From the IMG/VR virus record IMGVR_UViG_3300030380_002510, positions 1 through 56,283 of that record: a stretch of DNA of 56,283 nucleotides; one strand, written 5' to 3'. How positions within the stretch are numbered: the first letter of the stretch is position 1; every line of letters starts with the position of its first letter. Source of the stretch: a virus. Of the stretch, positions 1 through 56,283 are shown in pieces. Position numbers and translations under genes: made by a program. The notes below the pieces were generated by a model. It did no database searches, had not been told where the DNA came from, and saw nothing but the letters and a program-made list of their open reading frames with translations.

Positions 1-753
1 TTCAAAGAAATCTTCCGGTATAACAACTTTTTCTTCTACATCTTTTGGTTTAGAAAGTGTTTGACCTGCCGTTATTAAATTACCATCATTATAATCAACC
101 ACTGCTTGAAATGCTTTAGGATTAGCATGACCCATATCAGCAGGTGATGGGTGAGGGTCATCTGTAGTAATCATATCAGTAAATTTGAGTCTACCTCTTT
201 CATCGGGATTTTTTTCTTTGTAAATTTCATGTAATGCAGAAAGTATTTGACTAATAGTAAGACCTGTATCTTTATCCTTATAATTGAAAGTATGGTCGTC
301 AGTATATCTTGCATCTTCATGGTTTACTCCGTGTTTTCCCATTCTTTTGTTATAATGGTCTAATTTACCATGTTCTCTCATATTTTTAGCACGATTGAAT
401 ACTTCTTGCATAAAAGGCTCGTATTCTTCTTGTTCTAAATAATTAAAAAAGTTAAATGCTTTTTGAACAGTAGCATCTGCTTTTGCTTTATCAGCCATAT
501 CTTGAGCAGTACTCATTTGATTCTGTTGTTTTTGTTGATTCATTTGCGCTCTTTGATTATTGGCTTGCATAACACCTACTGCTAAATCTTTCTTACCCGT
601 ATTTGCTACTGCGGCTTTAGCACCTTCTTTTAAAGCACCTCCTACTCCTTTTTCAGCAACCTTAGTAGCAACTTTTGTTCCTACACCTCTTAATGCACCC
701 ATAGCCAAACCCGCAAAAGGTAGTGCTTTTCTTACGGCAACAGGTCGGCTCAT
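1..753 (-). CDS. Partial leftward gene, Ala/Gly-rich N-terminus, function unknown
   Basis: Reading the minus strand from an ATG at 753 gives 251 codons with no stop before the window edge, so the C-terminus is missing. An in-frame TAG lies a few codons upstream and no earlier start exists. Residues about 8-50 are Ala/Gly/Val/Lys-rich, ending in AAVANTGKK. A Gln/Asn-rich linker follows (QMNQQKQQNQMS), then a charged helical region with an acidic patch (NYLEQEEYEPFMQEVF). No catalytic motif is recognisable. It diverges from the gene at 816 across a 62-bp gap and has no clear ribosome-binding site, so it may be leaderless. The composition would suit an internal virion or capsid-associated protein, but that is a guess. 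Confidence 0.75.
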   Translation of the reverse strand, partial: MSRPVAVRKALPFAGLAMGALRGVGTKVATKVAEKGVGGALKEGAKAAVANTGKKDLAVGVMQANNQRAQMNQQKQQNQMSTAQDMADKAKADATVQKAFNFFNYLEQEEYEPFMQEVFNRAKNMREHGKLDHYNKRMGKHGVNHEDARYTDDHTFNYKDKDTGLTISQILSALHEIYKEKNPDERGRLKFTDMITTDDPHPSPADMGHANPKAFQAVVDYNDGNLITAGQTLSKPKDVEEKVVIPEDFFE

Positions 754-815
754 GGTTGGCGTAGAGGCCGAGCATTCTAAATGCTATCGCCACATCGCCC
801 GTAATAGGTGCGAGC
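754..815. promoter_or_regulatory. Divergent intergenic region with small palindrome
   Basis: This 62-bp gap separates the leftward gene from the rightward gene at 816 and must hold both 5' ends. It is visibly richer in G+C than its surroundings. It contains a palindrome GCATT-CTA-AATGC (772-784) and a direct repeat of ATCGCC (787-792 and 795-800). An AGGTG at 806-810 lies just before the GTG at 816 and can serve as its ribosome-binding site. No convincing TATA box is seen. Confidence 0.4.
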
Positions 816-2480
816 GTGAGCAAGATATTGGTTAAACAACAACCAACTCTTGATGACTACGGTATGTCTATGCAACAACCTGTAAATTCCGAATATGAAC
901 ACCAACAATTGCTTAATAGTATACTAAATGAAAATTATCAAAAACCAATCACTGTACCAAAGTTCCTTCCACAAACAAGACCTGTAAACCAAGAAGCATT
1001 AAATCAAGAAATAACAGATGCTATACAAGATTATTATTTTTCTCCTTTGTATGGCGGCCAACCTACGGACAAAAACATACCAACTACAGGTCGGGAACTT
1101 ATAGACGATTATTATAATACTATACATGGTAAAAATAATGTTTTAGATACTTCCGATTTAAAAAATTTAAGATATACAAGAGATGAGATAGAGGCTAAAA
1201 TCCGTGATAAAGTAGCACAAAGTGAAGAAGGTAAAAATCTTGAAGCAAGATACCCCAATGCTTTATATCATGAAATAAGAGAACATAACCCTCTTATGAG
1301 GATTCATGGTAGACAATCTACTTTACCCGAACATATACCTGCATATCATACAGAAAATTGGCAAAACCCCGATGGTTCAATACGAGAAGGAGCAGTACCA
1401 CCAATTACTGCACTTAAAAGATTAGATATTAAAGATATAGAAAGATTGATGGCTAATTCGGGGTTATTACCCTCCAACCAAAGAACAGGTGTAGATAATG
1501 AACAGTATGAATCGGGAGTTGTAAAAGATTTAATACAAGCAATAATACATCAAGACTCGGAACAACAAAATATTTCTACCGGCGAAAAAATATATGATAA
1601 GTTTAAACACCGAGAACCATTTTTTATGGCTAAACCCGGTGAATCTCGTACAAGTGCAGGTTTTTTTGTTTCACCTACTGATAGATTAAATCTACAAAGG
1701 GCAGTAAGCATGTCGGATGGTAATGAAGGGTATGTTGGTATAAGAGGTTTAAATACAGTAGACGACCATTTACAAATGCGACCTGTTGCCGGTCAAAAAG
1801 AAAAAACCGCAGAAGGATATGTTAGTTCTCGTATACCTGCTGAAAGATTAGTTCCAATTAGAGTACCTACTTCATCACTTCCTAAAGAATTACAACCTTC
1901 TTACCCCGAACAAACAGATAAAGATGGATTAAAGTTTTCAAATCAATATGCTTATCCTAATTTAAAAAGAAGAGATATGAGAAGAGAGGCTGAATTAAAA
2001 CTTAGTCCACATAGGGTAGGAGTCGTAAGTCCAAAACAAATTAAAAATAGAGATTTACAAAATATACTCATATCTAATTTAACTAAACCATTTATGCAAT
2101 TTTCAACTGATAAATATACAGGACTAGACCATGATGGTTTACCATTATTACCAAGTGGTGAATCTATGACACCGGAAGAAAAAATAAAATATCTTGAAAA
2201 TGCTAGTAATCTTGAAAAATTAACAAGATTACAAGGTGGAATTAAGCGTAGCCCCGAAAGAAAAACTGAATTACCTCCCGATTGGGGAAGTAAACAAGCA
2301 AGTCTTGATAAATTAACATCAAAAGATTTACACGCATTGGCTAATAAATTAAGAGATATTCGTAAACCTGTAGAATTTATGGATGCTCCGGGTACTGAAC
2401 ATAGAATGGCTTTAAACAGATACATAGATAAGTTAAGAAACCATGCTTATGTTAAAGAACAACAGGAGAGAGGACTATGA
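816..2480 (+). CDS. Unknown 554-aa protein with FVSP domain shared with the next gene
   Basis: The GTG start has AGGTG just upstream. The protein is hydrophilic, with no membrane segment or signal peptide. Residues about 281-356 run from GFFVSPTDR to IPAERLVPIRVPTSSLP and match, in order and spacing, a segment of the downstream protein (FVSP, then a VG[IV][RK] strand, then EG[YL][VI], then [IL]P.E..V.I). This resembles the layout of ADP-ribosyltransferase-like domains, but I see no certain catalytic glutamate. Near residues 500-513 a helix TSKDLHALAN resembles a C-terminal motif of two other proteins here. The stop overlaps the next start (ATGA). A virion-associated protein is possible; the function is unknown. 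Confidence 0.8.
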   Translation: MSKILVKQQPTLDDYGMSMQQPVNSEYEHQQLLNSILNENYQKPITVPKFLPQTRPVNQEALNQEITDAIQDYYFSPLYGGQPTDKNIPTTGRELIDDYYNTIHGKNNVLDTSDLKNLRYTRDEIEAKIRDKVAQSEEGKNLEARYPNALYHEIREHNPLMRIHGRQSTLPEHIPAYHTENWQNPDGSIREGAVPPITALKRLDIKDIERLMANSGLLPSNQRTGVDNEQYESGVVKDLIQAIIHQDSEQQNISTGEKIYDKFKHREPFFMAKPGESRTSAGFFVSPTDRLNLQRAVSMSDGNEGYVGIRGLNTVDDHLQMRPVAGQKEKTAEGYVSSRIPAERLVPIRVPTSSLPKELQPSYPEQTDKDGLKFSNQYAYPNLKRRDMRREAELKLSPHRVGVVSPKQIKNRDLQNILISNLTKPFMQFSTDKYTGLDHDGLPLLPSGESMTPEEKIKYLENASNLEKLTRLQGGIKRSPERKTELPPDWGSKQASLDKLTSKDLHALANKLRDIRKPVEFMDAPGTEHRMALNRYIDKLRNHAYVKEQQERGL

Positions 2481-3721
2481 TGCGAAAAGCCACTTTACCT
2501 ACTATGCGAGAATTAGGTTTAAGTTTTGATGATTTAGTTAATCAAGGATATAACTTAAGACATATTCCCGAAGAAAGAGAAAGTACTTTTTATCAACCAC
2601 AATTACTAAACAAACCTGCTAACAGACAATATGAAATAAATTATGCTTCAAAAAAAGATGACTATAAAAAAATACCCGGATTACATACAGAACCCCAACT
2701 TGACATGACCTTACCACGAAATAGTATAGATTCTTATTTTGTAAGTCCTCCTACAAGAAGGGGAATTTTATCGGCAGATGTGACATTTCCCGGTAAAAGT
2801 ACATTAATAGGAGTTAAAAATAGAAATGACGACTATGGTGTAGATTTTTGGAGAACTGATAGACAAGGTGCAGGTAGTAGAGGTGGTGAAGGTTTAATTT
2901 ATGGTGAATTACCAAAAGAAAATTTTGTAAAAATACCTACTAATATGCTACCTATGGATGCTCTTTTAGCGAATCGGCAGTATGGTATAAACCGTTTTTC
3001 AAATGGAATGCCTATAGATGAGGCTTTTGATGCTTTAGAATATACTTACCCCGAAGTCCATAGTATAGCATCGCAATTTCCTAATGTAAGTACTGAATCT
3101 ACATCTTGGCAAGAACCTGCACAATACAGGGGTACTAATCCAATACTTTTAGATGAAATAGATAATAAAGTAGCAAGCGAACCAATGAACATCGCTATGC
3201 GGTTGTTGAAAAATGAACCCGCAGATTATGTTGATACTTTTCGGCGTGTTGATAACAACATCGGTGCTGATGGTAGATACATGACAGATGAAGAATTAGC
3301 GGAGATTGATGCTCGTTATACAAAATTGCATGACGACGAAGACCACTTTGAAGAGTATTACAATTTATTGGAAGCAATTGAACTTGAGCAAATGAGAAGG
3401 AAAAATGAATCGTTTGATGGTATAGGCTATAACGAAGAAACAGGCTTTACTCGTAGCGAACCAATGGAAATTGCTATGCAATTACTCAAAGAGCGTGTAA
3501 GCCCCGAAGCGAAGCGACACAAGTTAGAGTATGATAAGAAGTATGAATCTTCACCGGAGAGAGTAAAGTACCGTGAAGAGTTGAACCGTGAGCGTAGGCG
3601 TAGACACATTATGGGGCAGGGTGGACCGGATATGAGCCACACCAAAGACCATACCATTGTACCGGAAAGCCCTCATACCAATCGGGCAAGACATTTTAAA
3701 GACAAAGGAACTCTCTTGTAA
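2477..3721 (+). CDS. Unknown 414-aa protein with FVSP domain, two EPM..A..LLK motifs and basic His-rich tail
   Basis: The ATG overlaps the previous stop and is preceded by AGGAGAGAGG. Residues about 85-161 hold the same putative domain as the upstream protein (YFVSPPTRRG to FVKIPTNMLP). Two near-identical peptides follow: SEPMNIAMRLLK and SEPMEIAMQLLK, about 93 residues apart. The C-terminal 80 residues are strongly basic (EYDKKYESSPERVKYREEL, then NRERRRR) and end in a His/Asn/Arg pattern (DMSH, then NRARHF). Similar tails occur in phage structural clusters as I remember them, and the pattern recalls a degenerate HNH nuclease, which I do not claim. The gene is followed by the non-coding region at 3722. 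Confidence 0.8.
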   Translation: MMRKATLPTMRELGLSFDDLVNQGYNLRHIPEERESTFYQPQLLNKPANRQYEINYASKKDDYKKIPGLHTEPQLDMTLPRNSIDSYFVSPPTRRGILSADVTFPGKSTLIGVKNRNDDYGVDFWRTDRQGAGSRGGEGLIYGELPKENFVKIPTNMLPMDALLANRQYGINRFSNGMPIDEAFDALEYTYPEVHSIASQFPNVSTESTSWQEPAQYRGTNPILLDEIDNKVASEPMNIAMRLLKNEPADYVDTFRRVDNNIGADGRYMTDEELAEIDARYTKLHDDEDHFEEYYNLLEAIELEQMRRKNESFDGIGYNEETGFTRSEPMEIAMQLLKERVSPEAKRHKLEYDKKYESSPERVKYREELNRERRRRHIMGQGGPDMSHTKDHTIVPESPHTNRARHFKDKGTLL

Positions 3722-3729
3722 TAGTCAAA

Positions 3730-3852
3730 TATTCAAAATGTTCACTATGTTAGTCAATAAAATGACTATTCACTTTACTCATTACTCTCTAATAATAATA
3801 TAATATATTTGTATAGTCAAATAAATGAACATGAACATGAACATTTTGAATA
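3730..3852. repeat. Perfect 15-bp inverted repeat, widely spaced
   Basis: The left arm 3730-3744 reads TATTCAAAATGTTCA and the right arm 3838-3852 reads TGAACATTTTGAATA, exact reverse complements separated by 93 bp. The right arm contains the last of three tandem TGAACA units. The arms bracket one TAGTCA palindrome and a run of AT-rich sequence. Confidence 0.8.
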
Positions 3853-3865
3853 ATGAATGGAAATC

Positions 3866-3872
3866 TTTATAT
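3866..3872 (+). promoter_or_regulatory. TATA box for the GTPase operon
   Basis: TTTATAT is centred about 22 bases before the ATG at 3891. With the usual archaeal spacing, transcription would begin at or near the start codon and give a leaderless mRNA. No Shine-Dalgarno sequence precedes 3891, which agrees. Two TGACTA elements sit between this box and the start codon, in a position where a bound protein would repress. Confidence 0.5.
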
Positions 3873-3890
3873 TGACTAAAAAATTGACTA

Positions 3891-4445
3891 ATGGTGAGCA
3901 AGATGCAAGGTACAGGACAAGACTCGGATGCAGAAATAAGATTGATGGGGCTAATTTTAGCCCAATCAGCGTTAGTAGGATTAGCAATAGGTGTGTTTGA
4001 TGCAGACTTATGGTTAGAAAGTGATACGGCTATGTTAAATGGATTTACATACGCTATGGCCGCTTTCTTTGTACAAGGTATTGCTTATTATTTCTTTAAA
4101 ATGTTCTTTGAACAAAACATGCAAGAAAGAGTAAGAGCAACAGGAATGCAAAGGTCAAGAGATGCAAGATACAAACAAATGCAAATGAATTTTGACAACA
4201 GAAGAGTTGAGATGGAGATGCGAATGCAAGAAGCGCAACTTGAGCGTGAATTGCGTTGGATGGAAGCAAACCCCGGTAAGATGCCTCCGAGTTGGGGTGT
4301 ACCGGGTGGTTCACAATCTATAGTTGCACAATATGATTCCGGTCAATTCAATCCCGGTATACCAAGTCATGAAGTTGAAGTAGACCAACCAATTAATTTA
4401 GGTATTAAAGAAGAGGAAGAAAAAGAAGAAAAGAAGAAAAAGTGA
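3891..4445 (+). CDS. Membrane protein with two TM helices and a Met/Glu/Arg coiled coil
   Basis: This is the first gene of the operon; the ATG or the adjacent GTG (3894) may start it, probably leaderless. Two hydrophobic segments at about residues 18-40 (ILAQSALVGLAIGVF) and 50-73 (YAMAAFFVQGIAYYFFKMFF) should cross the membrane. They are followed by a long charged helix rich in Met, Glu and Arg (about 78-130, VEMEMRMQEAQLERELRWME), a likely cytoplasmic coiled coil. A Gly/Pro-rich linker leads to a Lys/Glu tail. The topology suggests a membrane anchor presenting a coiled coil to a soluble partner. The small GTPase two genes downstream is the obvious candidate, by inference only. Confidence 0.85.
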   Translation: MVSKMQGTGQDSDAEIRLMGLILAQSALVGLAIGVFDADLWLESDTAMLNGFTYAMAAFFVQGIAYYFFKMFFEQNMQERVRATGMQRSRDARYKQMQMNFDNRRVEMEMRMQEAQLERELRWMEANPGKMPPSWGVPGGSQSIVAQYDSGQFNPGIPSHEVEVDQPINLGIKEEEEKEEKKKK

Positions 4446-4454
4446 GGTGGTTAG

Positions 4455-4697
4455 TTGGGTCGTATTTTCAAAACCCCTACTGATGATTCAACAGAAGCAA
4501 CATTACGGGCTATGCACACTCAAAATATGTTAGATACATATTATGAAAAAGGTGTAGGTTGGTTAAGAACTATTCTTTTTGTATTAATCGCAGTGCTTGT
4601 AACAAGTGCTTTTGAATTAAAAACCGGAGATTCAATATGGGAAAATACAGTTGAATGGTTTTGGAATAAAATAGAAAGTTGGGTAAGTGGTGATTAA
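4455..4697 (+). CDS. Small single-TM protein
   Basis: The start is a TTG with GGTGGT three bases upstream, the spacing used across this window. The 80-residue protein has a short soluble N-terminus, one transmembrane helix at about residues 35-53 (WLRTILFVLIAVLVTSAF), and an amphipathic Trp-rich tail (NTVEWFWNKIESWVSGD) that could lie on a membrane surface. Its stop TAA lies within the GGTGATTAA that precedes the GTPase start, so translation is likely coupled. No family is recognised. Confidence 0.8.
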   Translation: MGRIFKTPTDDSTEATLRAMHTQNMLDTYYEKGVGWLRTILFVLIAVLVTSAFELKTGDSIWENTVEWFWNKIESWVSGD

Positions 4698-5414
4698 ATG
4701 GTTGAACCTGCCGGTACTGCTTTAGTTGGTGTTGCAGTATGGGGGCAGAATCTATATAATTCTTGGCGACCAAGAAAAGTAGGTATTTATGGTGCGGCTA
4801 TGGTAGGTAAAACTACACTAGACAGATATATGACTACACCCGGTGAAATGGAAGAAATACCCGATGAAGAAAGAACAAGCCACATGAGATTACTTGGAAA
4901 ATATCTATTACCAAAACCTACTAGAAAGCGTATATCATGGAAAGGAGATAGAAGAGTAGTTTTTTCTGCTGACTTAGGTGGACAAGAAAGATTTTGGTCG
5001 TTATGGATAGATGATATGGTAGCAAGACAAGTTGAAGCAGTGGTATACATGTTTGATGAAAGAGCATTTAACGGTGGAGATGAAGCACTACAACAAATAG
5101 CCGGATTCAAATATTTAGTAGACTGTTTAATCAATAAACAATATAGGTATCGTACATTAAAAAGTAGATGGAAAGGTAAAAAATACGCACCAAGACTTGT
5201 TATGCTTATAGCAAATAAGGCTGACAGATTTTTTGATGAAAATGCCGCTATGTTATGGCAACAAAACAGAATAGGAGAGCATAAAGTGTTTGACCCATTT
5301 AGAGATGATTTAGTTAGATTACAAAAAGCCGGTATACCCACAAGAAGGTCTTTTATGGCTACAAGAATAGGTTGGAATGTTGAAACTACATTAATAGATT
5401 TATTATCAACATAG
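4698..5414 (+). CDS. Arf/Ras-like small GTPase
   Basis: The ATG has GGTGAT three bases upstream. The 238-residue protein shows the GTPase motifs in order: G1 P-loop GAAMVGKTT at residues 32-40, G3 DLGGQERFW at 92-100, and G4 NKAD at 173-176. The G3 form with Gly-Gly-Gln-Glu matches Arf, SRbeta and archaeal Arf-like proteins better than Ras. G5 (ATRIG, about 221-225) is weak. A mildly hydrophobic N-terminal segment (residues 6-20) could associate with membrane as in SRbeta. The protein should bind and hydrolyse GTP as a switch. It sits between small membrane proteins, implying a membrane-linked complex. There is no prenylation box. The viral function is unknown. Confidence 0.9.
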   Translation: MVEPAGTALVGVAVWGQNLYNSWRPRKVGIYGAAMVGKTTLDRYMTTPGEMEEIPDEERTSHMRLLGKYLLPKPTRKRISWKGDRRVVFSADLGGQERFWSLWIDDMVARQVEAVVYMFDERAFNGGDEALQQIAGFKYLVDCLINKQYRYRTLKSRWKGKKYAPRLVMLIANKADRFFDENAAMLWQQNRIGEHKVFDPFRDDLVRLQKAGIPTRRSFMATRIGWNVETTLIDLLST

Positions 5415-5422
5415 GTGATTAT

Positions 5423-5593
5423 ATGAAAAAAGAAACAAAAATTATAGCAGTAAATAAAAATACAAAATGTGTAAGAACAGTAATTCCTAATGCGATGGCT
5501 GAATTATTAAATATTAAAGCCGGAGATACAATTAATTGGGAATTAAAAACTAAAGATGGAGTATTTCATCTTGAAGTAAGAAAGGGGGCATGA
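5423..5593 (+). CDS. SpoVT/AbrB-like DNA-binding protein (56 aa)
   Basis: The ATG at 5423 follows AGGTGAT with standard spacing, and TGA ends at 5593. The sequence has the swapped-hairpin pattern of the AbrB family: a first strand KIIAVN, then VRTVIPNAMAELLNIKAGD, then WELKTKDGVFHLEV. The family dimerises and binds DNA as an antitoxin or transition-state regulator, and it is abundant in archaea. No toxin gene is adjacent, so regulation is more likely. The repeated TAGTCA elements upstream of the operon are a plausible target, which would make it an autoregulator. That link is inferred from position only. Confidence 0.85.
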   Translation: MKKETKIIAVNKNTKCVRTVIPNAMAELLNIKAGDTINWELKTKDGVFHLEVRKGA

Positions 5594-5594
5594 C

Positions 5595-6533
5595 ATGTAT
5601 ACAGGTAATCAACCAAGTTTAGGTCAAGTAAACCAAGCGCATTTACTTGCTTTAAGTCAACAAGGAAATGACACTTTAACTCATAGAGCGTTAATAGAAC
5701 AAGCAACTGCACAAGCGGCTATGCAAGAAGCATCAAAGAAAACTGATTTACAAGTTCCTAAAGTAAACTTCTATCCAAGTCGTCATCCTAATCCAATAAA
5801 AGCAAGAAGAAAAGATATTAAACAGGCTTACAAATTACTTACACCTACTAAAAGAAGTATTTTAAATCCATTTAGATTGTTTTTTGGAAGAAAGTATCGC
5901 TACAATAAACAAAGTCATGTATGTGTAGTAGATGGTTGCGATTGTGCAAATTTAATTCAATATGATAATTTGTATGCTAAAATTACTGATGAAGATACAG
6001 GAGAATCTTTGTGGGATTTGTATTGGAAAAATCCGGTCACAGGAGAACCGGAAGCATTTGTCGCTCGTGAAAAAGTAACAAGTGGCCGTAAAATGCGTGG
6101 TACATACTGCCCCGAACACATGCACCTATACCATTTACTTTGTAAGTGGGAAGCAGAAGAAGATAAACTAAGTGAAGCAAATCCTAAAAGACTTAGAGAT
6201 AGAGTTAAAAAAGGAGTATCAATTGTCACAGTTCCTATCACTGCAATAAAGAAAAACGACCCTACACCGGAAATGTTGAAAAAATACGAGCCATTTTTTG
6301 CTGAATTAGAAAAAGATGCAAGAAAAACTAAAGGAATTAACATTCAGTATTATACTAATCCTATGACTAATCAAAATGATATTACTATTGTAAGTTTTGA
6401 TTTAAGAATATTTCAGCATGAGTTGGCTATGTTTAATCAACCTACACCTGCTTTTCAAGCCATGTTAAATCAACAAGTAGAAGAAGTAGTTAATCAAAAC
6501 ACAAATATGGTAGATACCCTTCCGAGTGAGTGA
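5595..6533 (+). CDS. Unknown 312-aa protein with a Cys/His metal site
   Basis: The ATG lies one base after the AbrB-like stop, with GGGGGC upstream. The N-terminal 50 residues are Gln/Ala-rich. A basic stretch (about 68-100, KARRKDIKQAYKLLTPTKR) comes before a probable zinc site: C110, C115 and C117 (CVVDGCDC), with C172, H175 and perhaps C183 (YCPEHMHLYHLLC). The C-terminal half is mixed alpha/beta and ends in a Gln/Asn-rich segment. No membrane helix is present. As an operon member it may be a soluble partner of the membrane proteins or the GTPase. No enzymatic motif is recognised. Confidence 0.8.
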   Translation: MYTGNQPSLGQVNQAHLLALSQQGNDTLTHRALIEQATAQAAMQEASKKTDLQVPKVNFYPSRHPNPIKARRKDIKQAYKLLTPTKRSILNPFRLFFGRKYRYNKQSHVCVVDGCDCANLIQYDNLYAKITDEDTGESLWDLYWKNPVTGEPEAFVAREKVTSGRKMRGTYCPEHMHLYHLLCKWEAEEDKLSEANPKRLRDRVKKGVSIVTVPITAIKKNDPTPEMLKKYEPFFAELEKDARKTKGINIQYYTNPMTNQNDITIVSFDLRIFQHELAMFNQPTPAFQAMLNQQVEEVVNQNTNMVDTLPSE

Positions 6534-6538
6534 TAGAG

Positions 6539-7162
6539 ATGTTAAGATTGAATGGAAATAACCAAAATACAGGTACATTAAACTTAGGTGTACCATCTCA
6601 ACAAGGACAAATGCCGGTGCAAAATGCTAATCCGTGGGGGCAACAACAACAATCTAATTCATTCGTGGCGGGTTTATTCGGTGGACAACAACAAGCCAAT
6701 CAATATACACAACAACCTATTCAACCACCAAGTGAAATAGAAATTCAAATGGAATTATTAAAACAACAAGCAATTATTGAAAGATATGTTGCTAGTAGTC
6801 AAATGGGAGTGCTAATTGAAATGATGAGTAGTGTTGTGACACTAAGTGTATTAGAAATATTAAGAGGTGCTACATTTGTTATAAATGAAGACGATGGTAC
6901 ATTAAAATTAGATACAACTACTTTACCTGCTAATTTACAAACTATGAGTGTAGAAAATATAGAAAGTCAATTTACTAATTTACAAGCATCAGCACAACAA
7001 GTAGTAAATCAAAGTGAAATGACTCAACATCAATTAGCCGCACTAGCCCAACAGTCTATGATGGGAGGGGCTATAGCGGCATTACAAAGTGAAGGAATGA
7101 TGGAAAAAGTTGGAGGCGGAGTAGGAAGTTTCGCTCGCTCAATAATAACAGGAGGAAGATAA
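6539..7162 (+). CDS. Gln/Asn-rich protein with a hydrophobic core helix
   Basis: The chosen start is ATG 6539, with AGTGAT four bases upstream; a GTG at 6530 overlapping the previous stop is the alternative. The first 70 residues are low-complexity Gln/Asn/Gly (AGLFGGQQQANQYTQQP). A helical region follows (EIEIQMELLKQQAIIERYV), with a hydrophobic stretch near residues 85-105 (GVLIEMMSSVVTLSVLEIL), then a Gln-rich helix and a Gly-rich tail. The protein could oligomerise or coat a surface. Function is unknown; only operon membership ties it to the GTPase. Confidence 0.75.
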   Translation: MLRLNGNNQNTGTLNLGVPSQQGQMPVQNANPWGQQQQSNSFVAGLFGGQQQANQYTQQPIQPPSEIEIQMELLKQQAIIERYVASSQMGVLIEMMSSVVTLSVLEILRGATFVINEDDGTLKLDTTTLPANLQTMSVENIESQFTNLQASAQQVVNQSEMTQHQLAALAQQSMMGGAIAALQSEGMMEKVGGGVGSFARSIITGGR

Positions 7163-7163
7163 T

Positions 7164-7415
7164 ATGCTAGATAAAGATTATACAACATACATACCACAAT
7201 CTTTTGCCGCATCTACATTAGATGTACTTAATCCGAATAGAAGTGTAATTATTGATATGATTATGGTACAAATTATTTCTATGATTGTAGTTATGTGTAT
7301 GATTTTAGTTTTCAAAGGCGGCAGTATGCCTTCTTCAACAATATCATATTTCTTGGTTGGACTGTTTGCTAGTGTCCTTATGCTTAGTGGTGTCTATTCT
7401 CGTATTACTCGGTGA
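7164..7415 (+). CDS. Small protein with two TM helices
   Basis: The ATG is preceded by GGAGGAAG. The 83-residue protein has two hydrophobic segments, at about residues 27-50 (VIIDMIMVQIISMIVVMCMI) and 60-79 (SYFLVGLFASVLMLSGVY), with a short polar turn between them, so both termini should lie on the same side of the membrane. It is the last gene of the operon and the third membrane protein in it. Its 3' end overlaps the 3' end of the opposing gene by 72 bp. A holin-like role is conceivable on size alone but not supported otherwise. Confidence 0.8.
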   Translation: MLDKDYTTYIPQSFAASTLDVLNPNRSVIIDMIMVQIISMIVVMCMILVFKGGSMPSSTISYFLVGLFASVLMLSGVYSRITR

Positions 7416-7679
7416 AGGCCATTTACCTATAGGACATGTTGAGTTTAACAAATTAATTTTAGTTTTAATAAAACAACCACATAAATCACATCTCTTACCA
7501 CCGTAAGGACATAATTCACATGCCTGTTTTCTTAAATCGTATAACATAGGTGGACACAAATCACCTTTTACTGTATCTTTTACTGCTTGAGTAAGACTCT
7601 TGAGAGTGTACATATTAAGAGGTACACCTGCAACTCTTTTAGCCTCCCACATATAACTTTCCAAGTTATTTTTAGTCAT
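7344..7679 (-). CDS. Cysteine-cluster zinc-binding protein (leftward)
   Basis: I take ATG 7679 as the start, giving 111 residues; longer upstream readings run into the opposing gene. A helical N-terminal half ends in VKGDLCPPMLYDLRKQACELC, written in pieces: the cysteines form C-x2-C, then C-x2-C-x-C (KRCDLCGC), a conserved-looking FIKTK, and a final TCPIGKW. This layout recurs in small phage proteins, as I remember them. The motif is clearly coding although no other leftward gene lies nearby. The last 24 residues overlap the end of the convergent membrane-protein gene. Zinc binding is likely; function unknown. Confidence 0.75.
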   Translation of the reverse strand: MTKNNLESYMWEAKRVAGVPLNMYTLKSLTQAVKDTVKGDLCPPMLYDLRKQACELCPYGGKRCDLCGCFIKTKINLLNSTCPIGKWPSPSNTRIDTTKHKDTSKQSNQEI

Positions 7680-7713
7680 AAGTATTTTGTAATGGGTACG
7701 CCTAAGCCCGTAT
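7680..7713. promoter_or_regulatory. Divergent promoter gap
   Basis: Only 34 bp separate the leftward zinc-protein start (7679) from the rightward start (7714). On the minus strand GCATATA (7708-7714) lies about 30 bases before the leftward ATG. On the plus strand an AT-rich stretch ATTTTGTAA (7684-7692) lies about 25 bases before the rightward ATG. Both would give leaderless messages. Neither box is a perfect consensus. Confidence 0.35.
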
Positions 7714-8394
7714 ATGCAGGGGGCGGAGCGTGTAGTGAAACGGTCCTGTAAACTGTGTACACATGAAGATAGAGATGAGTTAGAACAACAACTTCTCAAC
7801 GGTCATATTTCTCCAAAAGAATTAGACAAAACAATGAGTTGGCGAGCCAACACTACTGATAGACATTTCCGTAATCATATGGGAGAATACCATATGGCGG
7901 CTAACCCTTCATGTCCTGTATGCGCTAGTCCTAAAAGAGCCGAATATGAGAATGAATATTTTCAAGGTAGCGCAGATACAGAACTAATTGCTGATGAGGT
8001 AGGTTGTGCAGAAAGAACAGTATACAACCACATGAAACATCATTTCCAACCTTTAGTGCAAAAAACTGCGGCCTATGAAGTAGCATTAGCCGCAGGTCAA
8101 GAAATTCAAGTACTCCGTTCAAATGCAGAAAAACTTAATCATAAACTAAGTGAATTGTTAGATGAAGGTACAGTACATGAAGATGGATTTGTCCGTGATG
8201 CGGTGATACTACACAAAGAAGTAAGAGAAACAGTAAAAGATTTACTTCGTTTCCAAGACCAATGGGGGGCTAAAACAGATAATCAACAAGTCAATCAAAC
8301 AATCAATGTATTACAAATTGAACTTAGTAAAGAAAGCCCCGAAACTTGGACTAGAATTAAAAAACAGTTGGCTGAAAATATGGGGGTAGAATAA
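7714..8394 (+). CDS. Duplicated zinc/HTH DNA-binding protein, small terminase candidate
   Basis: The start is ATG 7714, with GTG 7735 as an alternative giving the N-terminus MKRSCKLC. The N-terminal 115 residues contain two copies of one module: C-x2-C (CKLC, CPVC), a charged helix (RDELEQQLLNG, KRAEYENEYFQG), a helix-turn-helix-like stretch (TTDRHFRNHM, AERTVYNHMKHHF) ending in a His pattern. The rest is a long helical region with coiled-coil character. Its position at the head of the packaging cluster, five genes' length before the large terminase, and its DNA-binding look make it a candidate small terminase subunit. A transcription factor is the alternative. Confidence 0.7.
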   Translation: MQGAERVVKRSCKLCTHEDRDELEQQLLNGHISPKELDKTMSWRANTTDRHFRNHMGEYHMAANPSCPVCASPKRAEYENEYFQGSADTELIADEVGCAERTVYNHMKHHFQPLVQKTAAYEVALAAGQEIQVLRSNAEKLNHKLSELLDEGTVHEDGFVRDAVILHKEVRETVKDLLRFQDQWGAKTDNQQVNQTINVLQIELSKESPETWTRIKKQLAENMGVE

Positions 8395-9701
8395 TGCCAA
8401 TGATGGGTCGTGGTTCGGACACAAGAATGTACTCGCCAAGAAGCGAGTCATCTCACATGTATGGTTCGGCCAATGAAGACGGTGGTAAATACAGTCCTAC
8501 ATCTGCCGAAGACGCAGACAAGCGTAGAGAAGAAAAACAACTCAAAGAAGAAGAAAGAAAATTAAGACTAAAAGATATTAAACATATCAAAATAAAACCA
8601 TCACAGGGATTAAACAGTGGTCCATCATTACCTAGAGAAGAAGGATTAGATGATGGTAATAAGCGTGATGACGAGCGTGAAATTTCACTTCAAGGTGGAC
8701 CGGCAGGTAGTCGTGGACATTTACTTGATATGGCTACAGGTGCAAAAACAGGCACAGGTTCAGCGATGGGTACGGGTAATTCCGCAGTTAGAACAGGCGA
8801 ACCAATGGAAGATGCTTGGTCTACATTGTTGAAGCGTGATACTCCAAAGACAATACAGGCTCGCCGTCGCCGTGAAGCAAGGCAACAATTTAGACCATCT
8901 ACAGGGCAATTCAAAAAACCTCCCGGTGGACAATCGGGCGGTGCAGGTGCTACAATGAAACGGTTTAAAGCAAGAATGCGTGGTATCAAAAGCGGTAAAA
9001 GAACAGGTTTGATGAAACCTCACCTGTCTGTTGAAATGAGCCACCGTGGTATTGCTACTAAACAACCCATGAGTAAAGACCCACAAAAGTACCGTCAATA
9101 CATGGGGCAACAAGAAGCACAAAAAATTCTTGGTGGAGTAAGAAACACATTTTCACCACACGCTAGACACAGTGCTAGAAGTTTTACCGCCGGACCTACA
9201 GGTGGAGGTAGACTTACAGGACTACTACCCGGTCAATCGGGGCAAATGAGGCAACCATCTCTTAGAAGATTACGCAGACCTCGTATGCCTAGAATTAGAA
9301 GCGTAATGCCCCCTCCACCACCTATGACTCCACAAATAGCACCACCTATGAGTAGTGTACCGAGTATGCCTTCTCCTTCTTCATCAATTATGATGAGCGA
9401 AGAAAGAACAGAAAGTGATATACTCAAAAGAAATCGTTATGCGAGAAGAACTGAAATGTTAGAGTTGATGCGTAGATTAATAGATTTACAAAAGAAAAGA
9501 AACAAATTAATGAAGTATGTTCAAGGGGGAGGTTCAAGATTTGAAGACGGGCATGTTCCAAGCCACCCTGCCGGTGTACAACAAAATGAAGATGAAGATG
9601 AGAAAAACGATGGACCAACACAGAATTTAGAAACAAATTCAAGTCGTTTAGGTCTTGACCCTGCGGGGCATCTATCCGGTAAGAGGGGGCATTTCGGTTG
9701 A
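8394..9701 (+). CDS. Basic, Pro/Gly-rich virion-type protein
   Basis: The start overlaps the previous stop (TAATG). The 435-residue protein is mostly disordered in composition: an acidic/basic N-terminus (ADKRREEKQLKEEERKLRLK), Arg-rich blocks (QARRRREARQQF, LRRLRRPRMPRIR), a poly-Pro stretch (MPPPPPM) and a helical C-terminal segment (EMLELMRRLIDLQKKRNKLM). It carries GEPMEDAWSTLLKRD at about residues 136-150, the motif seen twice in the protein at 2477. The Arg blocks suit binding of DNA or acidic partners. It is probably structural or packaging-related. Its last bases overlap the next start. Confidence 0.75.
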   Translation: MPMMGRGSDTRMYSPRSESSHMYGSANEDGGKYSPTSAEDADKRREEKQLKEEERKLRLKDIKHIKIKPSQGLNSGPSLPREEGLDDGNKRDDEREISLQGGPAGSRGHLLDMATGAKTGTGSAMGTGNSAVRTGEPMEDAWSTLLKRDTPKTIQARRRREARQQFRPSTGQFKKPPGGQSGGAGATMKRFKARMRGIKSGKRTGLMKPHLSVEMSHRGIATKQPMSKDPQKYRQYMGQQEAQKILGGVRNTFSPHARHSARSFTAGPTGGGRLTGLLPGQSGQMRQPSLRRLRRPRMPRIRSVMPPPPPMTPQIAPPMSSVPSMPSPSSSIMMSEERTESDILKRNRYARRTEMLELMRRLIDLQKKRNKLMKYVQGGGSRFEDGHVPSHPAGVQQNEDEDEKNDGPTQNLETNSSRLGLDPAGHLSGKRGHFG

Positions 9702-11857
9702 TAGGAATAAAACCCTTAATACAGAAAGCATGGAGTATGGTAGGGTATACACCCGAAGGTCCAACAGTATTTCGTAATCCACCACCTACGCATTTTACTC
9801 CACCGAGTGAAAAAGACTTACCTTTGTTTGCACATGATGGTAGAGGTAAATCACTACCCGGTGAATGGATAAATGGTGAACACGGAGAACTACTTTACAA
9901 TACTCGTATTGGTGCATTTCAACACGGTATAGATGCTTTAGCAAGTCATTTAGGTACTTTTCTAGGTAGACAAGGAATTAATAGAAGCCCGGTAGAAGTA
10001 ATTAATCAAGCAATAAAACAATTTAATGCTACACATACTAATGATAAAGACCACCAATTACCTATGTTTGATAATATGGCTTGGAGGAAAATAAGAGCAG
10101 GTGTTTTACCACCCGGTAAAGGTACAAGAGAAGAAGCAATAAGACCTACTCGCACCAACAACGGTACACTTATCACTGCATATACTAACAAGAATTATCA
10201 AAATACACCTATGGGTAGATTTGTAGAATCTTATTCAATTCCTTTTCATGAACAATTACAACATGTACTTGAAGACCAACACGGTATGCCGGAAGAAATG
10301 TGGAAATCACTTCCATTCGTAAAGTACCCGTATATGTATGCTCATTATACTGCACCTATGGTGCAAGATGAAAGCGGTAATATTCGCTCCTATGTAAGAA
10401 GCCAACATAGAGAACACCCCGGTCAAGTTACCTCCGACATGATGGGTGGCGCACCGGAAGGATATTTCCCCGATACAACTAATGTACATACATGGGAAAC
10501 TCTACACCACTTACCCGATGCTTTCTTTTATCCTAAACTAAACAAAGCAGGGAATAAACCCGGTAAAATACCAACTAAACTATATCAAGCCGCACACGCT
10601 ATGATAGACCAAGCAATTGCTAATGGTATAGAACACATACCGGATATTAACATTACATACAATCAATCGGGTAAAATGAGTCAGCCCGATATGGTTCAAA
10701 GACCACTAAGAGAAGTATTACAAACACCGGACATGCGTGAGGCTTTGATTAAAGATATTGCACATGTACCGGCTATGATGTTTTTGTTTGGTAGAAGTTT
10801 TCAAGGTGATTTCAAAAACTTGTATAATCACATGATGGAAAAATATGGCGCACCCGAAGATGCTCTTTCTCATGACGACCATATGCGATTTTTCCAACCC
10901 GGAGAAAAAGGTGGTCAAGGTATGCACAGTACTGCGGGTAAGATAATGGCTCTTGCCCGTTCATCGGGTATGGGTGAAAATGAAGAAAGAAGTAAATTCG
11001 GTGAACATCAAATTACAAGTGATGAATTAGAAGCGATGGGTGTACCATATAGTGAAGGGGCTATGGGTCATGTAGACAGATTCCGTGGTATACTTGAAGC
11101 ACTTGCAGACCATCAAGCGGGAGCAAGAGGTCATAATGTGAAAATGGCTATCGGTGATATTCCTACAGAACCTATGCAAAATCTTGACATTCATGGTTAT
11201 CCACAAGAAGGGGCTAATGCCTCATTAGAAGAACACATGGATGGATATTTACACGGCATAGAAGATTATGCACCAAGCGACGGAATGCCCGTTCCTCCGC
11301 AAACAGTCCTACCGGAAGTTGGCATGTCTGCCACTCCCTCACCTAGAGAGGTCACTCAACCTCAACCTCCGGTATCTTTTCCTTCCGGTAGGACACCACC
11401 TGTAGCAGTTGGACAAGCACCGATACCTTTAGACCCTGCGTATCAACAACTAAGACCACAGATTGCTACTTTAAATCCCGATAGATTTAGACAATTAATC
11501 GGTGTTAGAGAAGGACCACCACAATTAACTGAATTTGAACAGGCTCAACAAAGAGCATTATCCGACCCAAGACAACAATTAATTACTCAATATATGAAAG
11601 CCGAAGATTCACATTTACCAATAATGGATAGGACATTAAAGGCTTTAGAAAGAATGCAACATCATGAAGCAAGTTTAGATACTGAAATAAATCATGGTGC
11701 ATTATTCAATGATGTAAATTATTTAGCAAAACATGTTGGGCTAACCACAGGCGAAGTAAGTAGTATTAGTGAAACAATGGGTGATTGGCATAAAATCGCT
11801 AAAGCCTACAATGTAAAACCAAAAGTAGTAAAGGTAATCAAATTAAATACAAGGTGA
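9698..11857 (+). CDS. Unknown 719-aa virion-type protein
   Basis: The start is uncertain: TTG 9698 overlaps the upstream stop (TTGA), and ATG 9737 is the next in-frame choice. The protein is hydrophilic and rich in His, Met and Pro. A globular-looking first 500 residues include LLYNTRIGAFQHGIDALASH and MDQAIANGIEHIP-type helices. A Pro-rich linker follows (about 530-590), then a helical C-terminus. No catalytic motif is recognised. Located between the basic protein and terminase, it may be an internal virion or head protein. Confidence 0.8.
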   Translation: MIGIKPLIQKAWSMVGYTPEGPTVFRNPPPTHFTPPSEKDLPLFAHDGRGKSLPGEWINGEHGELLYNTRIGAFQHGIDALASHLGTFLGRQGINRSPVEVINQAIKQFNATHTNDKDHQLPMFDNMAWRKIRAGVLPPGKGTREEAIRPTRTNNGTLITAYTNKNYQNTPMGRFVESYSIPFHEQLQHVLEDQHGMPEEMWKSLPFVKYPYMYAHYTAPMVQDESGNIRSYVRSQHREHPGQVTSDMMGGAPEGYFPDTTNVHTWETLHHLPDAFFYPKLNKAGNKPGKIPTKLYQAAHAMIDQAIANGIEHIPDINITYNQSGKMSQPDMVQRPLREVLQTPDMREALIKDIAHVPAMMFLFGRSFQGDFKNLYNHMMEKYGAPEDALSHDDHMRFFQPGEKGGQGMHSTAGKIMALARSSGMGENEERSKFGEHQITSDELEAMGVPYSEGAMGHVDRFRGILEALADHQAGARGHNVKMAIGDIPTEPMQNLDIHGYPQEGANASLEEHMDGYLHGIEDYAPSDGMPVPPQTVLPEVGMSATPSPREVTQPQPPVSFPSGRTPPVAVGQAPIPLDPAYQQLRPQIATLNPDRFRQLIGVREGPPQLTEFEQAQQRALSDPRQQLITQYMKAEDSHLPIMDRTLKALERMQHHEASLDTEINHGALFNDVNYLAKHVGLTTGEVSSISETMGDWHKIAKAYNVKPKVVKVIKLNTR

Positions 11858-11861
11858 TTTT

Positions 11862-12803
11862 ATGGAACAAATATTAGTAGTAAAATCAAGAAAGAAAGAT
11901 GTGTTGGTAAAAAATGTAGGACCAACATTGTTTCAATCACCTACAGGAGAAGCACCAACAATGGGGCAATTGTTTAACGCAGTTAAACCAAAAAGAATAC
12001 CTAATTGGATTCCAAAAATAGGAGGTAAAAAACTTGGCGGAGGTGTAGGTACAAGTGGTAATCCTTTAACCGGAGGACAAAGACTTGCCGCCGGATTAGG
12101 TTTACTTGGTAAAGTTGGAGCATTAGCACAAACCACAAATCAAGTAGCACAACAGGCACAAGCGGGTAATCCTCTTGGTGCGGTTCTTGGTGCGGGTTAT
12201 ACTTATGAAGCAAATGACCCTACAGGAAAAAGAACTGCACGAGTAATTCAAGGACAACCTCAACAATTACCTCCATCTACTGTAGCCCATCAAAACACGG
12301 TAGGAGCGCAACCTAATACTACAATGGGTAGTAGTAATGTTGTACCATTAAGTGCAAATTATCAATATAATGTACAAAACCCTCAAACTACACCTGTAAA
12401 TGTTCCTTCAAGTCTACCACAAACAACTGCACCTCAAGCACCTCAAGCACCTGTAGGTCCTGTACCGGGTGATACTCAAGCAAGAGTAGATGCACTAAAC
12501 GCAAAAGTGAATAGGATGAACCAATTTGACCCTGCACTTAAACCACAACCTGTTCAACAAACAACACCTGCACCTGCCACACCTGCTCAACAATCAATGG
12601 TTCAACAACCTGTTGCTGATGGAACATTAAACCCTTATTTTAATATGAATGTTTTAGATGAACATAATAATTCAAATCAAATAACAAGGGCGGAGTTCTT
12701 TGCTTCTACACTTATGGAAAAACTAGGTGCAGATACCGTTTACAAGATGAGTCCTCATCAAGTAGCCGCATTATCGGCGTATACATTTTTAAAATTGAGT
12801 TGA
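11862..12803 (+). CDS. Gln/Ala/Pro-rich protein with a C-terminal helical domain
   Basis: The ATG has GGTGAT three bases upstream. After a short charged N-terminus, residues about 46-58 read RIPNWIPKIGGKKLG, closely resembling KIPKWVPKVGGKSFG in the tape measure protein at 37226. A Gly/Ala-rich hydrophobic region and about 120 low-complexity residues of Gln, Pro, Thr and Ala follow. The C-terminal 50 residues are ordered (ITRAEFFASTLMEKLG, KMSPHQVAALSAYTF). It directly precedes the terminase. A virion role is likely but unproven. Confidence 0.75.
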   Translation: MEQILVVKSRKKDVLVKNVGPTLFQSPTGEAPTMGQLFNAVKPKRIPNWIPKIGGKKLGGGVGTSGNPLTGGQRLAAGLGLLGKVGALAQTTNQVAQQAQAGNPLGAVLGAGYTYEANDPTGKRTARVIQGQPQQLPPSTVAHQNTVGAQPNTTMGSSNVVPLSANYQYNVQNPQTTPVNVPSSLPQTTAPQAPQAPVGPVPGDTQARVDALNAKVNRMNQFDPALKPQPVQQTTPAPATPAQQSMVQQPVADGTLNPYFNMNVLDEHNNSNQITRAEFFASTLMEKLGADTVYKMSPHQVAALSAYTFLKLS

Positions 12804-12807
12804 TAAT

Positions 12808-14295
12808 ATGAGCGAGAATATGAAAGAGTTTATCCTTGATATGGATAGGAAGATGGCTGAAAAGTCATTTAAGTTCTTTTTTACAGAAATACTTGGTTTT
12901 CATTACAGTCATCACCATAAAATGTGGGATGAAGGATTAAAGGGAAACAGATACTATTGTGTTAAAGCGAGCCGTGACCACGGTAAATCTACTTTGTTTA
13001 TGTCGTATGCTTTATGGATAGCCGCATTTAATCCCGGTACTCACATCATGATATTTTCACATTCATTAGAACAGACACTTGAACACATGAGATTTATCCG
13101 TAATAATATAGAAAGTGCCGATATTCTTAGAGGTCTAAAACCCGAACAAGGTAGACCGTGGGCTAAGTCTTACTTTGAGTTCACCAACGGTAGCCGTATA
13201 ATGGCTAAGTCTGTTGGTGGTGCTACTCGTGGTTTCCACCCCGATGTAGTAGTATGCGATGACATTTTGTGGGGTACTACGGGTGGAGAACTTCAAAGAG
13301 CCGCAGATTGGTTCTATGGTGTATTACTTCCGGTACTTCACCACACTGCACGATTAATGATGGTTGGTACACCGTTTAGTTATAATGACTTATATGCAGA
13401 ACTAGAAGAAAAAGAAACATTCCAAGTAGAAACTTATCCCGCTATCAATGGAGAAGGTATAGCCCTTTGGCCGGAAAGATGGAATCTTGAGGCTCTTGAA
13501 CAAAGACGATTATCAATGCCCGCTATACAATTTAGCCGTGAGTATCTTTGTGAACCTATTCACGATGTAGCGAGTATGTTCCCCGCTTCAATTCTTGAGG
13601 CGGCTCGTGATAAAGAGTTAGTGCTTCTTGATAGAGCAGATACCGAATATGATGAAGAAGGAAATCCGGCAGGTGTATTTGGACAACACTTTATCGGGTG
13701 GGACACCGCTATTGCATCGGATAAAAACGCTGACTTCACTGCTATGTTAGTATTAAGAACACCACCGGGTGATAATATCAAGGAAATAGTAGGTATCGTA
13801 CACGAGAAAGGGCTTGGCGGTGCGGCACAGAAAAAACAAATTTTACTGTTAAATAACAGATTTCAACCGGATTTAATAGAACTTGAAGGTAATAACTTTC
13901 AGCGTATGTTCGCCGCAGAACTTCAAGATATGAGAGGGGATATTCCTATTCGTACATTTATGACAACACGCCAAAGAAAAGAGAGTATGTTTATGTCGCT
14001 ACTCATGGCGTTTGAGCAAGGACAGATAAAAACTCCATACGGTGATGAGCGAAGTCGTGAATTTACACACAAGTTAGAATCCGAGTTAAACAGATTTGGT
14101 ATGCAAAAGAACGGCAAACTAGAATCTGTAGGTACTCATGATGACTTGGCTATGGCTTTGGCTTTGGCTAATTGGGGTACAAAAGAGTTCAAAGGTTCAG
14201 TGGTGCTTCTTGACGATATACTACCGGGCTTTGATGAATTTATTAGAGGGAAACCTCACAGAAATTATGGAAAAAATGATTGGGTGATACCGTGA
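12808..14295 (+). CDS. Terminase large subunit
   Basis: This is the ATP-driven DNA-packaging motor and nuclease. A Walker A variant ASRDHGKST lies at residues 54-62 and Walker B VVVCDD at 147-152. A coupling-motif candidate (VGTPF, about 186-190) follows. The RNase H-like nuclease domain has acidic positions at D299 (GWDT), E360 (ELEGNNF) and D445/D446 (THDDLAMALA). The length of 495 residues is normal for the family. It would dock on the portal encoded at 16700. The start ATG follows the previous stop by four bases. The last four bases overlap the GTG of the next gene. Confidence 0.95.
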   Translation: MSENMKEFILDMDRKMAEKSFKFFFTEILGFHYSHHHKMWDEGLKGNRYYCVKASRDHGKSTLFMSYALWIAAFNPGTHIMIFSHSLEQTLEHMRFIRNNIESADILRGLKPEQGRPWAKSYFEFTNGSRIMAKSVGGATRGFHPDVVVCDDILWGTTGGELQRAADWFYGVLLPVLHHTARLMMVGTPFSYNDLYAELEEKETFQVETYPAINGEGIALWPERWNLEALEQRRLSMPAIQFSREYLCEPIHDVASMFPASILEAARDKELVLLDRADTEYDEEGNPAGVFGQHFIGWDTAIASDKNADFTAMLVLRTPPGDNIKEIVGIVHEKGLGGAAQKKQILLLNNRFQPDLIELEGNNFQRMFAAELQDMRGDIPIRTFMTTRQRKESMFMSLLMAFEQGQIKTPYGDERSREFTHKLESELNRFGMQKNGKLESVGTHDDLAMALALANWGTKEFKGSVVLLDDILPGFDEFIRGKPHRNYGKNDWVIP

Positions 14296-14477
14296 GTTGT
14301 GATTGTGGACATTGTATTGGAATGGATAGTGCGTTTGATTTTTTAGAAAAGAAACTATGCCCCGCAGGTAAAGCGGCGGCAAAGCGTAAATTCAAAGTTT
14401 ATCCATCGGCTTATGCTAATGGTTGGGCGGTACAATACTGCCGTGGTAAATTTAAGAAAAAGGGGAAGAAGAAATGA
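14292..14477 (+). CDS. Small Cys-containing basic protein
   Basis: The GTG at 14292 is preferred because GGTGAT lies exactly three bases before it; it overlaps the terminase stop as GTGA. The 61-residue product starts MSCDCGHCIGMD, continues through LCPAGKAAAKRKFKVYPSAY, and ends in a Lys-rich tail. The KVYPSAYANGWAV-type segment is common in small proteins of tailed viruses and giant-virus genomes as I recall them. The cysteines may bind zinc. Its function is unknown. Confidence 0.75.
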   Translation: MSCDCGHCIGMDSAFDFLEKKLCPAGKAAAKRKFKVYPSAYANGWAVQYCRGKFKKKGKKK

Positions 14478-14647
14478 AACTGAAAAAAGATAAATGTTGT
14501 TGTGGTGGAACTAAAAAAACACCATGTGTATGTATGATAGAAGGTAATCAATGTTCTATGTCTTCACCCAAATGTCCTTGTTATGCTTTATTAGATAAAC
14601 AAAAAAATGTGCAGAAAAATATCAAAAAAATGGTTGCAGTAAGGTGA
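14474..14647 (+). CDS. Cys-rich 57-aa protein
   Basis: The ATG overlaps the previous stop (ATGA), and TGA ends at 14647. The product has nine cysteines in 57 residues, including CCCGG, CVC and CPC, so one or two metal sites are likely. The C-terminus is a basic helix (KQKNVQKNIKKMVAV). Preceding GGGGAAGAAG may serve as ribosome-binding site. It is encoded in a tightly overlapping group after the terminase. No family is recognised. Confidence 0.7.
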   Translation: MKLKKDKCCCGGTKKTPCVCMIEGNQCSMSSPKCPCYALLDKQKNVQKNIKKMVAVR

Positions 14648-14651
14648 TTAA

Positions 14652-15383
14652 GTGACTAATAGATGCACTTGCCATGATGTTCTAATTGTTAAGAACTTGA
14701 ACCGATGGTTCAAAGAAAAGTGGGTTGATGTATCTCGTAAAAATAAAGATGGTTCTCACCCTCCTTGTGGTCGCTCAAAGGCTAAGAAAGGAAGTAAGGG
14801 TTATCCAAAGTGTAGACCGAGTGTAAAAGTATCAAGTAAAACTCCAAAGACCTCCGGCTCAATGTCCGAAGGACAAAAGCGAGCCGCTACAAAAAGAAAA
14901 CGAGCCAAAAAACAAGGAGTTGGCGGTAAGCCTACAATTGTAAAAGCACCTCGTATACCTCGTAAAAAAGGACAACCTGCGGGTTCAAAGAAGCATTCCG
15001 ACTTGTATACTGATGAAAACCCAAAAGGAACTATACATAATTTAGGATTTAAAAATCCACAAAAAGCAAGACAATCTGTTAGTAAAATCAAAAACAGTAG
15101 TAGAACTCATGCTCATAAAACTCAAGCGGCTATTGCTATGGAACAAAGAGCAAGAGAGATGGGTAAAAAACAAGAAGCAAGTATATATCGTACATTTATA
15201 GAACAACAAAAAAAGAAAACAAAGGAGATGAAGAAAATGAAAGATGAAGATAAAAAGAAAAAGAAAGGCATGGTAGTAGTAATAGCAGTTGGAGGCAAAC
15301 CCCCAAAAGCACCTACTAAGACTATGGATGCTGATGATAAGAAAAAAGCATTTGACGACGCATGGAATACATTAAATAGATAG
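14652..15383 (+). CDS. DUF5872-like basic protein with a helical C-terminus
   Basis: The GTG has GGTGAT three bases upstream. Residues about 18-58 (WFKEKWVDVSRKNKDGSHPP, then CGRSKAKKGSKGYPKCRP) match my memory of the DUF5872 pattern. A second conserved-looking region lies at about 130-180 (NPQKARQSVSKIKNSS, then THAHKTQAAIAMEQRARE). The whole protein is very Lys/Arg-rich, which would suit nucleic-acid binding. It ends KAFDDAWNTLNR, resembling a peptide seen in other proteins here. Its biochemical role is not known to me. Confidence 0.75.
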   Translation: MTNRCTCHDVLIVKNLNRWFKEKWVDVSRKNKDGSHPPCGRSKAKKGSKGYPKCRPSVKVSSKTPKTSGSMSEGQKRAATKRKRAKKQGVGGKPTIVKAPRIPRKKGQPAGSKKHSDLYTDENPKGTIHNLGFKNPQKARQSVSKIKNSSRTHAHKTQAAIAMEQRAREMGKKQEASIYRTFIEQQKKKTKEMKKMKDEDKKKKKGMVVVIAVGGKPPKAPTKTMDADDKKKAFDDAWNTLNR

Positions 15384-15401
15384 GTCAATTTGGTGGTCAA
15401 T

Positions 15402-16700
15402 ATGTGGGGTAGTGCGTTGCTAGGCGATGAGTATGACCTAGCCATTTACCCTGCTGATAATTTAACTAAAAGTGTGTTGAGTAATCTTTCTCAACACCCC
15501 GATTTTGTTGTTCATAATGCACCAATAGAAAAGTCATCAAGTTTGTTTTCTAATGATGATATTAAGTCTTATAGTTTTGCTTCTAACGGAGATGGGTGGT
15601 TAGAAAGCACATACGGTAAAGATGCTAATTCAATAATTCGTATGTGTAGAAAAATGCGAAGAATAGATAAAAATAATCGTGAAAGTATTGATTTAATTAT
15701 AGATGATATTCGTACAATTAAGGCGATGGAAGTAGAGGCTACTATCAATAATTTATCGTGGAGTGATGGATTAGAAGATGTAATAAAAAATATAGGTCTT
15801 AATGATAGAAGCCTCAAAGCACTTCGCAAGTTTGGTGAATCCCGTTCATCATCTTTACAAAAAGCGTGTCAATTATATCTTAAGTCTATGACAGTATTAA
15901 ATTTATTAAATGATAAATTAGATTGGGGTATAGACGACCAAAAAGAATGGGCTAATGCTTTACAATTGAAAAAAGATGCTCGTAAAATGTGGTCTAGTAC
16001 TTTACATCAAATAGATAAATTATCTAAAACAGATAAATTAACACTTGATTTTGTTTCAAAACAATTAACTGAATCCGGTCCATTAAGTAGTCGTGAGTTA
16101 GTTCGTAGAGGGGTTGGGATGCTTCATAAATCTACTACGCCAAGTAAAGTTAGTAGTTTAATTAAAATGTATGGCGAAGAAGTAGATATTTACAAAAGTA
16201 GTAGCCGTGGCAATTTTGTAAAATTAGATACTCACGGTTTAATCATAAAAGATATATGGGCTTATGCGGCAGGTTTTCTTGATGCTGACGGAAGTATATT
16301 CATAACAGAAAGAGGCGAGCCGAGAGCGACTTTTATCGCTACAGGTGATAGAGGCCGTATGCAGTGTGAAGAACTACACAAAGCATTAGGTTGTGGTCGT
16401 TTAGTTCTCAATCAAAGAATACACAAAAATAGCGTAAGAAGCCAACATAGACTCATATTTTCATCAAAAGATGATTTAAGACAATTATTAAAAGGTATTT
16501 TACCCCATCTAAAAATGAAATCGCTACAAGCAAAAGCGGTTTTATCTTTTGTAGATGAAAAAGATAGAATGAGAAAAGACGAGTTATATCGTTTAGTCAC
16601 ATTTAACAATTGGAAAGATGATAAAAAGAAAGCCGATAGTTTCTTGAGTAAATGGGGCGTGGATGCAGATACAATAGGTAAGTATGCGGAGAGTTTGTAA
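15402..16700 (+). CDS. LAGLIDADG-domain protein with an N-terminal helical region
   Basis: ATG 15402 follows GGTGGT at 15392-15397; TTG 15390 is an upstream alternative. Residues about 220-268 look like a winged helix (LSSRELVRRGVGMLH). A single LAGLIDADG motif, YAAGFLDADGSIFI, starts near residue 288 and is followed by the alpha/beta layout expected of such endonucleases. One motif implies a homodimer. It could be a free-standing homing endonuclease lodged between terminase and portal, or a DNA-binding regulator that kept the fold, as in WhiA. No intron or intein boundary is seen in its neighbours. The stop overlaps the portal start (TAATG). Confidence 0.75.
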   Translation: MWGSALLGDEYDLAIYPADNLTKSVLSNLSQHPDFVVHNAPIEKSSSLFSNDDIKSYSFASNGDGWLESTYGKDANSIIRMCRKMRRIDKNNRESIDLIIDDIRTIKAMEVEATINNLSWSDGLEDVIKNIGLNDRSLKALRKFGESRSSSLQKACQLYLKSMTVLNLLNDKLDWGIDDQKEWANALQLKKDARKMWSSTLHQIDKLSKTDKLTLDFVSKQLTESGPLSSRELVRRGVGMLHKSTTPSKVSSLIKMYGEEVDIYKSSSRGNFVKLDTHGLIIKDIWAYAAGFLDADGSIFITERGEPRATFIATGDRGRMQCEELHKALGCGRLVLNQRIHKNSVRSQHRLIFSSKDDLRQLLKGILPHLKMKSLQAKAVLSFVDEKDRMRKDELYRLVTFNNWKDDKKKADSFLSKWGVDADTIGKYAESL

Positions 16701-18451
16701 TGGCTGATGATGAAAGTAGAATTAGTAGGTTTTTATCAACCTTAAGTAAACCGTTTAAGCGTAAGTCATCACCAACTCCAACTATGCCACTTTGGACAAG
16801 TGGTATACAAGAACCTGTTATGGCACAGGGAATTACTATCCCTGCTTTGTACGCAGTAAGTACAGAATGTTTAATTCTTAGAACTGTATTATCTAAATTA
16901 AGACAAGAAATGTTTAGACGAGGTTATTATTGGGAGAAGCAATTTCATAAGAAGTGTGTACAATGTGATGAGGAATTTCAACATAATGTAGAGTCTTGTG
17001 AAACATGTGGTGGTGAAGTTAGAGGACCGGATAATGATGAATTAGTTTATGCTAAGTGGTTATTGAAACAAGAAAACAGTATGGAGCAACAGTTTTTACA
17101 TATATTGCATGAACTTGAAAATGACCTAAATATAGTAGATGATGCTTTCTTATTATTTGTAAAAGAATACTATATAGACCCCGAAACCAAAGAAGTAGCA
17201 TTTTATCGTGTAAAAGAAATGATTAGAGGCGACCCAATATTCATGAGAATAGTTGCTGATAAAAGAGGTGTAAGAGGTGGCCGATACAAAACTTGTTTAA
17301 TTCACCGGGACCAAGTTAAAACACATGCCGAAGACGACAAGTGTGAAGTATGCGGTAGTGATTTACACGATGTACATTATGTAAATATGGCGGGTAGTGG
17401 TAAAACACAATACTTTGTTGAGGGTGAAGTTCTCCATGTAAGTAAGTACAATCCATCTAAATTGTATGGTCGCTCTCCTGTAAATACTATGTGGAGGCAA
17501 GCCATGACTCTAACTGCTATGGATAACTACATGTACACTGCATATCAAAAGCGTAGAATGCCTAAAGGTATTATATCTGTGACAACCGATAATCTTGAAT
17601 CTATGAAATCATTTTGGAAATCAGTAGATGAAAAAATGGAGCGTGACCCGCACTATGTACCTAAAGTTGGTATTGAATCTAGCACAGGTAGAGGTGGGGT
17701 TAATTGGATTAAATTTATGGACACACTAGAAGAAATGCAGTATATTGCAGTTCGTGATGAGATTCGTAATCGTATAGCCGCATATTTTGGCGTATCAAGT
17801 ATTTTTATGGTAGATAACGGTAAATCGGGTGGACTCAACAATGAAGGTCTACAAATTCTTGTGACAAATCGTGCAGTAGAGTTTGGACAAAAAATCTATA
17901 CAGATGTACTATTTCCTAAAATTCTAAAACAAATGGGAGTGTTTGATTGGAAATTAACTCTTTATCCGAATGAAGAAGAAGATGAAATAACAAGACTACG
18001 CCGTGATGAACAAGAGTTGAATGTAGCACAAAGAATGGCTCAATTAGGATTTGTACCGGAATTAATTAGTGGTGATACAAGTAGCGATATTAAATTTGTA
18101 TATCGTAAACCCGAACCTCAAGCACAACAAGCACCACCACCCGGAGGCGCACCACCAATGATGCCACCAAGAGGTATGCCACCGGGTATGCCTATGGGTG
18201 GTATGCCTCAAGGTATGCCGATGGGAGGATTACCACCGGGTATGCCGATGGGTAGTATGCCGATGCCACCTCCACAACCGGGCGGTGAAGGTATGGGAAT
18301 ACGCAATCGTGGACCTGCCGCACCGCAAAGAAGAACATCGCCGGGAAGTGGTGCGCCTGTAACAAGTGTTCAACAAAGAGGACCAACATCATCATTAGGA
18401 CAACAAAATGTAAATGCTCTTCAAAATGCTAGAAGATTTAGGGGTGCTTAA
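16700..18451 (+). CDS. Portal protein with two zinc-binding insertions
   Basis: The portal forms the ring at one capsid vertex through which DNA passes. Recognisable features are the N-terminal core, the stretch VNTMWRQAMTLTAMDNYMYT and the helix-rich region IAVRDEIRNRIAAYFGVSS with the following loop. Unusually, there are two metal-site candidates: C86, C89, C100, C103 (KKCVQCD, ESCETCGG) and C199, C215, C218 with nearby His (KTCLIH, CEVCGSD). The C-terminal 110 residues are low-complexity Pro/Gly/Met, with repeated G-M-P units. At 583 residues it is somewhat long because of these additions. It should contact the terminase and the connector proteins. Confidence 0.88.
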   Translation: MADDESRISRFLSTLSKPFKRKSSPTPTMPLWTSGIQEPVMAQGITIPALYAVSTECLILRTVLSKLRQEMFRRGYYWEKQFHKKCVQCDEEFQHNVESCETCGGEVRGPDNDELVYAKWLLKQENSMEQQFLHILHELENDLNIVDDAFLLFVKEYYIDPETKEVAFYRVKEMIRGDPIFMRIVADKRGVRGGRYKTCLIHRDQVKTHAEDDKCEVCGSDLHDVHYVNMAGSGKTQYFVEGEVLHVSKYNPSKLYGRSPVNTMWRQAMTLTAMDNYMYTAYQKRRMPKGIISVTTDNLESMKSFWKSVDEKMERDPHYVPKVGIESSTGRGGVNWIKFMDTLEEMQYIAVRDEIRNRIAAYFGVSSIFMVDNGKSGGLNNEGLQILVTNRAVEFGQKIYTDVLFPKILKQMGVFDWKLTLYPNEEEDEITRLRRDEQELNVAQRMAQLGFVPELISGDTSSDIKFVYRKPEPQAQQAPPPGGAPPMMPPRGMPPGMPMGGMPQGMPMGGLPPGMPMGSMPMPPPQPGGEGMGIRNRGPAAPQRRTSPGSGAPVTSVQQRGPTSSLGQQNVNALQNARRFRGA

Positions 18452-18457
18452 GAAACG

Positions 18458-18469
18458 CTTTTATTATAG
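18458..18469 (+). promoter_or_regulatory. Candidate TATA box in the portal downstream gap
   Basis: CTTTTATTATAG lies in the 46-bp gap after the portal. It is about 30-40 bases before ATG 18498, compatible with a short-leader transcript. The gap is one of the few inside the virion cluster and the following gene lacks a GGTGAT motif, which supports an extra promoter here. Confidence 0.35.
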
Positions 18470-18497
18470 GAGTGTGTGAGATAGGGCAGGGAAGACG

Positions 18498-18848
18498 ATG
18501 GATTTAATTAAAATGCACCCAATGGCGAGAAAATTAGAACAGGCTCAAAAAGGGTTTTTGACGGCTCTTGAAGGTGATGATGCCGAAGTAGCGAAGCAAC
18601 ATTTAACCGAAGTTCAAAAGTTAGCAGATTTTCTTGCAGATGATTTAACAACTATAATTGCTAAATCCGAATCCGCAAAAGGAATTAATGATATATATGC
18701 GGGTGGAGTTCCTGTAATCAAATTTACCGAGGGAAGAGGTAGAGCAGGTTCTATTGAAGGTAAAAGATTACCCGGTTCTATTACCACAGGTGTTAAGAAA
18801 TCTAATTATTCTCGCACCGCAGGTACTTATGGTCGCTATACTAATTGA
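18498..18848 (+). CDS. Unknown 116-aa helical protein
   Basis: The ATG has GGGCAGGGAAG upstream. The first 60 residues form a charged helical bundle candidate (LEQAQKGFLTALEGDDAEVA, HLTEVQKLADFLADDL). The remainder is Gly/Ser/Arg/Tyr-rich and probably flexible, ending GTYGRYTN. It lies just after the portal in the head cluster. No family is recognised. A head-assembly or scaffold-related role is possible from position only. Confidence 0.7.
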   Translation: MDLIKMHPMARKLEQAQKGFLTALEGDDAEVAKQHLTEVQKLADFLADDLTTIIAKSESAKGINDIYAGGVPVIKFTEGRGRAGSIEGKRLPGSITTGVKKSNYSRTAGTYGRYTN

Positions 18849-18857
18849 GGTCATAAT

Positions 18858-19196
18858 ATGACAGAAGATAACTCCGAGCGTTTGGTTAATGCTTTGATTA
18901 CCAAAATGGAAGTCATGGATAATAGTATAGAACTATTAAAGCAAGAAAATCAGCGTTTAAAAAAATTAATTAATAATCCTCAATCTTTGTTAAAGAAAAT
19001 GGGTATGGTAAAGACATCTACTCCATTTGCAGAAGATATGCAAGATGACCCTTTTAGAAATGATTTAAATGATGACAGTATACTAAAGGGTATTAATTCT
19101 GCAATTCCACAAACTAATGAAGATTTCCACAACATGTCGTGGGAAGATATACATGAGTTAGCCAACAATTCTAAAGAAAAAGAGATGATACAATGA
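18858..19196 (+). CDS. Coiled-coil protein with a C-terminal motif shared with the protease/scaffold
   Basis: The ATG follows GAGGTCAT. Residues about 8-38 form a coiled coil (ALITKMEVMDNSIELLKQEN). An acidic middle and then NMSWEDIHELAN at about residues 92-103 follow. The same peptide, as NMSWDEVHSLAN, ends the protease/scaffold protein at 25666. Sharing a terminal motif suggests both bind one partner, for example the capsid or portal. Its last bases overlap the next start. Confidence 0.72.
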   Translation: MTEDNSERLVNALITKMEVMDNSIELLKQENQRLKKLINNPQSLLKKMGMVKTSTPFAEDMQDDPFRNDLNDDSILKGINSAIPQTNEDFHNMSWEDIHELANNSKEKEMIQ

Positions 19197-19852
19197 AACC
19201 AAGATATGAAGAAATGAGTTATGAAACTACAGTTTTATTTGAAAAAGCACATCAATTAAGTTCAAGATTAAATTTATTAGAAAAGGCTAGTATGGCTGAA
19301 AAAGATAAATATTGCATGAAGAATTTTGGTAAGAAATACTCCGAATGTTCGGAAAAGCAAAAGGCTCAATGTGACAAGGCTCACGGTAAAGTCGAGAAGG
19401 GTAAAGATTGTCCCGATTGTAAAAACAATGATTGTCCTACTTGTAAAATGGAAAAGGCTGAAAAATGTCCGTCGTGTGGTGAAAAAATGGAAAAAGGTGC
19501 TTGCATGAAGATGGGTTGTGGAGGTAAAATGGAAAAGGCTGAAAAATGTCCGTCGTGTGGAGGTAAAATGGAAAAAGGTGCTTGCATGAAGATGGGTTGT
19601 GGAGGTAAAATGGCTAAAGCCCAACCGGGATTTAAACCGGAAAAAATTACTGATGTAAACCCGCATTTTGTGGCAGAATCGGGTGGTCAAACAAAATCGG
19701 GTTATTTTACTACTAACGGTAGAACCATTGAAACCGAAGATGCTAAACCCAAAAAGAAAAAGTTAGAGTCTAAATTTAATATGGAAAGACTTTCATCAAG
19801 ACAAAATCCACATTCCGATACAGGGGTAGTAAGAGAAGAACAGTTTGATTGA
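19193..19852 (+). CDS. Cys-rich zinc-ribbon repeat protein
   Basis: The ATG overlaps the previous stop (ATGA). The first 45 residues are helical. Residues about 42-140 hold a series of Cys motifs: CSEKQKAQC, CPDCKNNDCPTC, then two nearly identical 27-residue units with CPSCG and GACMKMGCGGK. The product should bind several zinc ions. The C-terminal 75 residues are polar and unstructured-looking. The doubled unit reflects an 81-bp tandem duplication. It belongs to the portal-to-protease head region; function unknown. Confidence 0.75.
   Translation: MKPRYEEMSYETTVLFEKAHQLSSRLNLLEKASMAEKDKYCMKNFGKKYSECSEKQKAQCDKAHGKVEKGKDCPDCKNNDCPTCKMEKAEKCPSCGEKMEKGACMKMGCGGKMEKAEKCPSCGGKMEKGACMKMGCGGKMAKAQPGFKPEKITDVNPHFVAESGGQTKSGYFTTNGRTIETEDAKPKKKKLESKFNMERLSSRQNPHSDTGVVREEQFD
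19451..19612 (+). repeat. 81-bp tandem duplication within the zinc-ribbon gene
   Basis: Units 19451-19531 and 19532-19612 differ only at a few bases after the shared GTCCGTCGTGTGG. Each encodes 27 residues with one CPSCG and one CMKMGC motif. The near identity at synonymous sites indicates a recent event or gene conversion. The reading frame is kept. Confidence 0.9.
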
Positions 19853-19862
19853 AGGTGATATT

Positions 19863-20033
19863 GTGAAACCTGTAGCAATCAAAAAAACTAATATTAATTC
19901 TCGATTTAGAGAAGCGGGAGAAGCAGGTTTACCTATTATTTGTAGAAAATGCGGCGGTGTTAATACATCGGGTTGTAATTTATATAGAGGTATGGATATA
20001 CACGCATGTCCACAGTTTGAGCCGCTATCATAG
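19863..20033 (+). CDS. Small zinc-binding protein (56 aa)
   Basis: GTG 19863 has GGTGAT exactly three bases upstream and is preferred over the TTG at 19845. A basic N-terminus (MKPVAIKKTNINSRFREAGE) is followed by IICRKCGGVNTSGCN and HACPQFEPL, giving cysteines spaced C-x2-C, C and C for one metal site. It sits just before the 1,851-residue gene. No family is recognised. Confidence 0.7.
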   Translation: MKPVAIKKTNINSRFREAGEAGLPIICRKCGGVNTSGCNLYRGMDIHACPQFEPLS

Positions 20034-20044
20034 GCGGTGAATAA

Positions 20045-23000
20045 ATGATAGATGAATTTAACATTTGTAAAAATGACTTTCTAATATCATTATACGATGG
20101 TTTAGATTTATCTCGTAATGCGGCTGAATATGTAATGGCTTGGGAGTCATTAGAAAAAGCCCCGCTAGATAATATTTCTTTAAGTCTTAAAGATACTGCT
20201 GAATTAATACTAAAGAATGAAAGTAATTTCGTAAGAGGTGAAAATAAAATATTTGATTTACCTAAAAAAGAAGGACCGGGTTATCTTCTTGCATCTAAAA
20301 CAACTTTTGGAGAACCCACTAATCATGTATGGGCTGACGGATTAGCAATAGATGAAGGTAGAAAGTATGGTATGTACCCTAAATACATAGCAAAACCCAC
20401 ATCTTCATACAAAGACCATCATTTTCCTTATCATGAGTTTAATCACCCACTTAGACAAATAAATAGTCATAGTGGATTACCTAACATGTTTGAATTACTT
20501 AGAGCGTTAGGTCCGGGTGGTTATGGAAAAGATGAAAGAGATATGGAGCGAGCATGGTTTAAAGAAATGACCGAGGCTAATAGTCCACTAATTACAGGAT
20601 ATAAGGCAGGTAAAAAGTCTATACCGATATTAGGCGACATAAACACATTCGGTACAATTGGTAATCACCAATACGATTTGTATGAAAGAGATTTTAGAAG
20701 ATGGCAAAAAGAAAACCCATTAGAATACGGTTTGACAGAAAATGAATTAAGGGATATGCACTTTAACGATAAAGTCAAAGAATGGTCTTCACCTATTGAT
20801 GGGTTAAGTCATGATGGATTTATGTTTGGGCTTGAATGGTTTTCACCCGAAGAAAGAGAAGGTTTGGAATCACAAATAAGTAAAGGTATAGATGACAAAA
20901 CTACACTTACATTACCTAATGGACAAAAAATCCCATCAGCAAGAATAGCATATAACAACTTAATGAGAAGAACACCGGAAATGAATTTTATGATTAGGTC
21001 TAACGGTCATTTTGGAAGAAACTCTCACTATAGACAACAATCAAATGAAGAAGATTATAGTCAAGGTGAAAACAGATTTATTCAATCAGCAGTGGCAGAT
21101 ACAATGCACACTTATAATTCATATTTAGATGAACCTGTAGCAAAATATATCTTAGATGAAATAAACGATAAGTATGTTGAAGAAGGTAAAAAACCATTTG
21201 AAAGATTACCTGCATTAAACTTACACAAAGAAAAATACAAAGATGAGTACGGGTTAAAAGACTTGAGAGCAGGTGCTAGAAAAGAAAGAATGTCTATGGA
21301 AGATGTATTATTTTTAGCAGGTTTTGACCCCGAAACTAAACAACTAATTGGAAATCACCCTATACACGGTAAAATGGAAGGACCAATTATAGGTTTAGAT
21401 ATTTTAAGTGCTTTAGAAAATGAGGCAAAAAGCAATAGTACTTTACAACAAAAAGCCAAAGATATGTTAAATCATCGTGCTTTTTTTACTTCTCCACATG
21501 GACCTCACCCCGATGAAACCAAACCTAAATATTGGCGTATTGACGATGATGGTTTTACCTATGGACCAAGTAAATTCTATGAAAGAATGTACTCTAACAT
21601 ACCGGGTATGAATCTATCACCTGCTACTTGGATGGAATTTAATCATTCAATGTCGCCGGATAAAGACTCATCTTATTTATTTGAAACAGACCCTACCGGA
21701 AGACAATTTTTCAAACCTCATTCTAATAACAAAATATTAGGTATGCACTTTGGTCCTAATGAAACAAAGGAATTAGGTTATTTATCACCGGAAACTAATA
21801 GATTTACATACTCAAATTTACCTAATCCGATGGTAAATATATTTTCACCATTTGGTACAAGTAGAAGCACTAACTTAACTGATAAAACTAATTATACAGA
21901 ACATAAATCTGCAATAAATCCTATATATGAATATTTTATGAGAAATGCTAGTTCTCAAGATAAAAAAGATTTAGGCACTGCAAATAAACACATGGCTCTC
22001 CATAAAGTGCATAATCCTACTTTACTAAATACTCCCGAAGCATATTATGGTTCTAATCCTACAGATACTCGTTTACATGAAAAAGCAGTTAAATCACATA
22101 TTCTTAACACATTCTTAGGTAGGAGAGAACACCCTTTTACACCACCTAAAAAAGCAGTTGCACAGTTGAAAGATTTGTTAAATGGTGATTTAGCAATAAG
22201 TGGTGGGTTAGATTTACAGGAGTTCAAAGATTACATAAATTGGGATTCTAAACCTATTACATATAGTAATGTAAAAAATATTATGGAAATGGGAGATTAT
22301 TCGGCAGTTCGCTTAGTAAACGCCGTTAGTGATATATTAGGTACAAAAAGAGCAGATAAAATTAACGAGTTCATAGGTAAATTAGACGGTGATAAAAATA
22401 ATGAAGAACATAAGAAATTACATGATTACTATATGGAAAATCATGACTTTCAACCATTTGATAAAATTAATATTAATGAAGCAACATCGGGAATACGAGA
22501 TATTGTGAATAAAGTACATCAGCAAAAAATGAAGCAAAGTAAATCTAAGAAAATACTTACTAATGAACATGATGCTATTAATGCTATTCTAAGTTTTGGA
22601 GGTAATCAAAAGTCTACTGAACAAGAAAAAAGATTTAGAGAAACTATAGATTCAATTAATCAAATGTTGTTAAATCCTAATTTATCTCAAGCAGATGTAA
22701 TGGGTCTAAGAGATGACATGAAAGAAGCAGTTAAAGGACTTAATGCAGTTCAATCAAAAAGTAAACCCGATAACTTTTGGAAAATAGGGGCAAATCAAAA
22801 ACTACAGGCTCTAAAAGGTCATCACGATACAATTGTAGACTATGCTAAAAATACCATCATGCCCTTAGTGCTTGAACAACAACCCGATGCTTTTGACCCC
22901 AACAATCCTGTACAGTTTATACACAATGCACAAAAAATGTTATCCGATACTCAAAAACATATACTAAGCACTAACAATCATAACCTAACCACTACTAACT

Positions 23001-25600
23001 ATGGTAGAAGTTTTGAAATAAAACAAAACAAACAACTTACTCAACATAATGAAATAGCAAGTCATTTACTAAACAATGGTAAACAAATAGACGGTAATAT
23101 GACAGTAGATGAAGTAATAGAAATGTTAAATCTAACTAAAACACCTACTATGAAAGAACATGTAAGAAATATTATTGATGAGTCTAGTAAAAGACAAGTT
23201 CCTCTTATTGTAGATACAATAAGTAATATGTTAGTGAACGGGCCTATATCTCAAATTGGTAATACAGATATATCCCATTTACAAGAACCTAACAATGAAA
23301 TAATAAATTCTAATTATGATGAATTAAGTAGTGCTGATAAGTTTCATCATGATACTCACAATCTAGGTTTACATCAAGCGATAGACTTAGCACAAAAAAG
23401 AGCAGGTAAAGAAAAAGAAAATTGGAAAGCGCATAAAATACATGCAATATCTCAAGTATTACCTAGATTATTGAATAGACAACAATACGGAGCATCTATG
23501 CAAAATAGCGGTTTAGAATTTTTCCATGCAAACGATTTTGATGTACACGGTGTAAAATCTGCCGGTAAAGGAATTAAAAGAAATACTTTTGCTACTAAAA
23601 ATAATCTTGACTCATTAGCGGTATTAGATGAAAGAATGCTATATGATGAACAGGGTAATGTTATTGATAGTGCTTTTATGCCCGAAGAAAATGAAGTTGT
23701 TACATCGGCAGGTATGACAAAGACAAAAATTGGAAAAGTAAATCCTTCTAATGCTAGTATGTATAACATATTTGGTGGTGGAGCAATACATGAAGGTACT
23801 TTAGCAAAACCTAGTTTTGGTATTGAAACAAATATGAATGGTGAACCTATAGTTGGACAATACGGCCAAGAAGGATTATATCACACAGTAAGTGAAGAAG
23901 CATTAAATAATTTATTTGGAAAAGACATTACTCAACAAGTTCTTACAACACTACCACCACCACAAAACCCATTGTCTGCTCATCAAGGTTTAGATATGGA
24001 AACATATACATCACCTTCCGACGACCCATCAAGTATCGCTATGAGCGAAATTTCAACATATATTACATCACTTCTTAATCCCGATGTATTATTAATGAAA
24101 AATGATGATGTAAAGTGGTCGCCTCCGATTAGACCCATGCACCGTATATTTGAATTAAATGACCTTGAACACATGAGAGGTTTTAGTGGTTCATGGGTAG
24201 TAAGTAAATGGTATGATGGTAAAAGAGTAATAATAGTAAACGAGGATGACACTATTACTGTTTATGATGAAAACGGTAAGAAAGTAGGTCTTAGAAAATC
24301 ATTCAAAGAAAATTTATCAAAACTTAACAAAAGAGATTATGTTATTGATGGTATATTAGGTGAAGATGAATTAAATATAGTTGATATTTTAAATTATGAT
24401 GCTAACAATGTAAGCGACATGTTGTTGCATGAAAGAATGAAATTATTAAGGAGTCAATTTGATAGCCATGAAAATATCATTATACCCGGACCACATGATA
24501 CTAAAATGACTGACGATGAGGGTTTAGATGACGCAGTAAAAAGCCTTCAAGAAGAACATGGTGTATTATTACTTAGAGATAATAAATCTACTTATATGAA
24601 AGGAGAGCGTAGACACCCTAAGTGGTTAATTCTTAGAAAAACTAAAGATTACAACTTTATTATTTTAAATGTAAAAGGAAAGAACACCCACACATATCAG
24701 TTAGGTGCAGGTCCGATACTTGACGGTTCTAAGTTAGGTAATAGAGCAGTAGAAGTAAATGGGAATTATTACATGGACATAGGAACTATACATAATCAAA
24801 AAACTGAATATAAAGTTGGTGATATAGTTAGAGTATCTATTACAGGTATTACAAAGAAAACTCGTGGTGGTAGAGATGTTTTCAATGTACAAATGAAAGA
24901 AATCATAGGTGAGGGTGAGGGTGAGGGTGCGGCTAGTGCAGAATCTTTAAATTTACTAACTAAGTCATTTAACCCTATACTTGTACCTCATGATATAGAA
25001 TTTGAAGATAATAAATTAAAAGTAATTTTAAAAGATATTGATACTGTAGAGTATAATGTAGTTGAGCATGACAATATGTGGTACTTAGAAAATCCACATA
25101 CCGCTTTAAGTGATTTAAGAAAAACAAGTTATCCTATTACACTTGCTGAAAGTATGCTTCCTTATTGGAGTTCAGTTGCACCACTTATGTTTAGTGGACA
25201 TATAATAAAAGATGATGTGTTAAGTCAAAAACCACCAAGCCGTAAAAAACAAGAAAAACAATCAGCAGGTGTATTAGAAGCAGATGATGAAAATAGATTA
25301 CTCAAACCTACTACTAAGAAAGCCTTAGAAATTATATCTCGTGCATTAGACCAATTACAAAAAGAACGCACTACATGGACAGGTCCGAAGGGTCTAGGTA
25401 TAGATATGGCTACACCTATTGAATCCCCAAGTGGCCCTACTCGTTTGGCTAATGAAGAAACTATGCCGGACTATGATGGTAGAAAGAGAAGCGATGAAGA
25501 AGAAATTCAGCCTAAAAGTAATGACAAAAAGAAAAAACCAATAAAACATATAGAGATGAGTAATGATGCTTCGCAGTTGTCCGATTTTAATAAAATCTAA
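20045..25600 (+). CDS. Giant 1,851-aa protein with a C-terminal ATP-dependent DNA-ligase-like domain
   Basis: The ATG has GGTGAA three bases upstream. The first ~1,360 residues are unrecognised, hydrophilic, and rich in His, Asn and Asp. Then comes a nucleotidyltransferase layout: motif I SKWYDGKRV with the candidate adenylated Lys at 1388, motif III VIDGILGEDE at about 1433-1442, motif IV EHGVLLL at 1504-1510, and motif V PKWLILRKTKDYNF with W1527. An OB-fold-like segment follows (VNGNYYMDIGTIHN, YKVGDIVRVSITG). Motif III lacks the usual DGE acid directly and motif IV has His where Glu is typical, so activity is uncertain. A Lys-rich tail ends the protein. It lies between portal and protease, suggesting a virion or injected protein, by inference. 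Confidence 0.8.
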   Translation: MIDEFNICKNDFLISLYDGLDLSRNAAEYVMAWESLEKAPLDNISLSLKDTAELILKNESNFVRGENKIFDLPKKEGPGYLLASKTTFGEPTNHVWADGLAIDEGRKYGMYPKYIAKPTSSYKDHHFPYHEFNHPLRQINSHSGLPNMFELLRALGPGGYGKDERDMERAWFKEMTEANSPLITGYKAGKKSIPILGDINTFGTIGNHQYDLYERDFRRWQKENPLEYGLTENELRDMHFNDKVKEWSSPIDGLSHDGFMFGLEWFSPEEREGLESQISKGIDDKTTLTLPNGQKIPSARIAYNNLMRRTPEMNFMIRSNGHFGRNSHYRQQSNEEDYSQGENRFIQSAVADTMHTYNSYLDEPVAKYILDEINDKYVEEGKKPFERLPALNLHKEKYKDEYGLKDLRAGARKERMSMEDVLFLAGFDPETKQLIGNHPIHGKMEGPIIGLDILSALENEAKSNSTLQQKAKDMLNHRAFFTSPHGPHPDETKPKYWRIDDDGFTYGPSKFYERMYSNIPGMNLSPATWMEFNHSMSPDKDSSYLFETDPTGRQFFKPHSNNKILGMHFGPNETKELGYLSPETNRFTYSNLPNPMVNIFSPFGTSRSTNLTDKTNYTEHKSAINPIYEYFMRNASSQDKKDLGTANKHMALHKVHNPTLLNTPEAYYGSNPTDTRLHEKAVKSHILNTFLGRREHPFTPPKKAVAQLKDLLNGDLAISGGLDLQEFKDYINWDSKPITYSNVKNIMEMGDYSAVRLVNAVSDILGTKRADKINEFIGKLDGDKNNEEHKKLHDYYMENHDFQPFDKININEATSGIRDIVNKVHQQKMKQSKSKKILTNEHDAINAILSFGGNQKSTEQEKRFRETIDSINQMLLNPNLSQADVMGLRDDMKEAVKGLNAVQSKSKPDNFWKIGANQKLQALKGHHDTIVDYAKNTIMPLVLEQQPDAFDPNNPVQFIHNAQKMLSDTQKHILSTNNHNLTTTNYGRSFEIKQNKQLTQHNEIASHLLNNGKQIDGNMTVDEVIEMLNLTKTPTMKEHVRNIIDESSKRQVPLIVDTISNMLVNGPISQIGNTDISHLQEPNNEIINSNYDELSSADKFHHDTHNLGLHQAIDLAQKRAGKEKENWKAHKIHAISQVLPRLLNRQQYGASMQNSGLEFFHANDFDVHGVKSAGKGIKRNTFATKNNLDSLAVLDERMLYDEQGNVIDSAFMPEENEVVTSAGMTKTKIGKVNPSNASMYNIFGGGAIHEGTLAKPSFGIETNMNGEPIVGQYGQEGLYHTVSEEALNNLFGKDITQQVLTTLPPPQNPLSAHQGLDMETYTSPSDDPSSIAMSEISTYITSLLNPDVLLMKNDDVKWSPPIRPMHRIFELNDLEHMRGFSGSWVVSKWYDGKRVIIVNEDDTITVYDENGKKVGLRKSFKENLSKLNKRDYVIDGILGEDELNIVDILNYDANNVSDMLLHERMKLLRSQFDSHENIIIPGPHDTKMTDDEGLDDAVKSLQEEHGVLLLRDNKSTYMKGERRHPKWLILRKTKDYNFIILNVKGKNTHTYQLGAGPILDGSKLGNRAVEVNGNYYMDIGTIHNQKTEYKVGDIVRVSITGITKKTRGGRDVFNVQMKEIIGEGEGEGAASAESLNLLTKSFNPILVPHDIEFEDNKLKVILKDIDTVEYNVVEHDNMWYLENPHTALSDLRKTSYPITLAESMLPYWSSVAPLMFSGHIIKDDVLSQKPPSRKKQEKQSAGVLEADDENRLLKPTTKKALEIISRALDQLQKERTTWTGPKGLGIDMATPIESPSGPTRLANEETMPDYDGRKRSDEEEIQPKSNDKKKKPIKHIEMSNDASQLSDFNKI

Positions 25601-25665
25601 TACTTTCTTTAACAGGGAAAGTATGCGAGTAGTTAATATACCATGACAAGATGTTCTACTGATTA
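25601..25665 (+). promoter_or_regulatory. Inverted repeat and TATA-like box before the protease gene
   Basis: A perfect 7-bp inverted repeat TACTTTC (25601-25607) and GAAAGTA (25617-25623) starts right after the upstream stop codon. TTAATATA (25633-25640) lies about 26-33 bases before ATG 25666, which has no ribosome-binding site. This suits a leaderless transcript beginning at the protease, with the hairpin acting as terminator remnant or operator. Confidence 0.45.
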
Positions 25666-27075
25666 ATGCTTACGATTCAGCGACCATCTACAGGGCTATC
25701 AGTCCTAAAGAGTGGAACTGATTTAGTTGTTGCCGGATATGCTTCGGTAGAACTCGTAGATAAGCAAGGAGATTTGATTACTAGAGGCGCACTTAAAGAT
25801 GCGTTTGATGGTTTTATGAAGTCCGACAGATACAGAAATGTACAGTTGGCTCATTCTAATATACAAGTTGGAGAAGTAATTGATAGTTATGTAGACTCCA
25901 ACGGTAGAATGTGGAAGTCCGAAGTAGACGACACAGGAATGTTCGTAGTTTGTAAACTGCGAAACGATATTGAAAAGGCTCGTGAAGTAGCCGCAGAAAT
26001 ACGCAAAGGTAACTTGCAGGGATTCTCCATTGGTGGACAGGCTTTTAAGCGTGTTAGGAAGGCTGATGGTGAACACGGAGAATACCAAGAAATAAGTAAA
26101 ATGGAACTCCATGAAATTACGATTTGTGAAAAGGGTATCAATCCCGAAGCACAATTTAGAATTTTAAAGGAAGATGTGAATAATATGACAGACATAGATA
26201 ATGACCTAAACGCAGTAATGAACAGGCTAGAAGCAAGACTTGACGCTATGGAGAAAGGTGAAATTCCACCTCAACTCCGAGAGCATATCAAGGGTAAGAA
26301 AGATGATTCCGACGATAAAAAAGAAATGAAGGATGATAAAATGAAGGCCGAAGAAGAAATGAAAGAGAAAAAGAAAGATGAGGACAAAGATGACAAAATG
26401 TACATGAAAGGTAACGAGTACAGTGATGTTATTAGTGCTGAATATCTAAATTGGATGGAAGACACTCTAAAGTCTGCCGGTGTAGATACCGCAGGTGCAA
26501 GACTACATTTCGACCAAATGGAGAAAGCGCAACTTGGAGGATTCGATAACCCGGATGCAGTAGATGGTGCAGATTATTTCGGTGGACAAGTTAGAGGCCG
26601 AGGACAAACCGCAGGTAGTCCATCAACAGGTGCTATTAGTGCAGTAAGTCAAAGTGGCGGAAAGCAACCGGCAGGTGCTATGGGTGCGGCTGAACTTTCA
26701 AAGTCCTACATTAATCCAAATGAAGTTTCCTCAAGTGATATTGAAGCGGCTTATGAAGTTTACAAAGCGGCGGCTATGGAACAACAATTCCGAGGCGACC
26801 TAGAAGGACACTTTGCTTCAAGATTTGCTAATGAACAAGCAGTTGCTAAATCCGAAGCAGAAAAAGCACAATTTGACGCTCGTGAACCAATTAGTGAAGT
26901 TATGAAGGCTCTTGAAGGACTATCCGAAAGAATTGACAACCTAACCACAGAAGGAACTACTATCGCTAAGGCTGACACCTCCACAAATGTAAGTGTACCA
27001 AGTACACAAGATTTGAACAATATGTCATGGGATGAAGTACATTCTTTGGCTAACAGTGTTTACAGGAGAACATGA
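25666..27075 (+). CDS. HK97-type prohead protease fused to a scaffold-like domain
   Basis: Residues 1-165 match the S78/U35 prohead protease: opening strand VVAGYASVELVDKQGDLI, catalytic His H63 in LAHSNIQVGEV, catalytic Ser S121 in GFSIGGQA, and the closing HEITICEKGINPEA. A Lys/Asp/Glu-rich linker (about 210-245) joins a 220-residue helical region that resembles a scaffold or delta domain, which would template capsid assembly and then be degraded. It ends with NMSWDEVHSLAN, shared with the coiled-coil protein at 18858. No separate scaffold gene is seen before the capsid gene. Confidence 0.9.
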   Translation: MLTIQRPSTGLSVLKSGTDLVVAGYASVELVDKQGDLITRGALKDAFDGFMKSDRYRNVQLAHSNIQVGEVIDSYVDSNGRMWKSEVDDTGMFVVCKLRNDIEKAREVAAEIRKGNLQGFSIGGQAFKRVRKADGEHGEYQEISKMELHEITICEKGINPEAQFRILKEDVNNMTDIDNDLNAVMNRLEARLDAMEKGEIPPQLREHIKGKKDDSDDKKEMKDDKMKAEEEMKEKKKDEDKDDKMYMKGNEYSDVISAEYLNWMEDTLKSAGVDTAGARLHFDQMEKAQLGGFDNPDAVDGADYFGGQVRGRGQTAGSPSTGAISAVSQSGGKQPAGAMGAAELSKSYINPNEVSSSDIEAAYEVYKAAAMEQQFRGDLEGHFASRFANEQAVAKSEAEKAQFDAREPISEVMKALEGLSERIDNLTTEGTTIAKADTSTNVSVPSTQDLNNMSWDEVHSLANSVYRRT

Positions 27076-27078
27076 GGA

Positions 27079-27092
27079 TATAAAATATAAAA
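27079..27092 (+). promoter_or_regulatory. Tandem TATAAAA boxes before the capsid gene
   Basis: Two adjacent TATAAAA heptamers (27079-27085 and 27086-27092) fill the 32-bp gap between protease and capsid genes. From the first box a start point near 27106 would fall beside the ATG at 27108. GGAGATG at 27096-27102 allows translation from a longer mRNA too. A dedicated promoter would suit the high demand for capsid protein. Confidence 0.5.
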
Positions 27093-27107
27093 TTAGGAGA
27101 TGAAAAT

Positions 27108-28292
27108 ATGGCAAGAGATTACATAAGAAACATAACAGATATGGAAAGATACTTCTACGGAGCAGGTAACGCTATGGGCTATTCCTACTCCGGTAGTGAG
27201 TTATTGAAGGCTGACGCACCAATGCTAAGTACTACCGCAGGTACATACCAAGCAATTTACGGTAGAAAAGTTTGGTCGCAGTTAAACCAAGAATTTAACG
27301 CATTCTCAATACTACCTAAGAGGCCGTGGGAAAGAAGTGGTTGGAGAGTTATTACTGAAAGACCATCTTTCACAGTTGGTGGCGGTGTAGCAGAAAACGC
27401 TACTCTACCGGACACAACCAAACCTACCTTCCAACACATAGCCGCAAAACCAAAGACAGTTGTTCATACATTTGACATGAGCGAAACTGCTATGTTTTTG
27501 GCTGACAAAGATGACGGTCTAGGTGACATTCGTGCAGTATTAAAAGAAGAAATGGGTAAGCATCACGCAGAACACATTAACAAAATGCTTACACAAGACA
27601 CTGATACTGTAGCAGGTAATGACTTTGAATCACTAGATAGAATTACTGCTTCTTCAACTATGGACAGTACAGGTACAGGATATGCCGCTACTGTAGCAAG
27701 TGGAGCATCTACTACTCACACTGCTCACATTGACAGTGCGGCTGACCTTGATATTTACAGCATCAACCGAGCCGCAAACTCTTGGTCTAACGCAGAAGTA
27801 AATATTGCTACTGATGCAGGTCTTACTGAAAGAACCCTATCTTTAGACCACCTAGATACCCTATTCCAACAGATATGGGTTCGTGGTGGTAATCCAAAGG
27901 TTATTCTAACAGGATATGATACTCTAATGAGATTACAACAACTACTACAAAGCCAACAAAGATTCATGGAAGAAAAGAGAGTCACACCAACCTACAACGG
28001 TGTTAAAGGTGTACCGGGTATTGAAGCCGGTTTCATCGTAGCAACTTACAACGGTGTACCTATCATTCCATCTAAAGATGTAGCAAAAGATGGTCTAAGT
28101 CGTATGTACTTCTTGGACACAGATTATATCTACTTCTCAACTGCTATACCTACACAGTACTTTGAGTCCGGTATTGAAACCGGCGACCCATTCGCTATTA
28201 ACCGTCTTGGACAAGAGGGTATGTACCGTTCAATGGGAGAAGTTTGGACAACTTTCTTTGGTGGACATGGTTCAATCCGTGATTTGGCTTGA
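27108..28292 (+). CDS. HK97-fold major capsid protein
   Basis: At 394 residues, directly after the protease, this is the expected capsid subunit. It shows an N-terminal arm (to about residue 50), a beta-rich E-loop/P-domain region (SGWRVITERPSFTVGGG), a long helix (LKEEMGKHHAEHINKML), and the A-domain stretch PKVILTGYDTLMRLQQLL followed by ATYNGVPIIPSKDV. These are typical for the family. Codon use shifts toward C-ending codons relative to neighbours, consistent with strong expression. GGAGATG lies before the ATG. No separate delta domain is present; the protease fusion likely supplies it. Confidence 0.88.
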   Translation: MARDYIRNITDMERYFYGAGNAMGYSYSGSELLKADAPMLSTTAGTYQAIYGRKVWSQLNQEFNAFSILPKRPWERSGWRVITERPSFTVGGGVAENATLPDTTKPTFQHIAAKPKTVVHTFDMSETAMFLADKDDGLGDIRAVLKEEMGKHHAEHINKMLTQDTDTVAGNDFESLDRITASSTMDSTGTGYAATVASGASTTHTAHIDSAADLDIYSINRAANSWSNAEVNIATDAGLTERTLSLDHLDTLFQQIWVRGGNPKVILTGYDTLMRLQQLLQSQQRFMEEKRVTPTYNGVKGVPGIEAGFIVATYNGVPIIPSKDVAKDGLSRMYFLDTDYIYFSTAIPTQYFESGIETGDPFAINRLGQEGMYRSMGEVWTTFFGGHGSIRDLA

Positions 28293-28330
28293 GGTTAATG
28301 GAGAAAAAAATATTAAGGAGATGATTAAAT

Positions 28331-28801
28331 ATGGCAATAGAAACAAAAACACAAAAAGGATTGACAATATCTTTTGATGATGGAGATTTTAGTACCGGAA
28401 CTGTATCAGTTCTACTAGACCTTGACTTGAGAACAGGAACACCTGTAGATGAAACAGGTTGGTTAGATGGAAACGCAGGTGGCGCATATCCGGGTACACT
28501 AGCAGGTTTTAACGCCGCTAATAGTGACGGAAATGCAGTTGGAAGTATGCGATTGGTGACAATTGCTTTTACTCTAGCAGATGCGGCTGAACAAGTATTA
28601 GTTCTAACCGCAGGTGCATCAAAAATGATTGGAATTATCGGTACTACTTTTGCAGTAGCAGACAAAGTACTTTCTGCATCTTTCACTAACACAGGTCTAG
28701 CGGGTTCTGCCGCTAAGACAGGTGGAACTGACCCTGCAATTGTTCTTCACAGTGAAACTGCCGGTGGAGCAGGTACAGTCACAGTAGTTCTATTGAACTG
28801 A
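28331..28801 (+). CDS. Beta-rich protein, capsid decoration candidate
   Basis: The ATG is preceded by GGAGATGAT. The 156-residue protein is Ala/Gly/Thr/Val-rich with few charges, alternating as beta strands (TGTVSVLLDLDLRTG, MRLVTIAFTLADAAEQVLVL, VTVVLLN). Its codon use resembles the capsid gene, which suggests high expression. Position straight after the capsid gene and the size fit a head-decoration or head-fibre protein. That is inference; no family is recognised. Confidence 0.65.
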   Translation: MAIETKTQKGLTISFDDGDFSTGTVSVLLDLDLRTGTPVDETGWLDGNAGGAYPGTLAGFNAANSDGNAVGSMRLVTIAFTLADAAEQVLVLTAGASKMIGIIGTTFAVADKVLSASFTNTGLAGSAAKTGGTDPAIVLHSETAGGAGTVTVVLLN

Positions 28802-28810
28802 GGTGGCTAA

Positions 28811-29185
28811 ATGCCTACCGTAACCTACATAGGGGTTTACTATGAATCCCGAAGAAAAGACAGTTGTGAATCTTGGGTTAGAGGTAAACCTGTAGAAGTT
28901 TCTCAAGAATGGCTTGAGGCAAACAGGAAAGCCCTAAGAAGAGATTTCAAGATTGAAGGTGATGAACCTGCTACTGTGGATTTAAGAGATGATGGTATAC
29001 CCGATGAGGGTTGGAATCGTAAAGATATTCTAAAGTGGCTTAAAGGTAATGGAGTCAAAACAGGCGCAGGTTATCTAACCAAAACGGCGGCTTTAGTATT
29101 AGTAGAATCTTATCTAAATCCACCTGTAGTTGAGGAAGTTTTAAGTGAAGCAGAAGATACCACAGAAACAGGAAGTGATGAATAA
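28811..29185 (+). CDS. Unknown 124-aa protein with a HeH/SAP-like C-terminal segment
   Basis: The ATG follows GAGGTGGCTAA. The N-terminal half begins with beta strands (VTYIGVYYESRR) and continues as charged sequence. Residues about 75-108 (WNRKDILKWLKGNGVKTGAG, then KTAALVLVESYL) resemble a helix-extended-helix module of the SAP/HeH/LEM type, often used for DNA or protein contact. The tail is acidic. It lies between capsid and connector genes; head completion is possible. The stop overlaps the next start (TAATG). Confidence 0.65.
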   Translation: MPTVTYIGVYYESRRKDSCESWVRGKPVEVSQEWLEANRKALRRDFKIEGDEPATVDLRDDGIPDEGWNRKDILKWLKGNGVKTGAGYLTKTAALVLVESYLNPPVVEEVLSEAEDTTETGSDE

Positions 29186-29466
29186 TGGCATTTGAAAGTA
29201 CAATAGACACAAGACCGCATTATATTGGCGACCTTTTTATGGTGACAGGTACATTTACTAATCCCGGTAGCGAAACAGGCGGAAGTATTGACCTCTCTAC
29301 TTTGCTCGCAACTATAGTAGGAGCAGGTGCAAATGCTGATAATGCAACTGACGGTACAGGAGCAGGTGTTGATGGAGTATTCGCACTTATCAATGGTAAT
29401 ACCTTAGTTATACAATGTGTAGCAGGGCAAGATGGTACATGGTTTGCATTTGGTCGCCGTTCTTGA
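29185..29466 (+). CDS. Small beta-protein, paralog 1 of 4
   Basis: This is a 93-residue product with the N-terminal pattern YIGDLFMVTGTF and the C-terminal WFAFGRRS. Three following genes share both ends, so this is the first of a tandem family. The middle is Gly/Ala/Asp-rich and probably loops. No Cys, no membrane helix. The role could be decoration, fibre or a head-tail joint subunit. The start overlaps the previous stop. Confidence 0.72.
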   Translation: MAFESTIDTRPHYIGDLFMVTGTFTNPGSETGGSIDLSTLLATIVGAGANADNATDGTGAGVDGVFALINGNTLVIQCVAGQDGTWFAFGRRS

Positions 29467-29478
29467 GGCGGTGATTAA

Positions 29479-30111
29479 ATGGCTAGATTAACACACCCAC
29501 AAGTATTAGAAACAGTACCAATAGGTAATTTAGTATATGTCGTTGTAGATGTACCGGCAGATTCTTTTACAATATCTCAAGGTGAAATTGGATTAAATGC
29601 ACTTCTTAGTGAACTAGGTATTGTAGAACTATTCGGTGTAAGTATGATATTGAATAGTGTTGGTGCGAATGGTTTCGGAAAAAATGATTTTAATAATGGA
29701 AGTGATGCGGGAAAAGTTATGTCTTTTAGACCTCTTATAACTTCTACTCTAGGAAATTATCCTTTAAGTCCACATCAAAATAGTAAATTCATAGTAGGAA
29801 ATATTACAAATAATGATGGTAGAGTTTTAATTACTTCCGGCTCGGAAAATATACTACCCACCGGAGGGCAGTTTGTTTCAAGTACAGAATATAACGGTAC
29901 AGGTGAAGCGGTATTAATGCGACAGTTTAGTGTATTTCAGCAAAGAGCCTTTTTTGCATCAAACGCAACTCAAACTAAAAATGCCGTAGTATTCCAAATA
30001 GGAGATAGAATAGACCAAACAAACATATTAAAAATACAATCAAACGCATTAACCCCCATTACTTTAGACGGTGTTAGTGGGATTTTAACCTTAATAGGGA
30101 GGCGTGGATAA
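29479..30111 (+). CDS. Small beta-protein, paralog 2 of 4 (long form)
   Basis: The ATG has GGTGAT three bases upstream. It is the longest of the family at 210 residues. The shared ends are VPIGNLVYVVVDV at about residues 12-24 and ILTLIGRRG at the end. An extra ~100 residues in the middle are Asn/Gly/Ser-rich (SMILNSVGANGFGKNDFNNG) and account for the added length. It is clearly related to its neighbours by position and end motifs, though the cores have diverged. Confidence 0.72.
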   Translation: MARLTHPQVLETVPIGNLVYVVVDVPADSFTISQGEIGLNALLSELGIVELFGVSMILNSVGANGFGKNDFNNGSDAGKVMSFRPLITSTLGNYPLSPHQNSKFIVGNITNNDGRVLITSGSENILPTGGQFVSSTEYNGTGEAVLMRQFSVFQQRAFFASNATQTKNAVVFQIGDRIDQTNILKIQSNALTPITLDGVSGILTLIGRRG

Positions 30112-30434
30112 TGGCAGTAGTAATAGACAGTAGAATGACTACTATTGGTAATTTAGTTTTCCTTAAAGGTACAATGGCGGGTAATGACATATTTGATTTT
30201 AAAGACCATGTTAAAAAGATATTTTCATTCAATATTTCACCAAATAATTTTGACCCTTCAAGCCCACCAACCGGCACATTAGGTATGTGGGATTATGAAA
30301 ATGAGCAAAGAGTAAATCTAAATATTTTAGATACACCACAAGCATTTGTAAATGGTACAACAATAAATATTAGAGGTGGTTTTACAAGTACATATAGTGA
30401 TTCTGTAAGTTTTTTATTAATAGGGAGGCGATAG
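30111..30434 (+). CDS. Small beta-protein, paralog 3 of 4
   Basis: The start overlaps the previous stop (TAATG). The 107-residue product has MTTIGNLVFLKGTM near the N-terminus and SVSFLLIGRR at the end, matching the family. The middle has FNGTTINIRGG-like strands (actual: NGTTINIRGGFTS), a feature also present in the next gene (NGTTVSIYHD). This supports common descent of paralogs 3 and 4 in particular. Confidence 0.72.
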   Translation: MAVVIDSRMTTIGNLVFLKGTMAGNDIFDFKDHVKKIFSFNISPNNFDPSSPPTGTLGMWDYENEQRVNLNILDTPQAFVNGTTINIRGGFTSTYSDSVSFLLIGRR

Positions 30435-30435
30435 T

Positions 30436-30795
30436 ATGCCTATAACTTTTAATAGACCCGAAGTTACATCTAATTTAATTTTTATGACAGGTAAATATGA
30501 TGTACAAGATGGAGAAAATTTAGACATAGATGTATCACCTTACATGAATGTAATAGATAGTGTAATGACAATACCCACAAGCGTTAACACTCTATCACAA
30601 TTTGTACCTGCTAATCAAGCGGGAAATGCCCCACATGCTATTAGTAGTATATCTTCACCTTCACAATTTGTTATAAACGGTACAACTGTATCAATATATC
30701 ATGATAGTATTAATCAAGATAATATGAGTACTCTAGCACTTGTTAAAAATAGCGGTGCTAGAAGTGGTAATTTCTGTATAATAGGTAGGAAGTGA
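30436..30795 (+). CDS. Small beta-protein, paralog 4 of 4
   Basis: The ATG follows GAGGCGATAGT. The 119-residue product has PEVTSNLIFMTGKY near the N-terminus, NGTTVSIYHDS in the middle and NFCIIGRK at the end. It is the last of the tandem family. The divergence between copies is high, so the duplications are old. Function unknown; surface or joint structural subunits are the likeliest reading. Confidence 0.72.
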   Translation: MPITFNRPEVTSNLIFMTGKYDVQDGENLDIDVSPYMNVIDSVMTIPTSVNTLSQFVPANQAGNAPHAISSISSPSQFVINGTTVSIYHDSINQDNMSTLALVKNSGARSGNFCIIGRK

Positions 30796-30799
30796 TTTA

Positions 30800-31003
30800 A
30801 TGGCGAGTTTATCAAAAGTAGCATCAAAAGTAGTAGGACCACTATCACCAAAAGAATTTAGCGATGCGTCAGCATTAGAAACTACAATTAATACCGGTAT
30901 ACAAGCAGTTAGTGATGCAAGTGCTACTAACGCTATACTTGGTGCAGAAATAATTACAGTACTAGGAAATAATTTCTTAGTTATACTTTATCAATTAGCA
31001 TGA
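30800..31003 (+). CDS. Unknown 67-aa protein
   Basis: The ATG has AGTGAT a few bases upstream. The product is an Ala/Ser/Thr-rich helix-forming sequence, with a hydrophobic C-terminal third (ILGAEIITVLGNNFLVILYQ) that could be a buried helix or a weak membrane segment. It lies between the paralog family and the zinc protein at 31013. No family is recognised. Confidence 0.6.
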   Translation: MASLSKVASKVVGPLSPKEFSDASALETTINTGIQAVSDASATNAILGAEIITVLGNNFLVILYQLA

Positions 31004-31012
31004 GGGGTGATG

Positions 31013-31306
31013 ATGGGTTTTGATTTGCGCTCTTTGGATTTGTCGGATTTAGTTCGTGCAAATAAACAAGGCGTAAAACTAGATACTGATTCAGCAGTTG
31101 TAGCAGATGAAGAACACCCGTTGAAGGGTATCACTACTCAACAAAGAAACAGGAATAAAGATATAGGAGATATTCTTAACATTGGTTCGGGTACAAGGTG
31201 TACTCACTGTGGTTTTCTACATTTTATGTGGAGGGCCACATGTGCTACTTGTGATAAACCAATGGAATATAACTTAGGACATAGAGATGAAGAAAACAGG
31301 TTGTGA
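31013..31306 (+). CDS. Zinc-ribbon protein (97 aa)
   Basis: ATG 31013 is favoured, with GGGGTGAT immediately upstream; GTG 31007 and ATG 31010-31012 region alternatives add at most two residues. The N-terminus reads MGFDLRSLDLSDLVRANKQG. Residues about 60-85 form a four-cysteine zinc ribbon: CTHCGFLHF and CATCDKPM. Zinc ribbons in this context often bind nucleic acid or proteins. It precedes the connector candidate, and its end overlaps a few codons upstream of the next start. Confidence 0.7.
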   Translation: MGFDLRSLDLSDLVRANKQGVKLDTDSAVVADEEHPLKGITTQQRNRNKDIGDILNIGSGTRCTHCGFLHFMWRATCATCDKPMEYNLGHRDEENRL

Positions 31307-31310
31307 TACT

Positions 31311-31757
31311 ATGAGTAAAATTTTAATTAAAATGCCAATGAAACCACATAGACAAAAAGTACTTACAGAAGCCGGAGAAGAAAAGCGTTTACAACAACTT
31401 GCTAATCAAATGGCGGCAAGAGAACTTAGAGGCGCAGGTGGAGATGCACAAGGTGACCAATTTACTACTGCTCGTGACGCTTTAATGCGAGATATGGTAG
31501 CCAACCCCGAAGCACATAATATCAAATTCATGGGTGAAAGAGTACCCTTTGAAGGGCAAACTTTGGAAGAGTCGTTAAGTGAACCCGATGTAGCAGGTGA
31601 GCGAGCCGCTATTGATAGTGAGTTTGCAGATGAAGAAGAACCTAAGAAAGAAGAAGAGTTCAATCCCGATAGAGAGGCTGAACATATGCGTCGTATCATG
31701 ACTTCTCGTAATGTAATTATGAGAGATGCTTGGAGTGTATTGAAACAATCTTGGTGA
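31311..31757 (+). CDS. Unknown charged helical protein ending in a DAWSVLK motif
   Basis: ATG 31311 is preferred, with TTGTGATACT upstream resembling the usual GGTGAT spacing. The 148-residue product begins MSKILIKMPMKPHRQKV, echoing MSKILVK of the gene at 816. It is Glu/Arg/Ala-rich and probably helical, with an acidic block (SEFADEEEPKKEEEFNPD). It ends NVIMRDAWSVLKQSW, related to the EPM..AW..LLK peptide of other proteins. Unknown function; assembly factor is possible. Confidence 0.7.
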   Translation: MSKILIKMPMKPHRQKVLTEAGEEKRLQQLANQMAARELRGAGGDAQGDQFTTARDALMRDMVANPEAHNIKFMGERVPFEGQTLEESLSEPDVAGERAAIDSEFADEEEPKKEEEFNPDREAEHMRRIMTSRNVIMRDAWSVLKQSW

Positions 31758-31770
31758 GGGGGGTCTATGA

Positions 31771-33378
31771 ATGCCAAAAGTATTTTCACCGGGCGAGGTA
31801 GAAACCCGACCTCTTGACCCTACTGCAACGGTGTATACTACGGCTCAAAAAGTAGCAGACCTCTTAGATATTGGACCAAGTGAAGCAGTACTTGTAAGTG
31901 CTGATAGTACAACAAATGCAGTATATATTACAGGTGCAGACTATAGAAATGATGGGTTTGCCGTAGGAGATACTATACTTATTTATTCCGATGCAGACCC
32001 ATTAGGTGTAGAAAAAACAATTACAGGTATATCATCTTCTGCTAGTGGTGTAGCATTAGAATTTTCAACATCTGTCCTTCAATCACATGCTAATTATCAA
32101 GTTGCTGATAATACTTATGTACAGAATCAAGCATCTTTTACTAATGGTAGAAATAGAGGATTAACTAAAGACAAAGTGGATAAAGTAATCTTAAAAATGC
32201 AAGATAAAATAGATAACATTACTCATAATGCTTGGCGACCATATCTTGTAGTAGCAGAATATATTAATTTTGATACTTACAAACCATACCGTAGAAGATA
32301 TTATACAGATTATGTAGGAACTGCACCATTACTTTTCCGTAATGTACAACAAATATTACGGCTTGAATTATGGCAAGGTGATGATTATAGGGAGATAGGT
32401 GGAGCAGAAGCAAGAATAAAATTACCCGATAATGTTAGAGCATTACAAAATAAAAATATCGTAGTATCTCCGGGTAATGGTAGTGCGGCAAAATTACAAG
32501 CAATACAACTTGAAAGTTCTACTACTTGGAATGTAGCATTTGATAAAATTACATCTGCTCAAAGTCTTGCTAATTTAATTAATAAAGATGCTAGAACAAA
32601 TAGAGGTGGAGTACAATTTCATCCCGGTTTTACCGTACCGGGTTCTTCAAGTTTGTTTGATTATGTAAATATAAATGAAGAATTTTTAGCAAGTGCTAAT
32701 GCTGATTACGGTACAGGTACAGTGAAAATAACAAGTATGAGGCCGACTAAAGCGGGAGAAACTTGTACTATTGCTACTGACTCAAGTGATATTGAAATAG
32801 ACCAAACTCAAACTCGCACTGCTACTGTTAGTGGACAAACAGGGGCTTTTGGAGTTGGTGGTAATGGTGTAATAACCGTAGATAGTACCGCCGGTTTTGT
32901 TGAAGCGGGAGTTATAGAGTATAGTGGACATATCGTAGCCTATACAGGTAAAACAAGTACAACTTTTACAGGTTGTTATAATGTCACACCCGGAGGTAGC
33001 CCCCCTGCTAGTGGTACTGCTACTCAAAATATACTTCAAATTGATTTACAGGGTGGAAGTAGTAGTGGCGACCAAGCAAGACTTCGTGATTGGTGGTTTG
33101 ACTCGGAAATGGGTATAATTTACTTTAACAATTCTTACCCCTTCTTTGAATGGAATGCAATAAAAGTTGCGTACATTTATGGTGAAAGATATTTAGAAAA
33201 AGCAATAGAAGATGTATGTACAAAGATGGTTGCTATTGAATTATTAATGGCTGATGACCGTTCTATACTGATACCCGAAGGTACGCAAAATATAGATTTA
33301 GCAAGTAAAGTACAATTGTATCAAGCAGATGTAGACCGTACATTACCTCGTTATGTAGAGATGGTGTTGTTTGAATGA
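31771..33378 (+). CDS. Head-tail connector (adaptor) candidate with inserted beta modules
   Basis: The ATG follows GGTGAGGGGGGTC. A helical N-terminal part (TAQKVADLLDI) and the C-terminal helices (LEKAIEDVCTKMVAIELLMA, DLASKVQLYQADVDR) resemble the helical adaptor that binds beneath the portal in HK97-like viruses. The middle ~350 residues are beta-rich insertions, including VDSTAGFVEAGVIEYSGHIV with AYTGKTSTTFTGC, a module common in phage tail-surface proteins. At 535 residues it is far longer than usual adaptors (about 100-200). The next start overlaps its stop. Confidence 0.55.
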   Translation: MPKVFSPGEVETRPLDPTATVYTTAQKVADLLDIGPSEAVLVSADSTTNAVYITGADYRNDGFAVGDTILIYSDADPLGVEKTITGISSSASGVALEFSTSVLQSHANYQVADNTYVQNQASFTNGRNRGLTKDKVDKVILKMQDKIDNITHNAWRPYLVVAEYINFDTYKPYRRRYYTDYVGTAPLLFRNVQQILRLELWQGDDYREIGGAEARIKLPDNVRALQNKNIVVSPGNGSAAKLQAIQLESSTTWNVAFDKITSAQSLANLINKDARTNRGGVQFHPGFTVPGSSSLFDYVNINEEFLASANADYGTGTVKITSMRPTKAGETCTIATDSSDIEIDQTQTRTATVSGQTGAFGVGGNGVITVDSTAGFVEAGVIEYSGHIVAYTGKTSTTFTGCYNVTPGGSPPASGTATQNILQIDLQGGSSSGDQARLRDWWFDSEMGIIYFNNSYPFFEWNAIKVAYIYGERYLEKAIEDVCTKMVAIELLMADDRSILIPEGTQNIDLASKVQLYQADVDRTLPRYVEMVLFE

Positions 33379-33740
33379 AGGGTGATAGAGAGTTCAATAA
33401 GATGGGTGAAACTACTCACGCCGGAGTTATTGAAATGTTTGAAAAAGATAATCAATTTCAAGCCCAACACAAAGAGTATTTTTCTAAATTTCCTATGACA
33501 TTGAGAGCGAGATATAAACAAATAGAAGCGGGAGCATTAGGTTTGAAAGAAGAAGACGATGGTAGTTATACCGACTTTAACAATCAAACACCTGCTACAG
33601 AAAAACAACTGTCAAAGTTAGATGAGCAAACTAATGAAGCCATGCTACGCAATAATCCCGATATAGATAAAGAAGGTTTTAGATATAGAAACGGGTTTAT
33701 TATTCCTAAGTCTACCAAAGAAATGAGAAAGGAAAGGTGA
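33375..33740 (+). CDS. Unknown 121-aa protein between connector and tail genes
   Basis: The start overlaps the previous stop (ATGA). The sequence is charged and helical (HAGVIEMFEKDNQFQAQHKE, LRARYKQIEAGALGLKE) with a basic C-terminus. Position between the adaptor candidate and the tail-completion candidate suggests a head-closure or connector role. No family motif is seen. Confidence 0.65.
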   Translation: MKGDREFNKMGETTHAGVIEMFEKDNQFQAQHKEYFSKFPMTLRARYKQIEAGALGLKEEDDGSYTDFNNQTPATEKQLSKLDEQTNEAMLRNNPDIDKEGFRYRNGFIIPKSTKEMRKER

Positions 33741-33744
33741 TACA

Positions 33745-34194
33745 ATGGTAGCAACATTCACAGAAGGTTTAGATGTAGTCATCAACCTGTTTAAGACTCA
33801 ATGGAATAGAGGTAATACAGGTAGTTTAAGACCTATAGTAATTGATATTGCAGAAGTTCAACCGGAAAGAGGAAAGCGTCTTGACCTACAACGCCATGAT
33901 TATGTTCTTTGTTATGAAACTGCACACAATGAAGAAGCACCGGATTTACTCTATGACTTTGTGACAACACGCATAAATATAACCGTAGACATGCGAACAA
34001 TTAAGGGGAGAAAGCATCTGCAACTACTTGAGAACGAGATTCGTAGGGTAATTCACGACAGTCGTAAAGGAGATGGAACAAATTTTGACAGGCTCGTATT
34101 CAAGACAAGAACCGATTTAAGCGACAGAAGTAAGCAACTTTTCCGAATGACATTCCAAATAGAAGTAGTAATATTAGCAGAACTAATACCGTGA
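33745..34194 (+). CDS. Tail completion/terminator candidate
   Basis: The ATG has GGTGAT three bases upstream. The 149-residue alpha/beta protein has strands such as RHDYVLCYETAH and TTRINITVDMRTIKG and helix LQLLENEIRRVIHDSR, a layout similar to tail-terminator proteins. It lies immediately before the tail tube candidate, where that gene normally is. Assignment is by position, size and secondary-structure impression. Confidence 0.5.
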   Translation: MVATFTEGLDVVINLFKTQWNRGNTGSLRPIVIDIAEVQPERGKRLDLQRHDYVLCYETAHNEEAPDLLYDFVTTRINITVDMRTIKGRKHLQLLENEIRRVIHDSRKGDGTNFDRLVFKTRTDLSDRSKQLFRMTFQIEVVILAELIP

Positions 34195-34203
34195 GATGAT
34201 AAA

Positions 34204-36108
34204 ATGCCAAGTACAGTATACAAAGGAGATATAGCAGAAGTATCTTTTGCACCCGAAACAGGTCTTGTGATTAGAGGCGCAGATGTGACAATGACACTTA
34301 GCCATAGTGATGATATAACTACAATTACTTTTTCTGTTCAAAATAATACTTCTTTGTTTGATGGCGGCTCAAATAAATTACGATACCCAAGAAATATGCT
34401 TGTTGGTTCACAAGTGGTATGGGAAAAAGGAACTACAGGAAATGTAGTGGCTGATGCTGATTTACCTAACTCCGGCACAGGTGGTAAAACATTTACTATT
34501 GTAGAAAATATCGGTACTACAATTAAAATTACTCCGGCTATGACAACAGGTGCGGTGGCTTTACATTCAAGTAATGCTTTACATATTCTTCCTTACAAAA
34601 CACCACCAATTGATGTGTCTTCTTCCGAAGCAATCGGCGGAACACCCGCTACTGAAAGTTGTAAAATAGACCAATTTTTAGGTATTGCTTCTACAATTAC
34701 ACTACCGGAAACTAAAGTAGACTTGAAAAGATTTCATGTAGTTGGATTGGGTAGAGATACTACAATACAAGTACCCGGTAAAATGATTACCGAAGGTGGC
34801 TCTTTTGAAGTAAATATGCACACGGCAAGATGGCTTAAGTATTGTCTTGGTAATGAATTAATTAATGCTCCCGATAATAGTTCTGTGGCTACTACATTAA
34901 GTGCGGCATCTAAAGCCGGAGATTCTAAAATAACTCTAACAAGTAAATCAAGCATTAGTGTAGGAGATTATGTAGATATTAGAGATGATTCTCCCGTTGT
35001 TTCTATTGTTAGCGACCATGAACCCGATGCAGGGGATTGGGATGGTACTTTTACTCAAGCAAAGTTTGATACGGCTAAACCTCATGAGTGTAGGAGAGTT
35101 ATAGGTATAAGTTCAAATGATAATAACATATACTTAGATGAACCGTTAAAATACCCTCATGCTAATGGTACTGATGTAGAAGTGAGAGATTTATCTACAC
35201 CGGGTACAAATCCTGTGACAATCTCAAGTAATACAATTAATAATCCTGTGACACACTTATTATTTTCACGCTCAACTTTACCATCATTTTGCATGGAAGT
35301 ATCTCAAAGAAGAAGGGATTTAGATTCCGATGAATCCGCTACAGATGGTGGAGTAGGAGATACTAAAGAACTAACTCGTGTGTATAGAGGTTGTAAAGTC
35401 ACAGACTTTAGTATGACAGTAGACAATGATGCGGCATTAAGATTATCAGTTAATTTTAATTCAGCACTTTGTTATACAGATACGGGCCGTTTAGAAGGCA
35501 CACCACTTACACGATATGGCGCACACCGTATGTTTGATGATACTGCTAATACCGATGAAAAAAGACTTGAATCGGGTATTGGTGTAGGAACTCAAAAACC
35601 GTTTATGTTTTACAATGGTAGTGTACAACTTGGTGGTGTACAAGTCGCTCAAATATTCACATTTACACTTACAGGTACTACAGGAGTAGTTTCTCATCAC
35701 ACTATCGCAGGTTCATCTCAAGCGGCGGCAAGCACTATTACAGACCAAGTACCGTTTGCCGGTTCTCGTAATGCTAACCTAATGGTAGAGGGTCAAACCA
35801 CTTATGAAATGACTATGGAGATAGCAGTTGATGACCCTATCTTTTTCCATAAGATGCGAACAGGTGCAGAATTTAGCACTAATGTAGATGGTACAGGCGG
35901 AAATAGAGTTCTTATAGAGTTTGAAAAGAACCGTATTGGTAGTACTAGCGCAGGTAATAGTGAAAAGATGTTGCTAATTATTGATGACTTTTACATTACA
36001 GAAGCACCTATACAAATACCGGAAGACAAAGGTATCGTAAAATCTAACTTGAAGATTATGGCTAAAGCAGTAAAGGTTATTGCTCGTGATACTTTGCATA
36101 AATATTGA
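34204..36108 (+). CDS. Major tail (tube) protein candidate, enlarged
   Basis: The ATG is preceded by GTGAGATGAT. The 634-residue product is beta-rich throughout, with MTLSHSDDITTITFSVQ near the start and EMTMEIAVDDPIFFHKMRTG near the end. Its location between the completion candidate and the chaperone/tape-measure genes fits the tail tube. It is two to three times the usual tube protein, so extra domains, perhaps surface-exposed, are likely (for example residues about 245-330). A baseplate or sheath function is the alternative. Confidence 0.55.
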   Translation: MPSTVYKGDIAEVSFAPETGLVIRGADVTMTLSHSDDITTITFSVQNNTSLFDGGSNKLRYPRNMLVGSQVVWEKGTTGNVVADADLPNSGTGGKTFTIVENIGTTIKITPAMTTGAVALHSSNALHILPYKTPPIDVSSSEAIGGTPATESCKIDQFLGIASTITLPETKVDLKRFHVVGLGRDTTIQVPGKMITEGGSFEVNMHTARWLKYCLGNELINAPDNSSVATTLSAASKAGDSKITLTSKSSISVGDYVDIRDDSPVVSIVSDHEPDAGDWDGTFTQAKFDTAKPHECRRVIGISSNDNNIYLDEPLKYPHANGTDVEVRDLSTPGTNPVTISSNTINNPVTHLLFSRSTLPSFCMEVSQRRRDLDSDESATDGGVGDTKELTRVYRGCKVTDFSMTVDNDAALRLSVNFNSALCYTDTGRLEGTPLTRYGAHRMFDDTANTDEKRLESGIGVGTQKPFMFYNGSVQLGGVQVAQIFTFTLTGTTGVVSHHTIAGSSQAAASTITDQVPFAGSRNANLMVEGQTTYEMTMEIAVDDPIFFHKMRTGAEFSTNVDGTGGNRVLIEFEKNRIGSTSAGNSEKMLLIIDDFYITEAPIQIPEDKGIVKSNLKIMAKAVKVIARDTLHKY

Positions 36109-36114
36109 GGTGGT

Positions 36115-36627
36115 ATGATGAAGAAGTCGCTTATCAAATTCCGAAGACTTGGACCAATAGTATATGCCCGTTGGGTATGTGAAACCAATGGAGTAGAGTT
36201 TGATGATAAGATGCTTGAACTTATGACTAGACATGAAATAGAATCTTATGTTCAAGATAAGTTAGACAATCCACCTGTAGAAACTACAGAAGAAAAAATA
36301 AATCCTCTTGTACAAGAAGAGGTAATTACCCCATTCCCTACTGATGTTCAGCAGTATGACTCATTAAAGGTCGCTGAACTAAAGGAACTATGCAAAGAGA
36401 GAAGCCTCCCTGTGTATGGTACTAAAGCAGAACTCGTTTTGAGATTAAGACAAAACGATGAAGGGATAACAACCGAAACAGGCGAAACTGACGGCCTCGC
36501 AGATGCGACCCCCGATGTAGAGCCGGAAGCCCCTACCGTAGAGGTAGCCGCTACCGAAGGAAGTGAATTAGATGAACAAACAGAAGAAGTTAGTGAACAA
36601 CAAGAGCCTATTATTGAAGAAGAATGA
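36115..36627 (+). CDS. SAP-motif protein
   Basis: ATG 36115 abuts GGTGGT; ATG 36118 has the standard three-base spacing and may be used instead. Residues about 82-116 (YDSLKVAELKELCKERSLPV, then YGTKAELVLRLRQ) match the SAP helix-extension-helix motif, known for DNA binding but also found in phage tail-region proteins. The N-terminus has a short alpha/beta unit (RRLGPIVYARWVCE) and the C-terminus is strongly acidic. The last 56 bases overlap the next gene in another frame. Confidence 0.75.
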   Translation: MMKKSLIKFRRLGPIVYARWVCETNGVEFDDKMLELMTRHEIESYVQDKLDNPPVETTEEKINPLVQEEVITPFPTDVQQYDSLKVAELKELCKERSLPVYGTKAELVLRLRQNDEGITTETGETDGLADATPDVEPEAPTVEVAATEGSELDEQTEEVSEQQEPIIEEE

Positions 36628-36949
36628 TATAACTAAACATGAAATTAGCATAGACCCTAATGATGAAAATTTAGTTATGGAAGTATATGTAAGAGATGTA
36701 TCTTTCTTAGATATACAAGCCGCCGCCCAAGAAATGTTTGTAATAACAAACGGCGATGTATCTATGAATTTGAAGGGATATTGGAAGTTTGCTTTTTCTA
36801 ATTGGATTACTAATACAACTCCATCGTTAAGCACAGATGAATTATTATCCCTTAGTGGTTATGTCGGAGAGCAAATCTCTAAAGTCCTACCACAACCTAA
36901 CGAGATTGCGGAGGCACTGCAAGGGGGGTTTACAACACCGGCACAGTGA
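36572..36949 (+). CDS. Tail assembly chaperone candidate, upstream frame
   Basis: The ATG at 36572 lies inside the previous gene; TTG 36614 is a possible later start. The 125-residue product (EVYVRDVSFLDIQAAAQEMF, DVSMNLKGYWKFAFSNW) is in the slot of the lambda gpG-type chaperone, between tail tube and tape measure. The last codons contain GGGGGG, and the next gene is in the -1 frame, as in the G/GT arrangement. Homology is not visible; the call rests on position and architecture. Confidence 0.6.
   Translation: MNKQKKLVNNKSLLLKKNDITKHEISIDPNDENLVMEVYVRDVSFLDIQAAAQEMFVITNGDVSMNLKGYWKFAFSNWITNTTPSLSTDELLSLSGYVGEQISKVLPQPNEIAEALQGGFTTPAQ
36923..36928 (+). other. Candidate -1 ribosomal frameshift site (G6)
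   Basis: The run AAGGGGGGTTT spans codons CAA GGG GGG TTT of the upstream chaperone frame. A -1 slip here enters the frame of the gene at 36946 with no intervening stop, giving a fused protein. It is not a perfect X-XXY-YYZ heptamer, since the A-site codon would be mispaired, so the site is only a candidate. Confidence 0.4.
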
Positions 36950-37221
36950 ATGTTCAAAAGTTTCTACAGAAAAAAGAATTTGAAACTGTAGAAGATTTTG
37001 AATATCAAGCGGAATATCTCGCTTATGTTGTAGCAAAACACTACAATATTTCACTGTACGAGGTTTACAAAATGCCTTTACCAATATTCAAACAATCACT
37101 AATATGGGCTATGGCGATACAAGAAGAACAGGAAAAAGAAAATAAAAGAGCAGAACAAGAGGCAAAAGCAGGGGATAGAGAAGTGGTATCACTAGATTAT
37201 TCGTTTTTAGATTGGGAGTGA
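36946..37221 (+). CDS. Tail assembly chaperone candidate, downstream frame
   Basis: A GTG overlaps the previous stop (GTGA), so the protein can be made by itself (91 residues) or as a fusion by frameshift. The sequence is helical, with Y-rich (EYLAYVVAKHYNISLYEVYK) and acidic Gln/Glu-rich (EEQEKENKRAEQEAKAGD) parts, and ends SLDYSFLDWE. The helical LPIFKQSLIWAM segment resembles the kind of residue pattern seen in gpT-like extensions. It directly precedes the tape measure gene. Function is inferred from gene order. Confidence 0.55.
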   Translation: MNVQKFLQKKEFETVEDFEYQAEYLAYVVAKHYNISLYEVYKMPLPIFKQSLIWAMAIQEEQEKENKRAEQEAKAGDREVVSLDYSFLDWE

Positions 37222-37225
37222 AAGT

Positions 37226-38257
37226 ATGGCATTATTAGCAACACTATCCTCTATGTCATCACTTGTTAGTGGTATTGGTCCGGCTTTTCAAATGATAGGT
37301 GATGTAGCAGGTAAAATATTCAAAGGTATAGGAGATTTTTTCAATAAGTTTTTTGTTGAACCTGCTAAGGCAGTATTTGATTGGTTAAAAGGTGCTTTTG
37401 AAACTCTAGGAGAACTAGCCGGTACTGCATTTGGTATCGTAGGAGATATATGGAATGCGGTAGTGGTAGAACCGATAAAATTTTTATTTGATTTAATAGA
37501 AACAGGGTTTGGGGTATTAGGTAGTATAGCCGAAGTAGCATTTACCGCAGTAGGAGTATTATGGGAAGAAAAAGTATTAGCCCCTGTAAAAACTATATTA
37601 GATGTAATATCTACTATTGCGGGTTTCTTAAAAGATGTATTTGTAGGTACTTTACAAATACTGTATGAAAATGTAGTCTTAAAAATGCTTGACCCGTTTA
37701 AGATTGTATTCGGAGTTTTAGGTGATATAAAAGATACAGTGAGTAATGTTTTTGATGGATTTAAACTTGGAGATGTATTTACATTAAAGTTTTGGAAAAA
37801 ACTCTTTGGTGGTATACTTAACATAGGTAAATCTATTCTTGGTGGCCTTATTGATTTGATTAAAGCACCTTTCAATATGTTAATTGGTGTTATCAATAGT
37901 ATTCTAAGTAAAATAAAATTTAAAATTAAAATACCTAAATGGGTTCCAAAAGTAGGAGGTAAATCTTTTGGTATAGACTTAGGTAAGATACAAATTCCTA
38001 TGTTAGCAAAAGGTGGTATAGTGAACAAACCAACTCTTGCTATGATTGGTGAAGATGGACCGGAAGCCGTTGTACCTCTCAATAAGAAAAATAACCCTAG
38101 CGGTGTAGGTATGGGTAGTACATTCAACATTACTGTAAATGCCGGAGGTATTACAGATAGAACAGACAAGAGAGCATTGGCTCGTGAAATAGGTAATATG
38201 ATTCAACAAGAAGTCGCTCGCTCTATTGGTGGTAGTACTCATAGGGGTAGGTTCTAA
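37226..38257 (+). CDS. Tape measure protein, short and repeat-built
   Basis: The tape measure sets tail length and is the core of the tail. The C-terminal segment IPMLAKGGIVNKPTLAMIG with GEDGPEAVVPL is the signature of this family. Residues about 37-177 contain four tandem units of 33-37 residues (FVEPAKAVFDWLKGAFETLG, VVEPIKFLFDLIETGFGVLG and so on). At 343 residues it is short; with roughly 1.5 angstrom per residue the tail would be near 50 nm, an estimate from the family's known relation. The hydrophobic helices are amphipathic. The stop overlaps the next start. Confidence 0.85.
   Translation: MALLATLSSMSSLVSGIGPAFQMIGDVAGKIFKGIGDFFNKFFVEPAKAVFDWLKGAFETLGELAGTAFGIVGDIWNAVVVEPIKFLFDLIETGFGVLGSIAEVAFTAVGVLWEEKVLAPVKTILDVISTIAGFLKDVFVGTLQILYENVVLKMLDPFKIVFGVLGDIKDTVSNVFDGFKLGDVFTLKFWKKLFGGILNIGKSILGGLIDLIKAPFNMLIGVINSILSKIKFKIKIPKWVPKVGGKSFGIDLGKIQIPMLAKGGIVNKPTLAMIGEDGPEAVVPLNKKNNPSGVGMGSTFNITVNAGGITDRTDKRALAREIGNMIQQEVARSIGGSTHRGRF
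37334..37756 (+). repeat. Four tandem ~35-residue repeats in the tape measure protein
   Basis: Units at residues 37-73, 74-110, 111-144 and 145-177 share the pattern W...VVEP.K...D....F..LG..A..AF..VG; the first two are clearest, the third and fourth divergent. DNA identity is low, so the duplication is old. The spacing is one per about 110 bases. Confidence 0.7.
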
Positions 38258-39687
38258 TGGCTAATATTCCTGTTAGGTTTGTTAGAGCCGATGGTAGAAC
38301 TATTCAATTACCTGTGACAACACTTACTTTAGATGTTGATAGAGGTACTATGGCTATGCCTTTACCGTTTTTAGGTAGTAGCAGACTTGGTGTAGATTTG
38401 AATTTATCTAAAGCAGTGATTTTGTTAGAAGGTGTATTTACTGATGATGATTTATTTAACATTGGTACACCGACAAGTTCAACCGCATTAATTGATTTTT
38501 CAAGAGCAGAAGAAGTACCCGGAAGTGGTATAAATGAAAACACAAGATTTGACAGTGAACGAGAAATAGAGATTATTTTAGATGGTAGAACTGTAGATGA
38601 TTTAACAGGTGTAAATACAGGTATAGTATTGAAAAGCACTGATGGAACTATTAAAACAATATATGGTACTAAAAGTAGTGTATCGCATAGTCTATCTACA
38701 TTCTTGGGTGTACCTGTATATCAATTTTCTATAGGCACTACAGACGGTATTCAAGAAGGTAATTTAGCGGCGGGTGGTAGTGGATATTCTATAGGAAATA
38801 ATATTGCTACCTCCGGTGGTGCAGGTTCAAATTGTAAAGTAAATATCACAGGTGTAAGTGGTAGTGGTGCAGTAACAAGTTTTACTATTGCTCACCCCGG
38901 TAAAAACTTTGCAGTGGGAAACACAATTACCATTAGCGGAGGTGGTGGTAATGCAACTTTTACTGTATCACAAATAGGCACTGCTTTAACTGCTACTCAA
39001 ATGGCTAAAAATTTAGTTGCTCTAATTAATGATGGTGCATTGAGTACACCTATTAATGAATACTCCGCATCTTTAGTATCTTCTCCGAGTAGTGGAGAAA
39101 GCGATGTAGCAGTAAAAATTACTCAAACTGTAGCAGGGGAAGATGGTGATACTGATACACCGGGTTTTTATGGTAATGCTTCCGGTTGGCCGTGGGTGTT
39201 TAAACCGAGGTTTGATACATTTGATGGTGGGTCAAGTGCAGAAGGTGTGTTTAGTGGTATGAGTGCAGGTGATAAAGTAATGTCTTTGTATGCTACACTT
39301 AACAATTCAAACAATCCGGGTATAGGTGCGGCTCTAACTGCTATGACAGGCGGTGGTATGACTAAAACGGGAATAGAAAAAGCAAATAACAAATATGGTG
39401 ATTATATCATGGGTATACAAGTACCATTTAATTCTAGTATAAATGCTACAGACGGTAGTAAATACAAACCTGTAAATTTCTTTATGCCTACAGGAGCATT
39501 TGAAACACAGGAAAGTAAAAGTGTAGATAATGCAGTATCGGCTTCTACTAAAGTAGACGACGCTAGTGATGGTGATAGTAGGGCTTTCATTAAAGGATTT
39601 GTCACTAAAGCAACATTTGTTCAAATAGGAGGTGAACCTGTATACACATTCAATATACAGTTTACACCTGCGAATATAATTCTATGA
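38257..39687 (+). CDS. Tail protein with a Gly-rich beta module
   Basis: Start overlaps the tape-measure stop (TAATG). Residues 1-170 and 300-476 look beta-rich (IPVRFVRADGRTIQLPVTTL, KATFVQIGGEPVYTFNIQFT). Between them is an insertion with the GSGYSIGNNI and GKNFAVGNTI pattern, a Gly-rich fold frequent in marine phage fibre proteins. Its position between tape measure and the giant tip gene suggests a distal tail or hub component. No enzymatic motif is seen. Confidence 0.6.
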   Translation: MANIPVRFVRADGRTIQLPVTTLTLDVDRGTMAMPLPFLGSSRLGVDLNLSKAVILLEGVFTDDDLFNIGTPTSSTALIDFSRAEEVPGSGINENTRFDSEREIEIILDGRTVDDLTGVNTGIVLKSTDGTIKTIYGTKSSVSHSLSTFLGVPVYQFSIGTTDGIQEGNLAAGGSGYSIGNNIATSGGAGSNCKVNITGVSGSGAVTSFTIAHPGKNFAVGNTITISGGGGNATFTVSQIGTALTATQMAKNLVALINDGALSTPINEYSASLVSSPSSGESDVAVKITQTVAGEDGDTDTPGFYGNASGWPWVFKPRFDTFDGGSSAEGVFSGMSAGDKVMSLYATLNNSNNPGIGAALTAMTGGGMTKTGIEKANNKYGDYIMGIQVPFNSSINATDGSKYKPVNFFMPTGAFETQESKSVDNAVSASTKVDDASDGDSRAFIKGFVTKATFVQIGGEPVYTFNIQFTPANIIL

Positions 39688-39696
39688 GGTGATTAA

Positions 39697-42600
39697 GTGG
39701 TAGCAATAGGTAGGTCAAGCCACGCTTTCTTTTTTGATGGCGTAAGTGATTCTATCATAATCCCTCAAGGTAGATTTACTAAACTCGGTGATACTACATC
39801 AGTAGGAACTAATCAAAACATAAGAAATCCATCGGAAATACTTAGTAAAACAGGTAAAGGTAAAGATGAAACTACATTAATCAATAGTCGTTTTGATGAG
39901 GCTTTTGCTATTGAAACATGGGTTGTACCGGACTGCGGTGGAGTAATTGCTGAAAGAGAAGGACAATTTAAATTAGAAATAGGTACTGTAGACACACCCG
40001 GACCTGCTAAATTTACCGTACATTTAGATACTAAAAACGGTACTAAAGTGTATACATTGACTACGGCTACTGCGTTAAACACTAGATGGAAGGGTATCGT
40101 TTTCCCCGAACAAGAAGTTGGGAGTATACATGACTCTTACAATAGATATGATTTATCTAATTATAATGATGCTACTAATTTAAATTTTAATCATAGGCCA
40201 CTTTATCATGTAGTAGGAGCAATAACACAAAATAGAATTAATCTTTATGTAAACGGTCAATTACTCGTATCTAACTATAAGCCTAAAAATTCTAAGATTA
40301 CTGATTCTACTGCTCATGTATATGTTGGTGGTAAGGGTGGTGATTTTAGAGGGGCAGTAGAATCTATTCACTTTGCTAACAGATTTGATGAACAAATTAT
40401 AACTCCTAATGTACCAATGGATAACGGTACTTCTACTACGGCTTTATATCGTTTTGAAGAACCTATAGATGTAATCAATAAAGAATATACAATTACTGCT
40501 TTAGGTAGTGATTCCGCCTCTCCTTATTCTGCGGCAACAGATGGTAGCACTACTACACTTACCATAGCCGCTACTGATGCTCAAAATTTAATTGCTAGAC
40601 TTACGGGTAAAGCGTTTGATAGTTCTAATGCCACAATAGATTTTACTAAACAACCCTACAGTATGGGTAATTATAACACATTCAATGATACTACTGATAC
40701 AACAAAATATGTTCCTCATGTACCGTATAATCTAATAATAAATCCCGGTGCAATAAATAGAGATACGCAAAAACCTAATCAATCTCCACCGGAAAGATTG
40801 CGTATACTTTCTATAAACGGAACTACAGGAGTAATAACCGTTAATAGTATTCATCTTGACTATGTAGTAGGCGATGCTTCCGGTTTAAGAGGTATCATAC
40901 ATTCAAGAACAGTAGATGTTGATGATTATTTTATCATAGTACCTGCGGATATATTGATTGATGTTGCTACAGGAAAACCCTTCCAACCACCACACATCAG
41001 TTCACAAATAATAGATAAAACCGGACAAATGATATTAGATGAAACTCTCAATGAACAACACGGTTTAGTTTACTCATCTCAAATGGCTACTACTGCTTCA
41101 CACCCTAACAACCCATTCGCAGTAATTTGGCCTACAGGTATTAATGAAAAATATCAAATCGGTCATAGCGGTAGACACAAGTTTTCTCATATTGAGGGTC
41201 ATGAATATATGAGAAGATTCCCAAAACCTACATCTCTTAAAATAGACCAAAAGATTACAGGTTCAGCAGATATAGTTGAAATGGATTATAGCAATACTGC
41301 TAAGGGTGTAGACCGACTATTTGTAAAAAATCAACTTGCTGATTTTTATGAGGAAAATGCTCAAACACCTGTGTCTGCTATAGTAAATAGTAGCACTGCT
41401 TCTCTAGTTATTACAAACGGATTAGTAGCAAATAAAGAAGAAATTATAGCAATAGATGTAGAAGACCATAGACCGTTTATGTTAAAAGGTCCAATACCGG
41501 AAATATATGACAGAACTACATTGTCTAAAGATGAAAGATATTATCATCTAAAACCGGAAACTGAAAGTAGAGTAGCACTTTTACATGTACCTACTTTGAG
41601 AACTACATATAATCTCGCTCCTTATGTAGAAGTATATTACAACGCTATAGACTTAACCGGAGATTCTATGCAAGCACAATCTACAAATCCTACTCCTATG
41701 TTAATGGTTGAAAAAACAGTTCCTAAAGGTAGTCTTGCATTATCTTCAACTGTTAAAGTATTAGATGTAATTAAAGCAGATTTAGCAAATGCTAATAAAG
41801 ATAGTACAATATTTTCACCGGGTGGTTTTATTGAACTATCTAGTGCAGTAGTAAACAATAATGAATATTTTTCTAAGACTAATAGTTTAATTGGTGATAA
41901 TACAGGTGGGGCAGAATATGACCTTGAGTTAAATTTCAATACAACTCCTAGAAAAGAAGACTTTAGCGCAGGTTATACACCACCGGCTAATGCAAATGCT
42001 CAACCTGCTACTCCACCACAAGTAGTCGCTTCTTCGCATAACAAAAGCACCCACCCATCTGTATATCACAAATTATGTATTGAGCCTACTTCCGTAGATT
42101 CTATTTCTTCGTTAAGTGATTTAGGAAATAAACAGTTTAAGAAAACGGTTGAAACATCTAATAGCGGTGCGGGTGTATTTGATAAAGGAGGGGTGAATCA
42201 AGGTAGCCCTATATTTGAAATGTTTGATATTATAGACAACATTTACATCGGGTCAAAACAAACATCAGCAAGAATATACATTCAACCATCAAACAAAAGT
42301 AGAACAAATCAACTTCAAAAAATGCGTGATGGTGTTATAAAAGGTAAAACGCCTAACATCATGTCATTGTATTTCTTAATGAGTAGAACAAGAATAAGGT
42401 CTGTAAAACAAATAGATGACACTGAAAGTAATTCTGTAATTACACAAATTACTGCTACAGGAATAGCAGAAGAAGCGATAAATGAAAATGTATCTTTGGT
42501 AGGTAGCGGTTCTCCCGATTCTCATATTGTAAAAGAAATAGAACCTAACGCACCTGTAGTTTCTGTCACATTAGGCGGTCCGGGTCAAGGTGCTATCAAC

Positions 42601-45600
42601 ACTAAACCTACATACGACCCAAGCCCATTAATGCGTTTACCGGGTTCTACAAGAAGAAATTGTGCCGTAAAAGCGGTATCGGTATGTACCCTTGATACTG
42701 CTAAAACAATGTCTGTACAACCGTTGAATAATAACTCGGAGGACATAAAATCTTGGGGTACATACGCATTTGCTAAGAAAGGTAGGATATTTTTGTCCGA
42801 TGGGGCTAACGCTGAATATAGCGGTAAAGTTGGAGCAGGGTTTTTCTTTGATGATGCAAATGCTATTTCACAAAGAAAATATGTTTCAAGTAGCGGAGAT
42901 TTATTCTCATCATTTAACGATTGGTGTTTAGGTGTAGATTTAATTTCTAATCAAACTAAAGGTACACATAGTGTTAATGAAACTATCTTTAATGATTTAG
43001 ACTTTGGTTATGAAAACTTATGTGAAGATGGAAGTACAGTAAACGATAGATTATTTCAAACTGTAGAAGATGTAGTGCATGATTATCAATTAGGTACTCA
43101 ATATGCAAGTACTCGTGCGATGGTAGAGATACCTGTATTCCCACAACAATTCTTTGACTCACAAGCAGATGGTATATTCCCCGGACCGGATAACAGTATG
43201 AAGTTGCACTTAGATGCTACTTATACCGCACATACATGGAATCCTTCACCTGTAGGTAGGAGAGTAGATGATATACCACCTAATGATAGAGAAGCAAATT
43301 CAGCATATAGTGACAATGTTGAAGATAAAAAGTATTTTACAAGTACATATATTACTCAAATTATAGAAGATGGTAATTTCTTACAATTACATGTAGAAGA
43401 TGTAAATATATTTCCTAAAACTTTAGGACCATTAGATATGAATAATTTTAAGAATGTGGTTTCTAATCATAGATTATTTATTGAAGATGAATGGGTTTAC
43501 TATACTAATAACCCTATTACTGATGGTTATGTTAAAATCTACAACAAACCTTCTACTATAGGTAATGGTGGTTTTCATGGATTTAACACAAAAGAACTAT
43601 TTGAAAAACTAACAGTAGGTTGTAAGGTTTCAGTAGGTGTATCTAATCCTTCACTTAAGTCAATTAATTCCGATATTACTACTCAATCTTCGGATTATGA
43701 AAACCGTTCAGCCTATTACCACGACACCGGAAATGTACAAACTCAAGGTGGTAATCTTGACTACGGACTACGCCAATATGTAAGTGCAGTAGAGTTCAAA
43801 GCCGGTCCACTTTCTAATCCACACGCCCCTCGTACTAAAAATAAAAGAGCCAAAGCAACTATCATACAAGGTAAACAAATGACAGGACAGATTTATGCTT
43901 TAGAATTAGATGATGTAGAACATTTTATTGATACTAATTATACTTTAGATAATAGCGGTAATCCCATTGTAGGTACAGGTGATTTGTTAGTAATTGGTAA
44001 AGTTTTATCACCAACACCTGTAGAAGTATTGTACTTAGGTACTCAATTTAACAGTCAATTTTCTTTGAATACAACTAATAATAATACAATTTTAGTGCAG
44101 TTTGGTACAGGTGTCACAGTACCAAGTTTAGCAGGTGTAGAGTTTAGATTAGAAAAAGTTGGTAGAAGCCATCTTGCTCTATCTAATATAGCACAAGTCA
44201 CAACAAATGAATTAACCGTAAGTACATTTAGACCTACTGTTACTAATGAAATATGGTCTTTTGTAGGAACTACATCTGCTACTTCTACTACAAGATTAGA
44301 GATAGACTGTGCTAGTGCTACTCGTTCTCCTGTTGCTAATACTATAGGACTTAATTTAAGACCCGGTGATATGATTTACAGGGAAAGAGGAAACAGTATT
44401 GATTATGTAGGAACAGTAGCACTTGTACAATCACATCATAATAAATTGTTTCAAGATGATACTTGTGATACTACCAATGCTGATGCTACTATATCAATGG
44501 ATTCTACTGCATTATTACAAATAGGTATGGGGGTAAGCGGTGCGGGTATACCCGGAGGGGCTACTGTATTATCCATTACTACTCCTACTACTTTTGAATT
44601 ATCCGCTAATGCAACTGCAAATAATATAGATACTTCTCTTACATTTACTTATAATAACAATAAAACTACTGTACTTTTAGCCGCCAATAACGCAGTAGCA
44701 TTAGCCGCTACTGATAAAGTAAGAATAGGTATAAACTCAATAGTTGCTAATGATGGAGATGCAATACTCAACAAGTCTTGGTGCAATCCTTATGCCGCAG
44801 GTGGACTAAGAAACGGAGATACCATTTGGTGTAATATGACTATGAATAACGCCCATGCAGTAGAGGGATTATTTGCTAAAAGCCGTGGTGTGTTTAATGA
44901 AGCACAGGTATACAAAGCATTCAACGGTGGAGAAGGTCAATTAACAAATAGACCTCGTGATTCTATACCACTTGAAAACTTTTTGATTGGTGATAACTGT
45001 TTAGAAACCGCAATTAACTTTGCTCAACATGTAAACAAAACTGTAGAGTTAAATTATGAAGCGATGGGATTAACAGGTAATGGATTACACAATACACCTA
45101 TTGCTCCTACAGTTGCTTACATTGACCCATATCTTTCTTCCGATGGACACGCTCGTGTTTTGTTATACGATGTAGCACACGATAGAGAATTTATTTCATT
45201 CCATGATATACACATGCAAGTGCAAACTAGCCCTGCTACACCTGTAATTGGACACACAAGAAACCTTGCTACAAAAGATGGATATTATCAATTAGATAAT
45301 GTATTATCACAAATAAACGGTGGTGCGCCTCATTATCTTACAACTCAAATAGATGTAGCAAATGGCTTCCCATCGGAAAACAGATACCTAAGAAGCACCC
45401 AACAATCTAAATTTATTGAAAGTGCTTATGCACATAATATTGCTAATCAAACTTCTAATGATTTATACCCCGCCGCAGTTACGGATAATCCTGTAGCCGA
45501 TTTTATTATGGAAAATCCATTGAAAAATTTTAGTGGTGCTTCTATCACTGACATAGAAAATGAACACTACATGGGTAAAGGACACGGACATATAGTACAC

Positions 45601-48600
45601 AGTGGTCTTTATCATGAATCTGTAGGTACTAACTTTCACATAGCCGACAGTGTGTTACCTCGTGTAGAACCTGCTACTCAATCCTCGTTTTATGCTAATA
45701 AAAAACATAATCAATTAAGAGTAAACAAAGGAGATACAAGAATACTTCCTATGGTAAGAGTACTCAAAGCACATAGAAGGGCGCAAGGGTTTAGTACTTT
45801 TACATTTAAAGATAGTAGCACATTCTTTGATACACCCGATGGTACAAGAGTAATTTCAGCATTTTTGTGTTTGAAGGGTATTCGTAATGAAGAATTAAAT
45901 TTAATTAATCATAAAGAGTTTAGATTACATGTATTACCTCAATGGAAAAACATGGATTATATTCGCCGTCAAACAATTGACTTTGGTGAAGTTGGAGTTA
46001 AAGAGGGTGTTACAGATATTGAGGCGGCGGCAAGAGAAATTGTCCGTATGATAAATCAAGGCGGAGCAAAGAATGGTAGAACACACGCTCGTAGACCATC
46101 TCATCAATATCCCGGTGAAAGTGAAAGAATGGACTTAACTCGTATTGGTGTAAGAGAAGATATAAACAATCCTAACAAAGACCCTGCGAGCGCACATATA
46201 AACGCTGATTTTGCCGCTACAGGTTCAACACACGACCCTGCTCCGTTTTGGTCTGTAGAACACGCTACTACATCTCAAGATAGAGGTAGCCACATGGGTT
46301 ATATTAGAGCGCATATTGGTAGAGTTGTAGAGGATATTAACGGTGTTGAAGGTTTTACTGTAGTTATACATTCTACTGTACCCGGTGCTAGTGGTCGCAA
46401 TTTCTGTGCTTGGTTAGATAACAGTAAGGGTCAATCATCATATCAACCACAATTCTTAGTAGGTCATGGTGGCCGATTTAGAAACTTTTGGTGTCAGCAA
46501 GATGAAGTAATGGGTGAAAATATGCACCCTGCACCTATGCCTCTTAATAAACACGGTAGGCCGTTTGCACCTATTACTACGCTTAGAGAAATGGTGAAAT
46601 CGGAAAACAGTATTGATGATGTAAAAAGTAATCACGATTATATTTCAAGATTAAATGATGATGATAAAGCAAGAGTTTTATCTTCTCATGTTGGTAGTGG
46701 TGGTTTTAGTAATACAATATTTGATGAATCATTTGAAGCACAAAGTCAATCTTTGACTCTTGTAGAAGGACTTAGAGTAGGTACAAGACCTGTAGGTAGA
46801 ATTAACTTTGGTGGTTTAGTTGCTACAGGTATACCCGGTTTCTCACCTATAGTGGGGCAGTTTGGTTGTGGTGCAAAAGGCGATAGTTCATTTGACAGTC
46901 TTTACGGTAAAACTACTCATAGTTATGGTGGATATATAGATGGTTCTTTAATCAATGCAAGTAAGATAGGTGATTCTAATTTATACGGAGTTAAACTTAC
47001 AGACCATAGAGGTAAGTCGTATGGTGTAAGATATGTTTACAAGAGAATAGGAGATAACTTTACCAATGATAATACTTTAATTCCCAATTCTTTAGATAAT
47101 GAAATAGGTATTTTCTTTGATGATAGAGATGTTTCACAAGGTGGATTCTCATTAGGAAATCACATAATAGGTAGTGGAGATACTACAGGGCAAATTACAG
47201 ATACATCAATATTGTCTAAAGTGAATTACAAAGGCAACCGTTGGAGAGGTGTATATGCTCCCGATTCTTTGATTAACGCATCTGTAAAATGGGAGTCTAC
47301 AACAGATACTTTAACTGTTAAATTTTATACAGATAGTATTTTTGGTAATACTTTTTCCGGCACAGGTTTAGAAAGTGTTGAAGATATACTAGGGTATTTA
47401 GGATTTCCAAAAGAAAACGGAGTTATACAACTTAACGATACATTTACCGGCACTACTGCTAAAGGTAGTTTAGGTAATACATTATCATATACAACTCGTA
47501 CACAAGAAAACGCTCATGCTTCAAGAACACATGTGTTTTATGGGGTTAAAGGTAGTGCTTTTACTGCTTCTCATACAGTAGCGGGTACGGGTATAGTATC
47601 TACAAGTGCGGGTATAACAGATACGGCTAATGCACACCCTAACCCTACAGGTGAATACGCTTATGTGTTAATATCATCTCGTATGAATTGGACTACATTA
47701 CTTACTGATGAGGTAATGGCGGCGGCTACAGAAGCGGCAATAAATTTAGTTGATGTAAACAAAGAGGAAGGGGTATCATTTGATTGTACAGATATGCTTG
47801 CCGCCGATGGTCGTACATTGGGAGAATGGGGAGTAAGCCCCGATGCAATTAAATTAAGAGCGTTTAATCCTAATCAAAATATTATGCCTATTTCTACTAT
47901 GTTTAATGCTACACTTCACAAAGATAAAGGAATTGAAGCCGCACATGCTGAATACGGTTTATACAGTTCATTTAATCAAGGTGGTACTATAACCGGATTA
48001 TCAATTAAAACTGCCGGTAGTGGGTATTTTCCGTCTACAGGTGTTGCTGAAAATGTTGTAGCGAGCATACCTGCTATAAGTAGTGGATTTTTCGGTAGTA
48101 GTAGTTCTGCTAGTACAGGCGCAATAGATATTGTATCTGTGGGTGGCGGTGGTAATGTCACAAGTGTTGTAATAGTAAATGGTGGTCAAGGTTTCCGTGT
48201 AGGAGATGAAATTGATTTAACACAACAACCTTTTGGTAGTAATGGTAATGATGATTGTACTGTGGTTGTGACAAGCGTTAGTGGGTCTTTAGGTGGACAA
48301 ATTTTCAGCACTAATGCAGATAATAAACCACTTAGTGATGCTGATTTATTACTCAACAAGCAAGTATTCTGTGGTTATGTACCTAAGACTGTATTACAAA
48401 TAGAATCTAAAGGTCGTGGATTTCATGCTAATACTCCTACCCCTGTGCTTGTGGATTCTACAAACGCACCAATTGATACTTCTGTTTGGGCTAAAAATTT
48501 GAAGGGGGTAAATTATACAAGAAGTAGAGGCGACCATATTATACCTTGTATAAATGAATTAAGTTTTGGTTCTAATACAAATTTACAAAGAAAAAGTAGT

Positions 48601-51600
48601 ATAGCCACTATATCTACTACTACTAATAATGTAGTAGCCGGTACAGGATTTGTTAAAAATGCTATTTACTCTACAGGTGCTAAAGGTGCAGTGCTAAGTG
48701 CTAATGCCGCAACACAAGCCGGTAGTGGTTTTAATGCGGGAGGTGTGTTTAATGTATTTGGTGGTTCGGGTAAAGGAATGAAATTAAATCTCCCTAGTGG
48801 TGGTCCTAGTATACCGGCAGACATAGGTACTGCTTCTAATTTCACTGCATATAAATTAGACTTCGGAGAAGGGTATGTAGTAGGTGATGCTTTACACATA
48901 GAAAACGATAATACATTTAATGCAGGTAGTCCTACAGGTAGTGCTACTGCTATGAAATTTACCGTAGCAAGTGTAAGTTCCGGTGAAGGGGCAAAAATTA
49001 AAGTCACAGTTGTTAATGGTGAAGGTGGTATTACCGGCGCACAAGCCGTTGATAGAGGGAAAAACTTTGTAGATGAAGATTACATAAGAGTATTACCTGT
49101 TGAAGATGGTAAAGAAGTAGCGATGATACGAGTTAGTAATATAGCCAATGCTTCTATTTCTACAGATTTTGTATTTACACATGATAGAAGATTACATGCT
49201 ACATTAGTACCTCAATCTCTTGATGATAATACACAATTTACTCGCTTTAAATCTGTAGGAGAAAGAGGTACTTTTTACATTGGTAAGGATAAATCGGCAG
49301 TATTTAGAAGTGATGGTACAAATCTTTTACCGATAGTGCAAAATGAAGAATTTATAAATTTCTTTGAAAGTAATAATTTTAAAGATAGAACTGTCATGAT
49401 GACAAGAAACCCTAATCATCAAATCAACGGAAGAAGATTCTATGGTAGCGTAGACTCCGAGCCTATAGTTTTCTTTAGAGGTGCTAAAGATAGCGTAGAC
49501 CACACCGTACCACTTTACTTCGGTGGTGGTTTTAGTGGTGTGACAATAGACATTAACGATGGTACACAAAATGATTATTCTTCATTTTATACTCATCCTT
49601 ACTCAAATGGTCCTACGGGTACTACGGGTATACAACATGCAAATGAGATAAGCACATCGTTTGCTACAATAGACTGTAATGCTCTATTCGCTTTCTTCCC
49701 CGGTGCGGCGTTAGTAAATCAAAATAGAGGTTCTTTAAATCCACCTGCTTACAACAAAGATAACATACTTAGCCCCGATGTAATGGCCGGTGCTTTAGGA
49801 AATAACGGTAGTGTATTCAGTTGGATTAATAGTAAATATTCGGCAGGTGTAGTAAGACAAAAACCTACACCTTTAATTTTACAATTTGCTCATCCCACTG
49901 CTCGTTATGAAGATTATTCAAATCAAACTGATGTAAATAATCCTAGTGCATTGAGGCATCAAGATGTACCTAAAGTAGAAAACAAAACAATGTACATAAT
50001 CTATGGTCCGGGTCAAGCGATACCATTTTCCGAGAGTACACATAATATAGCCGGTGGTTCTTTCCCTACCAATACACAAGAACCACACCCCGGTACTGTT
50101 GTCACAGTAGGTAATACATGGAGTAAAGTTCCTTACAATATGAATTTACCAAATGCGCTTACTAACGATGTAAATGTATTTGCGCCCCCAACTAAAACAT
50201 TTCAAGTAAACAGACATGCGTATCATTACAAAGTACCTACAGGTCATGCTCTTAATTGGTCCCCACCTGCCGGTATACCTAATGTTGGTAGACTAGAACA
50301 AAGACCGGAGCATGGTTATCATTTTGGTGAACATTTTAACAATCCAAGAAGCGGTAAAATTACTGCTACAAACTCAAGTGAATATTTCAAAGCGCACCCA
50401 TACAAACATTCTGCTATGATGTATTTCGGTATTGCTATGTCTGCTGATATGACATGGCACATGGATGGAGGTTATCACCCCGGAGGTCATTGGTTAGACA
50501 ATCAAGTAGCGGTTAATTTCAAAAATCATACATCGGGTGCATTTGTAGCAAAATGGGGTAGTACACCCGTACACCCAACTGCCTTCCGAGTTTCTTCTAA
50601 ATTGTGTAAAGAAAATATAGATAGGGGTAGATTAACCGGAGCGTTAGGTAATCCTGTAGATGGTAGCACTACTAGGGCGGCTGATGATTATATTATTGTA
50701 GATGCTACAAGGTGTCAAAACGGAGAAGAGTTAGCGACTATCATCGGTCAAGCAATTAACGAAAATCCCGGTAAAGGCGCACTAAAGGCTCTTGGTGGCA
50801 CATTTATGCCGTCTATGGGTAATGCAAACCGTCAAGATAGGTACGGTTGGACTGAATTGACATATGAAAGTTATCAAGTTAATGGTGATATTGTCGGAGA
50901 TGGGTTTAGTAATTTACCAATTAATCACGGAGAATATTTTGGAGATGGTACTCATTCTCATCTTAGTGATTTAGTAGTTTCAGTCACGGCATCAATAAGT
51001 GGAAATGCTCAAAGTGTGTTAGAACAATTACCCGCTTGTGGTTGGATAAGAACAGACACAGGTGGTAGGGATTTCTTTGCTACAGGTGGTAATATGGGTC
51101 AAATACCCGCCTTTGCACCTTATCATTCTCGTGAAGTATATCTTCATTCAGCAGGTAATTATAGAGTAAGATTTTATCTTGCACCAAATAGAATAAGCGG
51201 TTTACCTTTCTTTGAAGATGGTTATTCTTTCTATAATAAATGTCAAGGCGCATCGGGTATATCATTCCCTCCTATTCAACACAGTTCAATAGGAGGTGCA
51301 ATTGTCACAGTAAACGGTGGTACAAAAGCAACACAAGAATGTACTAAGATATTTGTATGGAGTAAAGCCGGTGTACATCGTTTCAACAATGAAAATGAGG
51401 CAACTCGTGACCACATGACACAGGTACACTTTAGCGGTCTTGTAGATGCAATAGACAGAACAAGACCTGTAGGTGCAGTAGGTTGGGCGGGAGAAAGATA
51501 TTCTTATCTCAATTCATTAAAAGTAGAAACAGATGGTGGAGGGAATAAACTCTACGCCGCAGGTTTAGGTGCTTGGTATCAAAAGTTAGGTTTCTCACCA

Positions 51601-54600
51601 TACGGTTCATCTAACTCTTGTATGGGTGCATTAGGTCATTTCCCACACATACGCCCTATGCCTCATAGCCCCGAAGCAAGCCCAAGAATTAACGGTAGGG
51701 CTAATAGTGCGAGTACATCTATCCAAGTTCCTTATCAATGGAATATGGGATTAGGTACTAACGACAGTTGGCATACATCGTATATACATAACAATTCCGA
51801 AGGTAGTCCTTACGGTTCTCATATTAGTGCTTCTGCTAATGCTAATGATACAGATGTAGAAGAAGCACTTAACTCCTTTGAAGGTATCTACAGTCGTGCT
51901 TTCTTAGTAGTAAGTTATGAAAGTGAATTACCTTTAGTAGCCAAAGCCGATAGAGATAACATTAGTGCAACAGGTGATTGGTTATCTGTAGTATCAGCGA
52001 CTAAAGCGGGTACTGCCGCCGCTACTGCTCTTAGATACGCAGGTACAACAACATGGGATGAGCGAATAGCAGGTTATGATAGGTTTACTGCCCCTGCAAA
52101 TGCCGGACCACATGTTGAAGCATTGATAACACCTAACATGAATATTCCGACTAGAGATGGTAATTTCCCAACAGAAGGTGTATATGAAAAATTAAAATTA
52201 CTTGCACAAACTACAAATGACTCAATACAGGGTAATATTACAAATGGAAGTCCAAATATAACAAGTATAAGTTCTACAAGTGGAATAAAAGTAGGTATGT
52301 ACATTCATCATGCCTCATTCCCTGTAAATACTCAAGTGATTAGAATTACAAGTGGTACAGAAATTGAAGTAAGTAATAATGCTACTGCAACTCCGTCAAA
52401 TCCATCGGAGTTTCACTATATTACACTTGGAGATAACAGGACTTCAAATGCTACTCCTTGTTTAAATCCTACAGGAGATTTAATTACAGACCTTAATGTT
52501 AGCCCTGCCGCAGAAAATTTAGATTTACTTACAGGAACAATAAATCACACTAAAAATAAATTTTTATCTAATCACGGTGAGAGTACATTTAGCCCAATAT
52601 ATGCTCAAGACGATAGTTGGATTGGAGATACTAACGCATTCGCTATGGGTGCAAATTCACCTTCACAAAACTTTACAATTGAAAATATTGTATGGAAGCG
52701 TATGGATGGTGGCAATCTAAGTTTACCTGCCGTAAATGCAAGAGGACTTGGTGCGATACCGTTTATTACTCATTATGACCAAGATGGAGAAGTTTACACT
52801 AGGGGAGAAACCATATACGGTAATAATCGTTTTACTTTTGAAACCACAAATAGTGCTATGTTTCCTATTATACAAGCACAAGAACTTATGCACCCTCAAA
52901 TGGCTACTAAGAATCCCGATGAACTAAGAAATGTATTAGTCATACCGAATGAAGAAATGCAATTTAAGTCTGTAAGTGTAGAAGATGATACGGGTCAAAT
53001 ACACACTATAGAAGGCGGCTCTCCGTTTGGTACTATAATTAGAGGTTTTAGAAAAGTGTCTAATAGAGCAAGTGAAGGTTTAGCACCTGCGGTAGATAAT
53101 GGAGATAATTTAGAACCTAATTTAGAAATTCAATTACCCGATGCAAACGCTATACCCGGTAATATTTTAGTTAGGTCCGGCTTCGATAATGTACAAGCAT
53201 ATCAACATGAAACAATAGGTAGTGGTGGTATAATGAGGCCATCACATCAAGGTCATAATGGAGCAGGTGAATTATTTGATGAAAACTTTGCTAAGTTAAG
53301 CGGTTTAAGTAATAATATAAATGAAGGACCAAAATTAGGACCGACTTATGATGATTACGGGTGGGAGCATATAAGTCAAGACTTACACGGTGATATAAAA
53401 TTCCCCGATAGTACTAAATCGGGTTGGGTAAATACTACTAATAATAGCCCTCTAAATACTGCCTATAAACCACATGACAGAAGTTTATATTTCCATATAA
53501 CTAAATCTAATGTTGGACATACAGATAGACACCCTGTACGATATGTTCATTTTGCTAATGCCGGACAAACACCTATTGAAAATAATTTAACAATAACAAA
53601 TATTAATCTTGGTGTATTAACTATCAACACTTCATTAGATTATAACATTTGGGCGGGTATATCAAGTACTTTTGCTACACCACTAACGATAAATCATTTT
53701 GAGCAACATCATAATGCTTACAATACTCAAACAAAATTCTATGCTAAATTTATCAATCAAAGAACAGGAGAATCGGCTATAGGGGTAATACAATGGAGTA
53801 ATAAAACCCCTACTACAATATCACTTAGAGAAAATACCACTAAGTTATTCAAAGTGCTTTGGGGTTTAACTGATGAAGAACACTTTAAGTTAAAACAAAG
53901 TGGATTAGATAGTAATTTTTATAATCAACTTCTTACAGAAAATCAAGGTACACCAAGTGATACTATTACTATACGCCCTTCATATCCTATGCCCGCAGGT
54001 ACAACACGATTTTTTGCGGCAAGAAGAATGCGTGACCACGCAGAAGTAAGCGGTAATAGTCCCGATGCTAAACATCAAATATTGTCTATAGATAGTGGCG
54101 AAGATGAGGAAGATATTAGACTCCCTTATTTTCAACAATTTGGTAATCATAATATTTCTCCTATGGCTATACCAAGAATGGGTCATCACTTTGTAAATGC
54201 TACAATGGCAGTTATGCCGGGTCATTGGGCGCACCCTGCCTATCAAGGACTTTATCACAAACATAGAGCGTGTAGGTCGGCTACTTTAGCAGTTAAAGAA
54301 AAAACTTTAATTGAGGGTCTTACTTCTATTACATCTACTCAAAAAGACCAATTCGCAGTTTATGACCCATTGTTGGTTATCGGTAGTATGACCGCTACAC
54401 CAAGTGGACCAAGTGATATACACGGCGGAGCATTTACGCTTATGTTTGAAAGTAAAATTAAACATGACGGATATGGAATATTAGCATCGCATGGTGAAGC
54501 CGGTAATATCAATAAAGCAGGTGGACATACTATTGTACTTAGAGCGAATGCGGCATATACTTTCAACAATCATTTCCCCGACCCAAGTGTAGTAGGTGCT

Positions 54601-56283
54601 TATCAAATTATTATACAACCTAATGTATTTTCAAATACACTTATTGGTTATCACGCAAATGGACCTGCTAACAATTTACCCGATGGTTCTTCCGTAGGAT
54701 TAACAAGCCAACAAACTGCTTTGGTAGTAGGTATTAGAGAATTAGATACTACTACAGGTGGTTTGGCTTTGATACTTGCTAACGCTACTATGGCCGATGT
54801 AAGAGGTTGTGAAATTATGATTAATGAGGTTATGTTAGACCATGACCCCGACCACGGTAGCCAATTTACTAACATACCACCTTTGATGACATATAATTCA
54901 TTTGGGGTACAAGCAACAGAAGCACCCGCATTTACTCGTCAATCATTACCTTATCACCCTCAAATGTTTGTAGACTCTACACCGGGTATGACTACTAACA
55001 TACCGTGGTGGTCTATAGTACACCCATCTAAACCAACTACACTTACAGGTTCTACAAGCGCAAGAGGATTCCGATTCTTAAGCCATCATCGTTTAGATAA
55101 TTTTTACTTGTTCATAAGAGCGAATGCGGGTAGTATAGGCGCACAACTTACACTCGCAGGTTATCCAAGTTTACATCCTAATGTATATGATTCAGTAATA
55201 AGGAACATCAGTTTAAATCCTCATTGTACATTGGTAAGTAATACTACAACTGTACTCACAGTAGATGATGCAAGCGGTTTTCCTATAGAACCATTATACG
55301 GAGAAGTATTGTCTTACATAGATGTAAACGGTATTAGAAGAACTGCTACTTGGACTTCAAGAAGCGGTAATGATGCTACCAATATGAATAAACCTAAACT
55401 CATCACTCTTACAGGCGCACAAGCAGACTTTACAAATAACTTAGTTGCCGGTACAACAATTATTCGCTTATCAAAACAAAATGATACATTTAGAGATGCG
55501 GCTGAAATATTTACAGATTCGGAAAGAAGTATACTTACAAGAACTTTACCACAGACATTACAAGGAAGTAGAGATACAAACAGTTTACATGTACCCGATG
55601 CTTACATTTGTTTATGGTCGCCTAATTTGGGTAGACCTAATGCTAAATATTTAGAAGGCGGTATATCCCCTACCGATGGTTTCCATGCTCTAGGTACATC
55701 TACAAGTGTAATACCGTTAAACCACATGCCGCAACATTTTGAAACGGTGCATTATCACGATAGTACTTATTATGCAAGTCTTGGTCCTTTCACATTAAAC
55801 ATAGAAACTCCTTCTCCTATTGCCACTAATCCTAGTATCTTTGTTAGTGATGACCGTAAAGTATCAAGTAAAGGTGCTAACACTATTGTCACAAATTCTA
55901 CTACTACAAATGCAGGTGTAACAGTGACATATTCTCAAGGTACAAGAATAAGCGTAGACGGACACATCTACACGGTTGATTCGGATAATGGAACTACTAT
56001 AACAGTGTTTGAAAATACCGCTAATGAAATACCAACAGGAACTACTGTCTTTTTATTCGGTGATGGCTCACCAATTACAGGTTTATCTTTACAAACATTA
56101 AGAGATAGTGAAGGTGGATTATATGATAGCCAAGCCGGTAATCCGTTTAATTTTGCTAATAAACTACAAGCAAAACAAGCAGGGCAAATTGCTAGTGATT
56201 TATATTTTGGTGCATCTATGTTAAACAACTTTTGGCCTTGTGGTAGTAGAGGTGGACCGTTAGTAAGCAGACTTGACGGATAT
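39697..56283 (+). CDS. Giant tail-tip/fibre protein, at least 5,529 aa, cut by the right edge
   Basis: GTG 39697 has GGTGAT three bases before it. The frame stays open to the last base, 5,529 codons with no stop. Residues about 64-255 form a LamG/concanavalin-like domain (FDEAFAIETWVV, YHVVGAITQNRINLYVNGQL, VESIHFANRF). Gly-rich modules like GSGYFPSTG and GQGFRVGDEI occur at about 2,763-2,868 and 2,988-3,135. A GMGVSGAGIPGG-type module occurs at about 1,610 and again near 4,199. The rest is beta-rich with many Thr, Asn, Gly and His residues and no obvious enzymatic motif. The likely role is a tail tip or host-binding fibre, given the LamG fold and position after the tape measure. The C-terminus is outside the window. 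Confidence 0.85.
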   Translation, partial: MVAIGRSSHAFFFDGVSDSIIIPQGRFTKLGDTTSVGTNQNIRNPSEILSKTGKGKDETTLINSRFDEAFAIETWVVPDCGGVIAEREGQFKLEIGTVDTPGPAKFTVHLDTKNGTKVYTLTTATALNTRWKGIVFPEQEVGSIHDSYNRYDLSNYNDATNLNFNHRPLYHVVGAITQNRINLYVNGQLLVSNYKPKNSKITDSTAHVYVGGKGGDFRGAVESIHFANRFDEQIITPNVPMDNGTSTTALYRFEEPIDVINKEYTITALGSDSASPYSAATDGSTTTLTIAATDAQNLIARLTGKAFDSSNATIDFTKQPYSMGNYNTFNDTTDTTKYVPHVPYNLIINPGAINRDTQKPNQSPPERLRILSINGTTGVITVNSIHLDYVVGDASGLRGIIHSRTVDVDDYFIIVPADILIDVATGKPFQPPHISSQIIDKTGQMILDETLNEQHGLVYSSQMATTASHPNNPFAVIWPTGINEKYQIGHSGRHKFSHIEGHEYMRRFPKPTSLKIDQKITGSADIVEMDYSNTAKGVDRLFVKNQLADFYEENAQTPVSAIVNSSTASLVITNGLVANKEEIIAIDVEDHRPFMLKGPIPEIYDRTTLSKDERYYHLKPETESRVALLHVPTLRTTYNLAPYVEVYYNAIDLTGDSMQAQSTNPTPMLMVEKTVPKGSLALSSTVKVLDVIKADLANANKDSTIFSPGGFIELSSAVVNNNEYFSKTNSLIGDNTGGAEYDLELNFNTTPRKEDFSAGYTPPANANAQPATPPQVVASSHNKSTHPSVYHKLCIEPTSVDSISSLSDLGNKQFKKTVETSNSGAGVFDKGGVNQGSPIFEMFDIIDNIYIGSKQTSARIYIQPSNKSRTNQLQKMRDGVIKGKTPNIMSLYFLMSRTRIRSVKQIDDTESNSVITQITATGIAEEAINENVSLVGSGSPDSHIVKEIEPNAPVVSVTLGGPGQGAINTKPTYDPSPLMRLPGSTRRNCAVKAVSVCTLDTAKTMSVQPLNNNSEDIKSWGTYAFAKKGRIFLSDGANAEYSGKVGAGFFFDDANAISQRKYVSSSGDLFSSFNDWCLGVDLISNQTKGTHSVNETIFNDLDFGYENLCEDGSTVNDRLFQTVEDVVHDYQLGTQYASTRAMVEIPVFPQQFFDSQADGIFPGPDNSMKLHLDATYTAHTWNPSPVGRRVDDIPPNDREANSAYSDNVEDKKYFTSTYITQIIEDGNFLQLHVEDVNIFPKTLGPLDMNNFKNVVSNHRLFIEDEWVYYTNNPITDGYVKIYNKPSTIGNGGFHGFNTKELFEKLTVGCKVSVGVSNPSLKSINSDITTQSSDYENRSAYYHDTGNVQTQGGNLDYGLRQYVSAVEFKAGPLSNPHAPRTKNKRAKATIIQGKQMTGQIYALELDDVEHFIDTNYTLDNSGNPIVGTGDLLVIGKVLSPTPVEVLYLGTQFNSQFSLNTTNNNTILVQFGTGVTVPSLAGVEFRLEKVGRSHLALSNIAQVTTNELTVSTFRPTVTNEIWSFVGTTSATSTTRLEIDCASATRSPVANTIGLNLRPGDMIYRERGNSIDYVGTVALVQSHHNKLFQDDTCDTTNADATISMDSTALLQIGMGVSGAGIPGGATVLSITTPTTFELSANATANNIDTSLTFTYNNNKTTVLLAANNAVALAATDKVRIGINSIVANDGDAILNKSWCNPYAAGGLRNGDTIWCNMTMNNAHAVEGLFAKSRGVFNEAQVYKAFNGGEGQLTNRPRDSIPLENFLIGDNCLETAINFAQHVNKTVELNYEAMGLTGNGLHNTPIAPTVAYIDPYLSSDGHARVLLYDVAHDREFISFHDIHMQVQTSPATPVIGHTRNLATKDGYYQLDNVLSQINGGAPHYLTTQIDVANGFPSENRYLRSTQQSKFIESAYAHNIANQTSNDLYPAAVTDNPVADFIMENPLKNFSGASITDIENEHYMGKGHGHIVHSGLYHESVGTNFHIADSVLPRVEPATQSSFYANKKHNQLRVNKGDTRILPMVRVLKAHRRAQGFSTFTFKDSSTFFDTPDGTRVISAFLCLKGIRNEELNLINHKEFRLHVLPQWKNMDYIRRQTIDFGEVGVKEGVTDIEAAAREIVRMINQGGAKNGRTHARRPSHQYPGESERMDLTRIGVREDINNPNKDPASAHINADFAATGSTHDPAPFWSVEHATTSQDRGSHMGYIRAHIGRVVEDINGVEGFTVVIHSTVPGASGRNFCAWLDNSKGQSSYQPQFLVGHGGRFRNFWCQQDEVMGENMHPAPMPLNKHGRPFAPITTLREMVKSENSIDDVKSNHDYISRLNDDDKARVLSSHVGSGGFSNTIFDESFEAQSQSLTLVEGLRVGTRPVGRINFGGLVATGIPGFSPIVGQFGCGAKGDSSFDSLYGKTTHSYGGYIDGSLINASKIGDSNLYGVKLTDHRGKSYGVRYVYKRIGDNFTNDNTLIPNSLDNEIGIFFDDRDVSQGGFSLGNHIIGSGDTTGQITDTSILSKVNYKGNRWRGVYAPDSLINASVKWESTTDTLTVKFYTDSIFGNTFSGTGLESVEDILGYLGFPKENGVIQLNDTFTGTTAKGSLGNTLSYTTRTQENAHASRTHVFYGVKGSAFTASHTVAGTGIVSTSAGITDTANAHPNPTGEYAYVLISSRMNWTTLLTDEVMAAATEAAINLVDVNKEEGVSFDCTDMLAADGRTLGEWGVSPDAIKLRAFNPNQNIMPISTMFNATLHKDKGIEAAHAEYGLYSSFNQGGTITGLSIKTAGSGYFPSTGVAENVVASIPAISSGFFGSSSSASTGAIDIVSVGGGGNVTSVVIVNGGQGFRVGDEIDLTQQPFGSNGNDDCTVVVTSVSGSLGGQIFSTNADNKPLSDADLLLNKQVFCGYVPKTVLQIESKGRGFHANTPTPVLVDSTNAPIDTSVWAKNLKGVNYTRSRGDHIIPCINELSFGSNTNLQRKSSIATISTTTNNVVAGTGFVKNAIYSTGAKGAVLSANAATQAGSGFNAGGVFNVFGGSGKGMKLNLPSGGPSIPADIGTASNFTAYKLDFGEGYVVGDALHIENDNTFNAGSPTGSATAMKFTVASVSSGEGAKIKVTVVNGEGGITGAQAVDRGKNFVDEDYIRVLPVEDGKEVAMIRVSNIANASISTDFVFTHDRRLHATLVPQSLDDNTQFTRFKSVGERGTFYIGKDKSAVFRSDGTNLLPIVQNEEFINFFESNNFKDRTVMMTRNPNHQINGRRFYGSVDSEPIVFFRGAKDSVDHTVPLYFGGGFSGVTIDINDGTQNDYSSFYTHPYSNGPTGTTGIQHANEISTSFATIDCNALFAFFPGAALVNQNRGSLNPPAYNKDNILSPDVMAGALGNNGSVFSWINSKYSAGVVRQKPTPLILQFAHPTARYEDYSNQTDVNNPSALRHQDVPKVENKTMYIIYGPGQAIPFSESTHNIAGGSFPTNTQEPHPGTVVTVGNTWSKVPYNMNLPNALTNDVNVFAPPTKTFQVNRHAYHYKVPTGHALNWSPPAGIPNVGRLEQRPEHGYHFGEHFNNPRSGKITATNSSEYFKAHPYKHSAMMYFGIAMSADMTWHMDGGYHPGGHWLDNQVAVNFKNHTSGAFVAKWGSTPVHPTAFRVSSKLCKENIDRGRLTGALGNPVDGSTTRAADDYIIVDATRCQNGEELATIIGQAINENPGKGALKALGGTFMPSMGNANRQDRYGWTELTYESYQVNGDIVGDGFSNLPINHGEYFGDGTHSHLSDLVVSVTASISGNAQSVLEQLPACGWIRTDTGGRDFFATGGNMGQIPAFAPYHSREVYLHSAGNYRVRFYLAPNRISGLPFFEDGYSFYNKCQGASGISFPPIQHSSIGGAIVTVNGGTKATQECTKIFVWSKAGVHRFNNENEATRDHMTQVHFSGLVDAIDRTRPVGAVGWAGERYSYLNSLKVETDGGGNKLYAAGLGAWYQKLGFSPYGSSNSCMGALGHFPHIRPMPHSPEASPRINGRANSASTSIQVPYQWNMGLGTNDSWHTSYIHNNSEGSPYGSHISASANANDTDVEEALNSFEGIYSRAFLVVSYESELPLVAKADRDNISATGDWLSVVSATKAGTAAATALRYAGTTTWDERIAGYDRFTAPANAGPHVEALITPNMNIPTRDGNFPTEGVYEKLKLLAQTTNDSIQGNITNGSPNITSISSTSGIKVGMYIHHASFPVNTQVIRITSGTEIEVSNNATATPSNPSEFHYITLGDNRTSNATPCLNPTGDLITDLNVSPAAENLDLLTGTINHTKNKFLSNHGESTFSPIYAQDDSWIGDTNAFAMGANSPSQNFTIENIVWKRMDGGNLSLPAVNARGLGAIPFITHYDQDGEVYTRGETIYGNNRFTFETTNSAMFPIIQAQELMHPQMATKNPDELRNVLVIPNEEMQFKSVSVEDDTGQIHTIEGGSPFGTIIRGFRKVSNRASEGLAPAVDNGDNLEPNLEIQLPDANAIPGNILVRSGFDNVQAYQHETIGSGGIMRPSHQGHNGAGELFDENFAKLSGLSNNINEGPKLGPTYDDYGWEHISQDLHGDIKFPDSTKSGWVNTTNNSPLNTAYKPHDRSLYFHITKSNVGHTDRHPVRYVHFANAGQTPIENNLTITNINLGVLTINTSLDYNIWAGISSTFATPLTINHFEQHHNAYNTQTKFYAKFINQRTGESAIGVIQWSNKTPTTISLRENTTKLFKVLWGLTDEEHFKLKQSGLDSNFYNQLLTENQGTPSDTITIRPSYPMPAGTTRFFAARRMRDHAEVSGNSPDAKHQILSIDSGEDEEDIRLPYFQQFGNHNISPMAIPRMGHHFVNATMAVMPGHWAHPAYQGLYHKHRACRSATLAVKEKTLIEGLTSITSTQKDQFAVYDPLLVIGSMTATPSGPSDIHGGAFTLMFESKIKHDGYGILASHGEAGNINKAGGHTIVLRANAAYTFNNHFPDPSVVGAYQIIIQPNVFSNTLIGYHANGPANNLPDGSSVGLTSQQTALVVGIRELDTTTGGLALILANATMADVRGCEIMINEVMLDHDPDHGSQFTNIPPLMTYNSFGVQATEAPAFTRQSLPYHPQMFVDSTPGMTTNIPWWSIVHPSKPTTLTGSTSARGFRFLSHHRLDNFYLFIRANAGSIGAQLTLAGYPSLHPNVYDSVIRNISLNPHCTLVSNTTTVLTVDDASGFPIEPLYGEVLSYIDVNGIRRTATWTSRSGNDATNMNKPKLITLTGAQADFTNNLVAGTTIIRLSKQNDTFRDAAEIFTDSERSILTRTLPQTLQGSRDTNSLHVPDAYICLWSPNLGRPNAKYLEGGISPTDGFHALGTSTSVIPLNHMPQHFETVHYHDSTYYASLGPFTLNIETPSPIATNPSIFVSDDRKVSSKGANTIVTNSTTTNAGVTVTYSQGTRISVDGHIYTVDSDNGTTITVFENTANEIPTGTTVFLFGDGSPITGLSLQTLRDSEGGLYDSQAGNPFNFANKLQAKQAGQIASDLYFGASMLNNFWPCGSRGGPLVSRLDGY

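What the first reader, a model, noticed from the sequence alone, without database searches (positions are those of the whole stretch)
39697..56283. Single open frame of at least 5,529 codons with a LamG head
The gene fills the last 16.6 kb without a stop and still continues. A protein of more than 600 kDa is exceptional for a virus. The LamG domain at the N-terminus, plus repeated Gly-rich and GMGVSG-type modules, suggests a modular host-binding tip.
Basis: seen in the sequence. Interest (0 to 1): 0.75.

Follow-up and report, generated by a model that had tools for sequence, protein, structure and literature searches.

The report
Giant modular tail protein of magroviruses
The open frame is real: it is the largest gene of viruses that probably infect very common uncultured ocean archaea, and it encodes a protein of roughly 6,000 amino acids, probably part of the tail tip, in which small adhesion-like domains are plugged into and out of a fixed scaffold from virus to virus.

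Summary
39697-56283 (+) is one open frame of 5,529 codons (about 400 stops expected by chance). It starts at a GTG behind a good ribosome-binding site and runs off a linear IMG/VR fragment. It is not an artefact: relatives in independent contigs are collinear, and complete ones are 5,093-6,359 aa with a conserved C-terminus 674-1,009 aa past the window's end. The window's protein should be about 6,200-6,540 aa. Every relative contig that reaches far enough carries the gene.

The virus is an archaeal Caudoviricetes of magrovirus type. The gene follows a tail tube, frameshifted chaperone, tape measure and another tail protein. Structure comparison supports the N-terminal LamG.

New here: a constant scaffold with insertion sites. 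A 58-aa GMGVSG module (0-8 copies), a ~70-aa Gly-rich module and a LamG domain come and go at discrete places. One C-terminal site is empty, carries GMGVSG or carries LamG in different viruses; it lies beyond the window's end.

A tail-tip adhesion role is inferred, not shown. The N-terminal LamG is in the constant part, so it is not clearly the host-specific tip. Within its virus group the gene's size is normal.

The parts
39697..56283 (+). Giant ORF, 5,529 codons, GTG start, open at the end of the record; product probably about 6,200-6,540 aa when complete
39686..39693 (+). GAGGTGAT, probable ribosome-binding site overlapping the stop codon of the preceding gene
   Evidence: read from sequence
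39874..40464 (+). LamG / concanavalin A-like jelly roll, about aa 60-256, in the constant part of the protein
44473..44649 (+). GMGVSG module (58-59 aa), aa 1593-1651; replaced by a short linker in the 96%-identical virus G019
45814..47076 (+). Most conserved block, aa 2040-2460 (55-69% identity to the window across 31 sequences); no known family or solved relative
48589..49206 (+). Gly-rich insertion of 206 aa (aa 2965-3170) at a site where another virus (L259) has a Gly-rich module and L064 has nothing
52240..52407 (+). Divergent second GMGVSG-type module, aa 4182-4237 (also the only PHROG hit, phrog_17105)
38257..39687 (+). Preceding 476-aa tail protein; carries one Gly-rich module (aa 171-241, 38767-38979) of the type found in relatives' giant proteins
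37226..38257 (+). Short tape measure protein, 343 aa
   Evidence: PHROG tape-measure families, best E 6.6e-22
36572..37223 (+). Probable tail assembly chaperone pair made by -1 frameshifting at AAGGGGGGTTT; the end coordinate is approximate
   Evidence: the same arrangement in L077
34204..36108 (+). Probable tail tube protein, 634 aa (Phage_tube_2, weak); homologues in G002 and G005 carry a GMGVSG module
27108..28292 (+). Major capsid protein of archaeal Caudoviricetes type
12808..14295 (+). Large terminase

Best explanation
This is a genuine, conserved giant structural gene of magrovirus-type archaeal tailed viruses. It makes one polypeptide of roughly 6,000 aa that probably forms the distal adhesion part of the virion (tail tip or fibre). 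The protein is a long constant scaffold, with a LamG domain near its N-terminus, that carries interchangeable small domains at discrete insertion sites. Shown here: the intact frame, its conservation, its place in the tail gene cluster, the LamG fold, and gain, loss and exchange of modules at sites. Inferred: that the protein sits at the tail tip of the virion, that the modules bind host surface glycans or glycoproteins, that swapping them alters host range, and that the host is Poseidoniales.
For: Open frame and coding signals. Collinear complete relatives of 5,093-6,359 aa with a conserved C-terminus. The block lies in one frame without stops in 42 of 42 further contigs. Of capsid-bearing contigs 20 of 23 have it, and the other three end too early. 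Purifying selection: mismatches by codon position 84/50/228 against G019 (summed). Position behind tail tube, chaperone, tape measure and a 476-aa tail protein. LamG fold, with viral LamG proteins including one of HVTV-1 among the hits. Modules shared with neighbouring tail genes. Clean module insertions. One C-terminal site that is empty in 17, LamG in 10 and GMGVSG in 3 of 30 distinct sequences.
Against: No virion proteomics and no isolate. No tail-fibre or baseplate family matches the scaffold itself, and profile comparison with HVTV-1 and vir519 tail proteins gave nothing. The model of the most conserved block failed. Ligand binding by the modules is untested.
Confidence: 0.72

Rival explanations
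1. A tail polyprotein: one translation product that is cut by a protease into several baseplate or fibre proteins, with the variable sites acting as linkers between mature proteins.
For: Very long product, conserved blocks separated by variable gapped stretches, and a tail module with few other large genes downstream.
Against: No cleavage motif or internal protease domain was found. Many insertions are whole folded-domain-sized modules rather than linkers. Relatives never encode the pieces as separate genes, apart from frame breaks that look like sequence errors or gaps.
Confidence: 0.12
2. A secreted or cell-surface carbohydrate-active protein that helps host metabolism (an auxiliary metabolic gene), as a Laminin_G_3 label in the literature implies.
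For: Laminin_G_3 is counted among AMGs in four magrovirus groups (PMC10160649).
Against: No catalytic family was found in the protein. The gene lies inside the tail gene cluster, is present in every sufficiently long contig rather than sporadic, and shares modules with tail genes. It was not verified that the published Laminin_G_3 hits are this gene.
Confidence: 0.06
3. An assembly or frameshift artefact that fuses several genes.
For: Metagenomic contig, a linear fragment.
Against: Collinear open frames of similar or greater length in many independent contigs and even codon-position composition. Pieces of a 96%-identical contig (G019) cover the first ~2,640 codons, apart from a 22-nt deletion near codon 190 in that contig and the module swap.
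Confidence: 0.01

Closest known systems
UniProt A0A1B1IU10 (viral protein, unnamed in the tables at hand; BFVD model piece of 1,377 residues)
   Same: 44% identity over about 1,000 aligned columns with the N-terminal 1,000 aa: a true relative already in public databases
   Different: No name or described function in the tables at hand; only a piece is modelled
HVTV-1 LamG-like jelly-roll protein L7TI36 (Druskaviridae, 367 aa)
   Same: LamG fold in a tailed archaeal virus whose capsid protein is the closest named one
   Different: A small separate gene; no profile similarity of the giant scaffold to HVTV-1 tail proteins
Hafunaviridae tail-fibre adhesins (haloarchaeal tailed viruses, PMC8651126)
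   Same: Archaeal tailed-virus adhesion protein with hypervariable segments that track host range
   Different: A smaller Gly-rich adhesin gene with experimental host-range data; no sequence relation was tested here
Carbohydrate-binding modules decorating siphophage virions (936 lactococcal phages, PMC6669499, abstract)
   Same: Small binding domains grafted onto several tail proteins of one virion
   Different: There the carriers are ordinary-sized tail proteins; here most modules sit in one protein of roughly 6,000 aa
Laminin_G_3 'AMG' of magroviruses (PMC10160649)
   Same: Same Pfam family and same virus group
   Different: Listed as a metabolic gene; here it is the N-terminal part (and, in some relatives, a C-terminal insertion) of a giant tail-cluster protein. 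The identity of the two was not verified

Membership tests
Order Magrovirales (viruses of Poseidoniales) | HK97-type capsid protein related to Druskaviridae | tested here: met
   MCP hits only archaeal viruses, best HVTV-1/HCTV at 31-34% identity
Order Magrovirales (viruses of Poseidoniales) | Genome of 90-110 kb with replication and structural genes on opposite strands, PolB and other replisome genes | tested here: met
   Met in relative G002 (107.6 kb): PolB, chaperonin, HMGL-like and clamp-loader proteins. The window itself is a fragment without the replication part
Order Magrovirales (viruses of Poseidoniales) | Placement with named family exemplars (OR863078, ON649702) | not tested
   ON649702 (and PP497040 of Adrikavirales) are not in the collections; OR863078 was not tried
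Order Magrovirales (viruses of Poseidoniales) | Poseidoniales host | not testable with these tools
   No tRNA in the window or relatives; GTDB hits are three contigs of two bacterial MAGs, most likely misbinned
LamG / ConA-like lectin domain | Pfam Laminin_G_3 gathering score | tested here: not met
   19.1 bits against 27.6 in the window; 21.3 bits for the C-terminal domain of L065
LamG / ConA-like lectin domain | Jelly-roll fold | tested here: met
   Foldseek: laminin LG5 TM 0.51 and neurexin LNS 0.52 by target length; many viral LamG proteins
Tailed-virus tail-tip or fibre protein | Gene next to tape measure within the tail gene cluster | tested here: met
Tailed-virus tail-tip or fibre protein | Recognisable tail hub or fibre family in the scaffold | tested here: not met
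   No such hit for the scaffold; the one baseplate-wedge PHROG hit falls on a Gly-rich module of L261
Tailed-virus tail-tip or fibre protein | Presence in the virion and receptor binding | not testable with these tools
   Needs virion proteomics and an isolate

The most novel reading that the evidence does not exclude
In these archaeal viruses one polypeptide of roughly 6,000 aa takes the place of a multi-protein baseplate and fibre set. It acts as a fixed scaffold with about a dozen sites for interchangeable adhesion modules, so that host range can change by module swapping within a single gene.
Probability: 0.3. Interest if true: 0.75.

Novelty: new variant of a known kind. Interest (0 to 1): 0.57.

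Why it matters
Magroviruses are thought to infect Marine Group II archaea, among the most abundant microbes of the surface ocean, and are known only from metagenomes. How they attach is unknown. A gene that takes about 15-18% of the genome in relatives G004 and G002, is present in every sufficiently long contig and exchanges small domains at discrete sites is the best candidate for the adhesion device. It gives concrete domains to express and test, and sites to compare with host lineages. It also suggests that a gene counted as a carbohydrate AMG (Laminin_G_3) may in some genomes simply be the head of a tail protein.

Tried and rejected
Assembly artefact: rejected on collinear relatives. Split gene in G063: it contains a run of N at the break, so it is a scaffold gap. 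Split gene in G018 (3,743 aa): the protein goes out of frame inside a conserved stretch, as with a single-base error, not verified. Botulinum-neurotoxin binding-domain hits at the top of the PDB fold list: not taken as relationship; rmsd is mostly 17-20 Å with 9-12% identity, and only the jelly-roll type is shared. Homology to HVTV-1 or vir519 tail proteins: hhalign of 500-column blocks gave at most 3% probability. Fold of the most conserved block: AlphaFold failed (pLDDT 44.7, pTM 0.26), so the last fold search was not spent. Internal repeats of the scaffold by self-BLAST: none at E 1e-4. Shared sites of GMGVSG and Gly-rich modules: 3 of 7, p 0.007 under uniform placement but 0.07 under a stricter null, so weak on its own. 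Host link through tRNAs: none found. Cellular homologues: three contigs in two bacterial MAGs (Cytophagaceae, Maricaulis), most likely misbinned virus. GMGVSG module in INPHARED phages by tblastn: no match; the giant N-terminal half likewise.

Full report
What was checked. The frame 39697-56283 (+) is open for 5,529 codons and runs off the record, a 56,283-base linear virus record. About 400 stop codons would be expected from base composition; the other frames hold 259-730. The GTG start follows GAGGTGAT and aligns with the ATG of relatives. Codon-position GC is even along the gene. The visible product is 600 kDa.

Is it real, and how long is it? Scans of IMG/VR with the C-terminal and N-terminal parts found 23 and 36 loci, and a scan with the most conserved block found 274 encoding stretches. 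Genes read in full from other contigs are 5,093-6,359 aa. They align collinearly with the window, mostly at 30-70% identity per 150-aa block outside variable stretches, and share a conserved C-terminus. They continue 674-1,009 aa past the window's end (leaving out the truncated L069), so the window's product should be about 6,200-6,540 aa. In 42 further contigs the block always lies in one open frame of 4,067-6,332 aa without stops, some cut by contig ends. Starting from the capsid gene instead, 20 of 23 contigs carry the giant gene; in the three that do not, the contig ends before its expected place (inferred from capsid position and orientation). Against a 96%-identical contig (G019) mismatches fall 84/50/228 by codon position (summed), as expected for a protein under purifying selection. 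G019 itself has a 22-nt deletion near codon 190, real or an error of that contig.

Which virus? The capsid protein hits only archaeal viruses, best Druskaviridae such as HVTV-1. Relative G002 (107.6 kb) carries a family B DNA polymerase, a TCP-1/cpn60 chaperonin, an HMG-CoA-lyase-like protein and a clamp-loader-like AAA protein, with replication and structural genes largely on opposite strands. This matches the published description of Aoguangviridae and Magrovirales (PMC10768690; PMC12999244) and of MGII viruses (PMC5332604). Of the named genomes, ON649702 could not be fetched, so membership in a named family is not tested, and the Poseidoniales host is taken from the literature.

What does the protein look like? 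The gene follows a probable tail tube protein, a tail assembly chaperone pair with a -1 frameshift site, a 343-aa tape measure and a 476-aa tail protein. The N-terminal LamG is sub-threshold in Pfam, but the AlphaFold model (mean pLDDT 57.6) matches laminin and neurexin LamG domains and viral LamG proteins, among them one of HVTV-1. Most of the rest has no known family. Its most conserved block (aa 2040-2460) is 55-69% identical to the window across 31 sequences, with no solved relative and no usable model.

The module system. A 58-aa GMGVSG module occurs in 0-8 copies per giant protein and also in the tail-tube protein of two relatives. A Gly-rich module of about 70 aa occurs in the window's 476-aa tail protein and in other viruses' giant proteins. 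Relative to the module-free protein L064 each copy is a clean insertion: the flanks lie 0-18 residues apart. In the window one GMGVSG module sits at aa 1593-1651; the near-identical virus G019 has a short linker there. One C-terminal site, just before a conserved NPYxT stretch, is empty in 17, carries a LamG domain in 10 and a GMGVSG module in 3 of 30 distinct sequences. The 17 are printed as 'other' because the pattern began at an earlier WG; after their last WG only a short linker follows. A LamG of the same kind appears in an ORF of locus L094 of G005; that locus overlaps the giant-gene region, so it may be the same gene copy and not a second one. The C-terminal LamG shows no detectable profile similarity to the N-terminal one. 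Whether different module types share sites more than chance elsewhere is only suggestive; at the C-terminal site it is seen directly.

Most likely working. A single long polypeptide, probably oligomeric, forms the distal adhesion part of a tail. The constant part, including the N-terminal LamG, gives architecture and perhaps general glycan binding; the inserted domains tune or extend binding. Gene position, fold and module exchange are shown. Virion location, receptor binding and host-range effect are inferred. It works like phage tail proteins decorated with carbohydrate-binding domains (PMC6669499, abstract) or like archaeal-virus adhesins with hypervariable segments (PMC8651126), but it is not a demonstrated member of any tail-fibre family.

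Novelty. A relative of the N-terminal part is already in UniProt/BFVD, without a name in the tables at hand, and Laminin_G_3 has been counted as an auxiliary metabolic gene in four magrovirus groups (PMC10160649). No paper found in the library described the giant protein or its modules. The original magrovirus paper and the 2025 Poseidoniales virus paper are not held, so an earlier description cannot be excluded.

Noticed in passing
window 4698-5414 (+): 238-aa Ras/Roc-like small GTPase with G1 GAAMVGKT, G3 DLGGQER and G4 NKAD motifs, conserved in relatives G002 and G003. A small GTPase in an archaeal virus genome is unusual; no PDB match by sequence.
   Followed up: partly
window 20045-25600 (+): 1,851-aa ORF between portal and prohead protease with an ATP-dependent DNA ligase domain near its C-terminus. 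Its motif reads SKWYDGKR in all four viruses read, so the lysine is three rather than two residues before the Asp of canonical KxDGxR; it may be a divergent or inactive ligase.
   Followed up: partly
window 36572-37223 (+): Tail assembly chaperone with a probable programmed -1 frameshift at AAGGGGGGTTT; the same layout is seen in L077.
   Followed up: partly
window 36115-36627 (+): 170-aa ORF with a clear SAP domain (Pfam E 1.7e-12) in the middle of the tail gene cluster, overlapping the chaperone gene.
   Followed up: no
window 37226-38257 (+): Tape measure protein of only 343 aa; by the usual rule of about 0.15 nm per residue (from memory) the tail would be near 50 nm, short beside a fibre protein of roughly 6,000 aa.
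   Followed up: no
L095-L097: Magrovirus-like giant-gene fragments binned in bacterial MAGs (Cytophagaceae SAT149, Maricaulis IN14), probably misbinned viral contigs.
   Followed up: no
L262, L265: Two tandem tail-type ORFs next to the giant gene where the window has one (38257-39687), suggesting duplication of that tail protein.
   Followed up: no
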